Below, piece after piece: positions 1 to 64,000 of a stretch of DNA of 64,000 nt. Numbering within the stretch: position 1 is the first letter of the stretch; every line of letters starts with the position of its first letter. The translations under genes and the position numbers were made by a program. Source of the DNA: an uncultured Spirochaetales bacterium (lineage in GTDB: Bacteria; Spirochaetota; Spirochaetia; Sphaerochaetales; Sphaerochaetaceae); contig CASDPA010000011.1 in assembly GCA_949282255.1 (NCBI GenBank), positions 1 to 64,000 of the forward strand. The letters run 5' to 3'. Below the pieces are notes generated by a model. That model was not told where the DNA came from, ran no database searches, and saw only the letters and a program-made list of their open reading frames with translations.

Positions 1-256
1 CTTAAGTGACAAACCGGTGCCTGATTGTTTCCAAGGAGGGGCTTATCATAAAAGATATCCTGTTCCGACTAGACATTCTCTTTTAAAAGAGATATATATA
101 TGCATGTTCGGAAAAATCCATTCTGTTACATAGCAGCAAAGCATCCGAAACAAAGTACATAAAAAATTTGGAATGCAGACGTCTTTTGTATAAGAAAATA
201 TCAGGTCGTTTTTGACGTGATGAAATATGCATAAGAAATATGAAGCGCCATTTTCT

Positions 257-330
257 GATCCCGTAGCTCAGCTGGATAGAGCGTCCGCCTCCTAAGCGGA
301 AGGTCAGCAGTTCGAATCTGCTCGGGGTCA
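257..330 (+). tRNA. tRNA-Arg (anticodon CCU)
   Basis: A full cloverleaf can be read. The 7-bp acceptor stem GATCCCG pairs with CGGGGTC (one G-U pair). The D arm carries AGCTCAGCTGGATAGAGC, the anticodon stem TCCGC/GCGGA closes the loop CTCCTAA with anticodon CCT, and the T loop is TTCGAAT. The discriminator is A at 330 and no CCA is encoded, so CCA must be added by the tRNA nucleotidyltransferase. A T-run follows directly at 331-337. A possible -35 (TTGACG, 212-217) lies upstream, but the -10 is poor. Confidence 0.96.
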
Positions 331-378
331 TTTTTTTGTACAATACCACTTTCTTTCCTTTTCGTTTATCATTAAGGC

Positions 379-1341
379 ATGAGATACATTCACGATGACA
401 ATTTCAAGATCCTTTCTAAAATCGCACTCGGTTGTGACCACTATGGTGAAAGCATAAGCGAAAAGGATGCATTATCATTTTTGGACTTATATATCGAGAA
501 AGGTGGAAATCTCCTGGATACCGCCCATGTGTACGGCCAAGAATATGATGACGGCCCGAGCACAAGCGAGCAGGTCATCTCCAAATGGCTAAAAAGCACG
601 GGAATGAGGAACGAAGTTGTAATCCTCACAAAAGGCGGGCATCCGCATATAGGAAGGATGCACGATTCGAGAATAAACGGGCATGATCTGAAAAACGACC
701 TTGAGGCAAGCATCAGGCAGCTTGGAACCACACCGGATATTTTTCTCCTCCACAGGGATGACAAGAGCGTGCCCATACCGGAGATTGTCGACATACTCGA
801 TTCTTTCGTATCGCTTGGCCTGACAAAGACTGTAGGGGTTTCGAACTGGAGCATATCCAGGATAAACGAGGCAAGGAAATATGCCCAACAAAACGGCAAA
901 GCGGACATACTGTACAGCGAATTGCAATATTCGCTTGCAAAAACAGACCAGCAGACCTGGGGAGACGACACCATCGAGATAATGGATTCCACAAGCTCCA
1001 TAAGCTATTATGAAAACAGCGACATCACATATCTGACATTCTCAAGCCAGGCCAAAGGATTCTTTTCAAAAGTGCTGATGGGAAAAACGGATGAATTGTC
1101 AGACAGGGCAAAAAAAAGATTCCTGACAAAGGAAAACCTGGCAAGAGCGGAAAGAGTCGGAAAGCTTTGCCGGAAATACGGCACAGAACCGGCCGCGATC
1201 GCCCTAGCCTTCATTCTCAGCCATGAAGGAAAGGCGATTGCGATAATAGGAGCCAGCAGGATGGAGCAGCTTGAAAATACGCTCAAGAACACAAACCTCA
1301 TCCTTAGCCCCGAAGATATTGGATTCCTTGTTTCAGGTTAG
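379..1341 (+). CDS. Aldo/keto reductase family oxidoreductase
   Basis: A 320-residue NAD(P)H-dependent (beta/alpha)8 reductase of the aldo/keto reductase superfamily, cytoplasmic, natural substrate not predictable. The catalytic tetrad of the family is visible: D47 and Y52 in DTAHVYG, K85 in ILTKGG and H125 in FLLHRDD. The strand with VGVSNWS and the C-terminal IIGASRMEQLENTL nucleotide-binding segment are also typical. The start ATG has only a weak AAGG two bases upstream. A -10-like TATCAT (367-372) ends six bases before the start, so the mRNA may be leaderless. The stop TAG overlaps the TAA of the convergent topA in a shared TTAG. It is monocistronic, and nothing in the context gives the substrate. 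Confidence 0.9.
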   Translation: MRYIHDDNFKILSKIALGCDHYGESISEKDALSFLDLYIEKGGNLLDTAHVYGQEYDDGPSTSEQVISKWLKSTGMRNEVVILTKGGHPHIGRMHDSRINGHDLKNDLEASIRQLGTTPDIFLLHRDDKSVPIPEIVDILDSFVSLGLTKTVGVSNWSISRINEARKYAQQNGKADILYSELQYSLAKTDQQTWGDDTIEIMDSTSSISYYENSDITYLTFSSQAKGFFSKVLMGKTDELSDRAKKRFLTKENLARAERVGKLCRKYGTEPAAIALAFILSHEGKAIAIIGASRMEQLENTLKNTNLILSPEDIGFLVSG

Positions 1342-3845
1342 GCTTTTTTCTTCCTGAACGTCTTTTTCCCTTCAGGGGCGGAAAGTGCTATCTCTCTTGC
1401 GCGCTCTTCACTGATGGTCTCGGGATTGTTCTTCTCCTCTTTTGGCAAGGCGCAGTTTTTTGTTCCCCATTTTACATAAGCGCCATAACGTCCACTTAAA
1501 ATCTGAAGCGGCTTGCCTTCAAACGGAGAAAACTCCTTTATGATGGTATTAGCGCTTTTTTCCTGCTTCTCTTCCGTTGCAATAATATCCTCAAGCCTGA
1601 CGGCATGGGGATTTTTGACGCTGATGTTTTTACCCTTGTAAGATGCATAATACCCATAAGGTCCGAGTTTGAGCATAGCCTCATTTCCTTGCTCATCCTC
1701 TCCAAGGACGAGGGGAAGTGACATGATGAGCAAAGCATCTTCTTTGCTCAACTTGGCAGGATCCATGCTTTTCGGAAGATTTACAGATTTCTGATCGCTG
1801 TCGCGCTTAAGGTATTTTCCCCACCTGCCTTCCAATATTCTTATATCGGTGGAAGGTATGTAATCGGCCTCTTCCTTCTTAAACAGTATGTTTTTTGCAT
1901 CCTCGTCAGTGAAAGTGCCTGGAAAATACTTTTCTTGATCTATGCCGGCCATTCTTTCCTTGCCATCCTCGTCCTGATAATCGGAAACAAGGTAAGGACC
2001 GAATTTTCCTATCCTGATTTCGTAGCGGACCTTTCTTTCATCCAGCATGAAAAAATTATCCAGCCCGGAAAGCGAAAGCATCTTGGCAGAACTTATCCGG
2101 ACAGTCCTCGACACGTTATCCATATCCGCCTTAAGCCCTGAAAAATCATCCTTTCCCAGCCAGAACGCATCAAGATAATCCTTTTTGCCGATCTTACCTT
2201 CCGCTATGTTGTCAAGACCTTTCTCCATCTCGCTGGTGAAATTATATCCGATGTATATCGGAAAGGTCGATTCAAGCAGATTGGATACGAAGAAACCTGT
2301 GAACGTCGGCACAAGGGAGGATCCGACTTTGACCGCATATTTCCTGTCGAGAATGGTGCTTATAATGGTGGCGTAAGTGCTCGGACGTCCGATACCTTCC
2401 GCTTCAAGCATCTTTACGAGAGTCGCCTCATTATATCGCATCGGCGGCTCGGTCGTATGGCTGTCCAAGACCACATCCTCAACAGCCCTTTCATCCCCGC
2501 TCCTTAAAGCCGGAAGCTTGGACAAGTCATCCTCATCCTCGTCCGTATCTTCCCTGTAAACGCGCAAAAAGCCATCGAATAAGATAACTGTTCCGCTGGT
2601 GGCAAGCCCGTAAATACCATCCTCAAGCTTTATGGAAGTGGTCTTTTTGACAGCCTCGGCCATCTGGGTGGCGACCGTCCTTTTCCAAATAATCGTATAA
2701 AGCTTCAGCTCATCCCCTTCCAATCCCGTATCCTTAGGAAGACGAAATGTATCCCCTGCAGGACGTATCGCCTCATGCGCCTCCTGGGCTGAAGCGGATT
2801 TTGATCTGTAATTGCGGACCCTTCCTGAAAGATACGAGGTCCCATACAGCATCTCGATCTGCTTGCGGGAGGCATTTATGCACTCTGAAGAAAGGGTCGG
2901 ACTATCAGTTCTCATATAGGTTATATAACCTTTTTCATAAAGGCTCTGCGCAACCTGCATTATACGGCGAACGCTGGTCTTCATCTTTCTTGAGGCATCC
3001 TGCTGAAGTGTCGATGTCGTAAATGGAATTGCCGGCGTCTGCTTCTTCTCATTCTCTTCGACATCCACAACCGTCGCCACCGTACCTTTTATTTCCTGCG
3101 AAACCTTCTCTGCCGCAACAGCATCCAGAACAACATATCCATCCTTGACCTTTCCAGTCTGGGGATCGAAGCTGTTTTTGGAAGCGACCGCCAACCCGTT
3201 TATGGACACAAGCCTGGCTTTAAAATCCGAAAAAAATACATCGACTCCGGTGTAATCGCTCTTTTTGAAAGCCCTCCGCTCCTTCTCCTTATCCACCAAG
3301 AGCTTGAGGCCTGGAGATTGTACGCGCCCTGCGGAATATGCAGACCCAAGCTTCTTGCTTATTATCGGGGAAATACCATAGCCCTGCAGACGATCCACCG
3401 CACGACGGGCTTCCTGGGCATGCACAAGATTCATATCGATTTCACGGCAGTTTTCAAAAGCATTTGTAATCGCCTGCCGTGTTATTTCATGGAATACCAT
3501 CCTATAAACGGGACACTTGGGCTTAAGCTCCTGGAAAAGGTGGTAGCTGATCGACTCTCCCTCCCTATCCTCATCACTTGCGAGAACCAGCTGCTCACAA
3601 TCCTTGAGGCATCTTTTCATCTCAAGAAGGAGCTTCTTCTTATCATCCGGCATCTCATATTCCAGCTCATAACCTTCTGAAGTCTCAACTCCGTAGGTGC
3701 CTGTCTTCGGATTCTTCGCCAAATCGAGGATATGTCCCTTGCTGGCCATCACCGTACAGCTTTGAGGCAGGTACTTCTTTATGGTTTTCGCTTTAGTCGG
3801 AGATTCGACTATGATAAGAGTCTTCTTACTAGGATCGGCCTTCAT
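1338..3845 (-). CDS. topA: DNA topoisomerase I (type IA)
   Basis: An 835-residue type IA topoisomerase that relaxes negative supercoils. The N-terminal Toprim domain begins with LIIVESPTKAKTIKKYLP and has the metal triad DEDREGE near residue 113. The active-site tyrosine lies in YITYMRTDS. The C-terminus has no cysteine zinc fingers. It carries instead several Topo-C-terminal repeats of the G-R/P-W/Y-G-x-Y type (KFGPYLVSDY, RWGKYLKRD, GPYGYYASY, GRYGAYVKW) and a lysine-rich tail. The ATG has the Shine-Dalgarno GGGGGAG two to three bases away. A good promoter (TTGACA, 17 bp, TATTTT) sits at 3867-3895. Its end overlaps the convergent reductase stop. Confidence 0.97.
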   Translation of the reverse strand: MKADPSKKTLIIVESPTKAKTIKKYLPQSCTVMASKGHILDLAKNPKTGTYGVETSEGYELEYEMPDDKKKLLLEMKRCLKDCEQLVLASDEDREGESISYHLFQELKPKCPVYRMVFHEITRQAITNAFENCREIDMNLVHAQEARRAVDRLQGYGISPIISKKLGSAYSAGRVQSPGLKLLVDKEKERRAFKKSDYTGVDVFFSDFKARLVSINGLAVASKNSFDPQTGKVKDGYVVLDAVAAEKVSQEIKGTVATVVDVEENEKKQTPAIPFTTSTLQQDASRKMKTSVRRIMQVAQSLYEKGYITYMRTDSPTLSSECINASRKQIEMLYGTSYLSGRVRNYRSKSASAQEAHEAIRPAGDTFRLPKDTGLEGDELKLYTIIWKRTVATQMAEAVKKTTSIKLEDGIYGLATSGTVILFDGFLRVYREDTDEDEDDLSKLPALRSGDERAVEDVVLDSHTTEPPMRYNEATLVKMLEAEGIGRPSTYATIISTILDRKYAVKVGSSLVPTFTGFFVSNLLESTFPIYIGYNFTSEMEKGLDNIAEGKIGKKDYLDAFWLGKDDFSGLKADMDNVSRTVRISSAKMLSLSGLDNFFMLDERKVRYEIRIGKFGPYLVSDYQDEDGKERMAGIDQEKYFPGTFTDEDAKNILFKKEEADYIPSTDIRILEGRWGKYLKRDSDQKSVNLPKSMDPAKLSKEDALLIMSLPLVLGEDEQGNEAMLKLGPYGYYASYKGKNISVKNPHAVRLEDIIATEEKQEKSANTIIKEFSPFEGKPLQILSGRYGAYVKWGTKNCALPKEEKNNPETISEERAREIALSAPEGKKTFRKKKA

Positions 3846-3866
3846 AACTCCCCCTTAAACGTAAAA

Positions 3867-3895
3867 AAAATATATTGAAGGATTTAAATTGTCAA
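3867..3895 (-). promoter_or_regulatory. Predicted sigma-70 promoter of topA
   Basis: On the minus strand TTGACA (3895-3890) is followed after 17 bp by TATTTT (3872-3867). The predicted transcript start, near 3860, lies about 15 bases before the topA ATG and includes its Shine-Dalgarno. Confidence 0.6.
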
Positions 3896-3936
3896 CCAAA
3901 AAAAACGGCCTTTCCGACGCTTGGAAAAGACCGTTT
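3896..3936 (-). terminator. Intrinsic terminator after the Fn3-like gene
   Basis: Read on the minus strand, AAACGGTCTTTTCC and GGAAAGGCCGTTT form an imperfect stem with a 7-base loop, followed by a run of T. It ends transcripts coming from the gene at 3996-4808 and lies directly upstream of the topA promoter. Confidence 0.75.
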
Positions 3937-3942
3937 GGCAAG

Positions 3943-3960
3943 ATGTTGATATATCAACAT
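3943..3960. repeat. 18-bp perfect palindrome
   Basis: ATGTTGATATATCAACAT is a perfect inverted repeat. It lies between the stop of the gene at 3996 and the terminator at 3896-3936. It may be a protein site or a weak secondary hairpin; nothing links it to a particular regulator. Confidence 0.4.
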
Positions 3961-3995
3961 AATATTATTTTTTAATCGGATATTTTTTTGCAGAA

Positions 3996-4808
3996 TCACA
4001 GATCCTCAGAATTTTTAAGCACATAAGCACCATCATCCCTTGTCCCATCCGGATTGAAGAAAACAAAGGTTCGGACAAGGGAAGGGCCATCCATGCGGAA
4101 AACAAGATTCCTGCAGCCCTCATCATCCACAATGAAATCATATATGACCATCGTGTCAAGAGAAATCCCGAACGCCTTGGTCTCCACTGTAACTTCGATG
4201 TGGTCACGTCCGAGGAATATCTTGGACACCCTCCAGGAAGAAGGGACTATCGACGATGTGTTGAACCGCTCTGCGTTCAGCCTATATGTGGCAGCTTGCT
4301 CCGTATCATCATCGTAATCGGTCCATCCTGCGCTCTTGTCGTTGAAATCATACAGAGGGAATATCCTATGCTCGGCCCCATCGTCGGAGAGTATGTAGAT
4401 TTCCTGATGCTGCCCGTAAATCGGATCAAGAACGGTCCTGACCTTGAAAACCAGCTTCTTCACCCTGCCCTTGTTATCCTTGGTTGTGGGATTGTTCCAT
4501 ACATAGGTGCCATCCCAGGATGTGGTGGTATTTGTGGAAAATTCCGCAATAAGCGTATTGTTGCCCTCATCCCTGGCGGCAAAAGAGATATTATAAGTCT
4601 TGTTGCTCATGAGATTCCCGATCTCATAAGAAAAGACATTGTTATCAAGGCGGGCGACAAAACCGTCGTCGACATAAATGTCATACCATTTCGCACCTTC
4701 GACCTCCTTCCAATCCACCAAAAATCCGGTGGGTCGCTCCACAACATCAATTGCAAAGATAAAGGAAGGCACGAAAAAAAGGAGTACCAGAAAAAGCCTT
4801 TTCATCAT
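3996..4808 (-). CDS. Secreted protein with N-terminal fibronectin-III-like domain
   Basis: About 270 residues, function not recognised. A signal peptide is clear: MMKRLFLVLLFFVPSFIFA, with cleavage likely after FIFA. Residues 25-100 look like a fibronectin type III fold (GFLVDWKEVEGAKWYDIYVDD, then KTYNISFAARD). The rest is beta-rich with many aromatic residues (YVWNNPTT, FPLYDFND, FVFFNPDGTRDDGAYV). It should act in the periplasm or at the outer membrane. I chose the ATG at 4808 because AAGAG lies just upstream; an in-frame ATG at 4826 lacks a ribosome site. It is divergent from the lipoprotein gene at 4849, with only 40 bp between them, and is closed by its own terminator. Confidence 0.7.
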   Translation of the reverse strand: MMKRLFLVLLFFVPSFIFAIDVVERPTGFLVDWKEVEGAKWYDIYVDDGFVARLDNNVFSYEIGNLMSNKTYNISFAARDEGNNTLIAEFSTNTTTSWDGTYVWNNPTTKDNKGRVKKLVFKVRTVLDPIYGQHQEIYILSDDGAEHRIFPLYDFNDKSAGWTDYDDDTEQAATYRLNAERFNTSSIVPSSWRVSKIFLGRDHIEVTVETKAFGISLDTMVIYDFIVDDEGCRNLVFRMDGPSLVRTFVFFNPDGTRDDGAYVLKNSEDL

Positions 4809-4813
4809 AACTC

Positions 4814-4842
4814 TTGTCCGCATCATTTTAATTTAGTATCCT
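4814..4842 (+). promoter_or_regulatory. Predicted promoter, leaderless start for the 4849 operon
   Basis: TTGTCC (4814-4819), 17 bp, TATCCT (4837-4842). Six bases separate the -10 from the ATG at 4849, which has no Shine-Dalgarno, so transcription would begin at or next to the start codon. Confidence 0.5.
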
Positions 4843-4848
4843 ACGTTT

Positions 4849-5553
4849 ATGAAAAAGATGTCAACATATCTACTTATACTGCTGGTTATTCTGCTGTTTT
4901 CTTCCTGTGCCGTGAGCGAAAATATTTCTCTCGGAAAGAACGGATCAGCAAGCTCCACGGATATAACAGTATATCCATTTTTCATCGATGTGCTGAATGA
5001 CTTTTCCGAATTTCTACCCAAAAGTGATGAAAGTATAATGGATGCTGCAATCACCGGCTTTGCCAACAATCTTGAAGCAAGCGGAAAAGCCTTTGATGTG
5101 CACCTGGTAAAGAATGCTGAAAACAGTTATTCCATATCGTTTGCATTCAACGATATTCCATCTGTCTTATCCGCGCTGAAAGGAGATAACGAAATCTCAG
5201 TGCTTAAGGAAGATGGAAGCAGCCTTGAATTTTATCTGGATATAAATAATTACCATGAGCTCAAGGCTATAATACCGTTCTTAGCAGACCCGAATTTCGA
5301 GGTATACGGCCCGGAATACAACCAAGGAATGAGTCAAGAGGATTATTTGGACATGATCTATTACCTGCTCGGTGAAGACGGTCCGGATGCCATACGTAAC
5401 AGCACAATAGATATAACAATCACCACACCATCTGAAATAGTATCCTCAAGCGGTGTGGTCCAGAAAGGACCGACAACCGTACTCTACTCTTTCCCTCTGA
5501 TCGACTTTCTGCTTTTGGATGAGCCGATGGGGTTTGAAATCACCTGGAAATGA
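4849..5553 (+). CDS. Predicted lipoprotein, unknown function
   Basis: 234 residues, not recognised. The N-terminus MKKMSTYLLILLVILLFSSC is a lipoprotein signal with lipobox LFSSC, so the mature protein is probably anchored by Cys20. The remainder is acidic and has no motif I can name; it holds alternating hydrophobic strands (SYSISFAFNDIPSVLSAL, LEFYLDINNYHELKAIIPFL). The stop overlaps the next start as ATGA, so it is translationally coupled to the NusG-domain-II gene and the Gx transporter and probably belongs to their membrane system. No ribosome site precedes the ATG, and a promoter ends six bases before it. Confidence 0.75.
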   Translation: MKKMSTYLLILLVILLFSSCAVSENISLGKNGSASSTDITVYPFFIDVLNDFSEFLPKSDESIMDAAITGFANNLEASGKAFDVHLVKNAENSYSISFAFNDIPSVLSALKGDNEISVLKEDGSSLEFYLDINNYHELKAIIPFLADPNFEVYGPEYNQGMSQEDYLDMIYYLLGEDGPDAIRNSTIDITITTPSEIVSSSGVVQKGPTTVLYSFPLIDFLLLDEPMGFEITWK

Positions 5554-5891
5554 AAGGAATAAGAAAACTGGACATAATAATCGCCATCATCTTTCTCGTA
5601 CTCACCATTTTAAGCCTGTCCTTCTCAACGGGTGGCGATATGGTGAGAATAGATGGCGCATATGCCAGCTATATCTATCCTTTGGATGAAGACCGCATCG
5701 TAAACATCCCCGGGCCTCTAGGGGATACGGTAGTAAAAATCGAGAACTCCGATTTTGCAATAATCAGCTCTCCCTGCCCCAACCACACATGCCTTTACAT
5801 GAGGATGGGAAACTCGATCTGCTGTCTTCCAAACAAGGTGCTCGTAAGCCTGGAAAAAAGCGGCGGAGGTGCGGATGCGATCAGCTACTGA
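5550..5891 (+). CDS. NusG domain II-containing protein
   Basis: 113 residues. One N-terminal membrane anchor (IIIAIIFLVLTILSLSF) is followed by a small beta domain of the NusG-domain-II type that faces outside (YIYPLDEDRIVNIPGPLGDTVVKIENSDF). It ends with conserved cysteines (SSPCPNHTC, then SICCLPNKV). In this family the protein usually sits beside Gx-type transporters or redox and flavin export genes; its biochemical role is not established. The start overlaps the lipoprotein stop (ATGA), and its end overlaps the downstream transporter start. Confidence 0.8.
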   Translation: MKGIRKLDIIIAIIFLVLTILSLSFSTGGDMVRIDGAYASYIYPLDEDRIVNIPGPLGDTVVKIENSDFAIISSPCPNHTCLYMRMGNSICCLPNKVLVSLEKSGGGADAISY

Positions 5892-6927
5892 AAAAATATC
5901 CTCTTATACGGCCTTATGCCTATTAGGCTCGTTTTTGGAAATGCTGGTGCCGAAACCCGTCCCCTTTTTCAGAATCGGCCTGGCCAACATCCCGATAATG
6001 CTTTCAATCAGCACTCTGGGATTCAAGGACTACTTTATCCTGCTGATGCTCAAGGCCGTCGCCTCATCCTATATTTCCGGCACCATATTCACATACTTCT
6101 TTTTAATATCCCTTTCGCAAAGCATGCTCTCCGGGCTTGTAATGTATCTTCTCGGCAGGACCCAGAAAAAAAGGATATCCTATTATGGGATATCGCTATC
6201 CGGCGCCTTTACCGGGACAATCGTCCAAATATTCACAGCCTCGCTTTACATGGGTAGAGGAATATTCATGCTCCTTACACCTTTTCTCGCATCATCATTT
6301 GTCTTTGCACTTGTTACGGCATACCTTGCAGGCTCATTCAGCTGGATCACAATCCGGGACGATGAGCTTTCCCAGCAGGCCATCCAATACTCATCAAAAG
6401 ACATCCTGATTGTTTTAGGTGCGCTTTTCTCCGTGCTTTCAGTGCAGATGACAGATAACCCGGCAATCCTTTTTATGCTGTTTTGCGTCCTTATCCTCCT
6501 ACTTCCTATCTATAAAAGAAGGATAAGGATAACACCATATCTGATGCTTTTTCTGATCTCACTGTTTTCAAACCTGATAATAAAAAGAGGCATGGTGGTC
6601 GCAACGGTATTCGGATTCGAAATAACCGCAGACAGTCTTGCCCTTGCCATAGAAAGGGCCTTGAAGCTGTCTTCGACCGTGGCCTTGAGCCTGATATATT
6701 CCAAAATGATGAGAGCTCCCGGACTGATAGGAAAGACACTTTCCAAGTTTTTCTTTTTTGAAGACCAACTCCAAAATACAAAAGGAAGCCTGAAAGAAAG
6801 AATTTCTTCAGCCCTCTCCTGTCCATATGGAGAAATGGAGGGAGTGCAGATGGAAACAAGCATAATCAAAGCCATGGTTCCACTTGCAATCTGCGCTTTG
6901 TGTTTCATTTATTCCTTGCTCCGCTGA
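5875..6927 (+). CDS. Gx transporter family protein fused to an EcfT/CbiQ-like domain
   Basis: About 350 residues, integral membrane protein. The N-terminal half (residues 1-165) resembles the Gx transporter family, once called heptaprenyl diphosphate synthase component I and now regarded as ECF substrate-binding-component-like: FLEMLVPKPVPFFRIGLANIPIM is its hallmark. The C-terminal half (180-350) resembles a short EcfT/CbiQ coupling protein, with VFGFEITADSLALAIERAL followed by membrane helices and an amphipathic end. No ATPase gene lies next to it. I chose ATG 5875, four bases after GGAGGT; the GTG at 5869 overlaps that ribosome site. It overlaps the NusG-II gene in another frame. The substrate is unknown. 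Confidence 0.75.
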   Translation: MRSATEKISSYTALCLLGSFLEMLVPKPVPFFRIGLANIPIMLSISTLGFKDYFILLMLKAVASSYISGTIFTYFFLISLSQSMLSGLVMYLLGRTQKKRISYYGISLSGAFTGTIVQIFTASLYMGRGIFMLLTPFLASSFVFALVTAYLAGSFSWITIRDDELSQQAIQYSSKDILIVLGALFSVLSVQMTDNPAILFMLFCVLILLLPIYKRRIRITPYLMLFLISLFSNLIIKRGMVVATVFGFEITADSLALAIERALKLSSTVALSLIYSKMMRAPGLIGKTLSKFFFFEDQLQNTKGSLKERISSALSCPYGEMEGVQMETSIIKAMVPLAICALCFIYSLLR

Positions 6928-7134
6928 CAAATAAGAAAACATAGCCAATATTCATTATGATAAAATGCGAATAATGGAGGGCATGCAACACAAAATTTTT
7001 CATTTATTTGTCAAAATATCACAAATAATATTACTTTATTCACATTAAATCGCTTTTTTAGGTCAATAAAAATAAATAGAAGCCAAAACTAGACAGTTTT
7101 TTTAGTCATGTTATACTTATTTTTGTCATATGAG

Positions 7135-7163
7135 TTGACACTGCCGTCGATTTAATATATAAA
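7135..7163 (+). promoter_or_regulatory. Promoter of adhE
   Basis: TTGACA (7135-7140), 17 bp, TATAAA (7158-7163), with AAGGAG at 7181-7186 and the ATG at 7193. The rest of the gap 6928-7134 is AT-rich. It contains a loose dyad TTTGT-N9-ACAAA near 7009, which has one base too few to be a classic Rex site. Confidence 0.75.
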
Positions 7164-7192
7164 AATTTATCGATAACAATAAGGAGAAAAAC

Positions 7193-9853
7193 ATGGCTGA
7201 AGTTAATGAATTGTTTCCAGGGCAGACAGAACTGCAGCAGATGATCGAGCGCGTCAAGAGAGCTCAGCTCATCTATGCCAACTACCCGCAGGAAAAAGTC
7301 GACGCTATCTTCCGTGCTGCGGCAATCGCTGCCAACAACGCAAGAATCTCTCTTGCCCAGGATGCCGTTCAGGAAACAGGAATGGGAATCATTGAGGACA
7401 AGGTCATCAAGAACCATTTCGCAGCAGAGTATATCTTCCACAAGTACAAGGATGAAAAAACCTGTGGAATCATCGAGGACGACCCGGGATTCGGTATCAA
7501 GAAGATCGCAGAAGCCAAAGGTGTCATCTGCGGCATAATCCCGACAACAAACCCCACAAGTACGGCAATCTTCAAGTCTTTGATCGCGCTCAAGACCAGG
7601 AACGCAATCATCTTTAGCCCGCACCCGAGAGCAAAGAAATGCACATGCGATGCGGCCCGCATCGTACTCAATGCAGCTGTTGAGGCAGGCGCGCCGGAGG
7701 ATATCATCGCATTCATCGAAGAGCCTACAATGGAAAAGACCGATTATCTGATGAAGCATCCTCTTGTGAACCTCATCCTTGCAACCGGTGGTCCCGGAAT
7801 GGTCAAATCGGCCTACTCTTCCGGAAAGCCGGCAATCGGAGTTGGAGCCGGAAACACTCCCGCCCTTCTTGACAAGAGCTGTAACATCAAGATGGCTGTA
7901 GCATCGATTTTGATGAGTAAGACATTCGACAACGGTGTGGTCTGCGCATCAGAGCAGTCGATCATCGTTCATAAGGACATCTACAGCGAAGTGAAGAAAG
8001 AGCTCAAGGAACAGGGTGCACAGTTCCTTACAAAGGAACAGCACGATAAGCTTGCAGCAGTCATTCTTGACCCACAGAGAGGAACAGTAAACCCCAAGAT
8101 TGTAGGACAGCCGGCATACAAGGTTGCAGAGATCGCAGGATTCACAGTGCCTAAGGATACCAAAGTTCTTATTGGAGAAGTAAAGAAGGTGGAGGCTTCA
8201 GAGCCTTTCGCCCATGAAAAGCTTTCCCCGGTTTTGGGAATGTATTCCTGTGATAACTATGGAGAAGGATGTCTCATGGCTGCAAAGCTCATCGCACTTG
8301 GCGGCTTCGGACACACTTCCGTACTTTATGTGGACGAAAAGGAACAGGATAAGATCGACAACTACGGCAAGACCGTGAAGACAAGCCGCGTGCTTATCAA
8401 CATGCCTGCAAGCCAGGGAGCTATCGGCGATATCTACAACTTCCGCCTCGAGCCAAGCCTTACGCTCGGATGCGGCAGCTGGGGCAACAACAGCATCAGT
8501 GAGAACGTCGGCCCCAAGCACCTTTTGAACGTTAAGACCGTGGCAGAGAGGAGAGAGAATATGCTTTGGTTCAAGCTTCCACCGAAAATCTATTTCAAAT
8601 ACGGCTGTCTCCCGGTTGCTCTCCAGGAGCTCGAAGGAAAGAAGAGAGCCTTTATTGTCACCGACAGCTTCCTCTTCTCAAGCGGAATGATTGATGACAT
8701 CACCGATACACTCAACAAGATCGGCGTGGAGACCGAGGTCTTCCATCAGGTCAAACCGGATCCGACACTTGGAACAATCAACACAGCAATGCAGCTTGTC
8801 AATGCATACAACCCGGACATCATCATCGCAGTAGGCGGCGGTTCTCCGATGGATGCTGCAAAGATCATCTGGCTTTTGTATGAGCATCCGGAAGTGAAGT
8901 TCGAGGGTCTTGCACTCCGCTTCATGGATATCAGGAAGAGGATCTATGCATTCCCGAACATGGGAAAGAAAGCCGAACTCGTATGTATTCCGACCACCAG
9001 CGGAACCGGAAGCGAGGTGACCCCGTTCGCAATCATCACCGATGAGAAGACCGGCATGAAGTGGGCAATCGCAGACTATGCGCTTACCCCGAGCATGGCG
9101 ATCGTCGACAGCAAGCTGGCAATGGGACAGCCCAAGGGACTCACCGCAAGCTGCGGAGTCGATGTTCTTACACATGCCCTTGAAGCACTCGTATCCTCGA
9201 TGAGCACGGATTATACAAACTCGCTCTCCCTTGAGGCTGCAAGAATCATTTTCAAGTACCTGCCGAGAGCTTATGCAGACGGCACGGACAAGAAAGCCAG
9301 GGAAAAGGTTCACAACGCTTCAACAATGGCGGGTATGGCATTCAGCAACGCATTCCTTGGAGTCTGCCACTCAATGGCCCATAAGCTTGGAGCAAGGTTC
9401 CACGTACCACACGGAATGGCTAATGCACTGCTTCTTACCAATGTCATACGCTTCAATGCGAACGACAACCCGACAAAGCAGGCATCCTTCCCGCAGTATG
9501 AGTTCCCATCGGTCATAAGCAGATATGCACGTGTTGCAGATTACATCTCGACACCTGTCAACAATGCTAAGAATACCGACCTCTTCGACAGCAGGAATGC
9601 AAAGACGCTTGAAGAGAAAGTGGAAATCCTTATTCAGGGAATCGAAGCTCTCAAGAAGGAGCTCGGAGTACCTGCAAGCATCCAGGAATGGGGAGTCGAT
9701 GAAGCGGAATTCCTTGCTGCTGTCGATGAACTGTCCGTCAAGGCTTTTGACGACCAGTGCACAGGAAGCAACCCGAGATATCCGCTTATCAGCCAGATCA
9801 AGCAGCTCTATCTCGATTCCTTCTACGGCAGGCCGTGGAAAGAAGAAGCCTGA
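7193..9853 (+). CDS. adhE: Bifunctional acetaldehyde-CoA/alcohol dehydrogenase
   Basis: 886 residues, the usual AdhE length. It converts acetyl-CoA to acetaldehyde and then ethanol with two NADH, the main electron sink of mixed-acid fermentation. The N-terminal aldehyde dehydrogenase domain (1-440) has the acyl-thioester cysteine C251 in DNGVVCASEQ. The C-terminal iron-dependent alcohol dehydrogenase domain (450-886) has the NAD-binding IIAVGGGSPMDAAK and the iron ligands in VDVLTHALEALVS and GVCHSMAHKLGARFHVPHGM. AdhE proteins assemble as spirosomes. It has a strong promoter, a good Shine-Dalgarno and its own terminator, so it is monocistronic. Codon use is more biased (GCA, AAG, CTT) than in its neighbours, as expected for a highly expressed gene. 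Confidence 0.98.
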   Translation: MAEVNELFPGQTELQQMIERVKRAQLIYANYPQEKVDAIFRAAAIAANNARISLAQDAVQETGMGIIEDKVIKNHFAAEYIFHKYKDEKTCGIIEDDPGFGIKKIAEAKGVICGIIPTTNPTSTAIFKSLIALKTRNAIIFSPHPRAKKCTCDAARIVLNAAVEAGAPEDIIAFIEEPTMEKTDYLMKHPLVNLILATGGPGMVKSAYSSGKPAIGVGAGNTPALLDKSCNIKMAVASILMSKTFDNGVVCASEQSIIVHKDIYSEVKKELKEQGAQFLTKEQHDKLAAVILDPQRGTVNPKIVGQPAYKVAEIAGFTVPKDTKVLIGEVKKVEASEPFAHEKLSPVLGMYSCDNYGEGCLMAAKLIALGGFGHTSVLYVDEKEQDKIDNYGKTVKTSRVLINMPASQGAIGDIYNFRLEPSLTLGCGSWGNNSISENVGPKHLLNVKTVAERRENMLWFKLPPKIYFKYGCLPVALQELEGKKRAFIVTDSFLFSSGMIDDITDTLNKIGVETEVFHQVKPDPTLGTINTAMQLVNAYNPDIIIAVGGGSPMDAAKIIWLLYEHPEVKFEGLALRFMDIRKRIYAFPNMGKKAELVCIPTTSGTGSEVTPFAIITDEKTGMKWAIADYALTPSMAIVDSKLAMGQPKGLTASCGVDVLTHALEALVSSMSTDYTNSLSLEAARIIFKYLPRAYADGTDKKAREKVHNASTMAGMAFSNAFLGVCHSMAHKLGARFHVPHGMANALLLTNVIRFNANDNPTKQASFPQYEFPSVISRYARVADYISTPVNNAKNTDLFDSRNAKTLEEKVEILIQGIEALKKELGVPASIQEWGVDEAEFLAAVDELSVKAFDDQCTGSNPRYPLISQIKQLYLDSFYGRPWKEEA

Positions 9854-9876
9854 GCAATCTGAACAAGGCACAAAGA

Positions 9877-9908
9877 AAAGCAGTCAGCTAACCGCTGGCT
9901 GCTTTTTT
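9877..9908 (+). terminator. Intrinsic terminator of adhE
   Basis: AAAGCAGTCAGC and GCTGGCTGCTTT form a strong stem with a 5-base loop, followed by seven T. Confidence 0.85.
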
Positions 9909-9938
9909 TATCATCTCCAATTTACAATCTTTTTTTCT

Positions 9939-11663
9939 TCATGCATGGGCAAACTGGCTGTGGTACAGGGTATTGTAGAAACCTCCCTTTTCCAAAAGCT
10001 CCTCATGCCTGCCCATCTCTTCCACCCTGCCGTCCTTCAGAACGATTATCAAATCTGCGTTCTCTATGGTTGAAAGGCGGTGGGCGACTATGAACGAGGT
10101 CCGGCCGCAGCTCATTTTAGCAAAGGAATCCTGGATCAGAAGCTCTGTACGGGTATCAATATTGCTCGTAGCCTCGTCAAGGACAAGGATATCCGGCATG
10201 CGCAGGAAAATACGCGCAAGGCAGAGCAGCTGGCGTTCACCCTGGCTCAAAGAAGACTCACTGTCGCTTATTATTGTGTCATACCCATGCTCAAGACGCC
10301 GGATTATCCCATCGGCATGAGCCATCCTTGCAGCCTCTTCCACCTGTTCATCTGTACTTTCACGTCCCATGGTGATATTCTCCCTGACACTTGCATTCTT
10401 TATCCAAGTATCTTGAAGAACCATCCCAATATTACCTCTCAGGCTTCTGCGTGAAACCTTTGAAATGTCAATATTACCGATCTTGACAGCACCCGACACC
10501 GGCTCATAGAACCTCATGAGAAGGTTGATGATCGTGGTTTTCCCACTACCTGTCGGTCCGACAATCGCCACGTGGCTCTTTTCAGGAACATTTAAGCAAA
10601 AATGTTCGATCAACGGTTCTTTTGGATCATACGAAAAGCATACATCCTCAAACGCCACCCCTCCATGCAGGAGTTTGCCATCAAAGGGAATCTCATTCTC
10701 CTCCTTCTCATCTATGAAGGCAAGCACACGATCAAGACAAACAAGAGCGTTCTGCAGCTCGGTTACCACACCTGTTATATCATTGAAAGGCTTCGAGTAT
10801 TCCTTGGCATATGCAAGACTGCTGGTGAGTGCTCCGACAGTGATCATTCCGCGCAGGGCAAGTATTCCTCCTGCAAGAGCGACCACCGCATATACCATGC
10901 TGTTCACAAATCTGGTGCATGGGTTGGTAAGGGAAGAATAAAATGTTGCTCTCATGCTGCAATATGCCCACTCGGAATTGATCCTCTCGAAATCCTTTTC
11001 CGCCTCATTTTGCATGCACATGCACCTTATCTCCTTATCCGAGTTTATCGATTGGTCCGTATATTCAGTCTGCTCAGCCCTCCTCTCCGCTTGGCTTCTG
11101 AACATGCGGTGGGTCCTCTTTGCGATGAATGAGGCGACAAAAAGTGAAAAAGGAGTCAGAAGGAGAACAGTCAAGGAGAGAATCAAATTAACCCTCAAAA
11201 GGAAGTAAAGCGTTCCGATTATCGAGGCCAGGCCGGTCAATATCTGGGCAAAACCAAGCAGGAATCCATCTGTAAACTGATCGGTATCATTTCCTATCCT
11301 AGATACTATGTCACCAACTTTTCTTGTATCAAGGTACGAGAGCGGAAGACGGTTGATCTTCAAGAATGCTTTTTCCCTCAGCTCCGTTCCAATCCGATAT
11401 GCAATCCCGTTGCTTATGCGGCTTACAAAATACTGCGAGAAAAAGAATACAAGCGCGGAAACAAGAATCATGGACAGGACTTTGTACAGTTCATCGAATT
11501 CCACCTGTCCAATTCCTACAACCAGATCCACCGCCCTACCTATCAACAACGGTATGTAAAGGGAGGCGGCAACCGACAGTAAGGCAAATATGACAGTCAG
11601 AACAACAAGAACCATATGCTTTCTAACCAGGGCAAGACATCTTCTCAAAGCATTTTTATACAT
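9939..11663 (-). CDS. Heterodimeric ABC exporter, catalytic subunit (pair 1)
   Basis: 574 residues. An N-terminal six-helix exporter domain (about 1-320) is followed by an ATPase domain. Walker A is GPTGSGKTT, Walker B ends in ILVLDEATSNID with the catalytic glutamate, and the H-loop histidine is in IVAHRLST. The signature is the non-canonical LSQGE. With its partner at 11656-13371 it should form a type IV exporter of drugs, lipids or peptides, with one canonical and one degenerate ATP site. I chose the ATG at 11663 because AAGGAGG lies seven bases upstream; it overlaps the partner's end by 8 bp (ATGTATAA). Longer in-frame starts lie inside the partner gene. Confidence 0.92.
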   Translation of the reverse strand: MYKNALRRCLALVRKHMVLVVLTVIFALLSVAASLYIPLLIGRAVDLVVGIGQVEFDELYKVLSMILVSALVFFFSQYFVSRISNGIAYRIGTELREKAFLKINRLPLSYLDTRKVGDIVSRIGNDTDQFTDGFLLGFAQILTGLASIIGTLYFLLRVNLILSLTVLLLTPFSLFVASFIAKRTHRMFRSQAERRAEQTEYTDQSINSDKEIRCMCMQNEAEKDFERINSEWAYCSMRATFYSSLTNPCTRFVNSMVYAVVALAGGILALRGMITVGALTSSLAYAKEYSKPFNDITGVVTELQNALVCLDRVLAFIDEKEENEIPFDGKLLHGGVAFEDVCFSYDPKEPLIEHFCLNVPEKSHVAIVGPTGSGKTTIINLLMRFYEPVSGAVKIGNIDISKVSRRSLRGNIGMVLQDTWIKNASVRENITMGRESTDEQVEEAARMAHADGIIRRLEHGYDTIISDSESSLSQGERQLLCLARIFLRMPDILVLDEATSNIDTRTELLIQDSFAKMSCGRTSFIVAHRLSTIENADLIIVLKDGRVEEMGRHEELLEKGGFYNTLYHSQFAHA

Positions 11664-13371
11664 TCGATGCCTCCTTGAACTGGGTATGGTAAATCTGCCT
11701 GTATATCTCACAGGTTTTCAAAAGCTCATCATGGGTGCCGGAAGCGGTAAGCCGTCCTTGATCGAGCACCAGGATCAGATCTGAGCCCATCACACTTGAA
11801 GCTCTCTGGCTTATGATGACCTTTGTACAAGAGAGCTTCGAAAGGGATGTCCTCAAGGAGGCCTCTGTAGCATAATCCAATGCAGATGAGCTATCATCCA
11901 AAATAAGGATATCCGGATTTCTGAGGACGGCACGGGCCACCGATAGCCTCTGCCTCTGTCCTCCGGAAAAATTCTTTCCTCCGCTCTCAACCTTGCAGGA
12001 AAGACCTTTCTTTTGGACAAAATCCCATGCCTGTGCGGTTTCCAGCGCCTTTTTTATATCTTCCTCGCTGCAGAGTGGATTTGCCGACCGGAGATTGCTT
12101 TCTATCGTCCCTGAGAATAATCTGGCCTTCTGCAGGGCCATGGCCACATGGCTCCTAAGCACGGACATCCTGTAAGAGAGGATATTCTTTCCATGTATTT
12201 CTATTTTTCCTTCGCTAGGATCGTAAAGCCTCATCAGCAGGCAGGCAAGTGTGCTTTTCCCGCTGCCTGTACCTCCGATAACCCCCAATGTCTTTCCCCT
12301 GCCGATGGAAAATGATATACCGTCCAAAGCAAGACCTGCATTAGGAAAGTACCTGAATGAAACATTATCAAAACTGATGGCATCCCCCTGCTGCAGAAAA
12401 ACATCGTCATCACCATCTTTCTGGCCTTCCGGAGTCTCGAACACGGCCTCAACCCTTCTTGCGGAAGCAAGAGCCTTGCTTATGGTGATAATGAGATTGG
12501 CCAACTTGATGAGCTCCGTTAATATCTGGCTCATATAATTCACTAAAGCGATCAAAGCTCCCTGGCTGATGTATCCAAAATCAACACGAATGGCACCATA
12601 ATATATAAGAACGATAATTGCAAAATTTATTATCACGCTCGTCAGAGGATTGGTGAGGCTGGATATTCTTGAAGCCGCGATTTGGGATTTCAGCAGGCTG
12701 GCATTATCGGAAAGGAAAGCCTTATCCTCATCCTCTTCAAGACAGAAAGCCCTTATCACCCGCGAGCCATAAAGGTTTTCACGGCTTTTTGAAAGAACCT
12801 TATCCATATTGCGCTGCACCATCTTATAACGGGGAACGGTGAAAGCCATCAAAATCCAAACGGCCAGGGCCAAAAGAGGTATGACAACAGCAAAGATCAG
12901 AGCACAACGGAAATCGACCAGAAAAGCCATCACCGCAGCCCCCAGCACCACAAACGGGCTTCTCAAAAGGAGACGAAGCGTCATATTCAAGCCGCTTTGG
13001 ACAAAATTCATATCATTCGTCATCCTCACAAGCAAGGTGGCCGGACCTATTGCATCCACATCCCCTGCCGACAACGCCTGAATCTTCTTAAACAGATCCC
13101 TTTTGACATCATGTGCAAAGCTGGTGGCCGCCTTTGCAGAAAAATATTGGGCAGTTATGCTCACTGCAAGGCCGGCAATTCCAAGCACGAACATCAAAGC
13201 AACCATTTTGATGATATAGGGAAAATCCGAACCGGCAATTCCGACATCGACTATTGCGGCAACCACCAGTGGAACCAGAAGCTCAAAAACCACTTCCAAA
13301 AGCTTGAAAACCGGTGCAAGGACACACTCTTTTGCATACGGCCTCAAATGTGAAAACAGGACGTTCTTCAT
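11656..13371 (-). CDS. Heterodimeric ABC exporter, degenerate-site subunit (pair 1)
   Basis: 571 residues, membrane domain then ATPase domain. Walker A is GGTGSGKST and the signature is canonical, FSGGQRQR. Walker B, however, ends ILILDDSSSALD with Asp in place of the catalytic Glu, and the H-loop histidine is replaced (IISQRASS). This is the known asymmetry of heterodimeric exporters: its intact signature completes the working site of the partner. It is the first gene of the pair. Upstream lie a TATAAT-type promoter and a palindrome shared with the marR promoter 10 kb away. No Shine-Dalgarno is visible before the ATG. Confidence 0.92.
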   Translation of the reverse strand: MKNVLFSHLRPYAKECVLAPVFKLLEVVFELLVPLVVAAIVDVGIAGSDFPYIIKMVALMFVLGIAGLAVSITAQYFSAKAATSFAHDVKRDLFKKIQALSAGDVDAIGPATLLVRMTNDMNFVQSGLNMTLRLLLRSPFVVLGAAVMAFLVDFRCALIFAVVIPLLALAVWILMAFTVPRYKMVQRNMDKVLSKSRENLYGSRVIRAFCLEEDEDKAFLSDNASLLKSQIAASRISSLTNPLTSVIINFAIIVLIYYGAIRVDFGYISQGALIALVNYMSQILTELIKLANLIITISKALASARRVEAVFETPEGQKDGDDDVFLQQGDAISFDNVSFRYFPNAGLALDGISFSIGRGKTLGVIGGTGSGKSTLACLLMRLYDPSEGKIEIHGKNILSYRMSVLRSHVAMALQKARLFSGTIESNLRSANPLCSEEDIKKALETAQAWDFVQKKGLSCKVESGGKNFSGGQRQRLSVARAVLRNPDILILDDSSSALDYATEASLRTSLSKLSCTKVIISQRASSVMGSDLILVLDQGRLTASGTHDELLKTCEIYRQIYHTQFKEASNV

Positions 13372-13388
13372 ACTTTACGAAAGTAACG
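13372..13388 (-). promoter_or_regulatory. Candidate MarR operator before ABC pair 1
   Basis: On the plus strand the site reads ACTTTACGAAAGTAACG, with arms ACTTT and AAAGT. The same string minus one base (ACTTTACAAAGTAACG) lies at 23013-23028 in front of marR. Here it covers the predicted transcript start, directly after the -10. Confidence 0.5.
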
Positions 13389-13389
13389 C

Positions 13390-13419
13390 ATTATAAAGTT
13401 TTTTTCCACCCATAGACAA
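13390..13419 (-). promoter_or_regulatory. Promoter of ABC pair 1
   Basis: On the minus strand TTGTCT (13419-13414) is followed after 18 bp by a perfect TATAAT (13395-13390). The start codon of the first exporter gene is 18 bases downstream of the -10. Confidence 0.6.
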
Positions 13420-13440
13420 AAAGGAAGAGAGCATGAGGCA

Positions 13441-13466
13441 AAAAAAATCGCCAGGAATCCTGGCGG
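13441..13466 (-). terminator. Intrinsic terminator of the rubredoxin gene
   Basis: On the minus strand CGCCAGG-ATT-CCTGGCG forms a perfect stem followed by a run of seven T. It lies 25 bases after the rubredoxin stop. Confidence 0.85.
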
Positions 13467-13490
13467 TGAAAAATGGTGCGGGCCTGAGGC

Positions 13491-13607
13491 TCACTCCTCC
13501 ACTTTTTCAAAAGCATCGGCGCCTGCTCCACAAAGAGGACATACAAAATCCTCAGGAAGCTCTTCGCCCTCATATTCATAACCACAAAGCGTGCATACCC
13601 ATTTCAT
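13491..13607 (-). CDS. Small rubredoxin-like protein (38 aa)
   Basis: A 38-residue protein that begins [18 protein letters not shown]. Two CxxC pairs (C5/C8 and C23/C26, the latter in FVCPLCGAG) make the four-cysteine iron site of rubredoxins. It is shorter than classical rubredoxin (about 52 residues) and corresponds to the minimal rubredoxin domain found at the end of rubrerythrins. It should be a cytoplasmic one-electron carrier, for example to oxygen- or peroxide-reducing enzymes. AAGGAG lies about ten bases before the ATG and a terminator follows, so it forms its own small unit between two exporter operons. Confidence 0.85.
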
Positions 13608-13714
13608 AGCATTTTTCTCCTTATTCAAAATGATTCCCAGTCCATGACCTTAGCATAAATATAATACATTTCTGCAATGGTGTGTACCTTGAATATGTGA
13701 CTTAATCACAAAAA

Positions 13715-15493
13715 TCATATTGTGGAAAACTGTGCCTCATAAAGAGCGCGGTATATCCCATGCTCCTTTTTCACAAGATTCTCATGGTTCCCGCATTCGA
13801 CAATTGTCTTATCTTGGATGACGAAAATCTCATCGGCATTCCTTATTGTCGAAAGGCGATGCGCCACCACAAAGCTCGTACGGCCCTCCATTATGAGATT
13901 CATACCTTTTTGCACAAGTATCTCACTTTCCGTATCGATTGCACTTGTAGCCTCATCAAGGATCAATATGCGAGGATCGGAAATAAGAGTACGGGCAAGG
14001 GCAAGAAGCTGTCTCTGTCCTTGAGAAAAGGAGCTTGAGACCACCTTGCTCTCATATCCATCCGGCAATGATAGAATGAATTTCTCCACACCTATCATCC
14101 GGCAGGCAGAACGTATTTTCTCTTCCTCAACATCCTCATTGCCATACAAAAGGTTTTCTCTTATGGTGCCTGAGAAAAGAAACGGCTCCTGAGTCATTAC
14201 GGATACGGCTTTCCTCAAATCCGAAAATCTCATATCACGGATATCCATGCCATCTATGAGTACTGCTCCGGAGACAGGATCATAGAACCGGGCTATCAGG
14301 TTTATCACTGTAGTTTTCCCAGCTCCTGTCGCACCGACCAATGCGATAGTCCTTCCTTTTGGAACATGGAAGGAAAGATTTTCAAGAATCAGCTTTTCGG
14401 GTTCATCCGGATATGCAAACGAAACGGAAGAAAAACATACCGATCCATCCTTTATCTCACAGGCCTTCGCATCCGGAGATTCCAAAATGTTTGCAGGAGT
14501 ATCCAAAAGCTCAAAAACCCTTCCGGCTGCCGTGATGTTGTTTGTAAGCTGGTTATAGGTCATGGCAAGCTGCCTTATAGGCATCCAGAACAAGGTAAGA
14601 TAAGAGGAGAATGCAACCAATTCCCCTATTTCGTTCTTTCCCGTGCCCAATATGAAATATCCGATAAAATAAAGCGATATCAGTCCCAGTCCATTTGCCA
14701 TCGACCACACGATATTCATCAGGTCGCTTCTCCTTACAGCCTTGTTCCAACCCGCTTCCACCTCGTTTATGATATTTTCAAAAGTCGCTTCGGTTTCGTT
14801 TTCCGCATTAAAGGACTGTATGATCCTTATTCCGGAATAGTTTTCATGGCTGAATGCGTTCAAATTGGATTGTTTCTTCCTGTAATTCTCCCAGTTTGAA
14901 AAACCTTTTATTGTCACAAAATAAGTGGCAATTATAAAAAGCGGTACAACAACGATTGCACTTAAAGCCAGAATCCAATTTGAAACAAGCATTGCCACCA
15001 ATATTCCGACTATCATTATTATATTTGGCAGTATGCTGGTCACCAATTGGCTCATCATATCCTTCATTCCGGTCACATCGTTTATGAGCCTGGAAAGGAT
15101 CTTACCGGTCGGGCGGGAATCAAAATAGAACAGGCTCAAAGAACCCAGATGGGCAAAGGCATCGCGCCTTATTTTATATACTATGCTGTTTGCAACCTTT
15201 GCCATCTTCCGCATCCTCACAGTATTGCAAAGCCACCAGATGAGACAGAGGGAAAAACCCAACGCTACTGTTTTTGCCAGTGCAAAGACATCCTTATTCA
15301 TGATATCCACATCAATCGCATGCTCCACTATCCTCGGCAGTATGATCACTATCAGAGAACAGACCGTCATAAGAATGATGGACAATATGATTTCTTTGCG
15401 ATATTGACCAAGATATGAGAAAACCCGCTGCAAGATCCGCCTCTTGTCGGACGAGGCATTTTTTTCGTCAGTTCTGAATGTTTCCACCGCCAT
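13715..15493 (-). CDS. Heterodimeric ABC exporter, catalytic subunit (pair 2)
   Basis: 592 residues. The membrane domain covers about 25-340 and the ATPase domain follows, with Walker A GATGAGKTT, signature FSQGQRQLLALAR (non-canonical SQGQ), Walker B ILILDEATSAID with the catalytic Glu, and VVAHRLST. It pairs with the gene at 15495-17204 as an asymmetric exporter; the substrate is unknown. I chose ATG 15493, which follows the partner stop by one base (TAAtATG) and has GGGAGG ten bases upstream. No hairpin lies directly after it: the next 107 bp hold the rubredoxin promoter region. Confidence 0.92.
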   Translation of the reverse strand: MAVETFRTDEKNASSDKRRILQRVFSYLGQYRKEIILSIILMTVCSLIVIILPRIVEHAIDVDIMNKDVFALAKTVALGFSLCLIWWLCNTVRMRKMAKVANSIVYKIRRDAFAHLGSLSLFYFDSRPTGKILSRLINDVTGMKDMMSQLVTSILPNIIMIVGILVAMLVSNWILALSAIVVVPLFIIATYFVTIKGFSNWENYRKKQSNLNAFSHENYSGIRIIQSFNAENETEATFENIINEVEAGWNKAVRRSDLMNIVWSMANGLGLISLYFIGYFILGTGKNEIGELVAFSSYLTLFWMPIRQLAMTYNQLTNNITAAGRVFELLDTPANILESPDAKACEIKDGSVCFSSVSFAYPDEPEKLILENLSFHVPKGRTIALVGATGAGKTTVINLIARFYDPVSGAVLIDGMDIRDMRFSDLRKAVSVMTQEPFLFSGTIRENLLYGNEDVEEEKIRSACRMIGVEKFILSLPDGYESKVVSSSFSQGQRQLLALARTLISDPRILILDEATSAIDTESEILVQKGMNLIMEGRTSFVVAHRLSTIRNADEIFVIQDKTIVECGNHENLVKKEHGIYRALYEAQFSTI

Positions 15494-15494
15494 A

Positions 15495-17204
15495 TTACAT
15501 GGTCCTCCCATACTGAGCCTCATAAGTTCGCCGATAAAGCCCGTTTGCTTCCATAAGGCTTTCATGGCTTCCCCTTTCTGCAATCCTGCCATTCTCAAGG
15601 TATATGATCTCATCGGCATGGCGAACCGCACTTATCCTATGCGCGATTATTATCTTGCTGCATTTTGAAAGGGCCTTTACGCTCTTCTGGATTTTTTTCT
15701 CAGTTTCCATATCAAGTGAGCTGGTGGCATCATCCAATACAAGAAGCGGTGCATTTTTTGCAAAAGCCCGCGCTATGCTGATCCTCTGCTTCTGTCCCCC
15801 TGAAAGCCCGACTCCCTTTTCGCCTATGACCGTCGCTTCCTTTTCAGAAAGACGATTAACAAAATCAAGGGCGCAAGCACTTTTCAAGGCTGATAGGACA
15901 GCATCCCCGCTCATGGTATCTTTTTCACCGATCTTAACATTCTCATCTATTCTATCTGAGAAAAGGAAGGTGTCCTGACCAACCATGGCCGTAAGCTTTC
16001 TCAACACGGAAAGCTTCATTTCTGAAATGGGGATTCCAGAATAGGTTATTTTTCCTGAAGAAGGATCCGCAAAACGGGTTAAAAGCGAACAGATTGTGCT
16101 TTTTCCGCTGCCGGTGGCACCCATTATGCCCAGGGTCCGACCCTTTTCTAAAGTGAAAGAGATACCATCAAGTATCTTTTTACCTTCCTTTTCAAAACAG
16201 ACATCATCAAAAATAAGCGGTCCTGACAAATCAATCCGAGATGTATTTCCATCCTTGATCACGCTTTCATTATCAAAGATATCCAATAATTTTCTTGCCG
16301 AAGCATTTGCCGTACTGATAGCTTGCAAAACCCAACCAAGATCCATCATAGGCCAAGCAAGATTGGAAACATAAAGAGTCACCGCAGCAGCTTCTCCAAG
16401 ACTCATATTGCCTCTTATGACCAGAATGCCGGAAGAAAATACGGAAAGTATCTGCATGGCACGGGCAAGCGCGCTCATGGGACTCATGGTATCCGCCCAT
16501 AAAAAATCCACATTAAGATTCAAGCGGAAAAACCTTCTGTTATGCCGCTCGAACCTGATCTGTTCATATTCTTCCCTGCCAAAAGCCTTGACCGTTCTTA
16601 TCCCGCCCAGGACCTCGGAGGCATCCTCGTTCATATCAGCGGTCTCATCGCTTATCTCGTCATATACCGCATCACCTTTTTTTTCAGCGAAAAATGCTAT
16701 AAAAAATATTATCGGCATGATGATTGCAGGAACGATCACCCCGTAGATGTTTATTTTCACAAGCATGTATAAAAAAATGAACGTATGAAAAAGTATCTCG
16801 ACAGTAAACACTCCGACAAAGCCGAATACGAAACCAACATTCTCCACATCCTGCTTTGTACGGCTCATCAGCTCACCAGGGCTGTTTTTGCTGAAAAATC
16901 CCATGTCCATTTTCTGTATATGGGAAAAAAGATCTCTTCGCATGCCCTTTTGGGAAAACGAGCTCATCCTATCGGAGCAATATTCCTGCACATAATAGCC
17001 GAGCGCCATCACCGATGAGAGAAGAAGAATCAGAAAAAGATAGCGCATGAGCATACCGGAATCTCCGGATACAAACACATCATCTATGATCAGCTGCGTG
17101 ACCTTCGGCAAGAAGGCGTCGGCGGTCACGGCAGAAAAAAGTCCGAGGAACGAAAACAGGTATAACCTTTTCCGTCTCAATGCATATTTAAAAAGCCTTA
17201 GCAT
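15495..17204 (-). CDS. Heterodimeric ABC exporter, degenerate-site subunit (pair 2)
   Basis: 569 residues, six-helix exporter domain plus ATPase domain. Walker A is GATGSGKST and the signature LSGGQKQR is canonical. Walker B ends LLVLDDATSSLD, with Asp where the catalytic Glu should be; the H-loop IIAHRISA keeps its histidine, unlike the corresponding subunits of pairs 1 and 3. AGGAG precedes the ATG. It lies 253 bp from a divergent TetR regulator, which is the obvious candidate to control it. A possible leader peptide gene lies 53 bp upstream in the same direction. Confidence 0.92.
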   Translation of the reverse strand: MLRLFKYALRRKRLYLFSFLGLFSAVTADAFLPKVTQLIIDDVFVSGDSGMLMRYLFLILLLSSVMALGYYVQEYCSDRMSSFSQKGMRRDLFSHIQKMDMGFFSKNSPGELMSRTKQDVENVGFVFGFVGVFTVEILFHTFIFLYMLVKINIYGVIVPAIIMPIIFFIAFFAEKKGDAVYDEISDETADMNEDASEVLGGIRTVKAFGREEYEQIRFERHNRRFFRLNLNVDFLWADTMSPMSALARAMQILSVFSSGILVIRGNMSLGEAAAVTLYVSNLAWPMMDLGWVLQAISTANASARKLLDIFDNESVIKDGNTSRIDLSGPLIFDDVCFEKEGKKILDGISFTLEKGRTLGIMGATGSGKSTICSLLTRFADPSSGKITYSGIPISEMKLSVLRKLTAMVGQDTFLFSDRIDENVKIGEKDTMSGDAVLSALKSACALDFVNRLSEKEATVIGEKGVGLSGGQKQRISIARAFAKNAPLLVLDDATSSLDMETEKKIQKSVKALSKCSKIIIAHRISAVRHADEIIYLENGRIAERGSHESLMEANGLYRRTYEAQYGRTM

Positions 17205-17257
17205 GTATTTTCTCCTAAATTAGAATTGATCTGAAACCGGGGGAAATCAAAAGGCTT

Positions 17258-17311
17258 TCAAACCGGAAGCATGGGGAAGGAAAAACAGATGCAAACGATA
17301 CCTTTATACAT
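17258..17311 (-). CDS. Possible 17-aa leader peptide before ABC pair 2
   Basis: The ORF reads MYKGIVCICFSFPMLPV and stop. It has the strongest ribosome site of the region (GGGGGGAGGG, four bases from the ATG). It lies about 29 bases after the predicted transcript start and 53 bases before the exporter start. The pyrimidine stretch inside the ORF (17272-17282) can pair with its own ribosome site. This resembles the leader-peptide control known for the drug-inducible exporter BmrCD, but no clear terminator hairpin with a T-run is visible in the gap. It could also be chance. Confidence 0.35.
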   Translation of the reverse strand: MYKGIVCICFSFPMLPV

Positions 17312-17346
17312 AATCCCTCCCCCCTTCTCTGGTACACGTCTTTTTA

Positions 17347-17375
17347 TTAATATCATATTACGACAATTTCCGCAA
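17347..17375 (-). promoter_or_regulatory. Predicted promoter of ABC pair 2
   Basis: On the minus strand TTGCGG (17375-17370) is followed after 17 bp by TATTAA (17352-17347). This gives an mRNA leader of about 135 bases before the ATG at 17204. Confidence 0.45.
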
Positions 17376-17390
17376 CTTGAAATATCATGC

Positions 17391-17420
17391 TTTACAAATG
17401 ATTGAACCCATTTTAAAATG
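17391..17420 (+). promoter_or_regulatory. Predicted promoter and palindrome of the TetR gene
   Basis: TTTACA (17391-17396), 17 bp, TAAAAT (17414-17419). A perfect 12-bp palindrome CATTTTAAAATG (17409-17420) covers the -10, a likely place for autoregulation. Confidence 0.5.
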
Positions 17421-17457
17421 ACCGGTATCCACAATTCCAGTCACAGGAGGGATCATA

Positions 17458-18030
17458 ATGCCCAAGATTTTTACGGAAAATGACCGGATTGAAATCAAAA
17501 ACAGGCTCAAAGCCAATGCACTTCTCTTGTTGCAAAGCAAGCCGTATAGGAAAATCGCAGTCGAGGAAATCACAGCCAAGACAGGTATTGCAAAGGGAAC
17601 TTTCTACAATTTCTTTTCGAGCAAAGAGGACTTCTTTTATGAGATACTCTCTTCAATCAGCGAAGAGAACATAAAAAAAATCAAAGCAATCACCAGTTCA
17701 TCCGTAACAAAAAAGCAGGAACTCAGAAATCTTTTATGTGAAATGATATTTGAAATGGAAAGTCTTCATGACAATCTGAGCGATGATGACATGACCATAA
17801 TAGCCAGACTGAAGGATGATGATGCCTTCTTCGATGAAGCGAAAGTGTTTACAAAAGCACTGTATGAGGGAAAACTGAAAATAAGAAAAGAAGCAGAAAA
17901 GACGACCTGCGAAAACATGTTTTCCATCATTTTGGATCAGAGAAGAAAAAACAGGATCAAGCCGATAAGAAACTATGAGGAACTGATAAAGGTTTCGGTG
18001 AAAGCGCTTGTAAACTACCTTTACGAGTAA
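17458..18030 (+). CDS. TetR/AcrR family transcriptional regulator
   Basis: 190 residues. The N-terminal helix-turn-helix is typical: RKIAVEEITAKTGIAKGTFYNFFSSKEDFFYEIL, near residues 28-62. The C-terminal ligand and dimer domain is helical, charged and not assignable to a subfamily. AGGAGG precedes the ATG. The gene is divergent from exporter pair 2, so it most likely represses that operon and itself in response to an exported compound. The gap between the two holds both promoters and the palindrome at 17409-17420. Confidence 0.9.
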   Translation: MPKIFTENDRIEIKNRLKANALLLLQSKPYRKIAVEEITAKTGIAKGTFYNFFSSKEDFFYEILSSISEENIKKIKAITSSSVTKKQELRNLLCEMIFEMESLHDNLSDDDMTIIARLKDDDAFFDEAKVFTKALYEGKLKIRKEAEKTTCENMFSIILDQRRKNRIKPIRNYEELIKVSVKALVNYLYE

Positions 18031-18103
18031 ATCAGAATATAAATATATTTTATTCCGATTTAGGATTAAATTTATATATCAAAAAAACAAGAGAGAATGA
18101 CGC

Positions 18104-18805
18104 TCAAGTTTTTTTCTTTGTCCGCTTTTCCTGTCTATCCCGTCTGACCAGATCACGCATCAGCTCATTCGCATCATCCATCTCTGATTCCTTTACCAGG
18201 TGTATACGCCTATAGGTGACCAGAGTTTCCGGATCCATCGATGAATGGCAGCATTCCTCGACTATCTTTTTCAAAACCTCATGCTCAAGATATCCATAAT
18301 TCCCATAAAAGCTGCCGGAAAGCTCTGAAACGGATGAAAGCAAATCCTTAGCCTTGATTGAAAACCCGGAATTCTGTAAAGAAAGTATCAAATCCCCATC
18401 CTCAAGCTGAGAATCGGAGTATACCTTCTCCTCTCCTTGTCTGAAACGTTTTTCTTTCCTATTCCATTTCATATTGTAAAGGCATATTCCCTTATCCAAA
18501 AGTTCGGCAAAGATGAAACTGTTTAAAGAAAGTATCTTTGAGCAAAGCAGGTACATTTCAAAGAAGTTTGTGTTAAGAATAAGAAAACCATCCTCTACTT
18601 CCCCTTTTACCATGGTGCATTCAAGCTTAGCGGAACACAGATAAGAATCAAGAATTTCTTTGAATTTACCCGGTTCAATTGAAGAGCAGGACGGATAGAT
18701 GACCGATACGGTCAATGCATAGTTTTCCCACAAACCCCTTTTCTCATGTTCATGACCATTGTCCAACCTGGAATCCTTGGATAGGAACACACAATCAAAG
18801 TTCAC
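18104..18805 (-). CDS. Hypothetical protein (233 aa)
   Basis: No family recognised. I chose the GTG at 18805 because GGAGG lies six bases upstream; an earlier in-frame ATG at 18823 would overlap that site. The protein is mixed alpha/beta, acidic in the middle and strongly basic at the end (RRDRQEKRTKKKT). It has no signal peptide or membrane helix and holds several scattered cysteines (CSSIEPGKF, ECTMVKGEVEDGFLIL, EECCHSSMDPETLV). It is convergent with the TetR gene and separated by a terminator from the exporter pair upstream, so it is its own unit. The length, ribosome site and codon use support a real gene. Confidence 0.65.
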   Translation of the reverse strand: MNFDCVFLSKDSRLDNGHEHEKRGLWENYALTVSVIYPSCSSIEPGKFKEILDSYLCSAKLECTMVKGEVEDGFLILNTNFFEMYLLCSKILSLNSFIFAELLDKGICLYNMKWNRKEKRFRQGEEKVYSDSQLEDGDLILSLQNSGFSIKAKDLLSSVSELSGSFYGNYGYLEHEVLKKIVEECCHSSMDPETLVTYRRIHLVKESEMDDANELMRDLVRRDRQEKRTKKKT

Positions 18806-18925
18806 GGGAAACCTCCTTGTCAAAGGATACCATATCTTTTACCTTTTGGCTCACAAAAACATTCTGTAAGCCCAAAAAAATTGGCTTTATACGGCTTTTT
18901 ATTGGGTAAAAGAAAAAAATGGAGG

Positions 18926-18958
18926 AAAAAAATATGGCTATGAAGATCTCATAGCCAT
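18926..18958 (-). terminator. Intrinsic terminator of the marR-ABC pair 3 operon
   Basis: ATGGCTATGA-GATCT-TCATAGCCAT, a perfect 10-bp stem on the minus strand followed by a T-run. It lies 15 bases after the stop at 18973. Confidence 0.85.
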
Positions 18959-18972
18959 GAAAAGCATAAACA

Positions 18973-20859
18973 TCATTCCAGTTCGAACGCACCGGTATAC
19001 AATCTATAATACACACCATGCTGGGCAATCAGATCATCATGATCGCCTCTTTCGATTATGCGTCCATGCTCAAGGACCATGATCGCATCGCTGTTGCGGA
19101 CAGTGGAAAGACGATGGGCTATAACAAACACGGTGCGGTTCTCCATTATCCTGTCCATACCTGCCTGCACAAGCGCCTCTGTGTGGGTATCGATGCTGCT
19201 TGTAGCCTCGTCCATGACCATTACGGGAGGATCTGCAACAGCAGCCCGTGCTATTGCAAGCAACTGCCGCTGCCCTTGCGACAACCCCTCACCGTTGTTG
19301 GTTATGACAGTTTCATATCCGTTTGGCATGCGCATGATGAAATCATGTGCATTGGCAAGCTTTGCGGCTTCCTCTATCTGCTCATCGGTCGCATCAAGCC
19401 TTCCAAACCGGATATTTGCCCGGATGGTACCTGTAAAAAGGTTGGTATCCTGCAAGATCATACCCAAAGACCTGCGCAGGTCGCTCTTCTTGATCTTGTT
19501 GATATTAATACCATCAAACCGGATCTTACCATCCTGTATATCATAAAAACGGTTAAGCAGGTTTGTTATCGTGGTTTTTCCAGCCCCAGTGGAACCTACA
19601 AAGGCAATTTTCTGCCCGGGCTTGGCATAAAGCGAGATATCATGCAGGACGACTTTGTCTGGAACATATCCGAAGTCCACATCCTTCATCACGATATCGC
19701 CCTTCAAAAGAGTATATGTGGTACCGCTGCCGTCGGTATGAGGATGCTTCCAGGCCCATACGCCCGTCCTTTCAGAACTCTCCGTTATAACACCGTTTTC
19801 AACCTTGGCATTCACGAGGGTGACATATCCGTTATCAACCTCGCCATCCTCGTCAAGAAGCTCAAAAATCCTTTCCGCTCCAGCAAGCGCAAGAAGAACG
19901 CTGTTCGACTGCTGAGCAATCTGGCTGACAGAATTGGACAGGGATCTTGAAAGCAGCAAGAACGCGGCAAGGGCTCCCACGGTATAGGAAGGTGAAAGGA
20001 TTGTAAGCACGCTGCCTACGAGAACAAGACACACATACTGCAGGTTGCTCATATTCGCACTTACAGGCCCCATGGAATTCGCATATCCGTTTGCAAGGGC
20101 GACAGACTGGTTGAGCTGGTCGTTCAAACGGTCAAAATCCGCCTTGCTTTCCTCCTCATGGGTGAACACCTTGATCACTTTCTGTCCATTGATCATCTCT
20201 TCTATAAATCCATTGACAGCTCCGAGATCTCGTTGCTGAAGCACAAAATGCTTGCCACTTTTCGAGGCAACAGAACCCGTAACCTTGAACATCAGGAAAA
20301 TGAAAAAAATGACAACAAGCGCCATAATCCAGGAATTGATGAACATGGAGCCCAAAAGGAAAGCGATGGTGAGCGTAGCGCTCATCACCTGGACAAGAGC
20401 CTGACTGAGCATCTGGTTGAGCGTATCGGTATCGTTGCTGAAACGGCTCATGATCTCTCCATGTGGATGGGTATCGAAATAGCTGAGTGGAAGTGATTCA
20501 AGCTTTTTGAACATCTTGCAGCGTATATCGAGAATAGCTCCCTGGGATACCTTGATCATCGTCCTTTGGATCATATAAGACGGAAGTACAAGAAAAACCG
20601 CAATCACAACTGCATACTTAACCAGCGCTAAAACAAGGGGCTGGAAATCCGGATTCGGATTATTCACAAGCGGAGTTATATAGCCGTCTATGAGTGTTTC
20701 CATGAAATTAGAAGCATACACCGTGGCAAGCGCGGTACAGATTATGCAGAAAATAACGAAAATGAAAACAGGCAGATGGCCCTTGAAAACGACCTTGAAG
20801 AGGCGTTTTAGTACCTTTGATGGGTTTTTGGCCCTTGCTGAACCTCTGGCTCTGAGCAT
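18973..20859 (-). CDS. Heterodimeric ABC exporter, catalytic subunit (pair 3)
   Basis: 628 residues, longer than its counterparts. An extra segment of about 40 residues (VENGVITESSERTGVWAWKH and around it) lies between the membrane and ATPase domains. The ATPase has Walker A GSTGAGKTT, signature LSQGQRQLLAIAR, Walker B VMVMDEATSSID with the catalytic Glu, and VIAHRLST. It pairs with the gene at 20861-22585 and is under the same marR operon. I chose ATG 20859, one base after the partner stop (TGAtATG), with GGAGG upstream; the longer frame lies inside the partner. A basic N-terminus precedes the first helix. Confidence 0.92.
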   Translation of the reverse strand: MLRARGSARAKNPSKVLKRLFKVVFKGHLPVFIFVIFCIICTALATVYASNFMETLIDGYITPLVNNPNPDFQPLVLALVKYAVVIAVFLVLPSYMIQRTMIKVSQGAILDIRCKMFKKLESLPLSYFDTHPHGEIMSRFSNDTDTLNQMLSQALVQVMSATLTIAFLLGSMFINSWIMALVVIFFIFLMFKVTGSVASKSGKHFVLQQRDLGAVNGFIEEMINGQKVIKVFTHEEESKADFDRLNDQLNQSVALANGYANSMGPVSANMSNLQYVCLVLVGSVLTILSPSYTVGALAAFLLLSRSLSNSVSQIAQQSNSVLLALAGAERIFELLDEDGEVDNGYVTLVNAKVENGVITESSERTGVWAWKHPHTDGSGTTYTLLKGDIVMKDVDFGYVPDKVVLHDISLYAKPGQKIAFVGSTGAGKTTITNLLNRFYDIQDGKIRFDGININKIKKSDLRRSLGMILQDTNLFTGTIRANIRFGRLDATDEQIEEAAKLANAHDFIMRMPNGYETVITNNGEGLSQGQRQLLAIARAAVADPPVMVMDEATSSIDTHTEALVQAGMDRIMENRTVFVIAHRLSTVRNSDAIMVLEHGRIIERGDHDDLIAQHGVYYRLYTGAFELE

Positions 20860-20860
20860 A

Positions 20861-22585
20861 TCAGTCCTCCTCCTTGCCTTTGACCTGGGTCTCATACAGC
20901 CCCCGGTAGTTTTCGTTGCGCAGCAATAGCTCGGAATGTGTGCCGATATCCTCTATACGGCCATTGTTCATCATTATGATCTCATCCGCATCCTCAACAG
21001 AAGAAATGCGCTGGGCGATTATGATTTTAGTCAGATCCTTGACATCATTTTTCAGAGCCTGGCGTATCTGCCTGTCTGTAGCGGTATCGACAGCGCTGGT
21101 GCTGTCATCCATAATCAGGATTTTAGGCTTTTTAAGCAAAGCCCTGGCAATGCAGAGCCTTTGCTTCTGTCCTCCGGAGAAATTGCTTCCTCCTTGTTCG
21201 ACATGGCTCTTATACCCTTCTTTCAAAGCCGAGACAAAAGGATCGGCTGCGGCAACCTTTGCGGCTCGTATCATCTCTTCATCACTCGCATCCTTGTTGC
21301 CCCATCTGAGGTTCTCTTCTATCGTCCCAGAGAACAGCTGATTCTTCTGAAGCACCACCGAAACCTCGTCTCTCAATGCTTTGAGGTTATAATCCCTCAC
21401 ATCATGACCGGCAACCTTAACAGATCCATCGGTCACATCATAAAGGCGTGCAATCAACGACACCAGAGTGCTTTTTCCGCTCCCGGTCGGTCCCAAGATG
21501 CCTATCATCTGGCCGCTCTTTATCTTAAAGCTTATATTCTCCAAAACCGGAGATCCTTGCTTATAAGCAAAATTGACATGTTCGAATTCGATATCTCCAT
21601 TTGCGACAGCCTTCAATCCATTTTCATTCTTATCCATGTCCGGAACCGTGGTAAGCACCTCTACTATACGTTCCGCACTCGCCCTGGAAATGGTGACCAT
21701 GACCATGAACATTCCCACCATTATAAGGCTCATCAATATCTGTGCGTTATAAGTATAGACACTCATCAGCTGTCCAGTGCTCATATGGGAAATATTTATA
21801 AGCCGGGCCCCGATATAAGAAACGGCTATGGTGCACAGATACATTACGGACATCATGACCGGCTGGCTGAGAGCCATTATTTTCTGGGCTTTGACAAAAT
21901 TCTTATAAATCTGGCCTGCCGATTCGTCAAACCTCTTCATTTCCGCCTCTTCCCGGACATAAGCCTTGACTGTTCTGATGCCGGTCAGGTTCTCACCCAC
22001 GACCCTGTTAAGCCCATCATAGCTTTTGAACGCATTCTCAAAATTCGGATGCGCCTTATTCATCATAAAGACGATCATAAAAACCAGAATCGGAATGGCA
22101 ACGGCATAGACAAAAACAAGTGAGCCTCCATTACGCAGGACCATAAGAATGGCAAAGATGAACATGATCGGCGATCTGACGAACATCCTGATTATCATCT
22201 GGAACGCCATCTGCACGTTCTGCACGTCCGTAGTCAGCCTGGTGATCAAACTGGATGTGCTGAACCTATCGATGTTCGAGAATGAGAAATCCTGCAGCTT
22301 ATAATAAATGTCATGTCGTATATTGCGCGCAAAACCGGCACTGGCAACTGCTGCTGTACGTGCGCCCAATACGCCGAAGAACATGGACATGAATGCGGCA
22401 AGAATAAGCAGCGCACTCATTTTGAAGGTATACGGCAGATCGCCTTGTGTTACCCCGACATCTATGATCTGCGCCATGATGGCTGGTATCAGGACCTCCA
22501 TCAGAACCTCGCCAACCATCAGAACCGGTGTAAGTATCGTCTGTTTCTTATATTCCCTTATACGGGAGAAAAGAATCTTAAGCAT
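20861..22585 (-). CDS. Heterodimeric ABC exporter, degenerate-site subunit (pair 3)
   Basis: 574 residues. The membrane domain is followed by an ATPase domain with Walker A GPTGSGKST and canonical signature FSGGQKQR. Walker B is ILIMDDSTSAVD (Asp for Glu) and the H-loop is IIAQRISS (Gln for His), so this subunit holds the degenerate ATP site. The start ATG shares one base with the marR stop (TGATG) and has GGAGGA upstream, so translation is coupled. MarR-exporter operons of this form usually serve drug or bile-salt export; the substrate is not predictable here. Confidence 0.92.
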   Translation of the reverse strand: MLKILFSRIREYKKQTILTPVLMVGEVLMEVLIPAIMAQIIDVGVTQGDLPYTFKMSALLILAAFMSMFFGVLGARTAAVASAGFARNIRHDIYYKLQDFSFSNIDRFSTSSLITRLTTDVQNVQMAFQMIIRMFVRSPIMFIFAILMVLRNGGSLVFVYAVAIPILVFMIVFMMNKAHPNFENAFKSYDGLNRVVGENLTGIRTVKAYVREEAEMKRFDESAGQIYKNFVKAQKIMALSQPVMMSVMYLCTIAVSYIGARLINISHMSTGQLMSVYTYNAQILMSLIMVGMFMVMVTISRASAERIVEVLTTVPDMDKNENGLKAVANGDIEFEHVNFAYKQGSPVLENISFKIKSGQMIGILGPTGSGKSTLVSLIARLYDVTDGSVKVAGHDVRDYNLKALRDEVSVVLQKNQLFSGTIEENLRWGNKDASDEEMIRAAKVAAADPFVSALKEGYKSHVEQGGSNFSGGQKQRLCIARALLKKPKILIMDDSTSAVDTATDRQIRQALKNDVKDLTKIIIAQRISSVEDADEIIMMNNGRIEDIGTHSELLLRNENYRGLYETQVKGKEED

Positions 22586-23001
22586 CAGAACTCCTCCAGC
22601 CTTTCTCTTATCCTGGAACAGATTTCAAGGAACGAGGCCACATCTTCCTTTCCAAGATACTCGACAAGGCTATCTTCCATATCCATAAGGTTTTTATAAC
22701 AAAGTTCAGCAACTTGAAAACCTTTTTCAGTCACCTTGACATATTTTTGCCTTCTATCACGTTCAGAAGGACATCGTTTCAACAATCCTGACTTCTCCAT
22801 CTTGTCTATCGTCGTAGAAACGGCGGCACGTGAGACCATGAACATCCGCTCTATATCCTTTTGATATGTGATATCATCGCCCCGGCCAGAAACAAATCCC
22901 AACACCCTCAGCTGAGCGACAGGATAGCCTAATTTTTCCTCCATTGTCCGGTCAAAAAGCTGATCAAGATTGCGAAGGTTCCAACCAATATGCTCTTTCA
23001 T
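22585..23001 (-). CDS. MarR family transcriptional regulator
   Basis: 138 residues from ATG 23001. It is a winged helix-turn-helix repressor: the recognition helix lies in VSRAAVSTTIDKMEKSGLLKR, and the wing has SERDRRQKYVKVTEKG. An in-frame TTG at 23061 would add 20 residues, but the family normally begins as here (MKEHIGWNLRNLDQLF). A promoter (TTGACC, 17 bp, TACTTT) and an operator-like palindrome also lie inside that extension. No Shine-Dalgarno precedes 23001, so the mRNA leader would be very short. It is the first gene of the operon with exporter pair 3 and probably represses it. The same palindrome before pair 1 suggests wider control. Confidence 0.85.
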   Translation of the reverse strand: MKEHIGWNLRNLDQLFDRTMEEKLGYPVAQLRVLGFVSGRGDDITYQKDIERMFMVSRAAVSTTIDKMEKSGLLKRCPSERDRRQKYVKVTEKGFQVAELCYKNLMDMEDSLVEYLGKEDVASFLEICSRIRERLEEF

Positions 23002-23012
23002 ATATGTTAACC

Positions 23013-23028
23013 ACTTTACAAAGTAACG
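23013..23028 (-). promoter_or_regulatory. Candidate MarR operator before marR
   Basis: ACTTTACAAAGTAACG on the plus strand, arms ACTTT and AAAGT with a two-base centre. It overlaps the predicted -10 of marR. Apart from one inserted G it is repeated at 13372-13388 before exporter pair 1. Confidence 0.5.
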
Positions 23029-23063
23029 ATTGATAAGAATCTGGTCAATAGCAGATGACAATC

Positions 23064-23094
23064 CGGCTTTTCCCGAAAAGATAAGGAAAAGCCG
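23064..23094 (-). other. Strong hairpin between manA and marR
   Basis: CGGCTTTTCC and GGAAAAGCCG form a perfect 10-bp stem around an 11-base loop. It lies ten bases after the manA stop and may end that transcript, but no T-run follows on the minus strand. It could equally protect the mRNA end. Confidence 0.5.
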
Positions 23095-23103
23095 CGCACA
23101 ATG

Positions 23104-24267
23104 TCAATCCGGAATTTTTGCCATGAAAGCCAATGCCGACGCATCGATGGAATAAGGGGCTGCACAATACGGAATGAAACAAGCCTGCCCCTTCTTGAGC
23201 AGCAGCTTTTCCTCCCCCTGGCTTACTGTCACATCCCCCTCTATGGAGAGCAATATGGCCGTTTCCGGCTTGTCGATGCTGTAAAAACCCTTGTTACAGG
23301 TAAGAAGAGAGAAAGCAGATGAAGGAACAACCGCCTTGATCCTGCCACAAGCATCCTTCTCCATTTGCGCTTTGGAAGGGATTGACGGCTCAAAACTCAT
23401 TATGGATGAAAGTTCGGCAAGATCAATCTTCTTATGGGTGAGCCCGCCACGCAGGACATTATCGGAAGCGCTCATGAGCTCAACTCCATTACCATAAACA
23501 TATGCATGCAAGGTATCAGGCTCGAGGTACAAAGCTTCACCGGGGTTCAGATGAACGATATTCATGAATATCGGAGCCAGCGCCCCTATATCCCCCGGAT
23601 ACTCGTCCAACGCCTCCATGGCAACACCTTTATATGTAAGAAAATCACCATCCTTCACCTTGTCTTTTTTTTGTATAAGATTAGATTTATATTCCCAAAG
23701 CACTTCTGTCTTTTGGTCCTCTCCTAGGCGGTAAAGGGCGAGAAACATATCCTTTATGCTGCTTTTAAGCAGATTGAACTTCTCGCAAGATCTTGGGATG
23801 AAGGACTTGAAGTTCTCATTGATCTTCTCCAAAGCGAGAAATCCGCACATCGCGGTAATGGGGGTTATAGCTTCAATTACCTCTGCCTTCTCATTATCAT
23901 CCTGATAATTGTACTCCAATCCTTTCTTTCTCAGCTCTTCTTCCTTGAGCCAGCCTTCCTCCGCCTGCCTTTTATTCGGATGGCACTGAAGGGAAAGAGG
24001 ATTGTTTATAGCGAGAACCTTGAAAAGGAAGGGAAGCTTGGAGCCGAATTTCTCCTTGGCATATGGCCCTATATATTTATCCGCATCTTCCTCTATCACA
24101 CGCGAAAGCTTGACTATACCTTCGATTCCGGCATCTCCCGACGGATGGGCGCCCATCCAATACTCTCCCATCGGTCCATTGGAAGGAATCCCCAAAAGCT
24201 TTGGAATAAAATAATCGTTTCCCCAAGGGTAGTCCTTGATCACTCCTGTTATCTTATGAATATCCAT
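23104..24267 (-). CDS. manA: Mannose-6-phosphate isomerase, class I
   Basis: 387 residues. It interconverts mannose 6-phosphate and fructose 6-phosphate with zinc, in the cytoplasm. The motifs are in order: YPWGNDYF at the N-terminus, the metal-binding LQCHPNKRQAEEGW near residue 97, KAEVIEAITP (the usual KPE is KAE here), and the C-terminal site EPDTLHAYVYGNGVELMSASDNVLRGGLTHK. GGAAGG precedes the ATG. It lies 26 bp after the FSA-like gene, so both are cotranscribed. The product feeds glycolysis or mannose-based polymer synthesis. Confidence 0.95.
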   Translation of the reverse strand: MDIHKITGVIKDYPWGNDYFIPKLLGIPSNGPMGEYWMGAHPSGDAGIEGIVKLSRVIEEDADKYIGPYAKEKFGSKLPFLFKVLAINNPLSLQCHPNKRQAEEGWLKEEELRKKGLEYNYQDDNEKAEVIEAITPITAMCGFLALEKINENFKSFIPRSCEKFNLLKSSIKDMFLALYRLGEDQKTEVLWEYKSNLIQKKDKVKDGDFLTYKGVAMEALDEYPGDIGALAPIFMNIVHLNPGEALYLEPDTLHAYVYGNGVELMSASDNVLRGGLTHKKIDLAELSSIMSFEPSIPSKAQMEKDACGRIKAVVPSSAFSLLTCNKGFYSIDKPETAILLSIEGDVTVSQGEEKLLLKKGQACFIPYCAAPYSIDASALAFMAKIPD

Positions 24268-24293
24268 TTCAACCTTCCTTTAAACAGATTTAA

Positions 24294-24968
24294 TTATATT
24301 TTTTCAAATTTTCCAATCTCGTAGGTATTTTTCCAGCTTTCCGCAAACCCATCCATGGTCCTATTCACCAAAAGCGATCCCACCTCAGAAAACAGGAGCT
24401 CAGGCTTATAGGCGATCCCATCAGCTCCCGCCTCGGCCGCTTTTTCCGCCATGCGCATCGAGTGGATGCTTGCAACGAGCACGAATAGCTCGGGAACCGA
24501 TTTTTTTATGAGCTCCACCAAGGCCTGGAAATCAAGACCGTTCTCTTCCATTCTTCCTGCATAAACGGTCAACAGCGAGGCTCCCGCCTTGACCGCCAAA
24601 AGGGCTTGTGAAAAGGTATATATGGAAGTTCCTGCAACTTTTACACCATCCCGGGACAATGCGGACATCGCAGCCAGCCCATCACGGCTGACGGGAATCC
24701 TGACTACCGTCTCCTTGCCGAATTCTTCCAAAATGAAAGAAGCATCCTTCATGATATCCTCATAGCTCCTGCCGACAGTCTGCACATGCAGCGTCCCTCC
24801 ATGTTCGTTTATGAATTTCCCGATCACTTTCAAATCAAGCACGGCAGACCCGTACTTCGACTGGCTTCTGCTTATCAGGCTTGGATTCGTTATCACTCCG
24901 TCGGCATTGATCATGGAATATGTTGAACGTATGAAATTGACATCGGCAGTATCAAGAAAAAGTTTCAT
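24294..24968 (-). CDS. Transaldolase/fructose-6-phosphate aldolase-like protein, catalytic Lys replaced by Arg
   Basis: 224 residues, the length of the FSA/TalC subfamily of transaldolases. The fold motifs are present: LFLDTAD (D6), VITNPSL (N28), the strand LHVQTVG (Q63), VAGTSIYTFSQALLAVKAGA and VYAGRM (Y136). The Schiff-base lysine, K85 of E. coli FsaA in VVKVPV, is Arg90 here (VVRIPV; codon AGG). Either the enzyme has lost aldolase chemistry or it works differently. I chose ATG 24968, four bases after GGAGG. A TATAAT lies at 24985-24990 on the same strand. It is cotranscribed with manA, so a role in hexose phosphate metabolism or its control is plausible. Confidence 0.85.
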   Translation of the reverse strand: MKLFLDTADVNFIRSTYSMINADGVITNPSLISRSQSKYGSAVLDLKVIGKFINEHGGTLHVQTVGRSYEDIMKDASFILEEFGKETVVRIPVSRDGLAAMSALSRDGVKVAGTSIYTFSQALLAVKAGASLLTVYAGRMEENGLDFQALVELIKKSVPELFVLVASIHSMRMAEKAAEAGADGIAYKPELLFSEVGSLLVNRTMDGFAESWKNTYEIGKFEKI

Positions 24969-25108
24969 GCAGCCTCCTGGAAACATTATACATTTTCTTA
25001 GGCTTTGTTAATAACATAATTTCTTTCCAAATCATTATGTTTTTTCAAATTTTCCACTGTTTTCAATGTAGGAAGGACAGAATCGCTTCGGGATGATAAA
25101 CTGGAGAA

Positions 25109-25858
25109 ATGAAAATACTCATATCACCTGCAAAGCAGATGAAGGATGAAGAGATACATATCGAGGCGCAGAGTATCCCGATGTTTGAAGACGATGCAAG
25201 AATGTTGGCAGGATTCCTTTCCTCTTTGGACAAAAAAAAGCTTGGAGAGGTACTGGATATAAAAGGCAGGCTTCTTGATGAAAGTTTCCTTTTATATAAA
25301 AGCATTGATTTTGGCAACGGCCTGCGCCATGCCGCATTGCCGCTTTTTAAAGGCATACAATACAACTATATGGCAAGCGATGTATTTTCAGATGAGGAAT
25401 ACTCGTTTTTGCAGGAGCATCTGCTCATACTTTCAGCCCTTTATGGTGCACTCCGGCCCCTGGACGGAATACTTCCATACAGGCTGGAAATGAAAAGCAG
25501 ACTGAATTTTCCCGGATATATGGATCTTTATGGGTACTGGGCAGAACGCGTTGCTAAGAAATTAGATTGCTCTCCAATTCTCAACCTGGCCAGCGACGAA
25601 TACTCCAAGATGGTGCTTCCATACCTTAAAAAGGATATGGAGGTCATAAAGGTATCGTTCTACGAAAAAGGAAAAAACGGCTTGGTTGAAAAGGGCGTAC
25701 ATGTAAAAATGCTAAGAGGCATGCTTGTCAGGTTCATCGCTTGCAACAAGATAACGGATATAAAAGGTGTGATGGAATTCCTTCCTCCCGGCTTTGTCCT
25801 GAAAAAGGATGCAAACAGGGAGAAAGAAATCGTATTCATCAAAAAGGATGCCCTTTAG
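25109..25858 (+). CDS. yaaA: Peroxide stress protein YaaA (UPF0246)
   Basis: 249 residues, the whole YaaA family. Its first residues MKILISPAKQMK match the family start (MLILISPAKTL), and FKGIQYNYMASDVFSDEEYSFLQEHLLILSALYG.LRPLDGI-type segments follow (here from residue 81 on). In E. coli YaaA lowers free intracellular iron during peroxide stress and binds DNA. The ATG is close to GGAG (two bases). It is convergent with the zinc-uptake operon: its stop TAG overlaps the znuB stop in a shared TTAG. It is monocistronic. Confidence 0.9.
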   Translation: MKILISPAKQMKDEEIHIEAQSIPMFEDDARMLAGFLSSLDKKKLGEVLDIKGRLLDESFLLYKSIDFGNGLRHAALPLFKGIQYNYMASDVFSDEEYSFLQEHLLILSALYGALRPLDGILPYRLEMKSRLNFPGYMDLYGYWAERVAKKLDCSPILNLASDEYSKMVLPYLKKDMEVIKVSFYEKGKNGLVEKGVHVKMLRGMLVRFIACNKITDIKGVMEFLPPGFVLKKDANREKEIVFIKKDAL

Positions 25859-26667
25859 CGGTTCCTTTTCAATATGAATCCGACAATCGAGAAAAGAAGG
25901 AAAAAGCCAAGATTCATCATTACTATGGAAGCCCCTACGGGAGTTCCTGCAAAGAATGAGATGCTTATTCCAATAATAAATGAAAATGCAGATACAAGCG
26001 CACTTGAAAAAGTCACCGCCTTATATGTTTTGAACACCCGCATTGAGGTGAGAGAGGGAAAGATTATGAGCGCACTGATGAGCAGGGAGCCCAACATCCT
26101 CATTCCAAGAACGATTGTGAGGGCGGAAAGTATCGCCAACAGCATCGTGTACCTTTCGCTTTTCAGCCCGCCCGCCCTTGAAAACACAGGATCGAAAGTA
26201 ACGGCAAAAAGGCGCGGATAAAGCAATACGTAGCATAATATCACCACAAGAGATAGTATTATGGAAAAGACAGCATCGCTTTTGCCAACGGCAAGCAGAG
26301 AACCGAAGAGGAAATTGTTTATATCAGTATTCGTTCCTTTTACAAAGGATATCATCATCACGCCCAAGGCCAAGGAAGAGGCGCTTATCAAAGCAATTGC
26401 GCTGTCACTTGATATTCCCTTCCTGCCATTCATCCTCAAAAGCAGGATGGCAGAGAACACAACAACAGGGATGGTGAATCCAAGGGGGGAAAGACCTAAA
26501 ACGGAGGCTACGGAAAGAGCTCCAAACCCAACATGGGAAAGCCCGTCGCCAATCATCGAAAAGCGCCTGAGCACCAATGACACGCCAAGAAGGGATGCAC
26601 ACACGGAGACAAGCAGGCCTACTACAAACGCCCTCTGCATGAACGGATAGGAAAGCATTTCAATCAT
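25855..26667 (-). CDS. znuB: Zinc ABC transporter permease
   Basis: 270 residues of the ABC-3 metal permease family with about eight membrane helices. The segment RRFSMIGDGLSHVGFGALSVASVLG, near residues 34-58, is the family hallmark. It moves Zn2+ (or Mn2+) across the inner membrane with the ATPase and binding protein encoded just upstream. The start overlaps the znuC end by 8 bp. Zinc rather than manganese is inferred from the Zur-type regulator in the same operon. Confidence 0.92.
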   Translation of the reverse strand: MIEMLSYPFMQRAFVVGLLVSVCASLLGVSLVLRRFSMIGDGLSHVGFGALSVASVLGLSPLGFTIPVVVFSAILLLRMNGRKGISSDSAIALISASSLALGVMMISFVKGTNTDINNFLFGSLLAVGKSDAVFSIILSLVVILCYVLLYPRLFAVTFDPVFSRAGGLKSERYTMLLAILSALTIVLGMRMLGSLLISALIIFPSLTSMRVFKTYKAVTFSSALVSAFSFIIGISISFFAGTPVGASIVMMNLGFFLLFSIVGFILKRNR

Positions 26668-27370
26668 GATGTCCGGCCTCCTTCAAAAACCTTCTTCCCG
26701 TCTCGGATGCAAAATACTCATCCTTGCGGCCAAAGAAGAAACCCCTGCCAAGATACAATACATGGCTCGCACTGTTTAAAGCGGGATGTATGTCATGGGT
26801 GACCATGATTATCGTCATGCCCTCGCCATTGAGCCTGTCCACTATCGAATAAAGTCCACAGGAAGTATGTGGATCCAAACCGGAAACCGGTTCATCCAAA
26901 AGAAGCACCTTACCTGCGGCACACAACGCCCGCGCAAGAAGCACCCGCTGCATCTGGCCGCCGGAAAGCTCCTGGAAGGATTTTTTCCTCAAATCTTCCA
27001 CTCCCATCTTGCCCAGGTTTCCGAAGGCCTCATTTTTCTGGCTGCGGGAATAATAAAACCTCCTTCCAAGGCGGTTCACCATCCCGCTTAAAACAACTTC
27101 TTCCACAGAGGCTGGAAAACTTTGCTGCACCATGGTCTGCTGTGCCAAATACCCTATTTCCCTGTTGGAAAACCCTGGGCCATAGGAAATCGTTCCAGAA
27201 AGCGGAGCATGCAAGCCTAGGATGGCTTTGACCAGGGTGCTTTTTCCGGCGCCGTTTTCCCCAAGGATGCAAAGGTAATCCCCTTTTGATATTTCAAAGG
27301 AAATCCCGTCTGCTACACTTTTCCCCTCATAACCTAGACTCAGATCATCGGCCTTAATCAGCATGCTCAT
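26660..27370 (-). CDS. znuC: Zinc ABC transporter ATP-binding protein
   Basis: 236 residues. Walker A is GENGAGKST, the Q-loop lies in YLAQQTMVQ, the signature is LSGGQMQR, Walker B is VLLLDEP and the switch histidine is in VTHD. It is the ATPase of the metal importer. The start overlaps the znuA stop as ATGA. Confidence 0.93.
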   Translation of the reverse strand: MSMLIKADDLSLGYEGKSVADGISFEISKGDYLCILGENGAGKSTLVKAILGLHAPLSGTISYGPGFSNREIGYLAQQTMVQQSFPASVEEVVLSGMVNRLGRRFYYSRSQKNEAFGNLGKMGVEDLRKKSFQELSGGQMQRVLLARALCAAGKVLLLDEPVSGLDPHTSCGLYSIVDRLNGEGMTIIMVTHDIHPALNSASHVLYLGRGFFFGRKDEYFASETGRRFLKEAGHHD

Positions 27371-28296
27371 AAATAAGCCTTCCTTAAAGTCTCAAGATTT
27401 TCCTGCATCAAATCGACATAGGTGATCCCTTCATCGAATTGCCGTTTGGATACATTATGACAACTGTTGAACTGGTAGACACCTGCTCCCGTCTCTTCCG
27501 CCACTAGCTCTGCAAGCATGGTGTTGGAAAGCTCCATATGGAAAATGCAACCGATTCTCTCAGCCTTCACCTTGTCGATGATGGAAGCGACCGTCTTCGC
27601 CCCCGGTTCACTTTCATTGGCACAGCCGGGAAATGCGGCAAGATAAGGAAGATCGAATTCAGAAACGAAATAGATTAAAGGAAAACGGTCGGCCACAACC
27701 ATCTCAGGATGGCCCGCTTCATCGAACAGGCTGGAAAACCCAGCCTTGAGATCTTCAAGCTTGGAAACATAGGCATTGCAATTATCCTCGAAGAAGGGGG
27801 CACTTCCCATATCAAGTCCGCTCATGGTCCCGCATAAGGCCTTGATTATTGCAATCTCATTCGACAGGGAGGTCCATACATGCTCATCAAAGACAACCCT
27901 CTCCTCTTCTCCCTCATTCTGCAGGGAATCCACCTCGCTTTCGTAAAACACCACCGGCGCATGCCCGATCAGAGAGAAAGTCTTCACTTGCCCATCCAGA
28001 TCCTTTAAAAGGCTCTCAACCCAATAATCGCTTTCTCCTCCGGTATATATGAAAAGGTCGGATGACAGTATCCGGACAATATCCTCCGGACTTGGCTCGT
28101 AGCTGTGGCTTTCCGTCCCAACAGGGAGAAGCATGCGTATATCCGCCCTGTCGTCGGCAATAGCCCGGGCTGCGTCATAGCATGGGAAATTCACAGCAGT
28201 GATCACAAGTCTGTCAGACACGGTCCGTTCATCCCGGCTGCAGGAAGAAAAAATGATCAGGACAAAAGATAACAGGATCAAAATAAGTCTTTTCAT
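27367..28296 (-). CDS. znuA: Zinc-binding lipoprotein of ABC transporter
   Basis: 309 residues, family 9 metal-binding protein. The N-terminus MKRLILILLSFVLIIFSSC is a lipoprotein signal with lipobox FSSC. Metal ligands expected in this family are seen as His in GTESHSYEPSPEDI, FDEHVWTSLSN and CIFHMELSN. The charged loop typical of ZnuA is short and acidic here (NEGEEERVVFDEH) and not histidine-rich. I chose ATG 28296, after GGAGTG; it overlaps the zur stop as ATGA. Confidence 0.92.
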   Translation of the reverse strand: MKRLILILLSFVLIIFSSCSRDERTVSDRLVITAVNFPCYDAARAIADDRADIRMLLPVGTESHSYEPSPEDIVRILSSDLFIYTGGESDYWVESLLKDLDGQVKTFSLIGHAPVVFYESEVDSLQNEGEEERVVFDEHVWTSLSNEIAIIKALCGTMSGLDMGSAPFFEDNCNAYVSKLEDLKAGFSSLFDEAGHPEMVVADRFPLIYFVSEFDLPYLAAFPGCANESEPGAKTVASIIDKVKAERIGCIFHMELSNTMLAELVAEETGAGVYQFNSCHNVSKRQFDEGITYVDLMQENLETLRKAYL

Positions 28297-28670
28297 GCCC
28301 TGCACTCCTTGCATACGCCCAAAAGCACTGAGGAAAAAATATCAAGCTCAAAGCCCGTAGCATAAAGAAGCCTATTTTTCAATTCCAAACTTTCCTTTTC
28401 ATCCAGATGTATGCATCTTCCGCATACCGCACATGTCATATGCAGATGATCATGGCATTCGGCAGGACGGTACGCATAACATTTGTTTCCTCCCACCATC
28501 GCACTTTCCAGCACTCCTTCCTCCTCCAGTCTGCCAAGCAGCCTGTATAGAGTGCTTTTTGCCAACAAGCCCGGACAACCGCTGATTTCATTTATCGAAA
28601 CGTATGCCCCATTGCGTTTTTTTAAAAAATCCAAAAGAACATTTCTCTGCTGGGTATTATAGTTTTTCAC
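28293..28670 (-). CDS. zur: Fur-family regulator, probably Zur
   Basis: 125 residues. The winged-helix DNA domain covers 1-75 (ISGCPGLLAKSTLYRLLGRLEEEGVL), followed by the metal-binding HDHLHMTCAVCGRCIHL and the C-terminal CKEC, which form the two CxxC pairs of the structural zinc. As first gene of the znu operon it is most likely the zinc sensor. The start is a GTG without Shine-Dalgarno. The -10 ends only nine bases upstream and the operator covers the promoter, so the mRNA is probably leaderless and self-repressed. The specific metal is inferred from the neighbours. Confidence 0.9.
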   Translation of the reverse strand: MKNYNTQQRNVLLDFLKKRNGAYVSINEISGCPGLLAKSTLYRLLGRLEEEGVLESAMVGGNKCYAYRPAECHDHLHMTCAVCGRCIHLDEKESLELKNRLLYATGFELDIFSSVLLGVCKECRA

Positions 28671-28674
28671 AATT

Positions 28675-28707
28675 TGGGAATTATTCCCATTTTTTGAAAT
28701 TGGTCAA
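28675..28707 (-). promoter_or_regulatory. Zur-type operator overlapping the znu promoter
   Basis: TGGGAAT-T-ATTCCCA (28675-28689) is a perfect 7-1-7 inverted repeat with the AATNATT core seen in Fur, PerR and Zur boxes. On the minus strand TTGACC (28707-28702), 16 bp and AATAAT (28685-28680) form the promoter, so the box sits exactly on the -10. Confidence 0.75.
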
Positions 28708-28736
28708 TATGGTTATGGAAAAAAGTTCAAAAACAT

Positions 28737-28764
28737 AAAAAAATCCTCCGCCGCCGGAGGATTT
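28737..28764 (-). terminator. Intrinsic terminator of the rhamnulokinase-like gene
   Basis: On the minus strand AATCCTCCG and CGGAGGATT form a stem around a GCGG-type loop, followed by T7. Confidence 0.85.
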
Positions 28765-28780
28765 GAAAACAGCTTCCAAG

Positions 28781-30160
28781 CTATACGCCTTCGCTCCTTC
28801 GATAGGTCGTATAACAGGACGAGGAAAGCAGAATCTCATAACGCTCAGAAAGGTTTAGACTTCCCGTAGCGGCCATGGATATGATCAGGTTTCCAAGCGC
28901 AACCGCATCCACCGGTCCGGCAACAACTGTCTTCCTTGTATACATGGCAATCAAAGAACAAAGGAACATGTCCTTACTTCCACCGCCAGTGATATTTACT
29001 TCCTTCACTTCTGTTCCGGTGACAGCCTCCATCTTCTCAATCTGGGAGGCGTATGCAAAAGCAAGCGAATAGTAAATAACCGAAGCGGTATCCGCCAAGC
29101 TCTTACAGGCCTCAAGCCCAGCTTCAGAAAGAAGCAGATCGACTGTCTCACTGATCTTCCCACCTTGGAGCAATCTCAGATCGAATATGTCGATAATGCC
29201 TGGAAAGGCTGACTCCTTCTTTGCAAGATTCTCGATCTCATCATAGCTTGTACCTTCCTTGAACTCATCTTTGAGCCGCTGCAGAAGAATCAAGGCAGGT
29301 ATTCTTTTGAAAAACACATTGCAACCGGCATATGTCGGACAGTTGGAGATGTTTTGCTCATATCCCATGCCGGAAACAATCGCGTCATCGGTAAGCATCG
29401 CCAAACGCGAGAAACCACCAAGCGAAAGCATTACAGGTCCATTCTGGCAGACGGAAGCATATATGGAAGCAGAGCCCTCGTATGAAGGGGCCATGAGCAC
29501 CGCAGGTGTATATCCTATTTCCCTTGCAACCGCATCGGTCACTATTCCAATAACTCTTCCAGGTTCGGATATCTCAGAAAAAAGACGTACAGGGATACCA
29601 AGCGAATCTATGAAGCTGAAGTCCCATTCCCCTGTCTTATAATCTATCAGCGCGGAAGTATATGCGATGCTCTTTTCCGTCGCCTTGACCCCAGTAAGCA
29701 GATAGTTCAGATAATCAGGAATGAACATCAATCGTGAAGCCCTGTCAAGGATTTCCGGACTCTCCTCAACGATGGACAGCAGCTGGTTGACGGTATTCCA
29801 TTTCTGATCATGGCAGCCCGTCTTGAAATAAAGTTCCTTCTTATCATAAGGTATGCCGACCCTGTCCGAACGTGCATCAAGATAGCTTACCGCAGGGGTT
29901 ATGATCTGATCCCCCTCATCAAGAAGAACGAAATCAGCCCCCCAGCACTCGATGGAGACATAATCGGCCTTTCCTGCTCTCTTCAGTCCCTCAAGGATAT
30001 TTGAAAAGAGCCCAGGAAGATCCCAACACAGACATCCGTCCTGTCTGACCATGTTGTTCTTAAAGCGATAAACGGTTTCATAGCATAGCTTGCCATTGCG
30101 AAGCTCTCCGGCAAGCACCTTGCCGTTGGATGCTCCTAAATCAACTGATAAGTATCTCAT
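28781..30160 (-). CDS. Divergent rhamnulokinase-like FGGY protein
   Basis: 459 residues, a paralogue of the RhaB at 55929-57296. The first 250 residues of the two align without a gap (for example LCWDLPGLFSNILEGLK against [17 protein letters not shown]). The FGGY N-terminal VDLGASNGK and the C-terminal VNITGGGSKDMF are kept. However, the catalytic Asp228 of GHDT is Glu here (SYEG), and the SSGTWSL phosphate loop is SLGGFSR. It may be a kinase for another sugar, a weak enzyme or a sensor. I chose ATG 30160; a GTG at 30175 is possible. It forms its own unit between two terminators, next to a sugar importer. Confidence 0.8.
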   Translation of the reverse strand: MRYLSVDLGASNGKVLAGELRNGKLCYETVYRFKNNMVRQDGCLCWDLPGLFSNILEGLKRAGKADYVSIECWGADFVLLDEGDQIITPAVSYLDARSDRVGIPYDKKELYFKTGCHDQKWNTVNQLLSIVEESPEILDRASRLMFIPDYLNYLLTGVKATEKSIAYTSALIDYKTGEWDFSFIDSLGIPVRLFSEISEPGRVIGIVTDAVAREIGYTPAVLMAPSYEGSASIYASVCQNGPVMLSLGGFSRLAMLTDDAIVSGMGYEQNISNCPTYAGCNVFFKRIPALILLQRLKDEFKEGTSYDEIENLAKKESAFPGIIDIFDLRLLQGGKISETVDLLLSEAGLEACKSLADTASVIYYSLAFAYASQIEKMEAVTGTEVKEVNITGGGSKDMFLCSLIAMYTRKTVVAGPVDAVALGNLIISMAATGSLNLSERYEILLSSSCYTTYRRSEGV

Positions 30161-30295
30161 ATATTGATTGTCCACCCTAAATGTATAAACTTCAATAAAA
30201 AAATTCTTTCAGAAGTAAAGCGAGGCCATACGCATGTCTTAAGCCATGCTGGAAAAAGGAAGCTGGAAATGGGAGCTGGATATCTTTCAGACCAT

Positions 30296-30330
30296 GAAAA
30301 AAGCCTGCATCCAAGACAAGGAGCAGGCTG
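30296..30330 (-). terminator. Intrinsic terminator of the UroD-CyuA-ABC operon
   Basis: On the minus strand AGCCTGC and GCAGGCT pair around a 14-base loop, followed by T6. It lies 20 bases after the last permease gene. Confidence 0.75.
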
Positions 30331-30348
30331 GAATATGCAACTTTGGGA

Positions 30349-31188
30349 TCAACCCTTCACGGCACCGGCAAAACTTCCGGATTTCTGCATGAGCTGCATG
30401 ATAAGGTAAAGAATTATGGCCGGCACGATTACAAGCGTACATCCAGCAAGAATAACCTGCCACGGGGTTGCGAGGCCATCGCTGACAGGGAGCATCGAAA
30501 CCGATACCATCAACGTATACTTACTGTTCTTGTTCAAGAAAAGCAACGGCCAGAAATAGTCGTTCCATCTTGCAATCATTGTCAATGATGCCCAAGATGC
30601 CAAAGCAGGCTTGATGACAGGACAGATGACGCGGATAAAAATTCCGAATTCCTTGCATCCATCTATTCTTGCCGCCTCCACAAGCTCATCGGGAACATCA
30701 AGCATGTACTGGCGCAGATAAAAGATTCCTACTGCAGTCGCAATCCTTGGGATTATCAGGGACCACAGGCTGTTGATGAGATTGAGCTTTCTCATGATCA
30801 CAAAGAGCGGAATCGCACCTGCTTCCGCACTGATGGCCATTGTTGCGATCACAAAAGCGAAAAGCTTGTTTCTGCCGGGGAATCTGTATTTTGCAAATGC
30901 AAAACCAGCCAACGCACAGAAGAACAGCGTTGTGATGGTTCCTATAATGGTTGTGAAAGCGCTGTTGTACAGGTTCTGCCATACAGGGATGAGCTCGAAA
31001 AGCCTGGAGAAGTTGCCAAGTGTCGGATTTTCAACAGTAAGGGCATTGAAGCCGGATACCTTCTCTCCGACACTCTTTATGGAGATCATGCACATCCACA
31101 ATACCGGGAAAAGACACACCAGGACCACGATGATCATGAAGATGTTCACTGCAAGCGTCTGTCCAAAATCTTGTTTCTTGATTTTCAT
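30349..31188 (-). CDS. Carbohydrate ABC transporter permease (MalG/UgpE type)
   Basis: 279 residues, six predicted membrane helices. The EAA loop that contacts the ATPase is EAARIDGCKEFGIFIRVICPVIKPAL, near residue 178. It is the second permease of a family-1 importer with the gene upstream and the binding protein at 32132. The ATPase is not encoded here, as is usual where a shared MsmX-like ATPase serves several importers. I chose ATG 31188, after GGGGGTAGG. Substrate unknown. Confidence 0.92.
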   Translation of the reverse strand: MKIKKQDFGQTLAVNIFMIIVVLVCLFPVLWMCMISIKSVGEKVSGFNALTVENPTLGNFSRLFELIPVWQNLYNSAFTTIIGTITTLFFCALAGFAFAKYRFPGRNKLFAFVIATMAISAEAGAIPLFVIMRKLNLINSLWSLIIPRIATAVGIFYLRQYMLDVPDELVEAARIDGCKEFGIFIRVICPVIKPALASWASLTMIARWNDYFWPLLFLNKNSKYTLMVSVSMLPVSDGLATPWQVILAGCTLVIVPAIILYLIMQLMQKSGSFAGAVKG

Positions 31189-31198
31189 ACCTACCCCC

Positions 31199-32077
31199 TT
31201 ATACTTCGCCATCGTTCCTTCTCATCCTGTACTGAACCATTGAAATCACGAGGAGGACAAGGATAAGTACGACGCTGATGGAGGAGGCATAGCCGAGCTT
31301 GAACGTCTTGAATCCGTATTCGTATACCAGCTGGAAAAGCGAGGTGTTGCTGGATCCAGGACCGGAAAGGGTATAGGATTCGTTAAACATCTTCCAAATG
31401 TCGATGGTTATTGTAAGAGCACAGAAAAAGAGGATGTTCTTCAAAAGCGGGATTGTTATCAGCCTGAACTGCTGGAAAGGCGATGCGCCGTCAACGGTTG
31501 CCGCTTCATAGTATTCCTTGCTTATGTTGAGCAATCCGGAATAGATGATTATCGTAAACCAAGGTATGCTCCTCCAGATAAAGAGGATTATAACCGGTAT
31601 TTTTGCATACTTACTGCTTGATAACCAAGGTATCCTGCTTCCCCCCATTGCAACAATGAACTCATTGATCAGACCTGCGTTCTCATCAAAAAGCATCATG
31701 AAGATAAGGCCCATGGCAACACTTGCACATACATAAGGCAGGAAGGTTATCGTTTGAAAAGTCCTTTTGCATTTTATGTGGGAACTATTTATGCATGTGG
31801 CTATCATGAGAGCAAAAAACAAAATGCCCACGACAGCCCATATCCAATAAAAAACATTGTTCCAAAACGCATCCTTGAACATGTAATCCTGGAACATTAT
31901 CTTATAATTGTTCAGGCCGACCCATTTAGGAGTCTTCAAGCCATTCCATTCGGTGAAACTGATATATCCGGTAAAAACAACCGGAACCAACTGGAAGATG
32001 AAGAACAGGATAAAAAAGGGGCAGATGAAAATATACGGTGCCCTATACTTTTTCAAAGTTTTCACAAATTTCTTCAT
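31199..32077 (-). CDS. Carbohydrate ABC transporter permease (MalF/UgpA type)
   Basis: 292 residues, six predicted membrane helices. Family-typical parts are FFILFFIFQLVPVVFTGYISF at the first helix and the EAA loop YEAATVDGASPFQQFRLITIPLLK. It forms the translocation pore with the next gene. ATG 32077 has GGGAGG six bases upstream; the longer frame has no ribosome site. It is part of the operon that begins with the UroD-family gene. Confidence 0.92.
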   Translation of the reverse strand: MKKFVKTLKKYRAPYIFICPFFILFFIFQLVPVVFTGYISFTEWNGLKTPKWVGLNNYKIMFQDYMFKDAFWNNVFYWIWAVVGILFFALMIATCINSSHIKCKRTFQTITFLPYVCASVAMGLIFMMLFDENAGLINEFIVAMGGSRIPWLSSSKYAKIPVIILFIWRSIPWFTIIIYSGLLNISKEYYEAATVDGASPFQQFRLITIPLLKNILFFCALTITIDIWKMFNESYTLSGPGSSNTSLFQLVYEYGFKTFKLGYASSISVVLILVLLVISMVQYRMRRNDGEV

Positions 32078-32131
32078 GCATTGCCTCCCTCGTTCCAAGC
32101 TCCCATCCGAAGATGGGAGCAATAAAATCAA

Positions 32132-33481
32132 TCAGACATCAGCCTTGCCAATCTTAAGCTTAAGCTCCTTGTCCATATTTGCAATCGCCTGATCCATGGT
32201 CTGCTCGCCAGCAACATACTTCTCTATTTCTGCACTGATGATGAGATCGGCTTCTGCATCCTGCGGAGTAACGGTCATGTTCTTGGAAGGATTGTTCAAG
32301 CCATCGCTTTCAGCCTTCCTGAAGGACTGTCCGCCATAGAAATCGCTTGGTGCCTGCCAGAACGGATCTGCAAGGGTCTCCTTGCTGACCGGGTTGCTGT
32401 ATGCGCCATTGATGGCTTCCATTTCAGTTACCCAGGCATTGATCTCCTCGACATTGTTCTGGAAATCATACCAAAGATCCTCGATAAGACCGACATACTC
32501 GTTGCTGCCCGTATCAACAATACAGAAATATGTGCTGACAGGAGCTCCGCCGGTACCGATTTCCTCAAATACAGGAGCATTCATAACTCTCCAGTCACCA
32601 GCTGTGGCGGTAAGGTTCTTCCTGAGGAATTCATCCCAGAATGCACCGATGTAGAATGTGGCGATCTTGCCATCGTCGGTTGCCTCGTAGATCGGCTGCT
32701 GCATCATGTTGGTCTTATAAAGAAGTCCTTCGGAATAAAGGGTGTCAAGATATCCGAGAGCAAGCTTTGTTCCCTCATCGGATCCGATGACCACATTACC
32801 TTCCTCATCCCAGATCCTTGCTCCAGCCTGTGGCATGAGACCTCTTCTTCCCCAATATCTCCATGTGTAGCTTGTAGGATCGATCCAAGAAAGATAAACC
32901 TCTCCGTTGCTTCTCTCCTTCAAAAGCCTTCCAGCCTCGAGATATCCGTCAAATGTGCTCATCATTGCAGGATCGACATCATACTTCTCAAAAATTTCTG
33001 CATTATAGAACAGAACCTGCGGGCGGACTGCATCAGGAAGACCGTAAACCCTTCCATTGACAGTTGAGTCGTTGACAGCACCATCTACATACTTATCTGC
33101 CTGAGGAGCATAGTAATCGGTCAAGTCGAGCAACAGTCCGGCATTGGCAAGCTCGATGATGCCGACAGCATCAAGCATTATGACTTCAGGAAGAGAATCC
33201 TGATCCCCGGACATGGAATACATCGCTATCTTCTGCTGTCCGTCAGCCATCGTGGCAATCGTTTCGACAGAAAGCTTAACGCCGGAAGCGATATCCTGAT
33301 TCCTATCAAGGAATCCCTGATAATACATCTGCCTGTACTGAGGCTGTCCTGTAGACCAGACAACTAGATCTCCTGCAGGATAAGTGCCATCGTCGGCAGC
33401 CGCACTCTCAGTGGAACCGTTTGCAAAAATTGGAGCAAACGCCAGAAGGCAAACCAATAAAATTGTCAAAAACTTCTTCAT
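32132..33481 (-). CDS. Extracellular solute-binding protein, family 1
   Basis: 449 residues, periplasmic binding protein of a carbohydrate importer. A Sec signal (MKKFLTILLVCLLAFAPIFA) precedes NGSTES. Family features include WSTGQPQY, the hinge region GRVYGLPDAVRPQVLFYN and many tryptophans (SWIDPTSYTWRYWGRRG) that could stack on a sugar ring. The binding specificity cannot be read. The strongest Shine-Dalgarno (AAGGAG, 33509-33514) is 27 bases from the ATG with a hairpin between, and a GGAAAAAC lies closer. The genes before it are a cysteine-desulfidase-like protein and a methyltransferase, unusual company for a sugar importer. Confidence 0.92.
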   Translation of the reverse strand: MKKFLTILLVCLLAFAPIFANGSTESAAADDGTYPAGDLVVWSTGQPQYRQMYYQGFLDRNQDIASGVKLSVETIATMADGQQKIAMYSMSGDQDSLPEVIMLDAVGIIELANAGLLLDLTDYYAPQADKYVDGAVNDSTVNGRVYGLPDAVRPQVLFYNAEIFEKYDVDPAMMSTFDGYLEAGRLLKERSNGEVYLSWIDPTSYTWRYWGRRGLMPQAGARIWDEEGNVVIGSDEGTKLALGYLDTLYSEGLLYKTNMMQQPIYEATDDGKIATFYIGAFWDEFLRKNLTATAGDWRVMNAPVFEEIGTGGAPVSTYFCIVDTGSNEYVGLIEDLWYDFQNNVEEINAWVTEMEAINGAYSNPVSKETLADPFWQAPSDFYGGQSFRKAESDGLNNPSKNMTVTPQDAEADLIISAEIEKYVAGEQTMDQAIANMDKELKLKIGKADV

Positions 33482-33490
33482 AGTTTTTCC

Positions 33491-33505
33491 CGAGTAGAGG
33501 ACTCG
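33491..33505 (-). other. Hairpin between Shine-Dalgarno and start of the binding-protein gene
   Basis: CGAGT-CCTCT-ACTCG on the minus strand. AAGGAG (33514-33509) precedes it and nine bases separate it from the ATG. Folding would bring the ribosome site to normal spacing from the start codon. Confidence 0.4.
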
Positions 33506-33569
33506 ACTCTCCTTTTTAGTTTTTTTTCCCCTCTTCCACCCTCTATATGAAAAAAGGTTTTTACCTGTT

Positions 33570-34844
33570 TCAGTCCTTCAACATCTGTTTCAGGATCACG
33601 TTGTCCGTATCCTTCATTCCGACGCTGGCAAGGGTTCCGATTGTGGAGATCGTCTTTTCCACATCATCCTTCACAAGCCCCTCTCCGGAATGATAGCTCT
33701 TGTTGGACATGGCCATCTTATGGGCGATCATGGCGGCATTCACAGCAACGGCAATTTTTCCGGCACATGATGGTTTTGCGCCGTCACAGACCATTCCCGA
33801 AATGGTTGCCAAGGTGTTTACAACCGTCTCTTCTATCTGTTTTCTGTTACCACCGGCAAGCCATGTAACCGCAGCCCCTGCACCACAAGCGGCGCAGACG
33901 ACTCCGCAATAAGCGGAAAGAATTCCAATTTCTGTTTTCTGATGTATTGCAAGGAGGTTGCTCAACGCCAAGGCCCTGATAAGCTTTTCTTCCGGGACCT
34001 TATGCTCCCTGGCATACTCTATAACCGGAACCGATACTGTTATGCCCTGGTTGCCGCTTCCGCTGTTTATCACAACAGGCATGCTGCATCCGCTCATCCT
34101 GGCATCCGAACCTGCTGCGGCCATGGCCTCGGCACGTCCCATGAAACCATACATGTCTCCAGAAAGCACTGTTTTGCCAACAGATGCACCCCAATCGTTC
34201 TCCAGGCCCTCCTTACAGATACGTATATTGTTCTCAATCTGCACCGAAATAGTAGGCTCGATAAGACTGATATCGACATTTTCAGCAAAATCCACAATTC
34301 CGTCCACAGTCAAAAAACTTCTGTCGGTCAGAGATGCGCTTTCAAGTGCCGGTGCTTCATCCTTATGGAACAATACCTTGCCATCCTTGCTCATATCGAC
34401 GAAATTGGTGTGCTTGTTCAAAAGGCGTACATAAGCCTCATGTCCGCCAGCAAACATCCTAACCGCTATCTCCAGCTTGGCTTCGGTATCGATATGCTCA
34501 ACCTTGACAGCCTTCTTCTTCAGATAGTCTTTCACACGGATGACATCTTCTTCCGTCACCTTCGTAAGGACTTCCAAATCGGCATCGGCATTCCCTGCAA
34601 GCATCCCGACGGCAACAGCCGCCTCGATACCTTTAAGGCCTCCGCAATTCGGAACGACAACAGCCTTTACATTCTTTATTATGTTTCCGCTGCAGCCCAC
34701 CTCTATCCTTTCGGCCTCCGAGCCCAAAAGCTGCCGGCACTTGGCTCCGGCAAGGGCCAACGCGATAGGCTCCGTACATCCCAAGGCGGGAACAAGTTCT
34801 TCTTTCAGAATGCTTATATATTTTTCTTCGTTAACCATGGCCAA
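33570..34844 (-). CDS. L-cysteine desulfidase/serine dehydratase-like protein (UPF0597, CyuA family)
   Basis: 424 residues of the UPF0597 family, which includes iron-sulfur L-cysteine desulfidases that release sulfide, ammonia and pyruvate. Seen in the sequence: VPALGCTEPIALA with the first cluster cysteine (C23), GCSGNIIKNVKAVVVPNCGG, SGNQGITVSVPVI, then CGVVCAACGAG and CDGAKPSCAGK in the last third. Cytoplasmic. It is separated by seven bases from the UroD-family gene upstream. The substrate may differ from cysteine, because it is encoded between a methyltransferase-like protein and a sugar-type importer and not with a cysteine transporter. Confidence 0.88.
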   Translation of the reverse strand: MAMVNEEKYISILKEELVPALGCTEPIALALAGAKCRQLLGSEAERIEVGCSGNIIKNVKAVVVPNCGGLKGIEAAVAVGMLAGNADADLEVLTKVTEEDVIRVKDYLKKKAVKVEHIDTEAKLEIAVRMFAGGHEAYVRLLNKHTNFVDMSKDGKVLFHKDEAPALESASLTDRSFLTVDGIVDFAENVDISLIEPTISVQIENNIRICKEGLENDWGASVGKTVLSGDMYGFMGRAEAMAAAGSDARMSGCSMPVVINSGSGNQGITVSVPVIEYAREHKVPEEKLIRALALSNLLAIHQKTEIGILSAYCGVVCAACGAGAAVTWLAGGNRKQIEETVVNTLATISGMVCDGAKPSCAGKIAVAVNAAMIAHKMAMSNKSYHSGEGLVKDDVEKTISTIGTLASVGMKDTDNVILKQMLKD

Positions 34845-34851
34845 ACCTTTC

Positions 34852-35814
34852 TTAGCTTCTACAGGCTTCTACCGCCGTCCTCAGCTTATGCATATCCTGC
34901 TCTGTGGCAAGTGTGCAGTCGGCTCCAAGAATGAATCCTTTCTTTCCAAAGGAAGAGATAACAGAATGGACCTCGTTCCTGATCTCATCATCCGTTCCAT
35001 CCACAAGAACTCCGCTTCTGTTCTTAAGACCACCCATTATCGTGCATCCCTCAAAAAGCTTTCTTCCTTCTTCCAAGGAATAGGGAGCCTCATATACACC
35101 CCAGTTGACGACATCTGCATATTTTCCATATCCGGCATAACGATCCATATCAAGCCCATCTTTGCAGATGTGCAGGAAACAATACATGCCATTGTCTTTG
35201 ATGGCTTTCATAATCTGGAGATCGAAAGGCTTGAACCACTTATCGAACTCCTCTGCTGTCAGATACCTATGCTCAGCTCCGAGTGCAGCATAATAGATCG
35301 AATCGACTCCAGCCTCCTTATAGCCCTCCACCAATGAACACATGCCATCGGCAATACGCTTGAAGGCATCCAATGTTACAGCTTCATCGGCTCTGAGGCT
35401 GTCAAGCTGGATTTGTCTGGCCGTATCGTATTCCACACCGCTCTTTTCAATCGGATGGAGCGCAGAAGCACAGATTCCATGCAGTGTTCCCATTGTGAAG
35501 CCTTCCCCATCGCATGCATCCAGAATCTTTTTTGTGAAATCCACCTGCTCGCGGATGAAAGGAGTCTTGAGATCGAAAGATTTCACCTGCTTGTAGGCCT
35601 CAGGGAAATGCACACCCTTTCCAGGAGTCGGAACAAGGTTCTCATTCATTATTTTATAAATATCGGCTTCCGATTCCTTGAAAAAATCCACATGAGCCTT
35701 GACGCCTGCATCACCGCTGTTGCAGCAGGAAGGAAAATGAAGTGAGAATCCGCAAGGAACGTAGTCCACATCCATCTTATTTATCGCAGATACTACCCGT
35801 TCTTTTTTTGTCAT
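34852..35814 (-). CDS. Uroporphyrinogen decarboxylase-family protein, zinc methyltransferase type
   Basis: 320 residues. The fold is that of UroD, but the zinc-binding pattern of MtaA/CmuA-type methyltransferases is present: H215-x-C217 in FLHICKDG and C300 in LGADCTLATEQD. It is therefore more likely to move a methyl group (onto or from a corrinoid or thiol) than to make heme. No corrinoid protein is encoded beside it. I chose ATG 35814, five bases after GGAGG; the longer frame runs through the operator. It is the first gene of an operon with the CyuA-like protein and a sugar-type ABC importer. Confidence 0.82.
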   Translation of the reverse strand: MTKKERVVSAINKMDVDYVPCGFSLHFPSCCNSGDAGVKAHVDFFKESEADIYKIMNENLVPTPGKGVHFPEAYKQVKSFDLKTPFIREQVDFTKKILDACDGEGFTMGTLHGICASALHPIEKSGVEYDTARQIQLDSLRADEAVTLDAFKRIADGMCSLVEGYKEAGVDSIYYAALGAEHRYLTAEEFDKWFKPFDLQIMKAIKDNGMYCFLHICKDGLDMDRYAGYGKYADVVNWGVYEAPYSLEEGRKLFEGCTIMGGLKNRSGVLVDGTDDEIRNEVHSVISSFGKKGFILGADCTLATEQDMHKLRTAVEACRS

Positions 35815-35849
35815 GACAAACCTCCAAAATAATGTCCTAAGAACCACAT

Positions 35850-35886
35850 CTGATAATATCAGTGGTATCATCAATAGTATTATCAG
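35850..35886 (-). promoter_or_regulatory. Operator-like inverted repeats before the UroD-family operon
   Basis: CTGATAATA (35850-35858) and TATTATCAG (35878-35886) are perfect inverted copies. CTGAT-AAT-ATCAG lies inside the first. They begin at the -10 and cover the predicted transcript start, the position of a repressor site. Confidence 0.5.
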
Positions 35887-35913
35887 TATTTTTCGTCTTT
35901 GAGGATTTGTCAA
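35885..35913 (-). promoter_or_regulatory. Promoter of the UroD-CyuA-ABC operon
   Basis: On the minus strand TTGACA (35913-35908), 17 bp, AATACT (35890-35885). Its -35 shares its bases with the -35 (TTGTCA) of a promoter in the opposite direction. Confidence 0.55.
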
Positions 35914-35935
35914 CTTTTTTTTACTTATTTATATG
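35907..35935 (+). promoter_or_regulatory. Divergent promoter of the small transcription unit
   Basis: TTGTCA (35907-35912), 17 bp, TATATG (35930-35935). Six bases follow to the ATG at 35942, the spacing of a leaderless start. Confidence 0.45.
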
Positions 35936-35941
35936 TTTTGT

Positions 35942-36115
35942 ATGATTATGGATAAAACTCCCCAAACTCTTCATACAAAACACACACCAATATATTGTAA
36001 TATAAGTGCAAACAGGATAGCAAGCTTATATTACCCCTCCTGAATCTTATTGCCTATAAGGCGTAATACAGGACGACCACGATGGATGAGACCCAGCCGT
36101 CGTGGTCATTTTTTT
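35942..36115 (+). ncRNA. Candidate structured small RNA, with a 33-codon ORF at its 5' end
   Basis: Promoter, about 174 transcribed bases and an intrinsic terminator form a complete plus-strand unit inside a region coded entirely on the minus strand. A 10-bp perfect stem GTAATATAAG (35997-36006) / CTTATATTAC (36025-36034) encloses an 18-base loop. It is followed by TCCTG/CAGGA around an inner TTA..GCC/GGC..TAA stem and by the terminator. The first 102 bases also contain an ORF (35942-36043, starting MIMDKTPQT) without Shine-Dalgarno. I match it to no known RNA family. It could be a regulatory RNA, a small protein gene or both. Confidence 0.4.
36075..36115 (+). terminator. Intrinsic terminator on the plus strand
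   Basis: GACCACGA (36075-36082) and TCGTGGTC (36100-36107) form a strong stem followed by A and seven T. No annotated plus-strand gene lies upstream, so it marks the small unit that starts near 35942. Confidence 0.8.
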
Positions 36116-36121
36116 ATTTTA

Positions 36122-36150
36122 TAAAAAAGGAGGTGCAAAAACACCTCCTG
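36122..36150 (-). terminator. Intrinsic terminator of the sulfated-glycan operon
   Basis: On the minus strand AGGAGGTG and CACCTCCT form a stem around a 6-base loop, followed by a T-run. It lies 9 bases after the last sulfatase gene. Confidence 0.85.
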
Positions 36151-36158
36151 GCAAAGAA

Positions 36159-37679
36159 CTATTTCTTTTCGTCGTAAAGCTTCTTTCCCCTGACAGCCTC
36201 TTTCATTGGCAATCCTGTGTCATAATCCCATTGCCGAGGCTCATATTCCTCGTTCTCCCGCTGTCTTGTGCATCCGGAATTATTCCATTTCGGCACCAGA
36301 TCCTTGCGCCATGGGCGGGCACACCACTGATAGCCCCTGAATGGATCCCGTGTTTCGTCCATATGAAGGATGAGCGCATCATGCAAACGGTTCCTGGTAT
36401 CCGCATATCTGTTGTCTTCTATGAGATTCACTGTTTCCGACGGATCGGTTTGAATATCATACAGCTCATCGCTATCCATGAGATTGATGGAAAGCTTATA
36501 TCTTCCATCGGTCACAGCCCTCATCAGCTGCAGGCCTCCGAACCCGTCATGATCAACCTCATACCTGGTGAACTCCGCAAAAACATAGCTGTTCAAAGTC
36601 TTGTTGGGATCTTTTATCTGTCCAAGCATGGATTTTCCTTCAAACAGCTTCGGTACAGGAATGCCGAAATAATCCAAAACAGTCGGAGCAATGTCTATAT
36701 GGGATGCCGGATGCCTCACCACGGCCCTTGCTCCTGTTTTCCCATCGCGGATAAGCAATGGGATATTTGATATCTCCTTGTAGAACGCCGCATTCTTACC
36801 CTGCAGGCGGTGGGCCCCAAGCATGTCCCCATGGTCGGAGGTGAATATAACAAGAGCATCAGGGCAAAGGGCATCCACCTTCTCCATGAAACGTCCGATC
36901 TCATAATCGGCAAAACTGTTCGCCCCTAAAAACAGGGAAAGCATATCGGAGCTCTTATGCAGGTTTTCCGGATCCTCACTGATCGCATCCCCTGCCCAAA
37001 GCCGCTGCATGAAGGGCTTGTTTTCAAGATTGTCGTGGAAGACAGGATCGTCAGAGAAGCTGAACCCGTCATACATATGATTGAACGGAGAAGGGCATAC
37101 ACAGGGACCATGAGGCTCATCAAGGCTCAAGGTGAAAAAGAAATCTTCCCCATAATGCCGATCTATGAATTCTCTTGCGCGGTCGGCACACCTATGTGCA
37201 TAACACATATCCTCCGTCCAGGAAGGGTCATAGGCGGTCGTGGATTGTCTTGAGCGCATCCTGTCCTCATCACAAAGTTCCTCCAGATAGCGGTGCATGT
37301 CATACCAGTATTCGTCATCCCATCCGTCCGGGCATCGGCCTAAGCCGAAATAATCGCCTCCGTCCAGGTGCCATTTACCGACATAAGCGGTCCTGATGCC
37401 ATGATCGCGGAGCCTTTGCCCAATGGTTTTGACATTATCCCCGAACGGCACACAATTGGTGAAAACCCCGTTAGAATGCGGAAAAGTTCCGCTGAAAATG
37501 GCGGATCTGGCCGGACCGCAGACAGGTTGGCATGTATAGGCATTCTCATATCTGAGCCCCTGGGAAGCCAAACGATCCAAATTAGGCGTCTTCATCCTGT
37601 CATCCCCATAACAGCCCAACATGTCTTTTCTTGTGGTATCCGTCATAATGAGAATGAACTGTCTCTTTTTTTCCATCAT
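36159..37679 (-). CDS. Sulfatase, Cys-type (S1 family)
   Basis: 506 residues, hydrolyses sulfate esters. The maturation motif C-x-P-x-R is CGPAR with C54, to be converted to formylglycine by a maturase that is not encoded here. Metal-binding residues begin with D14 in LIMTDTTRKD, and the second metal site is in VIFTSDHGDMLGAH. The C-terminal subdomain carries RAVTDGRYKLSINL and PSETVNL. No signal peptide, so it should act in the cytoplasm on imported oligosaccharides. The start overlaps the previous sulfatase stop as ATGA, with AAGGAGGA upstream. It is the last gene of the operon. Which sulfate position it cuts cannot be read from the sequence. Confidence 0.93.
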   Translation of the reverse strand: MMEKKRQFILIMTDTTRKDMLGCYGDDRMKTPNLDRLASQGLRYENAYTCQPVCGPARSAIFSGTFPHSNGVFTNCVPFGDNVKTIGQRLRDHGIRTAYVGKWHLDGGDYFGLGRCPDGWDDEYWYDMHRYLEELCDEDRMRSRQSTTAYDPSWTEDMCYAHRCADRAREFIDRHYGEDFFFTLSLDEPHGPCVCPSPFNHMYDGFSFSDDPVFHDNLENKPFMQRLWAGDAISEDPENLHKSSDMLSLFLGANSFADYEIGRFMEKVDALCPDALVIFTSDHGDMLGAHRLQGKNAAFYKEISNIPLLIRDGKTGARAVVRHPASHIDIAPTVLDYFGIPVPKLFEGKSMLGQIKDPNKTLNSYVFAEFTRYEVDHDGFGGLQLMRAVTDGRYKLSINLMDSDELYDIQTDPSETVNLIEDNRYADTRNRLHDALILHMDETRDPFRGYQWCARPWRKDLVPKWNNSGCTRQRENEEYEPRQWDYDTGLPMKEAVRGKKLYDEKK

Positions 37680-39082
37680 TGCTCCTCCTTATCCTCAGGT
37701 GCCGTTATTCCTCTGTGACATTGATAACCGATCTTATGACTGCGCCACTTCTGCGAAGCCTTCCACTGCAGGGACAAAAATGGATCATCCGTCCTGGCAA
37801 GATGCTTTTTAAAAATGGAGCGCATCCTCTCAAGATCTGCCGAATACCTGTCAATGCCTGCAAGGTTTTTCATCTCATAAGGATCATTCTCCAAATCGTA
37901 AAGCTCCTCACCTTCCCCCTCCAGATAACGCATGTATTTCCAATGGCCGCTTCTGATCATACGGCCAGGGGAAATGGTGTAGCCCCACTCTGTGAACCAC
38001 TCGCTTTCCACATATTCCCGCTCAGGAACATCCCCTGAAGAGAAAATCGACGAAATATCCATTCCATCCAAGCCTTCCGGAGCTGGAATCGAGGAATATG
38101 CACAGAGTGTCGGGAAAAGATCCAGAAGGGATACAAGCCCCTTGACCCTAATCCCTTTCCTACCTACCCCGCAGCCGGAGAAAATAAGGGGAACGCGCAC
38201 AACCTCCTCATAAAGGGTGACCTGCTTCGTCACAGATTGCCTGCTTGTGATGTTATCCCCATGATCGGAAAAAAGAACGATGAGCGTATCATCCCTCCCT
38301 CCGCTTTTATCCAAAGCTTCAAGCACCCTGCCTATATAGGAATCGGCAACGCCGAGATAATACGAATAAGCGGCAAGATAATGCCTGAAATTCATATCCG
38401 TCCATCCGACAGTCTGTGCCTGCCTGACATGTGAACAACAGAGATATTGGACAGGAACCGGTCTGTTGGCAATATCATCAAAATGATAATTAGGCGGTAA
38501 TTCGGGCAAAGGTCCCGAAAACGGCACATCGTCATGCACCCCGCGGTTTTTACCGATCCAGCCACAGATATTATGGGGATTGATCAGATCGACAACCATC
38601 AAAAGAGGCTTTTCAAATGAGTACGATGAAAGATAATCGACACTCCTTTCAACCGTATATGCATCCGCATAGGTATCCATATTGAATGGAAAAGCCGGAT
38701 TCTCATCGGCAATCCATTTTTCTTTCTCCTCATCGCACCAAAAACCTCGGAGTGCACCTCCATCGTGCTTTTTGCCAAAGTGTACGGTTTGATAGCCATG
38801 TTCGGCAAACACGGATCCCAGTGTCGGCACATTCTCACCGATTTCCGTTATTTTCCACTTGCGGCCGTTCGACCACACCCTGTTGTGATGTGAGAATTTC
38901 CCAGTCCAGAACGAAGCCCTGGATGGCTGGCATAGCGGATAGGGACAATAGCATTCATCCACATCCACCCCGTCTTGTGCCAGTTTCGTGATGTTCGGAG
39001 CAGAGGCAAAACCACCATGTATATCCAAGGCACGCCAGGCAAGCTGATCCAAAACGAATATGAGTATGTTCTTCTTTTCCAT
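37676..39082 (-). CDS. Sulfatase, Cys-type (S1 family)
   Basis: 468 residues. The motif CQPSR holds the future formylglycine, C51. Metal ligands are in FVLDQLA (D12, Q13) and VLFSDHGDNITSR. The C-terminal region has YMRYLEGEGEELYDLENDPYEMKNL, common to many glycan sulfatases. No signal peptide. I chose ATG 39082, the first Met directly before the conserved strand; it follows the GH88 stop by five bases. It differs strongly from the two other sulfatases of the operon, so the three probably cut different sulfate positions. Confidence 0.92.
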   Translation of the reverse strand: MEKKNILIFVLDQLAWRALDIHGGFASAPNITKLAQDGVDVDECYCPYPLCQPSRASFWTGKFSHHNRVWSNGRKWKITEIGENVPTLGSVFAEHGYQTVHFGKKHDGGALRGFWCDEEKEKWIADENPAFPFNMDTYADAYTVERSVDYLSSYSFEKPLLMVVDLINPHNICGWIGKNRGVHDDVPFSGPLPELPPNYHFDDIANRPVPVQYLCCSHVRQAQTVGWTDMNFRHYLAAYSYYLGVADSYIGRVLEALDKSGGRDDTLIVLFSDHGDNITSRQSVTKQVTLYEEVVRVPLIFSGCGVGRKGIRVKGLVSLLDLFPTLCAYSSIPAPEGLDGMDISSIFSSGDVPEREYVESEWFTEWGYTISPGRMIRSGHWKYMRYLEGEGEELYDLENDPYEMKNLAGIDRYSADLERMRSIFKKHLARTDDPFLSLQWKASQKWRSHKIGYQCHRGITAPEDKEEQ

Positions 39083-39087
39083 TGCAA

Positions 39088-40254
39088 TCACCAATACGGA
39101 TCCCAATCCTTCTTAAGACGGACAAGGGCCTCCAGATAATAATAATCCCCCCAGATGTTGCATTCATCCACCCCGCGGTTGCGGCAGGTGTTCCATTGGC
39201 TCTTTCTTGCATAAGTTCCATGAAGCAGAAGCCCATCGGATACAAGAGGATCGATCACTGCACAGCGTTCATAAAGCTGCCGGAAAAGCTTTCCTGCGGT
39301 TTGCCTCAGCCAGACAGCCTTTTCCCCGCTTGTCCATCTGGAAGCTTCAAGCATGCCGCAGATTGTGATTGCAAGAGCAGAGGAATCTCGCGGCTCAAGG
39401 CTGGGATTGGTGAAATCAAAATCCCAATATGGAATCACATCATCGGGAAGATGTGAAAGGAAATAACCGGTTGTGCGGTTAAAAACATCCATGGACTCAT
39501 CGTTCTTAAGATACCTGTAAGCCAAGGCGGAACCATATACGCCCCACGCCTGACCTCTGGCCCAGGCAGAACCATCCCTGTTTCCCTGCGCTGTGACACC
39601 TTTAAGCGGTTTTCCGGTAGCTTTATCGAAATAATAGGTATGGTATGTTGAATCATCGCTTCTGAGAACAAACTTCAATGCTGTCTCAAGATGTTTTTTT
39701 GCGATATCTGCATAATGATCATCCCCAGTCTCCTCCGAGGACCAGAAAAGAAGCGGAAGATTAAGCAGGCAATCTATTATCAGACGATAATTGTCCTCGG
39801 CACCCAACGGTCCCCAGGCTTGTATGAATCCTCCCTTTTCCTGGAATCTGGAAACGAGGTTGTCAGCAGCCAGCAGAGCAGCCTTCCGACCGGTTTCATT
39901 TCCTGTAAGCTTATAAGCCGCAACACAAGAAGGTGAATAAAGAAAGCCCATGTCATGATGTTCAACATCAATTTTTTCGATTATCCTCTTATAAAACGAA
40001 TCCACCTGGCATTCAGCTGCTTTGCGGAATTTCTCATCACCGCCCAATTCATAACACAGCCATAACTGGCCGGTCCAAAACCCTGTGGTCCATTCGACAT
40101 TCTCACTTTGAGGATAAAATCCGTTTTCAGCATGGGAGTACTTGAAAAGATGGGTGAACCTGTCAAGACAGGAACTTGTTTGTGCAAGCACATATTTCTC
40201 AGCATCTCTTAATACTGAAGAATCGAGATCGGCAAGTTTTTCCAAATCCAGCAT
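39088..40254 (-). CDS. Unsaturated glucuronyl hydrolase, GH88 family
   Basis: 388 residues, an (alpha/alpha)6 barrel that removes the 4,5-unsaturated uronic acid left at the non-reducing end by polysaccharide lyases. The two catalytic aspartates expected in GH88 fit HHDMGFLYSPS (near residue 99) and RLIIDCLLNLPLLFW (near residue 161). WARGQAWGVYGSALAYRYL is also a family hallmark. No signal peptide, hence cytoplasmic. GGAGG lies four bases before the ATG. Together with the lyase at 47459 and the sulfatases it defines the pathway: lyase cut, desulfation, release of the unsaturated uronate. Confidence 0.93.
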   Translation of the reverse strand: MLDLEKLADLDSSVLRDAEKYVLAQTSSCLDRFTHLFKYSHAENGFYPQSENVEWTTGFWTGQLWLCYELGGDEKFRKAAECQVDSFYKRIIEKIDVEHHDMGFLYSPSCVAAYKLTGNETGRKAALLAADNLVSRFQEKGGFIQAWGPLGAEDNYRLIIDCLLNLPLLFWSSEETGDDHYADIAKKHLETALKFVLRSDDSTYHTYYFDKATGKPLKGVTAQGNRDGSAWARGQAWGVYGSALAYRYLKNDESMDVFNRTTGYFLSHLPDDVIPYWDFDFTNPSLEPRDSSALAITICGMLEASRWTSGEKAVWLRQTAGKLFRQLYERCAVIDPLVSDGLLLHGTYARKSQWNTCRNRGVDECNIWGDYYYLEALVRLKKDWDPYW

Positions 40255-40262
40255 AAATCCTC

Positions 40263-41636
40263 CTATAAAGCGAACGAATCGTTGTTTTCAGCCATATGTT
40301 TCAACAAAAGCTTATCATACTTTCTACACACCTCATCATCCTTTTTGAGCAGTTTAGGTGCCATCTGATAAGGGTCCTCCAAATTGTCATAAAGGTATCT
40401 CTTCTGTTCTTCTTTTGGATCGGTTCCGTTATCGACGACATATGTGTATCTTTTATCGCGCACACCTCTCCAGCCAAAAGCCCTGTTGTTAAGCCCCAAA
40501 CTCTCATAGCGTTTTACTAAATCCGGCATTCCAGGAACCATGCACAAGAAACAATCGTCACGCATCACTGCATTCGAATTTCCCCTGAGGACGTCGGCAT
40601 GGCTTATCCCATCGACAGTTGCAGGTATTTCAATACCAAGCAGGTCAAGGATCGTCGGCATATGGTCCGCACTCACCAAAAGTGTATCGCTCTTTCCCTT
40701 TCTTACCCCACAGCCGTGGATTATAAGCGGAATTCTTATGGATTCCTCATACCATACATTCTTTCCATAAAGCCCATGGGACCCCATGCAATCACCATGA
40801 TCGGCAGAAAGGATTATCAGGGTATCATCATAAAGACCTTTGTTCTTAAGATAGGAAATTATACGTCCGAATTGTTCATCCAAACCGCTGACAGCGGCAA
40901 AATACTGACGCCATTTCAAACGGAAGGATGGATCATTTGCCATTTCAGGTGGAACATTGGGCCTGAAAACCTGGCAGTCTTCCGGATAGAGGGAAAGATA
41001 CTTCTCAGGCACCTGGTCATATGGTGGATGGGGAGGATTCCATGAAAGGAATGCACAAAACGGAGAATCGCTTCTGCTCTCATCAAGATGCGATAAAAGA
41101 ACATCGGTCTCATGTTCCACAGACCATTTACCAGGCTTGATCTGAGTTTCGCAATCCTCCCAATAATGGGGATCGAGATGATCATCCATGGCGCCGTAGG
41201 AATGCCAGAAACCAAAGTGGTGCCTCCTTTCCCCTGCGGGGGTATAGGCATCCCAGTTCTTTGCTCCGGACACGGGGGCGGGATTGAAATTAAGCTCGCT
41301 TGCATCCAAATGCCATTTTCCTATATATGATGTATCATAACCGTTTTCATAAAGGACATCGCTTATGAGCTTCTCCTGCGGGAAAAGCATCAATATGTCC
41401 TTCAAGCCTATCTTGCAGTTTGTCCACATCCTACAGTTAAGCGGATGCTTTCCTGTCAGCAGAGCAGCCCTATGGGGAGAGCAGAGCGGATAAGTGCTGA
41501 TGGCGTTATCACATATTAGGCTTTCTGCAGCAAATTCATCCATATTCGGAGTTTTTACCGGATCTTCATGAGAACAGCCGACAGCGTGGTATCTCCATTG
41601 GTCGGCAAAAATGTACAAAAGGTTTTTTCTCTTCAT
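40263..41636 (-). CDS. Sulfatase, Cys-type (S1 family)
   Basis: 457 residues. The maturation motif is CSPHR with C52. The first metal ligands are in IFADQWR (D12, Q13) and the later site in LIILSADHGDCMGSH. The start of the mature fold coincides with the start codon, so there is no export signal. It is the first enzyme gene after the importer. A GC-rich UUCG hairpin separates it from the binding-protein gene. Confidence 0.93.
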   Translation of the reverse strand: MKRKNLLYIFADQWRYHAVGCSHEDPVKTPNMDEFAAESLICDNAISTYPLCSPHRAALLTGKHPLNCRMWTNCKIGLKDILMLFPQEKLISDVLYENGYDTSYIGKWHLDASELNFNPAPVSGAKNWDAYTPAGERRHHFGFWHSYGAMDDHLDPHYWEDCETQIKPGKWSVEHETDVLLSHLDESRSDSPFCAFLSWNPPHPPYDQVPEKYLSLYPEDCQVFRPNVPPEMANDPSFRLKWRQYFAAVSGLDEQFGRIISYLKNKGLYDDTLIILSADHGDCMGSHGLYGKNVWYEESIRIPLIIHGCGVRKGKSDTLLVSADHMPTILDLLGIEIPATVDGISHADVLRGNSNAVMRDDCFLCMVPGMPDLVKRYESLGLNNRAFGWRGVRDKRYTYVVDNGTDPKEEQKRYLYDNLEDPYQMAPKLLKKDDEVCRKYDKLLLKHMAENNDSFAL

Positions 41637-41651
41637 ATAACACCTGAAACA

Positions 41652-41667
41652 GGGGGCCGAAGCCCCC
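41652..41667 (-). other. Intercistronic GC-rich hairpin with UUCG loop
   Basis: GGGGGC-TTCG-GCCCCC on the minus strand, between the binding-protein stop and the sulfatase start. There is no T-run after it on that strand. Such hairpins often protect the upstream mRNA of a binding-protein gene and lower expression downstream. Confidence 0.6.
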
Positions 41668-41674
41668 TTTTTGA

Positions 41675-43285
41675 TTATTTTCCGCTTTCGATATAGTAGT
41701 CGAATGCTCTCTGGTTGATCTCGATGGCCTCTTCAATACCGCGGTTCTTAAGTTCCTGAATGAACTTATCATAATCGGCTTCAAAATCGCTTGTACCGAG
41801 AATCCAAGACTGGAACTTCTCCTCAACATACGGTGTTATCGAGCTCATTATCCTCTGATACCTGGTCTCGTCCTCGGGGAAATATTTCATATCGAGCTTT
41901 CCGTCCGCATATGGGGGCACGTCTTCCAGATACCATTCCGGATGCGACTCGTAAAGGTCGGATGCAGCCTTTCCGTATTCATTCATGCTCGCGATCTCGT
42001 AGCCGCCGTCCTGGTTCATACCGACACGGTAGATAGCGCCTATGCTCCTTAAATACCCGGTTACAGTCTGATCTCCACTGAGGATCTCATCATAGAACTG
42101 CTTGTCCCCGTTCTCATCGATATAGTAGGACTCGCCCTCGATTCCCCAGTTCATCAATGCAGAACCTTCTTCGGTGAAAAGGAAGTCGAAGAACTTGATT
42201 ACGGACACAGGATCCTTGCAGGTGCTTGAGATGCCCCAGCCTACTCCAGGGAAGCGCTCCGTCCTCTCCTTCACGACACCGTTCTGGTCCGCAGGAGGCG
42301 CCATGACGACAAATTCGAAATCAGGAATCTCACTGTTGAGCTTTCCATTGTAGTCAGATGCGCTGACCCAATCGTGAGTCATTCCACCGAGGTTAGCAGC
42401 AAGAAGGGTATCCCTTCCCTTCGGTCCACGAGTAAAGATCTCAGGATCGATGAGTCCTTCCTTATACCACTTGATCATGTTTTTTACACCAACCTTGAAG
42501 TTTTCTTCCATTGGCTCGTATTCCACAACACCGTCACGCACATAGAATTCGAGGGAAGTATCCCAGAGATAGAGGTATTCATCTGGCATCTTCCATCCTG
42601 CACGGTCAAATACAGGGATTTCATCCTTGATTCCGTTGCCGTTCGGATCCTCGTTCCTGAATGCGGTCAAGACCGTATAAAGCTCATCGACGGTTGTCGG
42701 AATCTCAAGACCAAGCTTGTCGAGCCAGTCTTTTCTGATCCACCAGTATTCTGCTGCCTTGAGCTGCTGGTTCTTCGGGATGAAGTAGATATTGCCATCG
42801 GTGCTTGTTGCGTACTGCTTGAACTTCGGATCCTCGTCCATCATCTTCTTGATGTTCGGGGCATACTGATCGATCAGATCGTTAAGTGCGATAAGGCCCC
42901 CATCCCTTCCAAGCTTCTCGAGATCGGATGTGCTGACATATCCGATGACATCTGCAAGATTGCCGGAAGAGAGCATCAGATTGAAAGCCTCGCTCTCATT
43001 TGAGTTGGACTGGCTTATCACGCTGGAGAAGCTGATGTTAGTAAGCTTTGTGAGCTCCTGCCATACTCTCCAGTTCGGATCGAACGGCATGTTGTTGAAA
43101 TTCAAAAAGATCGTGAACGTGGTCGGCTTGTCCACAATAGGCAGATGGAATGTCCCATCAGCGTTCAATGTGGGAGTGGCTTCTGCAACAGCTGCCCCAG
43201 ATGATTTGGATTCACTTCCGCCCATAGCCATAACCGGCATCAGAACCAAAAGGCATAACAATGCCACTAATAAGGTTTTCTTCAT
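41675..43285 (-). CDS. Oligosaccharide-binding protein, LplA/AlgQ-like
   Basis: 536 residues, the large type of family-1 binding protein that works with LplB/YtcP permeases and takes up oligosaccharides such as alginate or glycosaminoglycan fragments. The signal peptide ends near MPVMAMGGSESKSS. A calcium-site-like loop DPNGNGIKDE lies near residue 185, as in AlgQ-type proteins. Many aromatic residues (EYWWIRKDWLDKLG, DEYLYLWDTSLEFYV) could bind sugar rings. ATG 43285 has GGAGGATATTTT upstream. It is encoded with its two permeases and the sulfatases, so its ligand is probably a sulfated, lyase-generated oligosaccharide. Confidence 0.92.
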   Translation of the reverse strand: MKKTLLVALLCLLVLMPVMAMGGSESKSSGAAVAEATPTLNADGTFHLPIVDKPTTFTIFLNFNNMPFDPNWRVWQELTKLTNISFSSVISQSNSNESEAFNLMLSSGNLADVIGYVSTSDLEKLGRDGGLIALNDLIDQYAPNIKKMMDEDPKFKQYATSTDGNIYFIPKNQQLKAAEYWWIRKDWLDKLGLEIPTTVDELYTVLTAFRNEDPNGNGIKDEIPVFDRAGWKMPDEYLYLWDTSLEFYVRDGVVEYEPMEENFKVGVKNMIKWYKEGLIDPEIFTRGPKGRDTLLAANLGGMTHDWVSASDYNGKLNSEIPDFEFVVMAPPADQNGVVKERTERFPGVGWGISSTCKDPVSVIKFFDFLFTEEGSALMNWGIEGESYYIDENGDKQFYDEILSGDQTVTGYLRSIGAIYRVGMNQDGGYEIASMNEYGKAASDLYESHPEWYLEDVPPYADGKLDMKYFPEDETRYQRIMSSITPYVEEKFQSWILGTSDFEADYDKFIQELKNRGIEEAIEINQRAFDYYIESGK

Positions 43286-43301
43286 AAAATATCCTCCTTT
43301 A

Positions 43302-44222
43302 TCAACCTTTATTTGCACCAATGGTCAGTCCGCTCTTGAAGTACTTCTGTACAAACGGATAAGCGATGACCATCGGAATGATCGCTATTATTATCAATGC
43401 ATAAATGACAGTAGTCTGGCTTGTCAGCGATGCGCTGGTGATTATTGCAGACTCCATCTCATTTGCGGTCCTGTCAACCAAAAGCTTTTTCATAAGCACC
43501 TGCAGAGGCACCTTGCTGTCATCAGTTAAAAGGTTCATTGGCCAGAAATAGCCATTCCATCTGTTTACCGCGTAAAACAATCCGACAGTTGCAAGAGCAG
43601 GCTTGGAAAGTGGCAGATATATCTGCGCAAAAATCCTGAAATCATTCGCACCATCGATGAATGCCGCCTCCTCCAACGATCCGGGAACCTGCTCGAAGAA
43701 GCTCTTCAGGATTATCATGTTGTATGTGCTGATTGCAAAACCGAACAGGATCGCAGTCCTGGTATTGATCAATCCATAATCCCTGAACGTCATATAAAGG
43801 GGAATTACTCCGGCACTGAACCACATGGTGAACACTGTAAAGAGGGTGAACGCCTTGCGTCCCAAAAGACGCTGCTTGCTCAATGCATAAGCCATGGTGG
43901 ATGAGAAAACCATGTTCACCAGTACTCCGAAAAGGGTGTAGAAAATGCTGTTGCCGTAGCTCGACCAGAGATACGGGGTCTGGAAGGCTTCCCTATAGCT
44001 CTGCCAGGTAGGCAGGACAGCTTTGAACATCACCTGTCCGTTCTCCACATAAAGCGGTCTGCTTATGGAGGCGATGAACACATAATATATCGGATAAAGA
44101 CATACGGCGATGAGAAGAAGGCCGATCAGGTTGAGTACGATATCAAAAATCTTCTCCCCTGTTCCCTCGATTCTGGCAGAAGAACCCACACTGCCTTTTA
44201 TCTTGTTTGAAAAAACTTTCAT
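43302..44222 (-). CDS. ABC transporter permease, YtcP/LplC type
   Basis: 306 residues, six predicted membrane helices. The family segments are GLLLIAVCLYPIYYVFIASISRP at the start and the EAA loop EEAAFIDGANDFRIFAQIYLPLSKPALA. It is the second permease of the oligosaccharide importer. ATG 44222 has GGAGG six bases upstream. No ATPase is encoded in the locus. Confidence 0.92.
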   Translation of the reverse strand: MKVFSNKIKGSVGSSARIEGTGEKIFDIVLNLIGLLLIAVCLYPIYYVFIASISRPLYVENGQVMFKAVLPTWQSYREAFQTPYLWSSYGNSIFYTLFGVLVNMVFSSTMAYALSKQRLLGRKAFTLFTVFTMWFSAGVIPLYMTFRDYGLINTRTAILFGFAISTYNMIILKSFFEQVPGSLEEAAFIDGANDFRIFAQIYLPLSKPALATVGLFYAVNRWNGYFWPMNLLTDDSKVPLQVLMKKLLVDRTANEMESAIITSASLTSQTTVIYALIIIAIIPMVIAYPFVQKYFKSGLTIGANKG

Positions 44223-44233
44223 TCCACACCTCC

Positions 44234-45169
44234 TCACCACAACGCCGTCTCGGTCAGACGCTTGCTGAATTTATTTGCGAACACAACCAGTATCAGTGCG
44301 ATGACAGCCTCAAAAAGTCCTGCGGCGGTCGCAATACCGTAATCGCCATTCTGGATTCCAACACGGAAGCTGTATGTGCTGATCACATCCGCTGTCGAAT
44401 AGGTGGACGGCTGATAAAGGAGAAGGATTGCCTCATACCCTACTTTGACCATCTTTCCGATATTCATGATGAACATCGTGACAACTGTCGGGATTATTCC
44501 AGGAATCGTTATATGCCTTATCCTCTGCCATCTTCCAGCGCCATCGACGATGGCCGCCTCATACAGCTGAGGGTCGATTCCCATCAATGCTGCAATATAT
44601 ACGATTGCGTTGAAGCCCGCCGTCTGCCAAAGTGTCATCAAGGTGTATACAGGACGGAAATACTGAGGATAAACCATGAAGTATTTCGCCTCCCCTCCCA
44701 AGCGCTCAATGAACTTGTTTATGATACCCGTGCTTGGAGAAAGGAAATTCACAACCATGCCGCAGACAACAACGGTGGAAATGAAATATGGCAGGAAAGA
44801 GGAGGTCTGTACCGTCTTCTTTATCACCTTGCTCTTCATTTCCGTAATCGCGATCGCCAAAATGATCGGGAACGGGAAGCAGATGGCCATCTGCCACAGT
44901 GCAATGAAAAGCGTATTTTTCACAGTACGGATAAAATCCGGTCCGAGCATATAGGTCTTGAAATTATCCAGACCGACGAATGTACTTCCTGCAAATCCTC
45001 TGAAAATATTGTAATCATAGAATGCCATCCTAAGTCCGATCATCGGGCGATAGCAGAACATTAGATACCAAATCAATCCAGGGAGCAGCAAAATAAGAAG
45101 TTGCCAACATTTCAGGAAACGTTTCTTCAACGGTGCGTTTACAGAAACCTTTTTAAGTTTCTTTTCCAT
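44234..45169 (-). CDS. ABC transporter permease, LplB type
   Basis: 311 residues, six predicted membrane helices. LLPGLIWYLMFCYRPMIGLRMAFYDYNIFRG and the EAA loop YEAAIVDGAGRWQRIRHITIPGI are typical of LplB. It is the first gene of the operon that runs to the terminator at 36122. ATG 45169 has GGAGG seven bases upstream. The divergent AraC regulator starts 152 bp away, so both promoters must lie in that gap. Confidence 0.92.
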   Translation of the reverse strand: MEKKLKKVSVNAPLKKRFLKCWQLLILLLPGLIWYLMFCYRPMIGLRMAFYDYNIFRGFAGSTFVGLDNFKTYMLGPDFIRTVKNTLFIALWQMAICFPFPIILAIAITEMKSKVIKKTVQTSSFLPYFISTVVVCGMVVNFLSPSTGIINKFIERLGGEAKYFMVYPQYFRPVYTLMTLWQTAGFNAIVYIAALMGIDPQLYEAAIVDGAGRWQRIRHITIPGIIPTVVTMFIMNIGKMVKVGYEAILLLYQPSTYSTADVISTYSFRVGIQNGDYGIATAAGLFEAVIALILVVFANKFSKRLTETALW

Positions 45170-45321
45170 CCAGAATCCTCCTTTTGAGTCCAAAATCAGT
45201 CTATATGCTCATTTTTTCAGCTGTAAATCATCCATTTTCCGTTCATCAGCAAAAAGCCGGAAATCAGGAAAAATAACAATTGTCGGATTTTTTTCAAATA
45301 GGTGTGATAAAATCCAAAAAT

Positions 45322-47466
45322 ATGGCAAGAGGGAAAAACATATATTTAAAGAAGCTTTCCATCACTTTCGCAGCCGCGACCATTGTGATATCAGCCATTA
45401 TGCTTCTATCTGCAATGCTGTTGATAAGGAACCTGTCGGTATCCCGCGACCATGCAGTCATATCAAGCGCCGATACACAGTCTTTCAACGCATCACTGAC
45501 ATTTGAGTTCATCGGGTCGGCCATCGACAGGCTATCGACCAGCCGGCAACTGCAGGACTGGCTGGAGTCCAGGCAAAACAGTCCGAAATACTATGAATCA
45601 TCCCTTTTATTATTCAAGCAGATGAAAGCGGAAAGCCCGTCGATCGACGATCTTGTTTATGAGATATCCATAACAAGATCGGATGAAAATTCTTTCGTCA
45701 TAACTCCGGAAGGGACGGTTTCAAAGGAGCTTTTCATAAAACAGAGCGGAATCGGGGATCCACAATTTGCGGCTTTCCAATCCGGCATATACCCGGTTTA
45801 TGATGAAAGTGGTGCATTTTCCGATTTCGTAATGATTCTGAACAGATCAATAAGCAGCAGCTCCTTCATCATATTCGCACGCTTTCCTGCCTTATCCGTA
45901 TATTCGAATACGGATTATCTTGACATGGCCATAGTCGACGGAAATCGTAATGTTATATTGTCAAACTCTGAAAAACTGACAGAAATGATTTCAGCATCAC
46001 CATGGCTTATCGAAGCTTCCGGCACACACAAGGAAAGCGGGACCAATTTCTCAATAACGCAGTTTCCCGATATCAATATCACATTGATCTACGGTTTTGA
46101 TTCAAGATACACGAAGATTTCCGTCATGATCATGGTGTTGCTGGCAATAGCTATAACGTCCCTGTCTGTGGCAAGCTACCATATGAAAAACAATCTATAC
46201 AAGCCGGTCAAGGAGGCTGTGAAACGTCTTAACACCGATAATGCACCGGTGACTGACGAATTCAACCTCATCCTGGACAATTGCAGGAAGATCGAACAGC
46301 TCAACATCGATTTGGAAAAAGCCAGAAACGAACAGAGGATGCTTTCCGAGCAGCAGAAATACAGGGCGTTCATAAGAGGTGTACCGGCAGAGACGGCCGA
46401 GAACGACAGCTGTTCCTTTTTCTCCCTCTGCTGTGCAAGCCTGGCTGAAAACGATGTGAACACCGACACACTGTTTGCAAAAATGGATATGATCTGCAAG
46501 GAACAGCCACATCTGCATACCATACGGACCGCACCCGGAGAATGTGTGATAATACAAAAAGCGGATGCCCAGGACCAAGCTTCCACCATGCTTGTCGAAA
46601 TCATCAAAAAATCCGTCGGTCTTTTTGAAAACACGGCAGGAATATGTTTTGCCATAGCCGATACGGTCAAAGGATACACAAACATTCCCTTGGCCTATAA
46701 GGAATCACACAAGATCCTCGGATACAGATATAAGATAAGAAACAAGATCATACTTACAACAAATGATATGAATGACGGCAAAACCCTCATGTACTACCCT
46801 CTTTCCGAAGAAGGCAGACTCATGAACGCCCTGCTTTCAAACGATATGGATGCACTCGGGATATTCGATTCCATCATGGAAAACAATATCGGCCCTGATA
46901 AGAATCTTCCAAGGGAGGAACTTGAACGCCTCACCTTCTCTGTAACCTCCAGTGCAATGAGGTTCTTCCAAGAGCTTAAGGAGGATCCGGAGGAGCTCAT
47001 AGGAGAAAGGATAGATTGGGGCAACCTTTATGAATGCACGGATTATCAGGCCACACTAAAAAAAATAAGGGATATTCTTGAGAAGGCATGCATTGCCGGC
47101 AAGATGAAGGAAGAAGAGGATTATGCTAACATCATAAACAAGATGAAGGATTATATCGCCAATCATTTCAGCGAGAATATCATGCTCATAGATTTGTCCA
47201 ATGAATTCAACCTCACCCCAAAATATTGCAGCCAGATATTCAAGAAACTGAGCAACGACACATTCAAGAACTATCTCAACCAATACAGGATAGATGAGGC
47301 TCGGAAAAAGATACAAGACAACCCTGATATAAAGATTTCCGAACTCTCCAACGAGGTCGGCTTCACCAGCGCGACCACATTCATACGCGTATTTTCAAAA
47401 TATGTCGGTACCACACCGAAAAGCTTTGCTGATATCATTAGAAAAAGAGGAAACTACAATGAATAA
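45322..47466 (+). CDS. Membrane-bound AraC-family regulator
   Basis: 714 residues. Two membrane helices (about 12-38 and 262-284) flank an outside sensor domain; a linker and a C-terminal double helix-turn-helix AraC domain follow (about 600-710: LSNEFNLTPKYCSQIFKKL and ISELSNEVGFTSATTFIRVFSKYVGTTPKSF). Regulators of this shape (YesS/LplR-like) sense an extracellular sugar or the loaded binding protein and switch on the neighbouring LplABC-type importer. It is divergent from that importer and overlaps the heparinase-like gene. I chose ATG 45322; a TTG at 45280 would start earlier. No clear Shine-Dalgarno is visible. Confidence 0.88.
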   Translation: MARGKNIYLKKLSITFAAATIVISAIMLLSAMLLIRNLSVSRDHAVISSADTQSFNASLTFEFIGSAIDRLSTSRQLQDWLESRQNSPKYYESSLLLFKQMKAESPSIDDLVYEISITRSDENSFVITPEGTVSKELFIKQSGIGDPQFAAFQSGIYPVYDESGAFSDFVMILNRSISSSSFIIFARFPALSVYSNTDYLDMAIVDGNRNVILSNSEKLTEMISASPWLIEASGTHKESGTNFSITQFPDINITLIYGFDSRYTKISVMIMVLLAIAITSLSVASYHMKNNLYKPVKEAVKRLNTDNAPVTDEFNLILDNCRKIEQLNIDLEKARNEQRMLSEQQKYRAFIRGVPAETAENDSCSFFSLCCASLAENDVNTDTLFAKMDMICKEQPHLHTIRTAPGECVIIQKADAQDQASTMLVEIIKKSVGLFENTAGICFAIADTVKGYTNIPLAYKESHKILGYRYKIRNKIILTTNDMNDGKTLMYYPLSEEGRLMNALLSNDMDALGIFDSIMENNIGPDKNLPREELERLTFSVTSSAMRFFQELKEDPEELIGERIDWGNLYECTDYQATLKKIRDILEKACIAGKMKEEEDYANIINKMKDYIANHFSENIMLIDLSNEFNLTPKYCSQIFKKLSNDTFKNYLNQYRIDEARKKIQDNPDIKISELSNEVGFTSATTFIRVFSKYVGTTPKSFADIIRKRGNYNE

Positions 47467-49396
47467 AAATCCATATGAAATAAGAAATATTGCAGAAACA
47501 GTAAAAGAAATCAGGACAAACTGTCCAAAGGATGTGGAGAAAATCATATCATGGGCCAACGAAACTGCAAATGGGATAATATGCCATCGCGCTCATTATG
47601 AAATGGAAAGATGCACGATACCAGTCTCTTTTTGCCCGAGCAGCTGGAACAACGTTCCAAAGGAAATCGCCAATGGCGATCCCGAGTGGCTTTACGCTTT
47701 CAACAGGCACAGCATCCTTCTCAATCTTGCAAAAGCATACGCTTTTACCAAAAACGAAGTTTATAAGAACACCTTCACATCGATGATGAATTCCTTTTTG
47801 GATAATACCGGATACAAAAATGAATGCCTCAACAGCAGCTGGAGGAGCTTGGAAACCGGCATAAGAGTCGAAAACTGGCTGCGTTCTCTTGCCATCTTCC
47901 ACGCCTTGGGCTCACCTTTGGAAAAAGGATTGGAAGAACGGATGATGAAGAGTCTTCAAGAGCATAACAGGCAGCTTGTGGAAACACACCGGGCATTCCA
48001 CAGGCTTTCCAATTGGGGCATCATCCAGGACCACGGACTCTTCTTGTCTGCAATATGTCTTGGAGATCATAAAATTGCAGAAACGGCTTTGGACAGACTT
48101 GAAGAGGAAATGGTGCATCAGGTCCTTCCTGATGGGGTCGATTGGGAACAGAGCCCGCTGTATCACTGTGAAGTGCTTCATAGCGCATTGGACACAATGC
48201 TTGTTGCAAAAAGGGAAAACATCACTCTTTCCCAGGTGTTTTTGAAAAAGACGCTAAGGATGTCGGAAGCTCTGGCTTTGCTCATGAAAAAAGATGGACT
48301 GTTATTGCTTACCGGCGACAGCGATGAAATTGAATGCACCGATTTGATATACCTTGCCTCCCGATTGTTCTCTTCCCCGCTGCTCTCAGGCTTGAAGATA
48401 ACAGAAAAAGAGGAGAATTTCTGGGACGCTGCAGATGATTTGGAAAAAACAGAAGTGAAAGGATATAGCTCTGTGCAGGATCTTGAGCCAAGCGGAAACT
48501 TCCGACTTGTAACAGAAGAAATGGATGTCCGCCTGCTAGCCGGAAATCTTGGTTCCGGACATGGGCATCTCAATCCCCTGCACATGGATTTCACATTCAA
48601 AGGCAAAACCTTTTTAACTGACAGCGGAAGATACACCTATACCGACTGCAAAGAAAGAACTGCATTGAAAGATTTTGAAGCACATAACACATTCATACTT
48701 GAAGGGGCGCCCCACTGCAAGGCTTCCGGCTCTTGGAGCTATACAGGTATTTATGAGATGCTGCGCACACCTACCGCATATGAAAATGGCTACGGCCTTA
48801 TTCAGGCATCCCATTTGGAATACTTGGATCTTAAAGCCGTATGCAGAAGAAAAATCCTGAGCTTGGGAGCCTGTACCATCTTGATATTGGATGAGGTCCT
48901 TTCCCCTTCTGAAGAGGATTTCTCTTACAAATCTTTCTGGCATGTATTTCCTAGCTGTAATATTGGAATGGGAAGAAGGCGTGCATCCATAGAAAAAGAT
49001 GGTATTGGGATAACCATGGTTTTTGATGATGAGGTTGAAGCAGAAATAGAGAAATCCCAAATGAGCCTTCAATACAACATCCTGAGTGATAGCAGATACA
49101 TCACAGGAAGAAAAAAAATAAAAGGCTATGAGACTGTAGCAACTCTTGTTTCAGGAGATCCTGATGCAGATTTCAACAGGATTGCAGCCATTTTGATCGA
49201 TTCAAAGAGGACTTTAGATGAAACAGAAGCAGCAGCTCTGCACGTCAAGGCGGAAAATAAGGACTGGACAATAATCTCAAGGCCAAGGGAAATCGTGAAC
49301 CAGGTGGACATCATAAAGGCAGGGGATCTGGAAGGATATGCCCGTGTGATTGTGAAAGAAAGAGGGGAAAAATATCCAACCGGGCTTTATTACTAA
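47459..49396 (+). CDS. Heparinase II/III-like polysaccharide lyase
   Basis: 645 residues. The N-terminal half is an (alpha/alpha) toroid (RSLETGIRVENWLRSLAIF, HRLSNWGIIQDHGLFL). The C-terminal half is the heparinase II/III beta-sandwich domain with GHGHLNPLHMDFTFKGKTFL near residue 366 and DSGRYTYTDCKERTALKDFEAHN-type residues after it. The His and Tyr of these segments are the likely catalytic pair. It cuts uronic-acid-containing glycans by beta-elimination. There is no signal peptide, so it should split imported oligosaccharides in the cytoplasm, acting before GH88. The start overlaps the regulator's stop by 8 bp, with AGGA upstream. Whether the glycan is heparan sulfate, chondroitin, alginate or a microbial polymer is open. 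Confidence 0.88.
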   Translation: MNKNPYEIRNIAETVKEIRTNCPKDVEKIISWANETANGIICHRAHYEMERCTIPVSFCPSSWNNVPKEIANGDPEWLYAFNRHSILLNLAKAYAFTKNEVYKNTFTSMMNSFLDNTGYKNECLNSSWRSLETGIRVENWLRSLAIFHALGSPLEKGLEERMMKSLQEHNRQLVETHRAFHRLSNWGIIQDHGLFLSAICLGDHKIAETALDRLEEEMVHQVLPDGVDWEQSPLYHCEVLHSALDTMLVAKRENITLSQVFLKKTLRMSEALALLMKKDGLLLLTGDSDEIECTDLIYLASRLFSSPLLSGLKITEKEENFWDAADDLEKTEVKGYSSVQDLEPSGNFRLVTEEMDVRLLAGNLGSGHGHLNPLHMDFTFKGKTFLTDSGRYTYTDCKERTALKDFEAHNTFILEGAPHCKASGSWSYTGIYEMLRTPTAYENGYGLIQASHLEYLDLKAVCRRKILSLGACTILILDEVLSPSEEDFSYKSFWHVFPSCNIGMGRRRASIEKDGIGITMVFDDEVEAEIEKSQMSLQYNILSDSRYITGRKKIKGYETVATLVSGDPDADFNRIAAILIDSKRTLDETEAAALHVKAENKDWTIISRPREIVNQVDIIKAGDLEGYARVIVKERGEKYPTGLYY

Positions 49397-49419
49397 AAAA
49401 AGGTATCCGAGGGATACCT
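49394..49419 (-). terminator. Intrinsic terminator of tRNA-Pro
   Basis: On the minus strand AGGTATCC-CTC-GGATACCT is followed by T7. It starts 8 bases after the tRNA 3' end and overlaps the stop of the lyase gene on the other strand. Confidence 0.85.
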
Positions 49420-49426
49420 ATCATGA

Positions 49427-49499
49427 TCGGGCAAGGCGGATTTGAACCGCCGACCCCTTGGTCCCGAACCAAGTGCGCTAGCCCCTGCGCTACTGCCCG
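49427..49499 (-). tRNA. tRNA-Pro (anticodon CGG)
   Basis: Read on the minus strand, CGGGCAG pairs with TTGCCCG (one G-U pair), the D arm is AGCGCAGGGGCTAGCGC, and the anticodon stem CTTGG/CCAAG closes the loop TTCGGGA with anticodon CGG. The T loop is TTCAAAT and the discriminator A. CCA is not encoded. Confidence 0.96.
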
Positions 49500-49527
49500 A
49501 AATGGTGACATCAACACCGATGAGTAA

Positions 49528-49555
49528 ATTATCACGAAACATAGAGGAAAATCAA
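49528..49555 (-). promoter_or_regulatory. Predicted promoter of tRNA-Pro
   Basis: On the minus strand TTGATT (49555-49550), 16 bp, GATAAT (49533-49528), 28 bases before the tRNA. The rest of the gap to 49880 is AT-rich; I see no gene of convincing length in it. Confidence 0.45.
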
Positions 49556-49882
49556 GCACTTATTTTAATTTACAGAAAACATCAAAAAAGCATCCACCTT
49601 TCAACAAGAGGCATGACATAAGGCTGAAACAATTATATCACCTGCCGGGAAAATTCCTTGAAATGCTGCAATTATACTATGGATAATGCAGGAATAAAAG
49701 CCAGTCTGAAGCAGAGAAAGAGAACAACAGAAATGACTATTTGAAAAGAAAATGCGGCATTTTTCATCCACTTATGAGTTCTGTAAGCCATCATCATTTA
49801 AGGTTGCATCAAGTCACAGCTGTTCAAATGAGATAATTCATGTCAAATTAACAAATAAATGAAGGCTTTATCAGTTTCTGCA

Positions 49883-49929
49883 TTTATGATATTATATAGG
49901 ACCGATATAATTTAATGGTATTTTACCAT
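49883..49929 (+). promoter_or_regulatory. Predicted promoter and palindrome of the barrel-protein operon
   Basis: A perfect TATAAT (49906-49911) has a weak -35 TTTATG 17 bp upstream. The perfect inverted repeat ATGGTA-TTT-TACCAT (49915-49929) begins three bases after the -10 and covers the expected transcript start. Confidence 0.5.
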
Positions 49930-49970
49930 ATGTAGGATATAAAAGTTTTTGGAACGATGATGCTAAAGAG

Positions 49971-51164
49971 ATGATGAAAAAGAAGCTACTGTCCATATTA
50001 TTGCTTGCATTATGCCTGCTAAGCCCATGTTTTTCAGATTCCATATCATTATCCACAAGCATAAATGGGATTTCCGGAGGAGAGTATTCATTCGGCCTGG
50101 GCATGTTCCCCCTTGGCACAAATTTCGATTTTTATAAATACTTCACCATTTTCCCAAGCCTGAAAAACAAGGCTTACTTTGAATCCAATCTCTTCTTTTC
50201 CTTTAAAAACTCATCCTTCGGAGGCTATGACTTTTACACAGGACGCCCCCAATGGGCGGAAAAAACATTTTTAAGCGACAATTATGAAGGGGATTTTTTC
50301 AAACCCACAGCCTGGTGGAACATATTTTTGGAACAGGGCTTCGGTACGAATCCTTTGGATGAAGGCTCAAGCCTGATCGACCTTCGGCTTGGATTGTGCT
50401 CCTACTACACAATGGCGCTTGAACCTCTCGGCTTGTCAAGAGGAGCTACAACAGAACCCACATTTGTAGATTTGGACGGACAATTGAGACCAATATTTTC
50501 ATCTCAAATAGCGGCATATCCATGGCTGCAGGGTTCAAGAAACAGCTTGAATAACTACATTTATGCCACGCTATATCTCAACATGGACATAGAGGATGTG
50601 GAGAACACATATGAAGGGCTTTACGGATACATGGGCCTGGAATACGGTCCGACATGGTTTGCAAACGATATGTTCACTAAATATCCAACCAGCGATTTCA
50701 TACGCCTGCACGGATACTTTGAACAGAAAATGATCCTTTACGAATGGAAACAGGACAACGGATGGAACTGGAACAGCATGTACATAGGGCACTCGAATAC
50801 GGCATCATATATCTGGGGAGGGATAATCCCGGAGAATAAGATTCCGGACGACAGGCTCCGTGGTGTGCTTTCAGATAAGATATGGCTTACTCTGACCGGC
50901 CCACAGTTCATTTCCGGAGACTGCTATACATATTTCACAGTCTCCCTAAACAACAATCTCTGCTGGGGTGGCGTTGCAAATGAGACGGATGGAAAAACAA
51001 AGGCAGTAGAGCTGAAGAGCAATATAAACATGAAATTCCATTTGCTGTTGTTCGGTTTCATCAATTTCGATTATTCCTGCGGATATGAATTCATACGTGG
51101 GATTTGGGCAAAATATCCGGCATGGACACAGAATGCAGGAATCAGCTTCTATGTTTCGCTTTAG
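49971..51164 (+). CDS. Predicted outer-membrane beta-barrel protein
   Basis: 397 residues (or 396 from the second ATG, which fits AAGAG better). The signal peptide MMKKKLLSILLLALCLLSPCFS is clear. The mature part consists of alternating beta strands rich in Tyr, Phe and Trp and ends in ISFYVSL, as barrel proteins do. No family recognised. The motif LTGPQFISGDCYTYF, near residue 310, recurs as LYGPQINSYDCYPYI in the next gene, so the two are paralogues. First gene of a five-gene run. Confidence 0.7.
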   Translation: MMKKKLLSILLLALCLLSPCFSDSISLSTSINGISGGEYSFGLGMFPLGTNFDFYKYFTIFPSLKNKAYFESNLFFSFKNSSFGGYDFYTGRPQWAEKTFLSDNYEGDFFKPTAWWNIFLEQGFGTNPLDEGSSLIDLRLGLCSYYTMALEPLGLSRGATTEPTFVDLDGQLRPIFSSQIAAYPWLQGSRNSLNNYIYATLYLNMDIEDVENTYEGLYGYMGLEYGPTWFANDMFTKYPTSDFIRLHGYFEQKMILYEWKQDNGWNWNSMYIGHSNTASYIWGGIIPENKIPDDRLRGVLSDKIWLTLTGPQFISGDCYTYFTVSLNNNLCWGGVANETDGKTKAVELKSNINMKFHLLLFGFINFDYSCGYEFIRGIWAKYPAWTQNAGISFYVSL

Positions 51165-51179
51165 ATGGAGCAGAATAGG

Positions 51180-52352
51180 ATGAAAAATAAAAAGACAGTT
51201 CTGATGCTTCTTTTGTTGATATTCCCGCTATACGGAATTCTGCCGATAGGCTTCGGATATCACATACTGGAAATACGTACCATCCCTGAATTCTCAAATG
51301 GAGTCTTTCCATCCTCACTCGTATACCAGTTCAATTTTCCAGTGCCGGATCTTATATCCGGCAGCAAGACAGAACTGGCATTCCGCTTGGACAACGGGCT
51401 GGAATACCGGACGCTCGAGCAGGATCCGGATACCGGAGAGCCCTATGGAAAGGATCCGGAGGGAAAAGGTGGTTTCCCCCGGGATTATACGGTTCAGTTC
51501 GATGAATTCAATCTGTTTCTCGCACAAGGTTTTGTCAATACGGCGTTTGCTGGCGAAGATCTTGTCACCTTGAGGCTTTCCCTTGATGGAAGATTCGAAA
51601 ACGCTTTTGAACGCTTCAGCTGGATGAGCAGTCCAGAAGAGACGGAAGGGACATTCTACATACGCCCGGGAGAAGAGCGTTTTCCATCATCCAGCTGGAT
51701 CGGCGCACCGGAACTGTCAGGAGACCGGTCAGCTTTTATGATTTCCTTATCTGCGGGATTCGAGCTAAACTTTCTTAGGGACAAAATCACAAGACGGGAT
51801 GGCTTAAAGCTTTCAATGCTTGCCCGTTACAGTCCAAAGGAATTGCAGCTGTTTGGAGTTTCTGCCGATTATTTTGCCATAAAAGGCTCATTGGAGGCAT
51901 CATACACGCTGTTATCAGTCAAACAGCAGGGAAAAAGAGACACCACATGGATATCCATGGTGTTAGACAACAGCACAAGCTATAGCTATATCAAGGGAAG
52001 CATGGTCCCCTACTTCATACAAGCCGGAGACATTTGGGAAATAAAGGGGCCAAATACAGAGCATGTAATTACGAACCGAAGCTCATTAACCCTCTACGGA
52101 CCACAGATAAACAGCTATGACTGCTATCCTTATATCATGGCGTTCTTTGATGTCGGATACAGCTTTGGCAAACTGCTGAACAGTGCAAAAGAAGAGATCC
52201 TTGAGGATCTTTACGCAGCAATCGGGATTAGGACGGAATTTGTGATATTCAACATTGCAAGCTTATATTATGAGATAGGATATGTCATTGCTCCTGTACT
52301 AAGCGAACAAAGAGGAATTCTACAGTCCTTTGGATTTTCATTGGGGATATGA
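51180..52352 (+). CDS. Predicted outer-membrane beta-barrel protein, paralogue of 49971
   Basis: 390 residues. Signal-like N-terminus MKNKKTVLMLLLLIFPLYG. Beta-rich, with aromatic strands and a C-terminal strand ILQSFGFSLGI. It shares the TLYGPQINSYDCYPY motif near residue 300 with its upstream neighbour. I chose ATG 51180, which has GGAG ten bases upstream; an ATG at 51165 directly abuts the previous stop. Function unknown; a porin or surface protein is plausible. Confidence 0.68.
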   Translation: MKNKKTVLMLLLLIFPLYGILPIGFGYHILEIRTIPEFSNGVFPSSLVYQFNFPVPDLISGSKTELAFRLDNGLEYRTLEQDPDTGEPYGKDPEGKGGFPRDYTVQFDEFNLFLAQGFVNTAFAGEDLVTLRLSLDGRFENAFERFSWMSSPEETEGTFYIRPGEERFPSSSWIGAPELSGDRSAFMISLSAGFELNFLRDKITRRDGLKLSMLARYSPKELQLFGVSADYFAIKGSLEASYTLLSVKQQGKRDTTWISMVLDNSTSYSYIKGSMVPYFIQAGDIWEIKGPNTEHVITNRSSLTLYGPQINSYDCYPYIMAFFDVGYSFGKLLNSAKEEILEDLYAAIGIRTEFVIFNIASLYYEIGYVIAPVLSEQRGILQSFGFSLGI

Positions 52353-52354
52353 GC

Positions 52355-53038
52355 ATGAAGAGATTATTGCTGGCCATTTTGATAATTTCAATCAATATTT
52401 CCAAACTTCTTGCTAATTCCTTTTATCTGCAAACGGAAATGCAATCCAGCTTGGATACAAATATATTTTCCTATCCATTGGTGCAGAACGCCAATGCCGG
52501 ATACCTGGAATACAGAAGCGAGCATCCGTTTTTCTATCGCATTGACCTTGGTTTCGGCATCAAATCGAATATGTTCTTCAGCAATGACAGAGTCGGACTT
52601 TCATTATCAGCAAGTGCAAGATTCCCGCTTTTTGCCAGAAGCTATGAACCGGTTACAGGAGAAAACAGCTGGAAAGAAGCAGCAGAAACAGGAAACTGGA
52701 GCTATAAAAAATATGATAGCCTGAGTGCTCAGCTGCCATTTTTGGCTTTTTCGGTAGGACCGGCTTTCCGATACATTGTCAACGACATCGTAGAATTGAA
52801 TCTTGCCATAAGGGTGGTAATAAATTCCTATGATCTTTTCAAAAGCTTTGAAATTGGTCTGCAAGCCGACGGAGCGATTAATCTGATTTTCGAAGAAAAC
52901 TACTATTTCACAACCGGCCTCTGCTATGATGCACACCTGATGAAATTCATAAGCAGCATATCGGAAAAATATGAGGAAAACTATTTTTCATTATCTGTAT
53001 ACCCATATATCGGTTTCGGTATAAAATTAGGAAAGTGA
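52355..53038 (+). CDS. Predicted secreted beta-barrel protein
   Basis: 227 residues. Signal peptide MKRLLLAILIISINISKLLA. The mature part has alternating strands (YRIDLGFGIKSNMFFSNDRVGLSLSAS-type repeats) and ends YPYIGFGIKLGK. It resembles an outer-membrane barrel of eight to ten strands; no family recognised. GGGGAT lies six bases before ATG 52355; an ATG at 52349 overlaps the preceding stop. The stop is coupled to the next gene as TGATG. Confidence 0.65.
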   Translation: MKRLLLAILIISINISKLLANSFYLQTEMQSSLDTNIFSYPLVQNANAGYLEYRSEHPFFYRIDLGFGIKSNMFFSNDRVGLSLSASARFPLFARSYEPVTGENSWKEAAETGNWSYKKYDSLSAQLPFLAFSVGPAFRYIVNDIVELNLAIRVVINSYDLFKSFEIGLQADGAINLIFEENYYFTTGLCYDAHLMKFISSISEKYEENYFSLSVYPYIGFGIKLGK

Positions 53039-53676
53039 TGAATAAGGCAAAAAAGAGAATACTCTGCATACTGGTTTTTCTGATTATTACTGCAAATGCC
53101 TACTCTGCCTATGAGGTATGGTATGGCGGAGCCTTTGTTGGGAATAGGAATTTTCTTTCATCTGACAGCCAGCAATATTATAAGCCGATGCTTGAGAACA
53201 TAGGAGCAACCGGAGAGATGAAGCACGTGAGAAGAATCGGGCTCAATCTTGAGATGGTGGTTTTCCCTTCTCCCAACCTCCGTATAGGACCATATATTGC
53301 TGCAGAATTCCTGTTTCCTGTCGGATATTCTGCAACCAGCGGCGATGGTGGTTATCTATCAAGGAATTTCGACAGAAGAAGCACTCTGAAATTAGGCCTA
53401 TCCTATTACAAGATATTCACGAGATTCGGTTTTTTTACAGATATTGGAATGAATCTTTCCATAAACAGGATTGCCACAACCAACGAAAAAAACCATAAGG
53501 GACCGGTTGAATATATTACTTTCGGGGAATATGGATACTTTGCGGATGCAGGGATACTTGCAAAGACAGATAATTCATATTTCAAACTCGGATGTACGTT
53601 TGCGCAAGAGCTGAACTACAGCACATTCGTTTTCGACATAGCACTTTTTGCGACCTTCGGATTCATCATAGATTGA
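53038..53676 (+). CDS. Predicted secreted beta-barrel protein
   Basis: 212 residues. Signal peptide MNKAKKRILCILVFLIITANAYS. The rest is beta-rich (LNLEMVVFPSPNLRIGPYIAAEF, LKLGLSYYKIFTRFGFFTDIGMNLS) and ends in FDIALFATFGFIID. It resembles the neighbouring barrel proteins in design. The start shares one base with the upstream stop (TGATG), with AGGAAAG before it. Function unknown. Confidence 0.65.
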   Translation: MNKAKKRILCILVFLIITANAYSAYEVWYGGAFVGNRNFLSSDSQQYYKPMLENIGATGEMKHVRRIGLNLEMVVFPSPNLRIGPYIAAEFLFPVGYSATSGDGGYLSRNFDRRSTLKLGLSYYKIFTRFGFFTDIGMNLSINRIATTNEKNHKGPVEYITFGEYGYFADAGILAKTDNSYFKLGCTFAQELNYSTFVFDIALFATFGFIID

Positions 53677-53714
53677 ACCGGAGGCTTATGTTCTCATTTG
53701 AGGAGAAAAAAGTA

Positions 53715-54383
53715 ATGTACACAATTTTGCAGTTGTTCGACATGAACCATACGGCAGCATATGAATATCTGGCGCAGTTCCAATATCCCTACCAGGCATT
53801 GGCAGGAATCAAGGATGCAATTACCGCAATTGCAAATAATCTCAAGCTTGATGATTATTTTGTTTATGATGACGATATCTGGATTCATAAGACAGCAAAG
53901 GTTGCAGAATCTGCATCAATTTCAGGGCCTTGCATAATCGGCGAAAATTCATTAATCCGGCATTGTGCATTCATAAGAGGAAATGCACTGATTGGCAGAG
54001 AATGCATCATCGGCAATTCGTGCGAATTGAAAAATGTGATCCTTTTCGATAATGTACAGGTGCCCCATTTCAACTATGTTGGAGACAGCATACTCGGCTT
54101 CATGGCACATATGGGAGCTGGCAGCATAACATCCAATGTGAAAGCAGATAAGAAAACCGTATGCATAAGAGATGAAAATGGAGTCATCTCTGATACCGGG
54201 CTTTTAAAGGTGGGAGCCTTCATTGGAGACAGGGCGGAAATTGGTTGCAACAGCGTTCTCAATCCTGGTACGGTAATAGGACGTGACAGTACTGTATATC
54301 CCCTTTCTTCTGTAAGAGGAACGGTCAAGGAAAATCATATCTACAAAGATAAGGACCACATCGTACCCAAAAAGACTCTATAA
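53715..54383 (+). CDS. Left-handed beta-helix transferase, GlmU C-terminal-like
   Basis: 222 residues. Residues 55-200 form hexapeptide repeats of the left-handed beta-helix type (IHKTAKVAESASISGPCIIGENSLI, FIRGNALIGRECIIGNSCELKNVI, and GAFIGDRAEIGCNSVLNPGTVIG). FDNVQVPHFNYVGDSILG and HMGAGSITSNVK are the signature of GlmU-type acetyltransferase domains. It has no nucleotidyltransferase domain, so it may act on a sugar 1-phosphate acceptor or another nucleotide sugar. I chose ATG 53715 (AGGAG nine bases upstream, matching the family start); ATG 53688 has GGAGG only three bases away. It is placed 38 bp after the barrel genes and probably cotranscribed. Confidence 0.8.
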   Translation: MYTILQLFDMNHTAAYEYLAQFQYPYQALAGIKDAITAIANNLKLDDYFVYDDDIWIHKTAKVAESASISGPCIIGENSLIRHCAFIRGNALIGRECIIGNSCELKNVILFDNVQVPHFNYVGDSILGFMAHMGAGSITSNVKADKKTVCIRDENGVISDTGLLKVGAFIGDRAEIGCNSVLNPGTVIGRDSTVYPLSSVRGTVKENHIYKDKDHIVPKKTL

Positions 54384-54458
54384 AAGAAAAAAGCAAGGCT
54401 AGATACCAATTGCATCTGAAACTGATATCCGTTTTAAAATAAGTTAAATTTTATAATC

Positions 54459-54474
54459 CGATTTCAGAATAAAA
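54459..54474 (+). promoter_or_regulatory. Possible rhamnose-regulator site before rhaM
   Basis: CGATTTCAGAATAAAA. Twelve of 16 positions agree with the element at 55850-55865 between the AraC gene and rhaB. The surrounding gap (54384-54572) is very AT-rich and shows no clear promoter. Confidence 0.3.
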
Positions 54475-54572
54475 TATTATATAGTATATATAACATTTTC
54501 AAAAATGAATTTATCCATGCTTGAAGTAAAAAGCTGAAAACATTATCTTCTACCTAACAAAAGGAGAAAAAA

Positions 54573-54890
54573 ATGGAAAAACGGCAAGCCTTCAAAATGT
54601 ATCTGAAAAAAGGAAATGAAAAGGAATACGAATATAGGCACGCCAATATATGGCCTGAGGTGAAAAAACTTTTGGAAGAAAGCGGTGTCTATGATTACTC
54701 GATATATCTGGATAAGGAAACCTGTACACTTTTTGCATTTCAAAAGAACATGAAAGATGGGGGCTCCCAGGATCTAGGTTCAGAGGATATCATAAAAAGA
54801 TGGTGGGCTTACATGGCAGATATAATGGAAACCAATCCTGATGGCTCACCTGTCTCAATCCCACTTGATGAAGTGTTTCATATGGATTGA
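54573..54890 (+). CDS. rhaM: L-rhamnose mutarotase
   Basis: 105 residues, the usual size of RhaM. It interconverts the alpha and beta anomers of L-rhamnose so that the isomerase is supplied. Typical segments are MYLKKGNEKEYEYRHANIWPEV with the catalytic-site His, the strand YSIYLDKETCTLFAF, and IIKRWWAYMADIM. AAGGAG lies upstream of the ATG. The stop overlaps the convergent AraC-family gene by 13 bp. The rest of the rhamnose genes follow on the other side of that regulator. Confidence 0.92.
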   Translation: MEKRQAFKMYLKKGNEKEYEYRHANIWPEVKKLLEESGVYDYSIYLDKETCTLFAFQKNMKDGGSQDLGSEDIIKRWWAYMADIMETNPDGSPVSIPLDEVFHMD

Positions 54891-55834
54891 ACAGCTTTTT
54901 TGTATTCCCCGGGGCTGACATGAAAATAAGAGTGGAAAGTCCTGGTGAAATGCTCTTGGGAAAAATAACCTACATCAAAAGCTATTTCCTTGCAGGATTT
55001 TTTGCCCTGGAGCAATAATTTAGCCGCTTCCTCCATACGGAATTTTCTCACTATGTCAGAATAGTTTTCTCCAAGCTTCTGTTTTATCAGCCGTGAAGCA
55101 TACTGCTCTGTAAATCCGAAATGATCTGCAAGAGCAGCAAGATCGGCTTTTTTATAATTTCGACTGATATGTTCAAGCAGACGATATGCCTTTGACTCTT
55201 CCCCGTCCCGCTTTTGCATGCGGATAACCGATGCCGAACGGCTGATGGTGATTAAAAGCTCTTCTAATAAAAGCTCTTCCATTTTCAAAGAACAGGAATC
55301 AGGATTCTCCTGTTCATCAAACATCCTGATGAGGTATCTGGGAAGCAGACATTCAAAATCACTCGCATACAAAAACTTCATATCCATATAGGAAGAAAGT
55401 GAAAGATCATTGCAAGATCTCAAAAATGCCGCATTATCAATGAGCAGATCCAATACGACGGCAGCCCTGTCAAACACACCTATCTTATGATAAAAGCCAG
55501 GATTCAAAATCAGAAGATCACCCTCTTTCATGACAAGCTTTTCCCCTTCTACGCTCTGAGAGACATCTTTTCCTCGAAGTACATAAACCATTTCCACAAA
55601 TTCATGGGAATGCAGATACTCAGGCATGAAACATGGATGCTTCAAAACCTTTACAGGGACTCCGGGCTCCTCCAGATAATACTTTGAGGGCAATGTCACT
55701 TTCAGCTCTGCCATAACCTTCCTCCCCAGCTGTCCGGGAAGCTCAGGCAAGCTCATATCCTTTCTTGAATACGCCTGCTCATATTTCAATTCTTCGAGAG
55801 ATAAAGTATAAAATTCTTCAAATTTTCGGCTCAT
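54878..55834 (-). CDS. AraC-family regulator, RhaS/RhaR-like
   Basis: 318 residues. An N-terminal cupin-like sensor (HSHEFVEMVYVLRGK-type residues at about 90-150: YLHSHEFVEMVYVLRG, GDLLILNPGFYHKI) is followed by a C-terminal double helix-turn-helix (ALADHFGFTEQYASRLIKQKLG and CKEIAFDVGYFSQEHFTRTFHSYF). It lies divergent from rhaB and convergent to rhaM, so it is the obvious activator of rhamnose catabolism. The start is uncertain: ATG 55834 is taken, but ATG 55873 and 55756 are in frame and none has a good ribosome site. TTGACA at about 55893 on the minus strand could be its -35. Confidence 0.85.
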   Translation of the reverse strand: MSRKFEEFYTLSLEELKYEQAYSRKDMSLPELPGQLGRKVMAELKVTLPSKYYLEEPGVPVKVLKHPCFMPEYLHSHEFVEMVYVLRGKDVSQSVEGEKLVMKEGDLLILNPGFYHKIGVFDRAAVVLDLLIDNAAFLRSCNDLSLSSYMDMKFLYASDFECLLPRYLIRMFDEQENPDSCSLKMEELLLEELLITISRSASVIRMQKRDGEESKAYRLLEHISRNYKKADLAALADHFGFTEQYASRLIKQKLGENYSDIVRKFRMEEAAKLLLQGKKSCKEIAFDVGYFSQEHFTRTFHSYFHVSPGEYKKAVQSI

Positions 55835-55849
55835 AAATATAATTTTATT

Positions 55850-55865
55850 CGACTTTAGGTTAAAA
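55850..55865 (+). promoter_or_regulatory. Possible rhamnose-regulator site in the rhaB/AraC gap
   Basis: CGACTTTAGGTTAAAA, similar to 54459-54474 (12 of 16). Consensus of the two: CGAYTTYAGRWTAAAA. It sits in the 94-bp divergent gap. Confidence 0.3.
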
Positions 55866-55928
55866 AACATCAAATAAAATATAAAACTGTCAATTGCAAA
55901 GCCTCATATTCCGGGACAAGATTTAATC

Positions 55929-57296
55929 ATGAAGTATTCTGCTGTGGACATAGGTGCCTCAAGCGGCAAAATCATTGAAGGTCATCTTATAGGCAAACGG
56001 ATTGAGACAAAAGTCGTATACAGGTTTGAAAACAAACTCGAAAAACGGAACGGGCATTTGTGCTGGAATCTTGAAAAGCTTTTTTCCTCCATTTTAGAAG
56101 GTTTAAAAAGAGTCAGGGATTCATCATACATATCAATTGACACCTGGGGTGTAGATTTTGTCCTTCTGGATAAAGATGGAAAATTGGTTTCAGACAGCAT
56201 CAGCTACAGGGATGCCAGAACAAAGACCATAGAATGCCCTGTAAGCCATGAAGAACTGTATGAGGTGACAGGAATACAGAAACAGGAATTCAACACACTC
56301 TATCAACTGCTGGCATTGAAAAAGGAAGATCCAGAAGCCCTTGAGAAAGCTGAACACCTTTTATTCATTCCGGACTATTTCAATTATTTACTGACGGGAA
56401 AGATGCGTCAGGAGTATACTTTTGCATCAACATCCAATCTGCTTGATGCACAAAAAAAAGAATGGTCGATGGATATAATAAGAAAGCTTGGCCTCAAGGA
56501 AAATCTTTTTAAGAAAATATCCATGCCGGGAGAAAATCTGGGGCCGCTCAAGGAGGACATAAAAAAACAAACCGGCTGTAACGCATCCGTACTTCTTGCT
56601 CCAGGGCATGATACATCATGTGCGGTAATCGGCACACCGCTTTATCCGTCAAGCCTCTTTTTATCATCAGGAACATGGTCTCTTTTCGGGGCTGTGAAAG
56701 AAAAACCCGTAATTAACAGCAAGACAATTTCAGAAAACCTTACGAACGAAGGTGGAGCATTCGGAGATATAAGGCTTTTGAAGAACATAATGGGGACCTG
56801 GATGATTCAATGCCTAAAAAAAGAATGTGGAAAGGGCTTTGATGAAATCGAAAAAGCGGCAAGAGAAACAGCGGCTAAAGGATTCATCGATCCGGGAGAT
56901 GGACGTTTTCTGGCTCCAGAGAGCATGATAAAAGAAATTGATGCTGCGCTGGAGCAAGCAGGCAATGAGGCCTGCAAAAGCTGGCAGGAAACAGCATCCG
57001 TGATCTACCATTCTCTGGCAAAAGCTTATGCGAGAGCCGCAAACGCCATACAAGAAGCATCGGGAAGGGCCTTTGATCATATTGCAATCGTGGGAGGTGG
57101 ATCGAAAGACGGATTTCTAAACATGCTAACAGCATTTTATACAAGGAAAAAAGTATCGGCAGGTCCGAGTGAGGGAACTGCTTTAGGGAACCTGCTCTTT
57201 TCGATGATGGCGACAGGAGAATTGAAAAAGGAAGACAAAAACGAGGTGCTTAAGAACTCGGTGGAAATGACATACATAAGGAGGATGGACATATGA
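55929..57296 (+). CDS. rhaB: Rhamnulokinase
   Basis: 455 residues, FGGY kinase. It phosphorylates L-rhamnulose at C1 with ATP. The N-terminal VDIGASSGK and the catalytic Asp228 in [10 protein letters not shown] are present, as are the phosphate loop [11 protein letters not shown] and the C-terminal adenosine motif AIVGGGSKD. The stop overlaps the rhaA start as ATGA. A paralogue with a changed active site lies at 28781-30160. Confidence 0.95.
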
Positions 57297-58534
57297 ATTA
57301 CAAGGAAGCAAGAGAAGAATATAAAGCAATCGGCATTGATACGGAAAAAGCAATTTCGACATTGGAAAAACTACCGATAAGTATCCATTGCTGGCAAGCA
57401 GATGATGTTACGGGATTCGAAAAAGGTGCCGGAAAGCTTACAGGAGGCATACAAGCCACAGGAAACTATCCAGGCAAGGCCAGGAATGCAGAAGAGCTTA
57501 TGACAGATTTTAAAAAAGCCTGCTCTTTGATCCCTGGTAAAAAAAGACTCAACCTTCATGCAAGTTATCTTATCACAGACAGGAAATGCGACAGGGATAC
57601 GATAGAGGAAAAAGATTTTGACGCATGGGTAAGCTATGCAAAAGAAAACGGTTTGGGGCTTGATTTCAATCCAACCTTTTTTTCCCATCCTATGGTGAAA
57701 GACAACCTTACGCTGTCATCTCCGGATGATGCTGTACGTTCGTTTTGGATTGCACATGCAAAGGCAAGCAGAAGGATCAGCGCTCATTTTGCAAAAGAGC
57801 TTGATACCTATTCGGTATGCAATCTCTGGATTCCAGACGGCTATAAGGACACTCCGGCAGACAGGCTTTCTCCTAGGCTGAGACTCAAGGACAGCTTGGA
57901 CAAGATATACGATAAAAAGCTCGATGGTGTCATCGACTGTCTGGAAAGCAAGGTTTTTGGCATAGGATTGGAATCTTTTACCGTCGGAAGCAGCGAGTTC
58001 TATATGGGGTATGCAGCCAGCCACAAGGATGTTTATCTATTGCTTGATGCCGGACATTATCATCCTATGGAATACATATCCGACAAGATATCAGCACTGC
58101 TTTGTACCTTTGACAAAATACCTCTTCATGTGACACGCCCTGTCAGATGGGACAGTGACCATATTGTGCGTCTTGATGATGAAATAAAAGAAATCGCAAA
58201 AGAAATAGTTAGAAACAACGCAACAGAGAAGGTTCTGATCGGACTTGATTATTTTGATGCTTCCATCAATAGGATAGCCGCATGGGTGGTCGGCACACGG
58301 AACATGCAGAAAGCTCTTCTTATCGCACTTTTGGAACCCTCAGAGAAAATGAAGAAACTGCAGGATGAAAGTGATTTCACCGCGCTGCTCACACTTTCTG
58401 AAGGCATCAAAGAGCTGCCCTGGCAAGCTGTATGGAATGAATTTCTTACACGCCAAGGCCTCGATACAGGCCTAGGGTGGTATGATGAGATAATGGCTTA
58501 TGAAAAGAATATACTTTCAAAGAGGAATGGCTGA
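57293..58534 (+). CDS. rhaA: L-rhamnose isomerase
   Basis: 413 residues, a metal-dependent TIM barrel that converts L-rhamnose to L-rhamnulose. [24 protein letters not shown] is the N-terminal hallmark (residue 43 on). Metal ligands lie in [15 protein letters not shown] (Glu) and [22 protein letters not shown] (Asp and His). Translationally coupled to rhaB. Confidence 0.96.
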
Positions 58535-58535
58535 C

Positions 58536-59345
58536 ATGAAAGAAACTGTAATCGACAAATTTGTAAGGATGTGCTACGACGGCTTTTTGCAGGGATGGCA
58601 TGAAAGAAACGGTGGCAATCTAAGCTACAGGCTTGATGAAGAAGATATAAAAGAGGTCGAGAAACTTTTTGTAAAAGAAGCAAGACACATTGAGATGCCT
58701 ATGGCATTTGAGGACCTCAAAGGAAAGTATTTCCTTGTAACCGGTTCTGGCAAGTATATGCGTAACGTGCCTCTTGCGCCTGAGAAAAACATCGGGATCA
58801 TAAGAATAGATGACACCGGAAATGGTTATGACATACTTTGGGGACTTGAGGATGGAGCCAAACCGACAAGCGAGCTGCCGACACATCTGCTGAATCACCA
58901 AGTAAGATATAAAGCCACTTGTGGGAACTGCAAAGTGGTATATCATGCACATCCGGCAAACATAACAGCTTTGTCCTATACAATAGAAGCAGACTCAAAA
59001 ATTCTTTCGCGTATCCTTTGGCAAAGCGAGACCGAATGTGCTGTAGTATTCCCCGAGGGAGTTGGAATAGTCGACTGGATGGTCCCAGGACAGGTAGGGA
59101 TCGCAAGAGCTACTGCAAAGCTGATCGAAAAATACAGTGCAGTGGTATGGGCTTTTCACGGCATATTCGGAACAGGATTTGATTTTGACGAGGCTTTCGG
59201 ACTTGTTCATACTATCGAAAAGGCTTCAGAAATCTATCTTAAGGCAAAATCGGCAGGGATAGTCAGGACGATTACCGACAGCCAGCTTCTTGAGCTTGCT
59301 GAAGCATTCAACGTCAAGCTAAATCCTGAATTTCTTGAGGTCTAG
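58536..59345 (+). CDS. rhaD: Rhamnulose-1-phosphate aldolase
   Basis: 269 residues, class II zinc aldolase. It splits rhamnulose 1-phosphate into dihydroxyacetone phosphate and L-lactaldehyde, which the cell may reduce to propanediol. GGNLSYRL binds phosphate, YHAHPANITALS holds zinc histidines, and FPEGVGIVDWMVPG follows. I chose ATG 58536, one base after the rhaA stop (TGAcATG), with AGAGGA upstream. No rhamnose transporter gene is visible in the cluster. Confidence 0.94.
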   Translation: MKETVIDKFVRMCYDGFLQGWHERNGGNLSYRLDEEDIKEVEKLFVKEARHIEMPMAFEDLKGKYFLVTGSGKYMRNVPLAPEKNIGIIRIDDTGNGYDILWGLEDGAKPTSELPTHLLNHQVRYKATCGNCKVVYHAHPANITALSYTIEADSKILSRILWQSETECAVVFPEGVGIVDWMVPGQVGIARATAKLIEKYSAVVWAFHGIFGTGFDFDEAFGLVHTIEKASEIYLKAKSAGIVRTITDSQLLELAEAFNVKLNPEFLEV

Positions 59346-59357
59346 GAAACTATTTAT

Positions 59358-59386
59358 TTGACGGGAAAAGTCTTTTTTGGCATATT
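59358..59386 (+). promoter_or_regulatory. Predicted promoter, leaderless start for the NYN gene
   Basis: TTGACG (59358-59363), 17 bp, CATATT (59381-59386). Seven bases separate it from the ATG at 59394, which lacks a usable Shine-Dalgarno. Confidence 0.5.
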
Positions 59387-59393
59387 CTAGGAT

Positions 59394-60191
59394 ATGAATG
59401 ATTATTTTCAGAAGATGGTCGTGCTGATCGATGCAGACAATACCCAGCTTTCAAAGCTTGAAGAGGTGTTGCACGAGGTATCGACATATGGACGGATCAT
59501 CGTAAAGAAAGCCTATGGAAACTGGAAAAAGGCCACCCTGTCAAAATGGGAGGATCAGATAAAGCGCCTAGCCATCAAAGCTGAGCAGCAGTTCGACTAT
59601 GTGGCAGGGAAAAACACAACCGATATCGCCATGGTTATCGACGCGATGGACCTGCTGAACACAGGAATGTACGATGCGGTTGTGCTTGTTTCAAGCGACA
59701 GCGATTTCACTCCGCTTGCCGTCAGACTTAAGGAATCCGGGATATATGTGATTGGTGTTGGTGAGAAGAAAACCCCGGAAGCATTCTGCAATGCCTGCGA
59801 CGACTTTATATATCTTGAATATCTGACCTCATCGAACAAGAGCGGAAAGAAGAACCAGGAAAAGCAGAAGGTACAGAACGCTCCTCAGAAAAAGACAATG
59901 TCCGAAGAGGAAATCGATGAAAGGGAGATGGAAAAGCTGCCTGACATCTATGAGATACACAGCCTTCTCCGAATCGCCTATGAAAAATACCAGGAAGATG
60001 ACGATGATTTTGTGAATGTCAGTGCAGCCGGGGCTTATATCAAGCGTGTTAGACCGGAATTCAATCCCTACGTATACGGCTACTCAAAATTGTCTGAAAT
60101 AATCCGAAGCTTCCCAGAGCTGTATGAAATACGTAAGACCGGCGGGAACGGAAGATCAAGCGTGCTCAGTTACAGATGCAAGGACAGATGA
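59394..60191 (+). CDS. NYN domain protein with C-terminal OST-HTH/LOTUS domain
   Basis: 265 residues. The N-terminal NYN (PIN-like) nuclease domain has the acidic site residues in VVLIDADNTQ (D14, D16), NTTDIAMVIDAMDLL and VLVSSDSDFTPLAVRLKESG. A charged linker (150-185) follows, then an OST-HTH/LOTUS RNA-binding domain (195-263: IHSLLRIAYEKYQEDDDDFVNV, YSKLSEIIRSFPELYEIR). This NYN-LOTUS arrangement is known in bacteria, where the target RNA is usually unknown. It forms its own unit with a strong terminator. Confidence 0.88.
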   Translation: MNDYFQKMVVLIDADNTQLSKLEEVLHEVSTYGRIIVKKAYGNWKKATLSKWEDQIKRLAIKAEQQFDYVAGKNTTDIAMVIDAMDLLNTGMYDAVVLVSSDSDFTPLAVRLKESGIYVIGVGEKKTPEAFCNACDDFIYLEYLTSSNKSGKKNQEKQKVQNAPQKKTMSEEEIDEREMEKLPDIYEIHSLLRIAYEKYQEDDDDFVNVSAAGAYIKRVRPEFNPYVYGYSKLSEIIRSFPELYEIRKTGGNGRSSVLSYRCKDR

Positions 60192-60197
60192 AATCAT

Positions 60198-60224
60198 AAA
60201 AGCGGCATAGGCCGCTTTTCCCTT
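60198..60224 (+). terminator. Intrinsic terminator of the NYN gene
   Basis: AAAAGCGGC and GCCGCTTTT pair around a 4-base loop, followed by a pyrimidine-rich stretch CCCTTTTCTT. A second small dyad AAAAGGA-TC-TCCTTTT follows at 60255-60270. Confidence 0.7.
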
Positions 60225-60324
60225 TTCTTATATATAGTTTTTATGAATTTTGTTAAAAGGATCTCCTTTTTTCCATACCTGATATTATCTTTTTACCACA
60301 GGGACCGAACCCTATGGAGAAAAA

Positions 60325-60849
60325 ATGAAAAGTAAAATTCTGCCGATCATGGCAACAATTGTTGCAATACTGCTTCTAGCAGGATGTGCAAGCATACCTA
60401 AAAACGCACAGGCGGTAACTGGATTCCGATTAAGCAGGTATGTCGGCACCTGGTATGAAATTGCCCGTACAGACAACAAATACGAGAAAAATCTAAATAA
60501 TGTAAGTGCAACATACACTCTGGCAACTGGCGGAATAAAAGTGGAAAACAAGGGTTATGACGAGTCAAAAAAAGAATGGAAGACTGTGGAAGGGAAAGCC
60601 TCTTTCAGAGGAGATAATTCCATTGGAGAACTCAAAGTATCTTTCTTCGGGCCGTATTATGCAGGATATAACATCGTAAGGCTCAGCGATGATTATTCTT
60701 ATGCGATGGTCACAGGCGAGAGCACCGATTATCTATGGATACTTTCCAAAGAAAAGACTATCCCCCAAGATGTGCTTGACGATTTTTTGGCAACAGCAAA
60801 ACAAATAGGAGTAGATACCGACAATCTCATATGGGTACATCAGGACTGA
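60325..60849 (+). CDS. blc: Lipocalin lipoprotein Blc
   Basis: 174 residues. The lipoprotein signal ends in LLLAGC (Cys near 22). The lipocalin motif follows as SRYVGTWYEIARTDNKYEKNLNN, then the barrel strands (ATYTLATGGIKVENKGYD, GELKVSFFGPYYAGYNIV) and the closing YLWILSKEKTIPQDVLDDFL. In E. coli Blc is an outer-membrane lipoprotein that binds lysophospholipids or fatty acids. GGAG lies before the ATG. Monocistronic. Confidence 0.92.
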   Translation: MKSKILPIMATIVAILLLAGCASIPKNAQAVTGFRLSRYVGTWYEIARTDNKYEKNLNNVSATYTLATGGIKVENKGYDESKKEWKTVEGKASFRGDNSIGELKVSFFGPYYAGYNIVRLSDDYSYAMVTGESTDYLWILSKEKTIPQDVLDDFLATAKQIGVDTDNLIWVHQD

Positions 60850-60858
60850 ATAAAAATG

Positions 60859-60883
60859 AAAAAAGGTCATGGATTCCATGACC
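60859..60883 (-). terminator. Intrinsic terminator of the GudD-like operon
   Basis: On the minus strand GGTCATGG-AAT-CCATGACC is followed by T6. It lies between the two convergent genes. Confidence 0.85.
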
Positions 60884-60907
60884 CCCAAAAAAATAAATAC
60901 TAAATAG

Positions 60908-62194
60908 CTAGAATATATGTTCACTAAATTTCCAACCTGGTACCACTTTTTGCATTTCAATTTCATCATTTCGTTCGGTTATTCCACAACTCAGATAGTT
61001 TTGATGTAATTTCTCAAGCATTTCATAATCAAGTTCAACACCAAGCCCAGGCTCGTTTGAGACCCGCAGTGCACCATCTTCGAATTGTATCCTCCCTCCT
61101 TTGATGATTTCTTCTTTCTGCCAAGGATAATGCGTATCCATTGCAAAACATATCTCCGGGCATGCCACGCCTAAATGTGCCATAGCCATCAAAGAAATAC
61201 CCAGGTGACTATTTGAATGCATACTTAGTTTACGATTGAAAGTTTTACAGATCTTGCCTAATTGCATTGTTGCTTCTATTCCGCCCCAATAGTGGGGATC
61301 TGCAAGAATTATGTCTTCACTACCAAGCATATATCCGGAAGGTATCTCATCAAAGCTTGTTGTGCACATATTGGTTGCTCGAGGGATAGAAACATATTTT
61401 GCCAATTCAGCCATGTCCTGTTGTCCTTTGCATGGATCCTCATAATATTCCAAATACGGCTCAAGTATTCGTCCATACTTTATGCTTGTTTCCAACGTCC
61501 AACAGGCATTAGGATCTATTCTCAGAGGGACATCCCTTCCAAAAGCCTTTGAAAGGGCTATAATTGTGTCACATTCGATCCGTGGTTCAAACACTCCTCC
61601 CTTGAGCTTCAAACTTTTGAACCCGAACTCATTACACATTGCTTTTGCTTCCTCAACAATCTCTTCTGGATCGAGAAACCTACCCTCTTTGAATTTATGC
61701 CATCCAGCAGCTGATGGATCATGTCCGCCAAGACCATATTCACCTCCAGCACCTTCGTACTTGTAAAAAAGATAAGCAGAAAAATCTATCTTATCGCGTA
61801 CGCGTCCTCCAATGACATCACATACAGGTCTTTCAATGGCTTTGCCAATAATATCAAGTAAAGCAATATTAATTGCAGAATACATCCTATTTGCGACATT
61901 TTTGGGGGCGTACCCAGTATTAAGCGTATCCTTTACCTCGGAAAAACCTTTTTCAATAGCGAGTCGGATCTTATTTCTTTCAAATGGATCCATTCCAATC
62001 AGGAAATTTCTCGCTTTTTCAAGGCTTTCCAATGCCGCAGAACCTCCAGCTATTTCCCCCACTCCGTTTATGTTTTCGTCTGTTCTAATATCAATGATTA
62101 TCCTCAACGCATATGGGGCATGCAATCCAGCCGCATTCAAAAGCGGTGGATCGGTAAAGGCGATAGGTGTGACTATCATATCTGTTATTTTCAT
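60908..62194 (-). CDS. Glucarate dehydratase-like enolase-superfamily protein
   Basis: 428 residues. It should dehydrate an acid sugar (D-glucarate, galactarate or a relative) in the cytoplasm. Catalytic residues of the glucarate dehydratase group can be placed: the Lys pair in SLKLKGGVFEP, metal ligands in RIDPNACW, YYEDPC and ATNMCTTSFDE, and the His of MHSNSHLGIS. The N-terminal capping domain is normal. I chose ATG 62194, six bases after GGAGG; a TTG at 62200 is also in frame. It is downstream of two ABC permease genes, which suggests import and use of the same acid sugar. The exact substrate is not certain. Confidence 0.87.
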   Translation of the reverse strand: MKITDMIVTPIAFTDPPLLNAAGLHAPYALRIIIDIRTDENINGVGEIAGGSAALESLEKARNFLIGMDPFERNKIRLAIEKGFSEVKDTLNTGYAPKNVANRMYSAINIALLDIIGKAIERPVCDVIGGRVRDKIDFSAYLFYKYEGAGGEYGLGGHDPSAAGWHKFKEGRFLDPEEIVEEAKAMCNEFGFKSLKLKGGVFEPRIECDTIIALSKAFGRDVPLRIDPNACWTLETSIKYGRILEPYLEYYEDPCKGQQDMAELAKYVSIPRATNMCTTSFDEIPSGYMLGSEDIILADPHYWGGIEATMQLGKICKTFNRKLSMHSNSHLGISLMAMAHLGVACPEICFAMDTHYPWQKEEIIKGGRIQFEDGALRVSNEPGLGVELDYEMLEKLHQNYLSCGITERNDEIEMQKVVPGWKFSEHIF

Positions 62195-62210
62195 CTTCAA
62201 CCTCCTTATA

Positions 62211-63074
62211 TCAGCTCTTTACTCCACCGGAGGCAAGTCCTCCGACAAGATATTTTTGCAAGAACAGAAACACCAAAACTACAGGTAATGCACTGAATAT
62301 TGCCGCAGCCATCACACCATTCCATGGAGTTGCATCTCCAGAAACCAACGAAAGGAATCCAATCGATACAAGTTTCTTCGTCTCATCGGTAATGAATGAT
62401 AATGGATAAATAACATTGGACCAGCCAAGCACAAAAGTATATGTTATTGTTGCAACAATACCTGGGAGAGCCAGCGGCATCATGATTCTACGTATAGCCC
62501 CGATTCTTGTACATCCATCAACCATCGCAGCTTCCTCAAGCTCTTTCGGAAGTGTTTGGAAATATGAGCGCATCATCCATATCGAATAAGGGAGGCTAAA
62601 AGTACAGAATACAAGTATCAGGGACCACAGACTGTTATATAATCCTAGCTTGATAACCAATACCAAAAGAGGAGTGGTCAGGAGCATCTGTGGGAACATA
62701 TAGACATACAATATACCTTGGGCAATCCCTTCTCTTCGTTTATACTTGAATCTTGCAAGGGAATATCCTGCAAGTGTTGCTAGAATGATGGAAATTCCGG
62801 AACTCACAAGCACTACTATAAAAGAATTAGCCATGTATTGTTTAAAATGCAACTGGCTGGCAAAACCAGTACCAGACCATACCTGCTTATATGCAGAAGT
62901 ATCAACTTCGGTGATTGCAAGCGAAACATCACGCGTCATTATCTGATCAACATCTGTCAAGGAACACTTTAGCATCCAATAAATTGGAAAATCCAATATG
63001 CATATGACAAGAACCAATACAGCGTAGAAAATAACACTTTTAAGAATTCTCGTTTTTTTCATTCCTAAAGACAT
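62211..63074 (-). CDS. Carbohydrate ABC transporter permease (MalG type)
   Basis: 287 residues with six predicted membrane helices. The EAA loop is EEAAMVDGCTRIGAIRRIMMPLALPGI. ATG 63074 has GGAGG nine bases upstream; an ATG at 63083 overlaps the preceding gene. It is placed 16 bp before the GudD-like gene and forms an importer with the upstream permease. The binding protein should lie beyond the window end. Confidence 0.92.
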   Translation of the reverse strand: MSLGMKKTRILKSVIFYAVLVLVICILDFPIYWMLKCSLTDVDQIMTRDVSLAITEVDTSAYKQVWSGTGFASQLHFKQYMANSFIVVLVSSGISIILATLAGYSLARFKYKRREGIAQGILYVYMFPQMLLTTPLLVLVIKLGLYNSLWSLILVFCTFSLPYSIWMMRSYFQTLPKELEEAAMVDGCTRIGAIRRIMMPLALPGIVATITYTFVLGWSNVIYPLSFITDETKKLVSIGFLSLVSGDATPWNGVMAAAIFSALPVVLVFLFLQKYLVGGLASGGVKS

Positions 63075-63075
63075 C

Positions 63076-63993
63076 TCAATCATCCTCCTTTTTCATCTTG
63101 GAGTAGATGAACAGGAATACAGCAAGGAATACCAAGATAATTACACTCATGGCGGCACCGAGATCATATCTCATGTTTATGAAAGAAAATTCATATGCCA
63201 ATGTATTCATTGTATGTGTTCCACTTCCACCTCTCGTCATAAGCCATATGACATTAAATGAATTGAAGGTCCATATTATGGATAAAATTATTGTCATTGA
63301 TAAAACATTTGCTAAAGAAGGGATGGTAATACGGAAAAAAGTAGTAAGAGGCCCAGCTCCTTCAACCTTCGCCGCTTCATACATCTCTGTCGGAATAGAT
63401 TGAAGACCAGCCAAAAGCATCATCATCATTTGCGGATAACCCATCCATATCCCTACTATGAGGACACATACGAGAGCAAGTCCCTTTTGACCGAGAAAAT
63501 TAACATATGTATCTATTATCCCCAAACGAAAAAGAATAACATTGAATATTCCATACATCCCATCAAACATCCAGTTCCAAGCAGTTACACTAGCTGTAAC
63601 AGGAAACACCCAAGGAAGCATAAGAAGAACTCTGGCAATAGATCTGCCTCGAAATTTTTTATTCATCATCATTGCCAGGCCCATGCCTATCACAACCTTG
63701 AAACAGGCTCCGATAATCGCATAAACAAAAGTATTTCCTATTGACTGCAAAAATCTGGAATCAGTTATTACACGAACATAATTCGCAAGCCCAACATAAT
63801 CCCTGTTATTATCGATCGGCCTCCAACGATGGAAACTCATCAAAACAGAATAACAGAGCGGATAGGCGACTATGATAAGCAATACAAAGATGGCCGGAAG
63901 AAGGAAGTAAATGCCAATACGGTTATCTCTCCTTTCGAGAGATGGATATCCAGCCACACTTCCATCTGATTTCATAATCTTAACTATTGACAT
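63076..63993 (-). CDS. Carbohydrate ABC transporter permease (MalF type)
   Basis: 305 residues, six predicted membrane helices. FLLPAIFVLLIIVAYPLCYSVLMSFH opens the membrane part, and the EAA loop is YEAAKVEGAGPLTTFFRITIPSLANVL. The start ATG at 63993 lies seven bases from the window edge, so its ribosome site cannot be checked; ATG 63975 is an alternative. The operon clearly continues beyond the edge. Confidence 0.9.
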   Translation of the reverse strand: MSIVKIMKSDGSVAGYPSLERRDNRIGIYFLLPAIFVLLIIVAYPLCYSVLMSFHRWRPIDNNRDYVGLANYVRVITDSRFLQSIGNTFVYAIIGACFKVVIGMGLAMMMNKKFRGRSIARVLLMLPWVFPVTASVTAWNWMFDGMYGIFNVILFRLGIIDTYVNFLGQKGLALVCVLIVGIWMGYPQMMMMLLAGLQSIPTEMYEAAKVEGAGPLTTFFRITIPSLANVLSMTIILSIIWTFNSFNVIWLMTRGGSGTHTMNTLAYEFSFINMRYDLGAAMSVIILVFLAVFLFIYSKMKKEDD

Positions 63994-64000
63994 TTTTATT

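Follow-up and report, generated by a model that had tools for sequence, protein, structure and literature searches.

The predicted small RNA gene lies on the plus strand of the window (the whole stretch of 64,000 nucleotides that was analysed). G000 denotes the genome of the window, and G003 and G050 are two congeneric genomes. The features of the locus are listed below.

35885-35913, minus strand: promoter-like site of the UroD operon, TTGACA-17-AATACT; the same boxes are present in G003
35907-35935, plus strand: candidate RNA promoter, TTGTCA-17-TATATG; in G003, TTGTCA is kept and GATAAA stands at equal spacing
35942-36043, plus strand: proposed 33-codon open reading frame, judged to be no gene (startless in G003, frame broken in G050)
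35957-36118, plus strand: small RNA gene (extent of homology); G003 and G050 are the only genomes with blastn and covariance matches
35968-35987, plus strand: unstructured, conserved 5' segment TCTTCATAnAAAACACACA; the three genomes agree in 18 of 19 bases
35997-36034, plus strand: hairpin 1, a perfect 10-bp stem with a purine-rich loop; predicted fold and three-genome comparison
36006-36049, plus strand: invariant 44-base core, identical in G000, G003 and G050
36032-36043, plus strand: predicted seed UACCCCUCCUGA, complementary to the nagE ribosome-binding site
36038-36073, plus strand: hairpin 2, a UCCUG/CAGGA outer stem and an inner stem; predicted fold and three-genome comparison
36075-36115, plus strand: Rho-independent terminator with a T7 tail; stem kept in the three genomes
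36159-37679, minus strand: sulfatase (Pfam PF00884, E 1.1e-55), its 3' end facing the RNA in all three genomes

To the right of the RNA, the minus strand carries three sulfatases, a GH88-family glycosidase and an ABC transporter. Beyond this sulfatase cluster, on the plus strand, are an AraC-type regulator and a protein weakly matching the heparin-sulfate lyase HepC. Window positions 36159-49396 are probably a glycosaminoglycan degradation locus, presumably with a heparan-type substrate. The left flank encodes a UroD/MtaA-like methyltransferase, a serine-dehydratase-like protein, an ABC sugar transporter and a rhamnulokinase-like kinase. In G050 no UroD operon adjoins the RNA, which is located upstream of the kinase. 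Compared with window positions 30349-35820, the G050 locus (L035) is missing the serine-dehydratase-like, UroD-like and ABC transporter genes between kinase and sulfatase, a multi-gene insertion or loss between G050 and the window that ends at the RNA. The UroD leader (window 35821-35890, minus strand) contains a repeated or palindromic stretch, GATAATACTATTGATGATACCACTGATATTATC, largely kept in G003, which has the appearance of an operator for a regulator, adjacent to the promoter that the UroD operon shares with the RNA.

The boxes of the RNA promoter are TTGTCA (35907-35912) and TATATG (35930-35935), separated by a 17-base spacer. They match the consensus weakly, and the promoter scanner did not list the site because the second hexamer lacks its final T. 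The unit described by the sequence-only reading, TTGTCA-17-TATATG followed by a terminator with T7, is present, as is the sharing of -35 boxes that it reported: the minus-strand promoter of the UroD operon (35913-35885) and the plus-strand -35 of the RNA overlap by 5 bases. This common -35 is kept in G003 only; beside the RNA of G050 there is no recognisable promoter, no TTGTCA box and nothing comparable to TTGTCA-17-TATATG. Competition between the two promoters, which had also been suggested, is possible in G000 and G003 but cannot be essential, as G050 has neither the box nor an adjoining UroD operon. As expected of a trans-encoded base-pairing sRNA, the element is a separate intergenic unit with its own terminator and a conserved structure, and the plus-strand RNA is predicted to be about 160-175 bases long.

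The RNA is present in three genomes, with 92% identity to G000 in G003 and 80% in G050. Searches of 48 genomes of its genus, 139 genomes from the order and a sample of 395 from the class found none beyond these three; the wider search left only weak matches (E 0.6-0.7) and one opposite-strand match at the same place. Viral contigs and plasmids gave a 24-base chance match at most. In 3/3 genomes the same sulfatase gene has the RNA next to its 3' end, directed towards it. At third codon positions this sulfatase of G000 shows 63% identity with G003 and 51% with G050; the longest stretch of it shared exactly by G000 and G050 measures 21 bases, as against the 44-base core of the RNA. The parts of G000 and G050 that were sampled have 70 exact matches of 40 bases or more in common outside ORFs, many of them tRNAs or short genes, and other non-coding identical stretches equal or exceed the RNA core in length. 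The core is therefore exceptional for its locus and not genome-wide. No family of Rfam 15 reached its gathering score, the best permissive matches being at chance level, which agrees with the earlier statement that the RNA matches no known family. Since G000, G003 and G050 are close relatives, the RNA and its nagE match (see below) may represent one evolutionary event.

The predicted fold has an energy of -43.6 kcal/mol, compared with -27.8 (sd 4.0) for dinucleotide shuffles (z -3.9), and 0/200 shuffles were as good. Hairpin 1, reported as a perfect 10-bp hairpin from the sequence alone, was confirmed; its arms GTAATATAAG and CTTATATTAC are at 35997-36006 and 36025-36034, and the prediction adds three inward pairs. 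Across the three genomes it shows one A-U to G-U change and is otherwise invariant. The linker between the hairpins is UUACCCCUCCUGAAUC; the seed UACCCCUCCUGA is located in this linker and partly inside both hairpin stems. The motif ACAGGA occurs twice, in the loop of hairpin 1 (window 36009-36018) and in the 3' arm of hairpin 2 (36068-36073), and both copies are able to pair with UCCUG at 36038-36042, a possible pseudoknot or switch between two pairings. In the terminator stem two A-U pairs have become G-C with both sides changed. Over the three sequences 98.3% of the pair cells are kept, versus 33-48% in slid controls, and 49/500 shuffles did as well in a control of pair conservation that is weak with only three rows. 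Of six one-sided pair changes, five are wobble-compatible on the plus strand only (A-U/G-U type), where the minus strand would have an A-C mismatch. A T-rich tail follows the terminator stem on the plus strand in 3/3 genomes. From the counts of one-sided changes, together with the two compensatory pairs and the T-tail, we infer that the RNA is encoded on the plus strand. Conservation and structure make an undescribed family of small plus-strand RNA a well-supported assignment.

The sequence-only reading had also proposed a leaderless 33-codon ORF, and a covariance search of relatives for conservation of the stems or of this ORF. That search gave matches in G003 and G050, in which the stems are kept and the ORF is not. 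The frame exists in the window as one of many short frames, but its exact leaderless start is a matter of start-codon choice: the mechanical ORF begins at an ATG at 35933, 9 bases before 35942, and has 36 codons. The frame is judged non-coding because G003 has no start codon, the G050 frame contains one extra base and the core does not vary at any codon position. An RNA with a second role as the message for the 33-residue peptide, comparable to SgrS/SgrT or VcdRP, would account for the open frame, but on the evidence of conservation the same two losses refute it, save for a peptide restricted to G000, and it is hardly credible. A signal read from the opposite strand is very improbable as well. 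On that strand the core reads GATTCAGGAGGGGTAA, a good Shine-Dalgarno sequence followed by a TTG frame of 17-25 codons, so that the element could be a leader with the ribosome-binding site AGGAGGGG and a short peptide, or a 5' regulatory element. The TTG frame is broken in G050, however, with identity of the core at all codon positions; the one-sided pair changes favour the plus strand by 5 to 1, the T-tail is on the plus strand, and the downstream gene in G050 is a different one. Action in cis on the sulfatase/UroD locus, with the transcript or its promoter hindering either the sulfatase transcript that runs towards it or the divergent UroD promoter, is improbable but less so. It would fit the position of the RNA in 3/3 genomes and the overlap with the UroD -35 in G000. 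Against it, five other genomes whose sulfatase orthologs are 74-79% identical have no such RNA in the 400 bases 3' of the gene and no covariance match, the core is unchanged in G050 where the UroD operon does not adjoin, and the RNA in the window stops short of the sulfatase stop codon. The element is thus very probably a real, non-coding, lineage-specific small RNA.

A genome-wide pattern search with the complement of the linker found the site AATCAGGAGGGGTATTTCTATG in 3/3 genomes, before the gene for the N-acetylglucosamine PTS IIBC component (nagE), whose protein passes the corresponding NCBIfam cut-off (604 vs 553). Upstream of nagE and in the same direction lie an EIIA-like gene, an EI-like gene and an HPr-like frame (the pts operon), named from sequence inspection and not from a family search. 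Over 12 contiguous bases the seed is complementary to UCAGGAGGGGUA, the Shine-Dalgarno region that precedes the nagE AUG by a few bases, a conserved complementarity to the ribosome-binding site of a distant mRNA as in trans-encoded base-pairing sRNAs. The exact 12-base complement TCAGGAGGGGTA occurs twice in each of G000, G003 and G050, once opposite the seed of the RNA and once at the nagE ribosome-binding site, and 14 times in all in the remaining 45 genomes of the genus. By gapless-helix score (-27.6 kcal/mol) nagE ranks first of 1,394 sampled genes in G000 and of 1,062 in G050; the next best of 567 ortholog pairs reaches -18.4 kcal/mol. With the opening costs of both partners included, nagE is again first in both genomes (-9.1 and -9.2, next pair -4.7). 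Its conserved score was reached by 0/100 shuffled seeds, and by 1/100 when CCUCC was kept. In the same operon ptsI has an 8-base seed match conserved in G000 and G050. Over its first 20 codons, nagE is 100% identical at third positions between G000 and G050, versus 25-85% in other stretches. This identity (L133, G000:C7:20001-40000, positions 7050-7110) hints at a constrained translation initiation region.

A simple ORF caller supplied the start regions for the ranking, which took in about 1.5 of the 2.35 Mb of G000 and 1.2 of the 2.1 Mb of G050. Since a pattern match in all three genomes first drew attention to nagE, whose contig region was then deliberately included, the whole-genome search with TCAGGAGGGGTA is a less biased test than the ranking. 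In whole-molecule co-folding nagE is 105th of 1,394, and target ranking with an unconstrained 47-base duplex was too noisy for use. The seed is partly paired within the RNA, with an opening cost of 8.5 kcal/mol, and matches to ribosome-binding sites are easily found because its CCUCC resembles an anti-Shine-Dalgarno sequence. The nagE leader of G048, a genome in which no RNA was detected, has AGGAGGGGTATTTC, with 10/12 bases of the site, and that of G021, also without the RNA, has the related site GGAGGGTATTTC. Most of the match is therefore older than the RNA or independent of it, and the G048 site means that the match is no proof of co-evolution. Within the window the best local helix is -18.4 kcal/mol, with a gene at 17458; the sulfatases, GH88 and the UroD operon gave only ordinary CCUCC matches, -15 or weaker.

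A trans-acting sRNA with an anti-Shine-Dalgarno-like seed might instead act mainly on other or many mRNAs, or bind a protein, with nagE not its main target. This is rather unlikely, though of the alternatives it deserves the most weight. Similar accessibility-corrected energies are found for other genes in single genomes (C12:16602 in G000, -9.1), and the hairpin 1 loop and 5' segment are as conserved as the seed and therefore indicate some function beyond pairing with nagE. The matches other than nagE are not conserved between G000 and G050, however, and nagE alone stands far out among the 567 ortholog pairs. A CsrA sponge, considered for the AGGA in the hairpin loop, was rejected, as no CsrA was found: G000, G003 and G050 gave no Pfam match for CsrA, nor for Hfq (PF17209), with positive controls in other bacteria. 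On balance, the uniqueness of the match and its first rank tilt slightly towards nagE as the main target.

In enteric bacteria, SgrS represses the PTS transporter gene ptsG by pairing at its ribosome-binding site; it is controlled by SgrR, depends on Hfq and encodes the SgrT peptide. The spirochaete RNA resembles SgrS in its predicted target, a PTS sugar transporter at the ribosome-binding site, but no sequence relation to it was found (no Rfam match). SgrS has been contrasted with VcdR (VcdRP) of Vibrio cholerae, an Hfq-dependent and peptide-encoding RNA that pairs by a C-run seed with nagE and other pts mRNAs (PMC8672173). The likeness to VcdR consists of a CCCC-containing seed against nagE and 8 bases against ptsI, and is one of complementarity only. 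Unlike VcdR, the RNA has no conserved ORF that could correspond to VcdP, no Rfam match and, among the genomes searched, no homolog in other genera, and its host is a spirochaete in which Hfq was not found. It is not filed as VcdRP because the peptide and Hfq features are lacking and no Rfam family matches. GibS of Bacteroides thetaiotaomicron (about 145 bases) is tied to N-acetylglucosamine, a glycosaminoglycan constituent, and pairs near start codons in a species without obvious Hfq or ProQ (PMC7366714). It is likewise a gut-bacterial sRNA of N-acetylglucosamine/glycosaminoglycan physiology, but GibS has the seed in a 5' region that is unstructured and acts on other metabolic genes; the spirochaete RNA is not filed as a GibS member since no Rfam family matches. 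Small RNAs have also been mapped in the spirochaete Borrelia burgdorferi (PMC10319736, PMC5216591), but Borrelia belongs to another family, and no homolog of the present RNA was found outside the genus of the window in the genomes searched.

The RNA would thus act in trans as a non-coding molecule with two hairpins between an unstructured 5' part and a Rho-independent terminator. If it is transcribed and pairs in the cell as we infer, the seed (36032-36043) would cover the Shine-Dalgarno region of nagE and block the ribosome, and less N-acetylglucosamine would be taken up by the PTS. The resulting down-regulation of nagE would probably be linked to the use of sulphated glycosaminoglycans by the adjoining locus. 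A trans-acting repressor of nagE, analogous to VcdR, is a role that we favour by a little. The complete proposal is held more tentatively, with a probability just short of even: an undescribed sRNA family in a few species of one spirochaete genus, which needs neither Hfq nor CsrA to cover the nagE ribosome-binding site and in this way couples a glycosaminoglycan locus to the N-acetylglucosamine PTS, parallel to VcdR and of independent origin. If true, control of PTS sugar-uptake genes by C-run sRNAs would have arisen independently in a gut spirochaete seemingly without Hfq and CsrA. The exact 12-base match would provide a defined RNA-target pair for the study of base-pairing regulation without the usual chaperones, and the glycan-degradation locus would carry its own sRNA to adjust the uptake of a sugar that it possibly releases.
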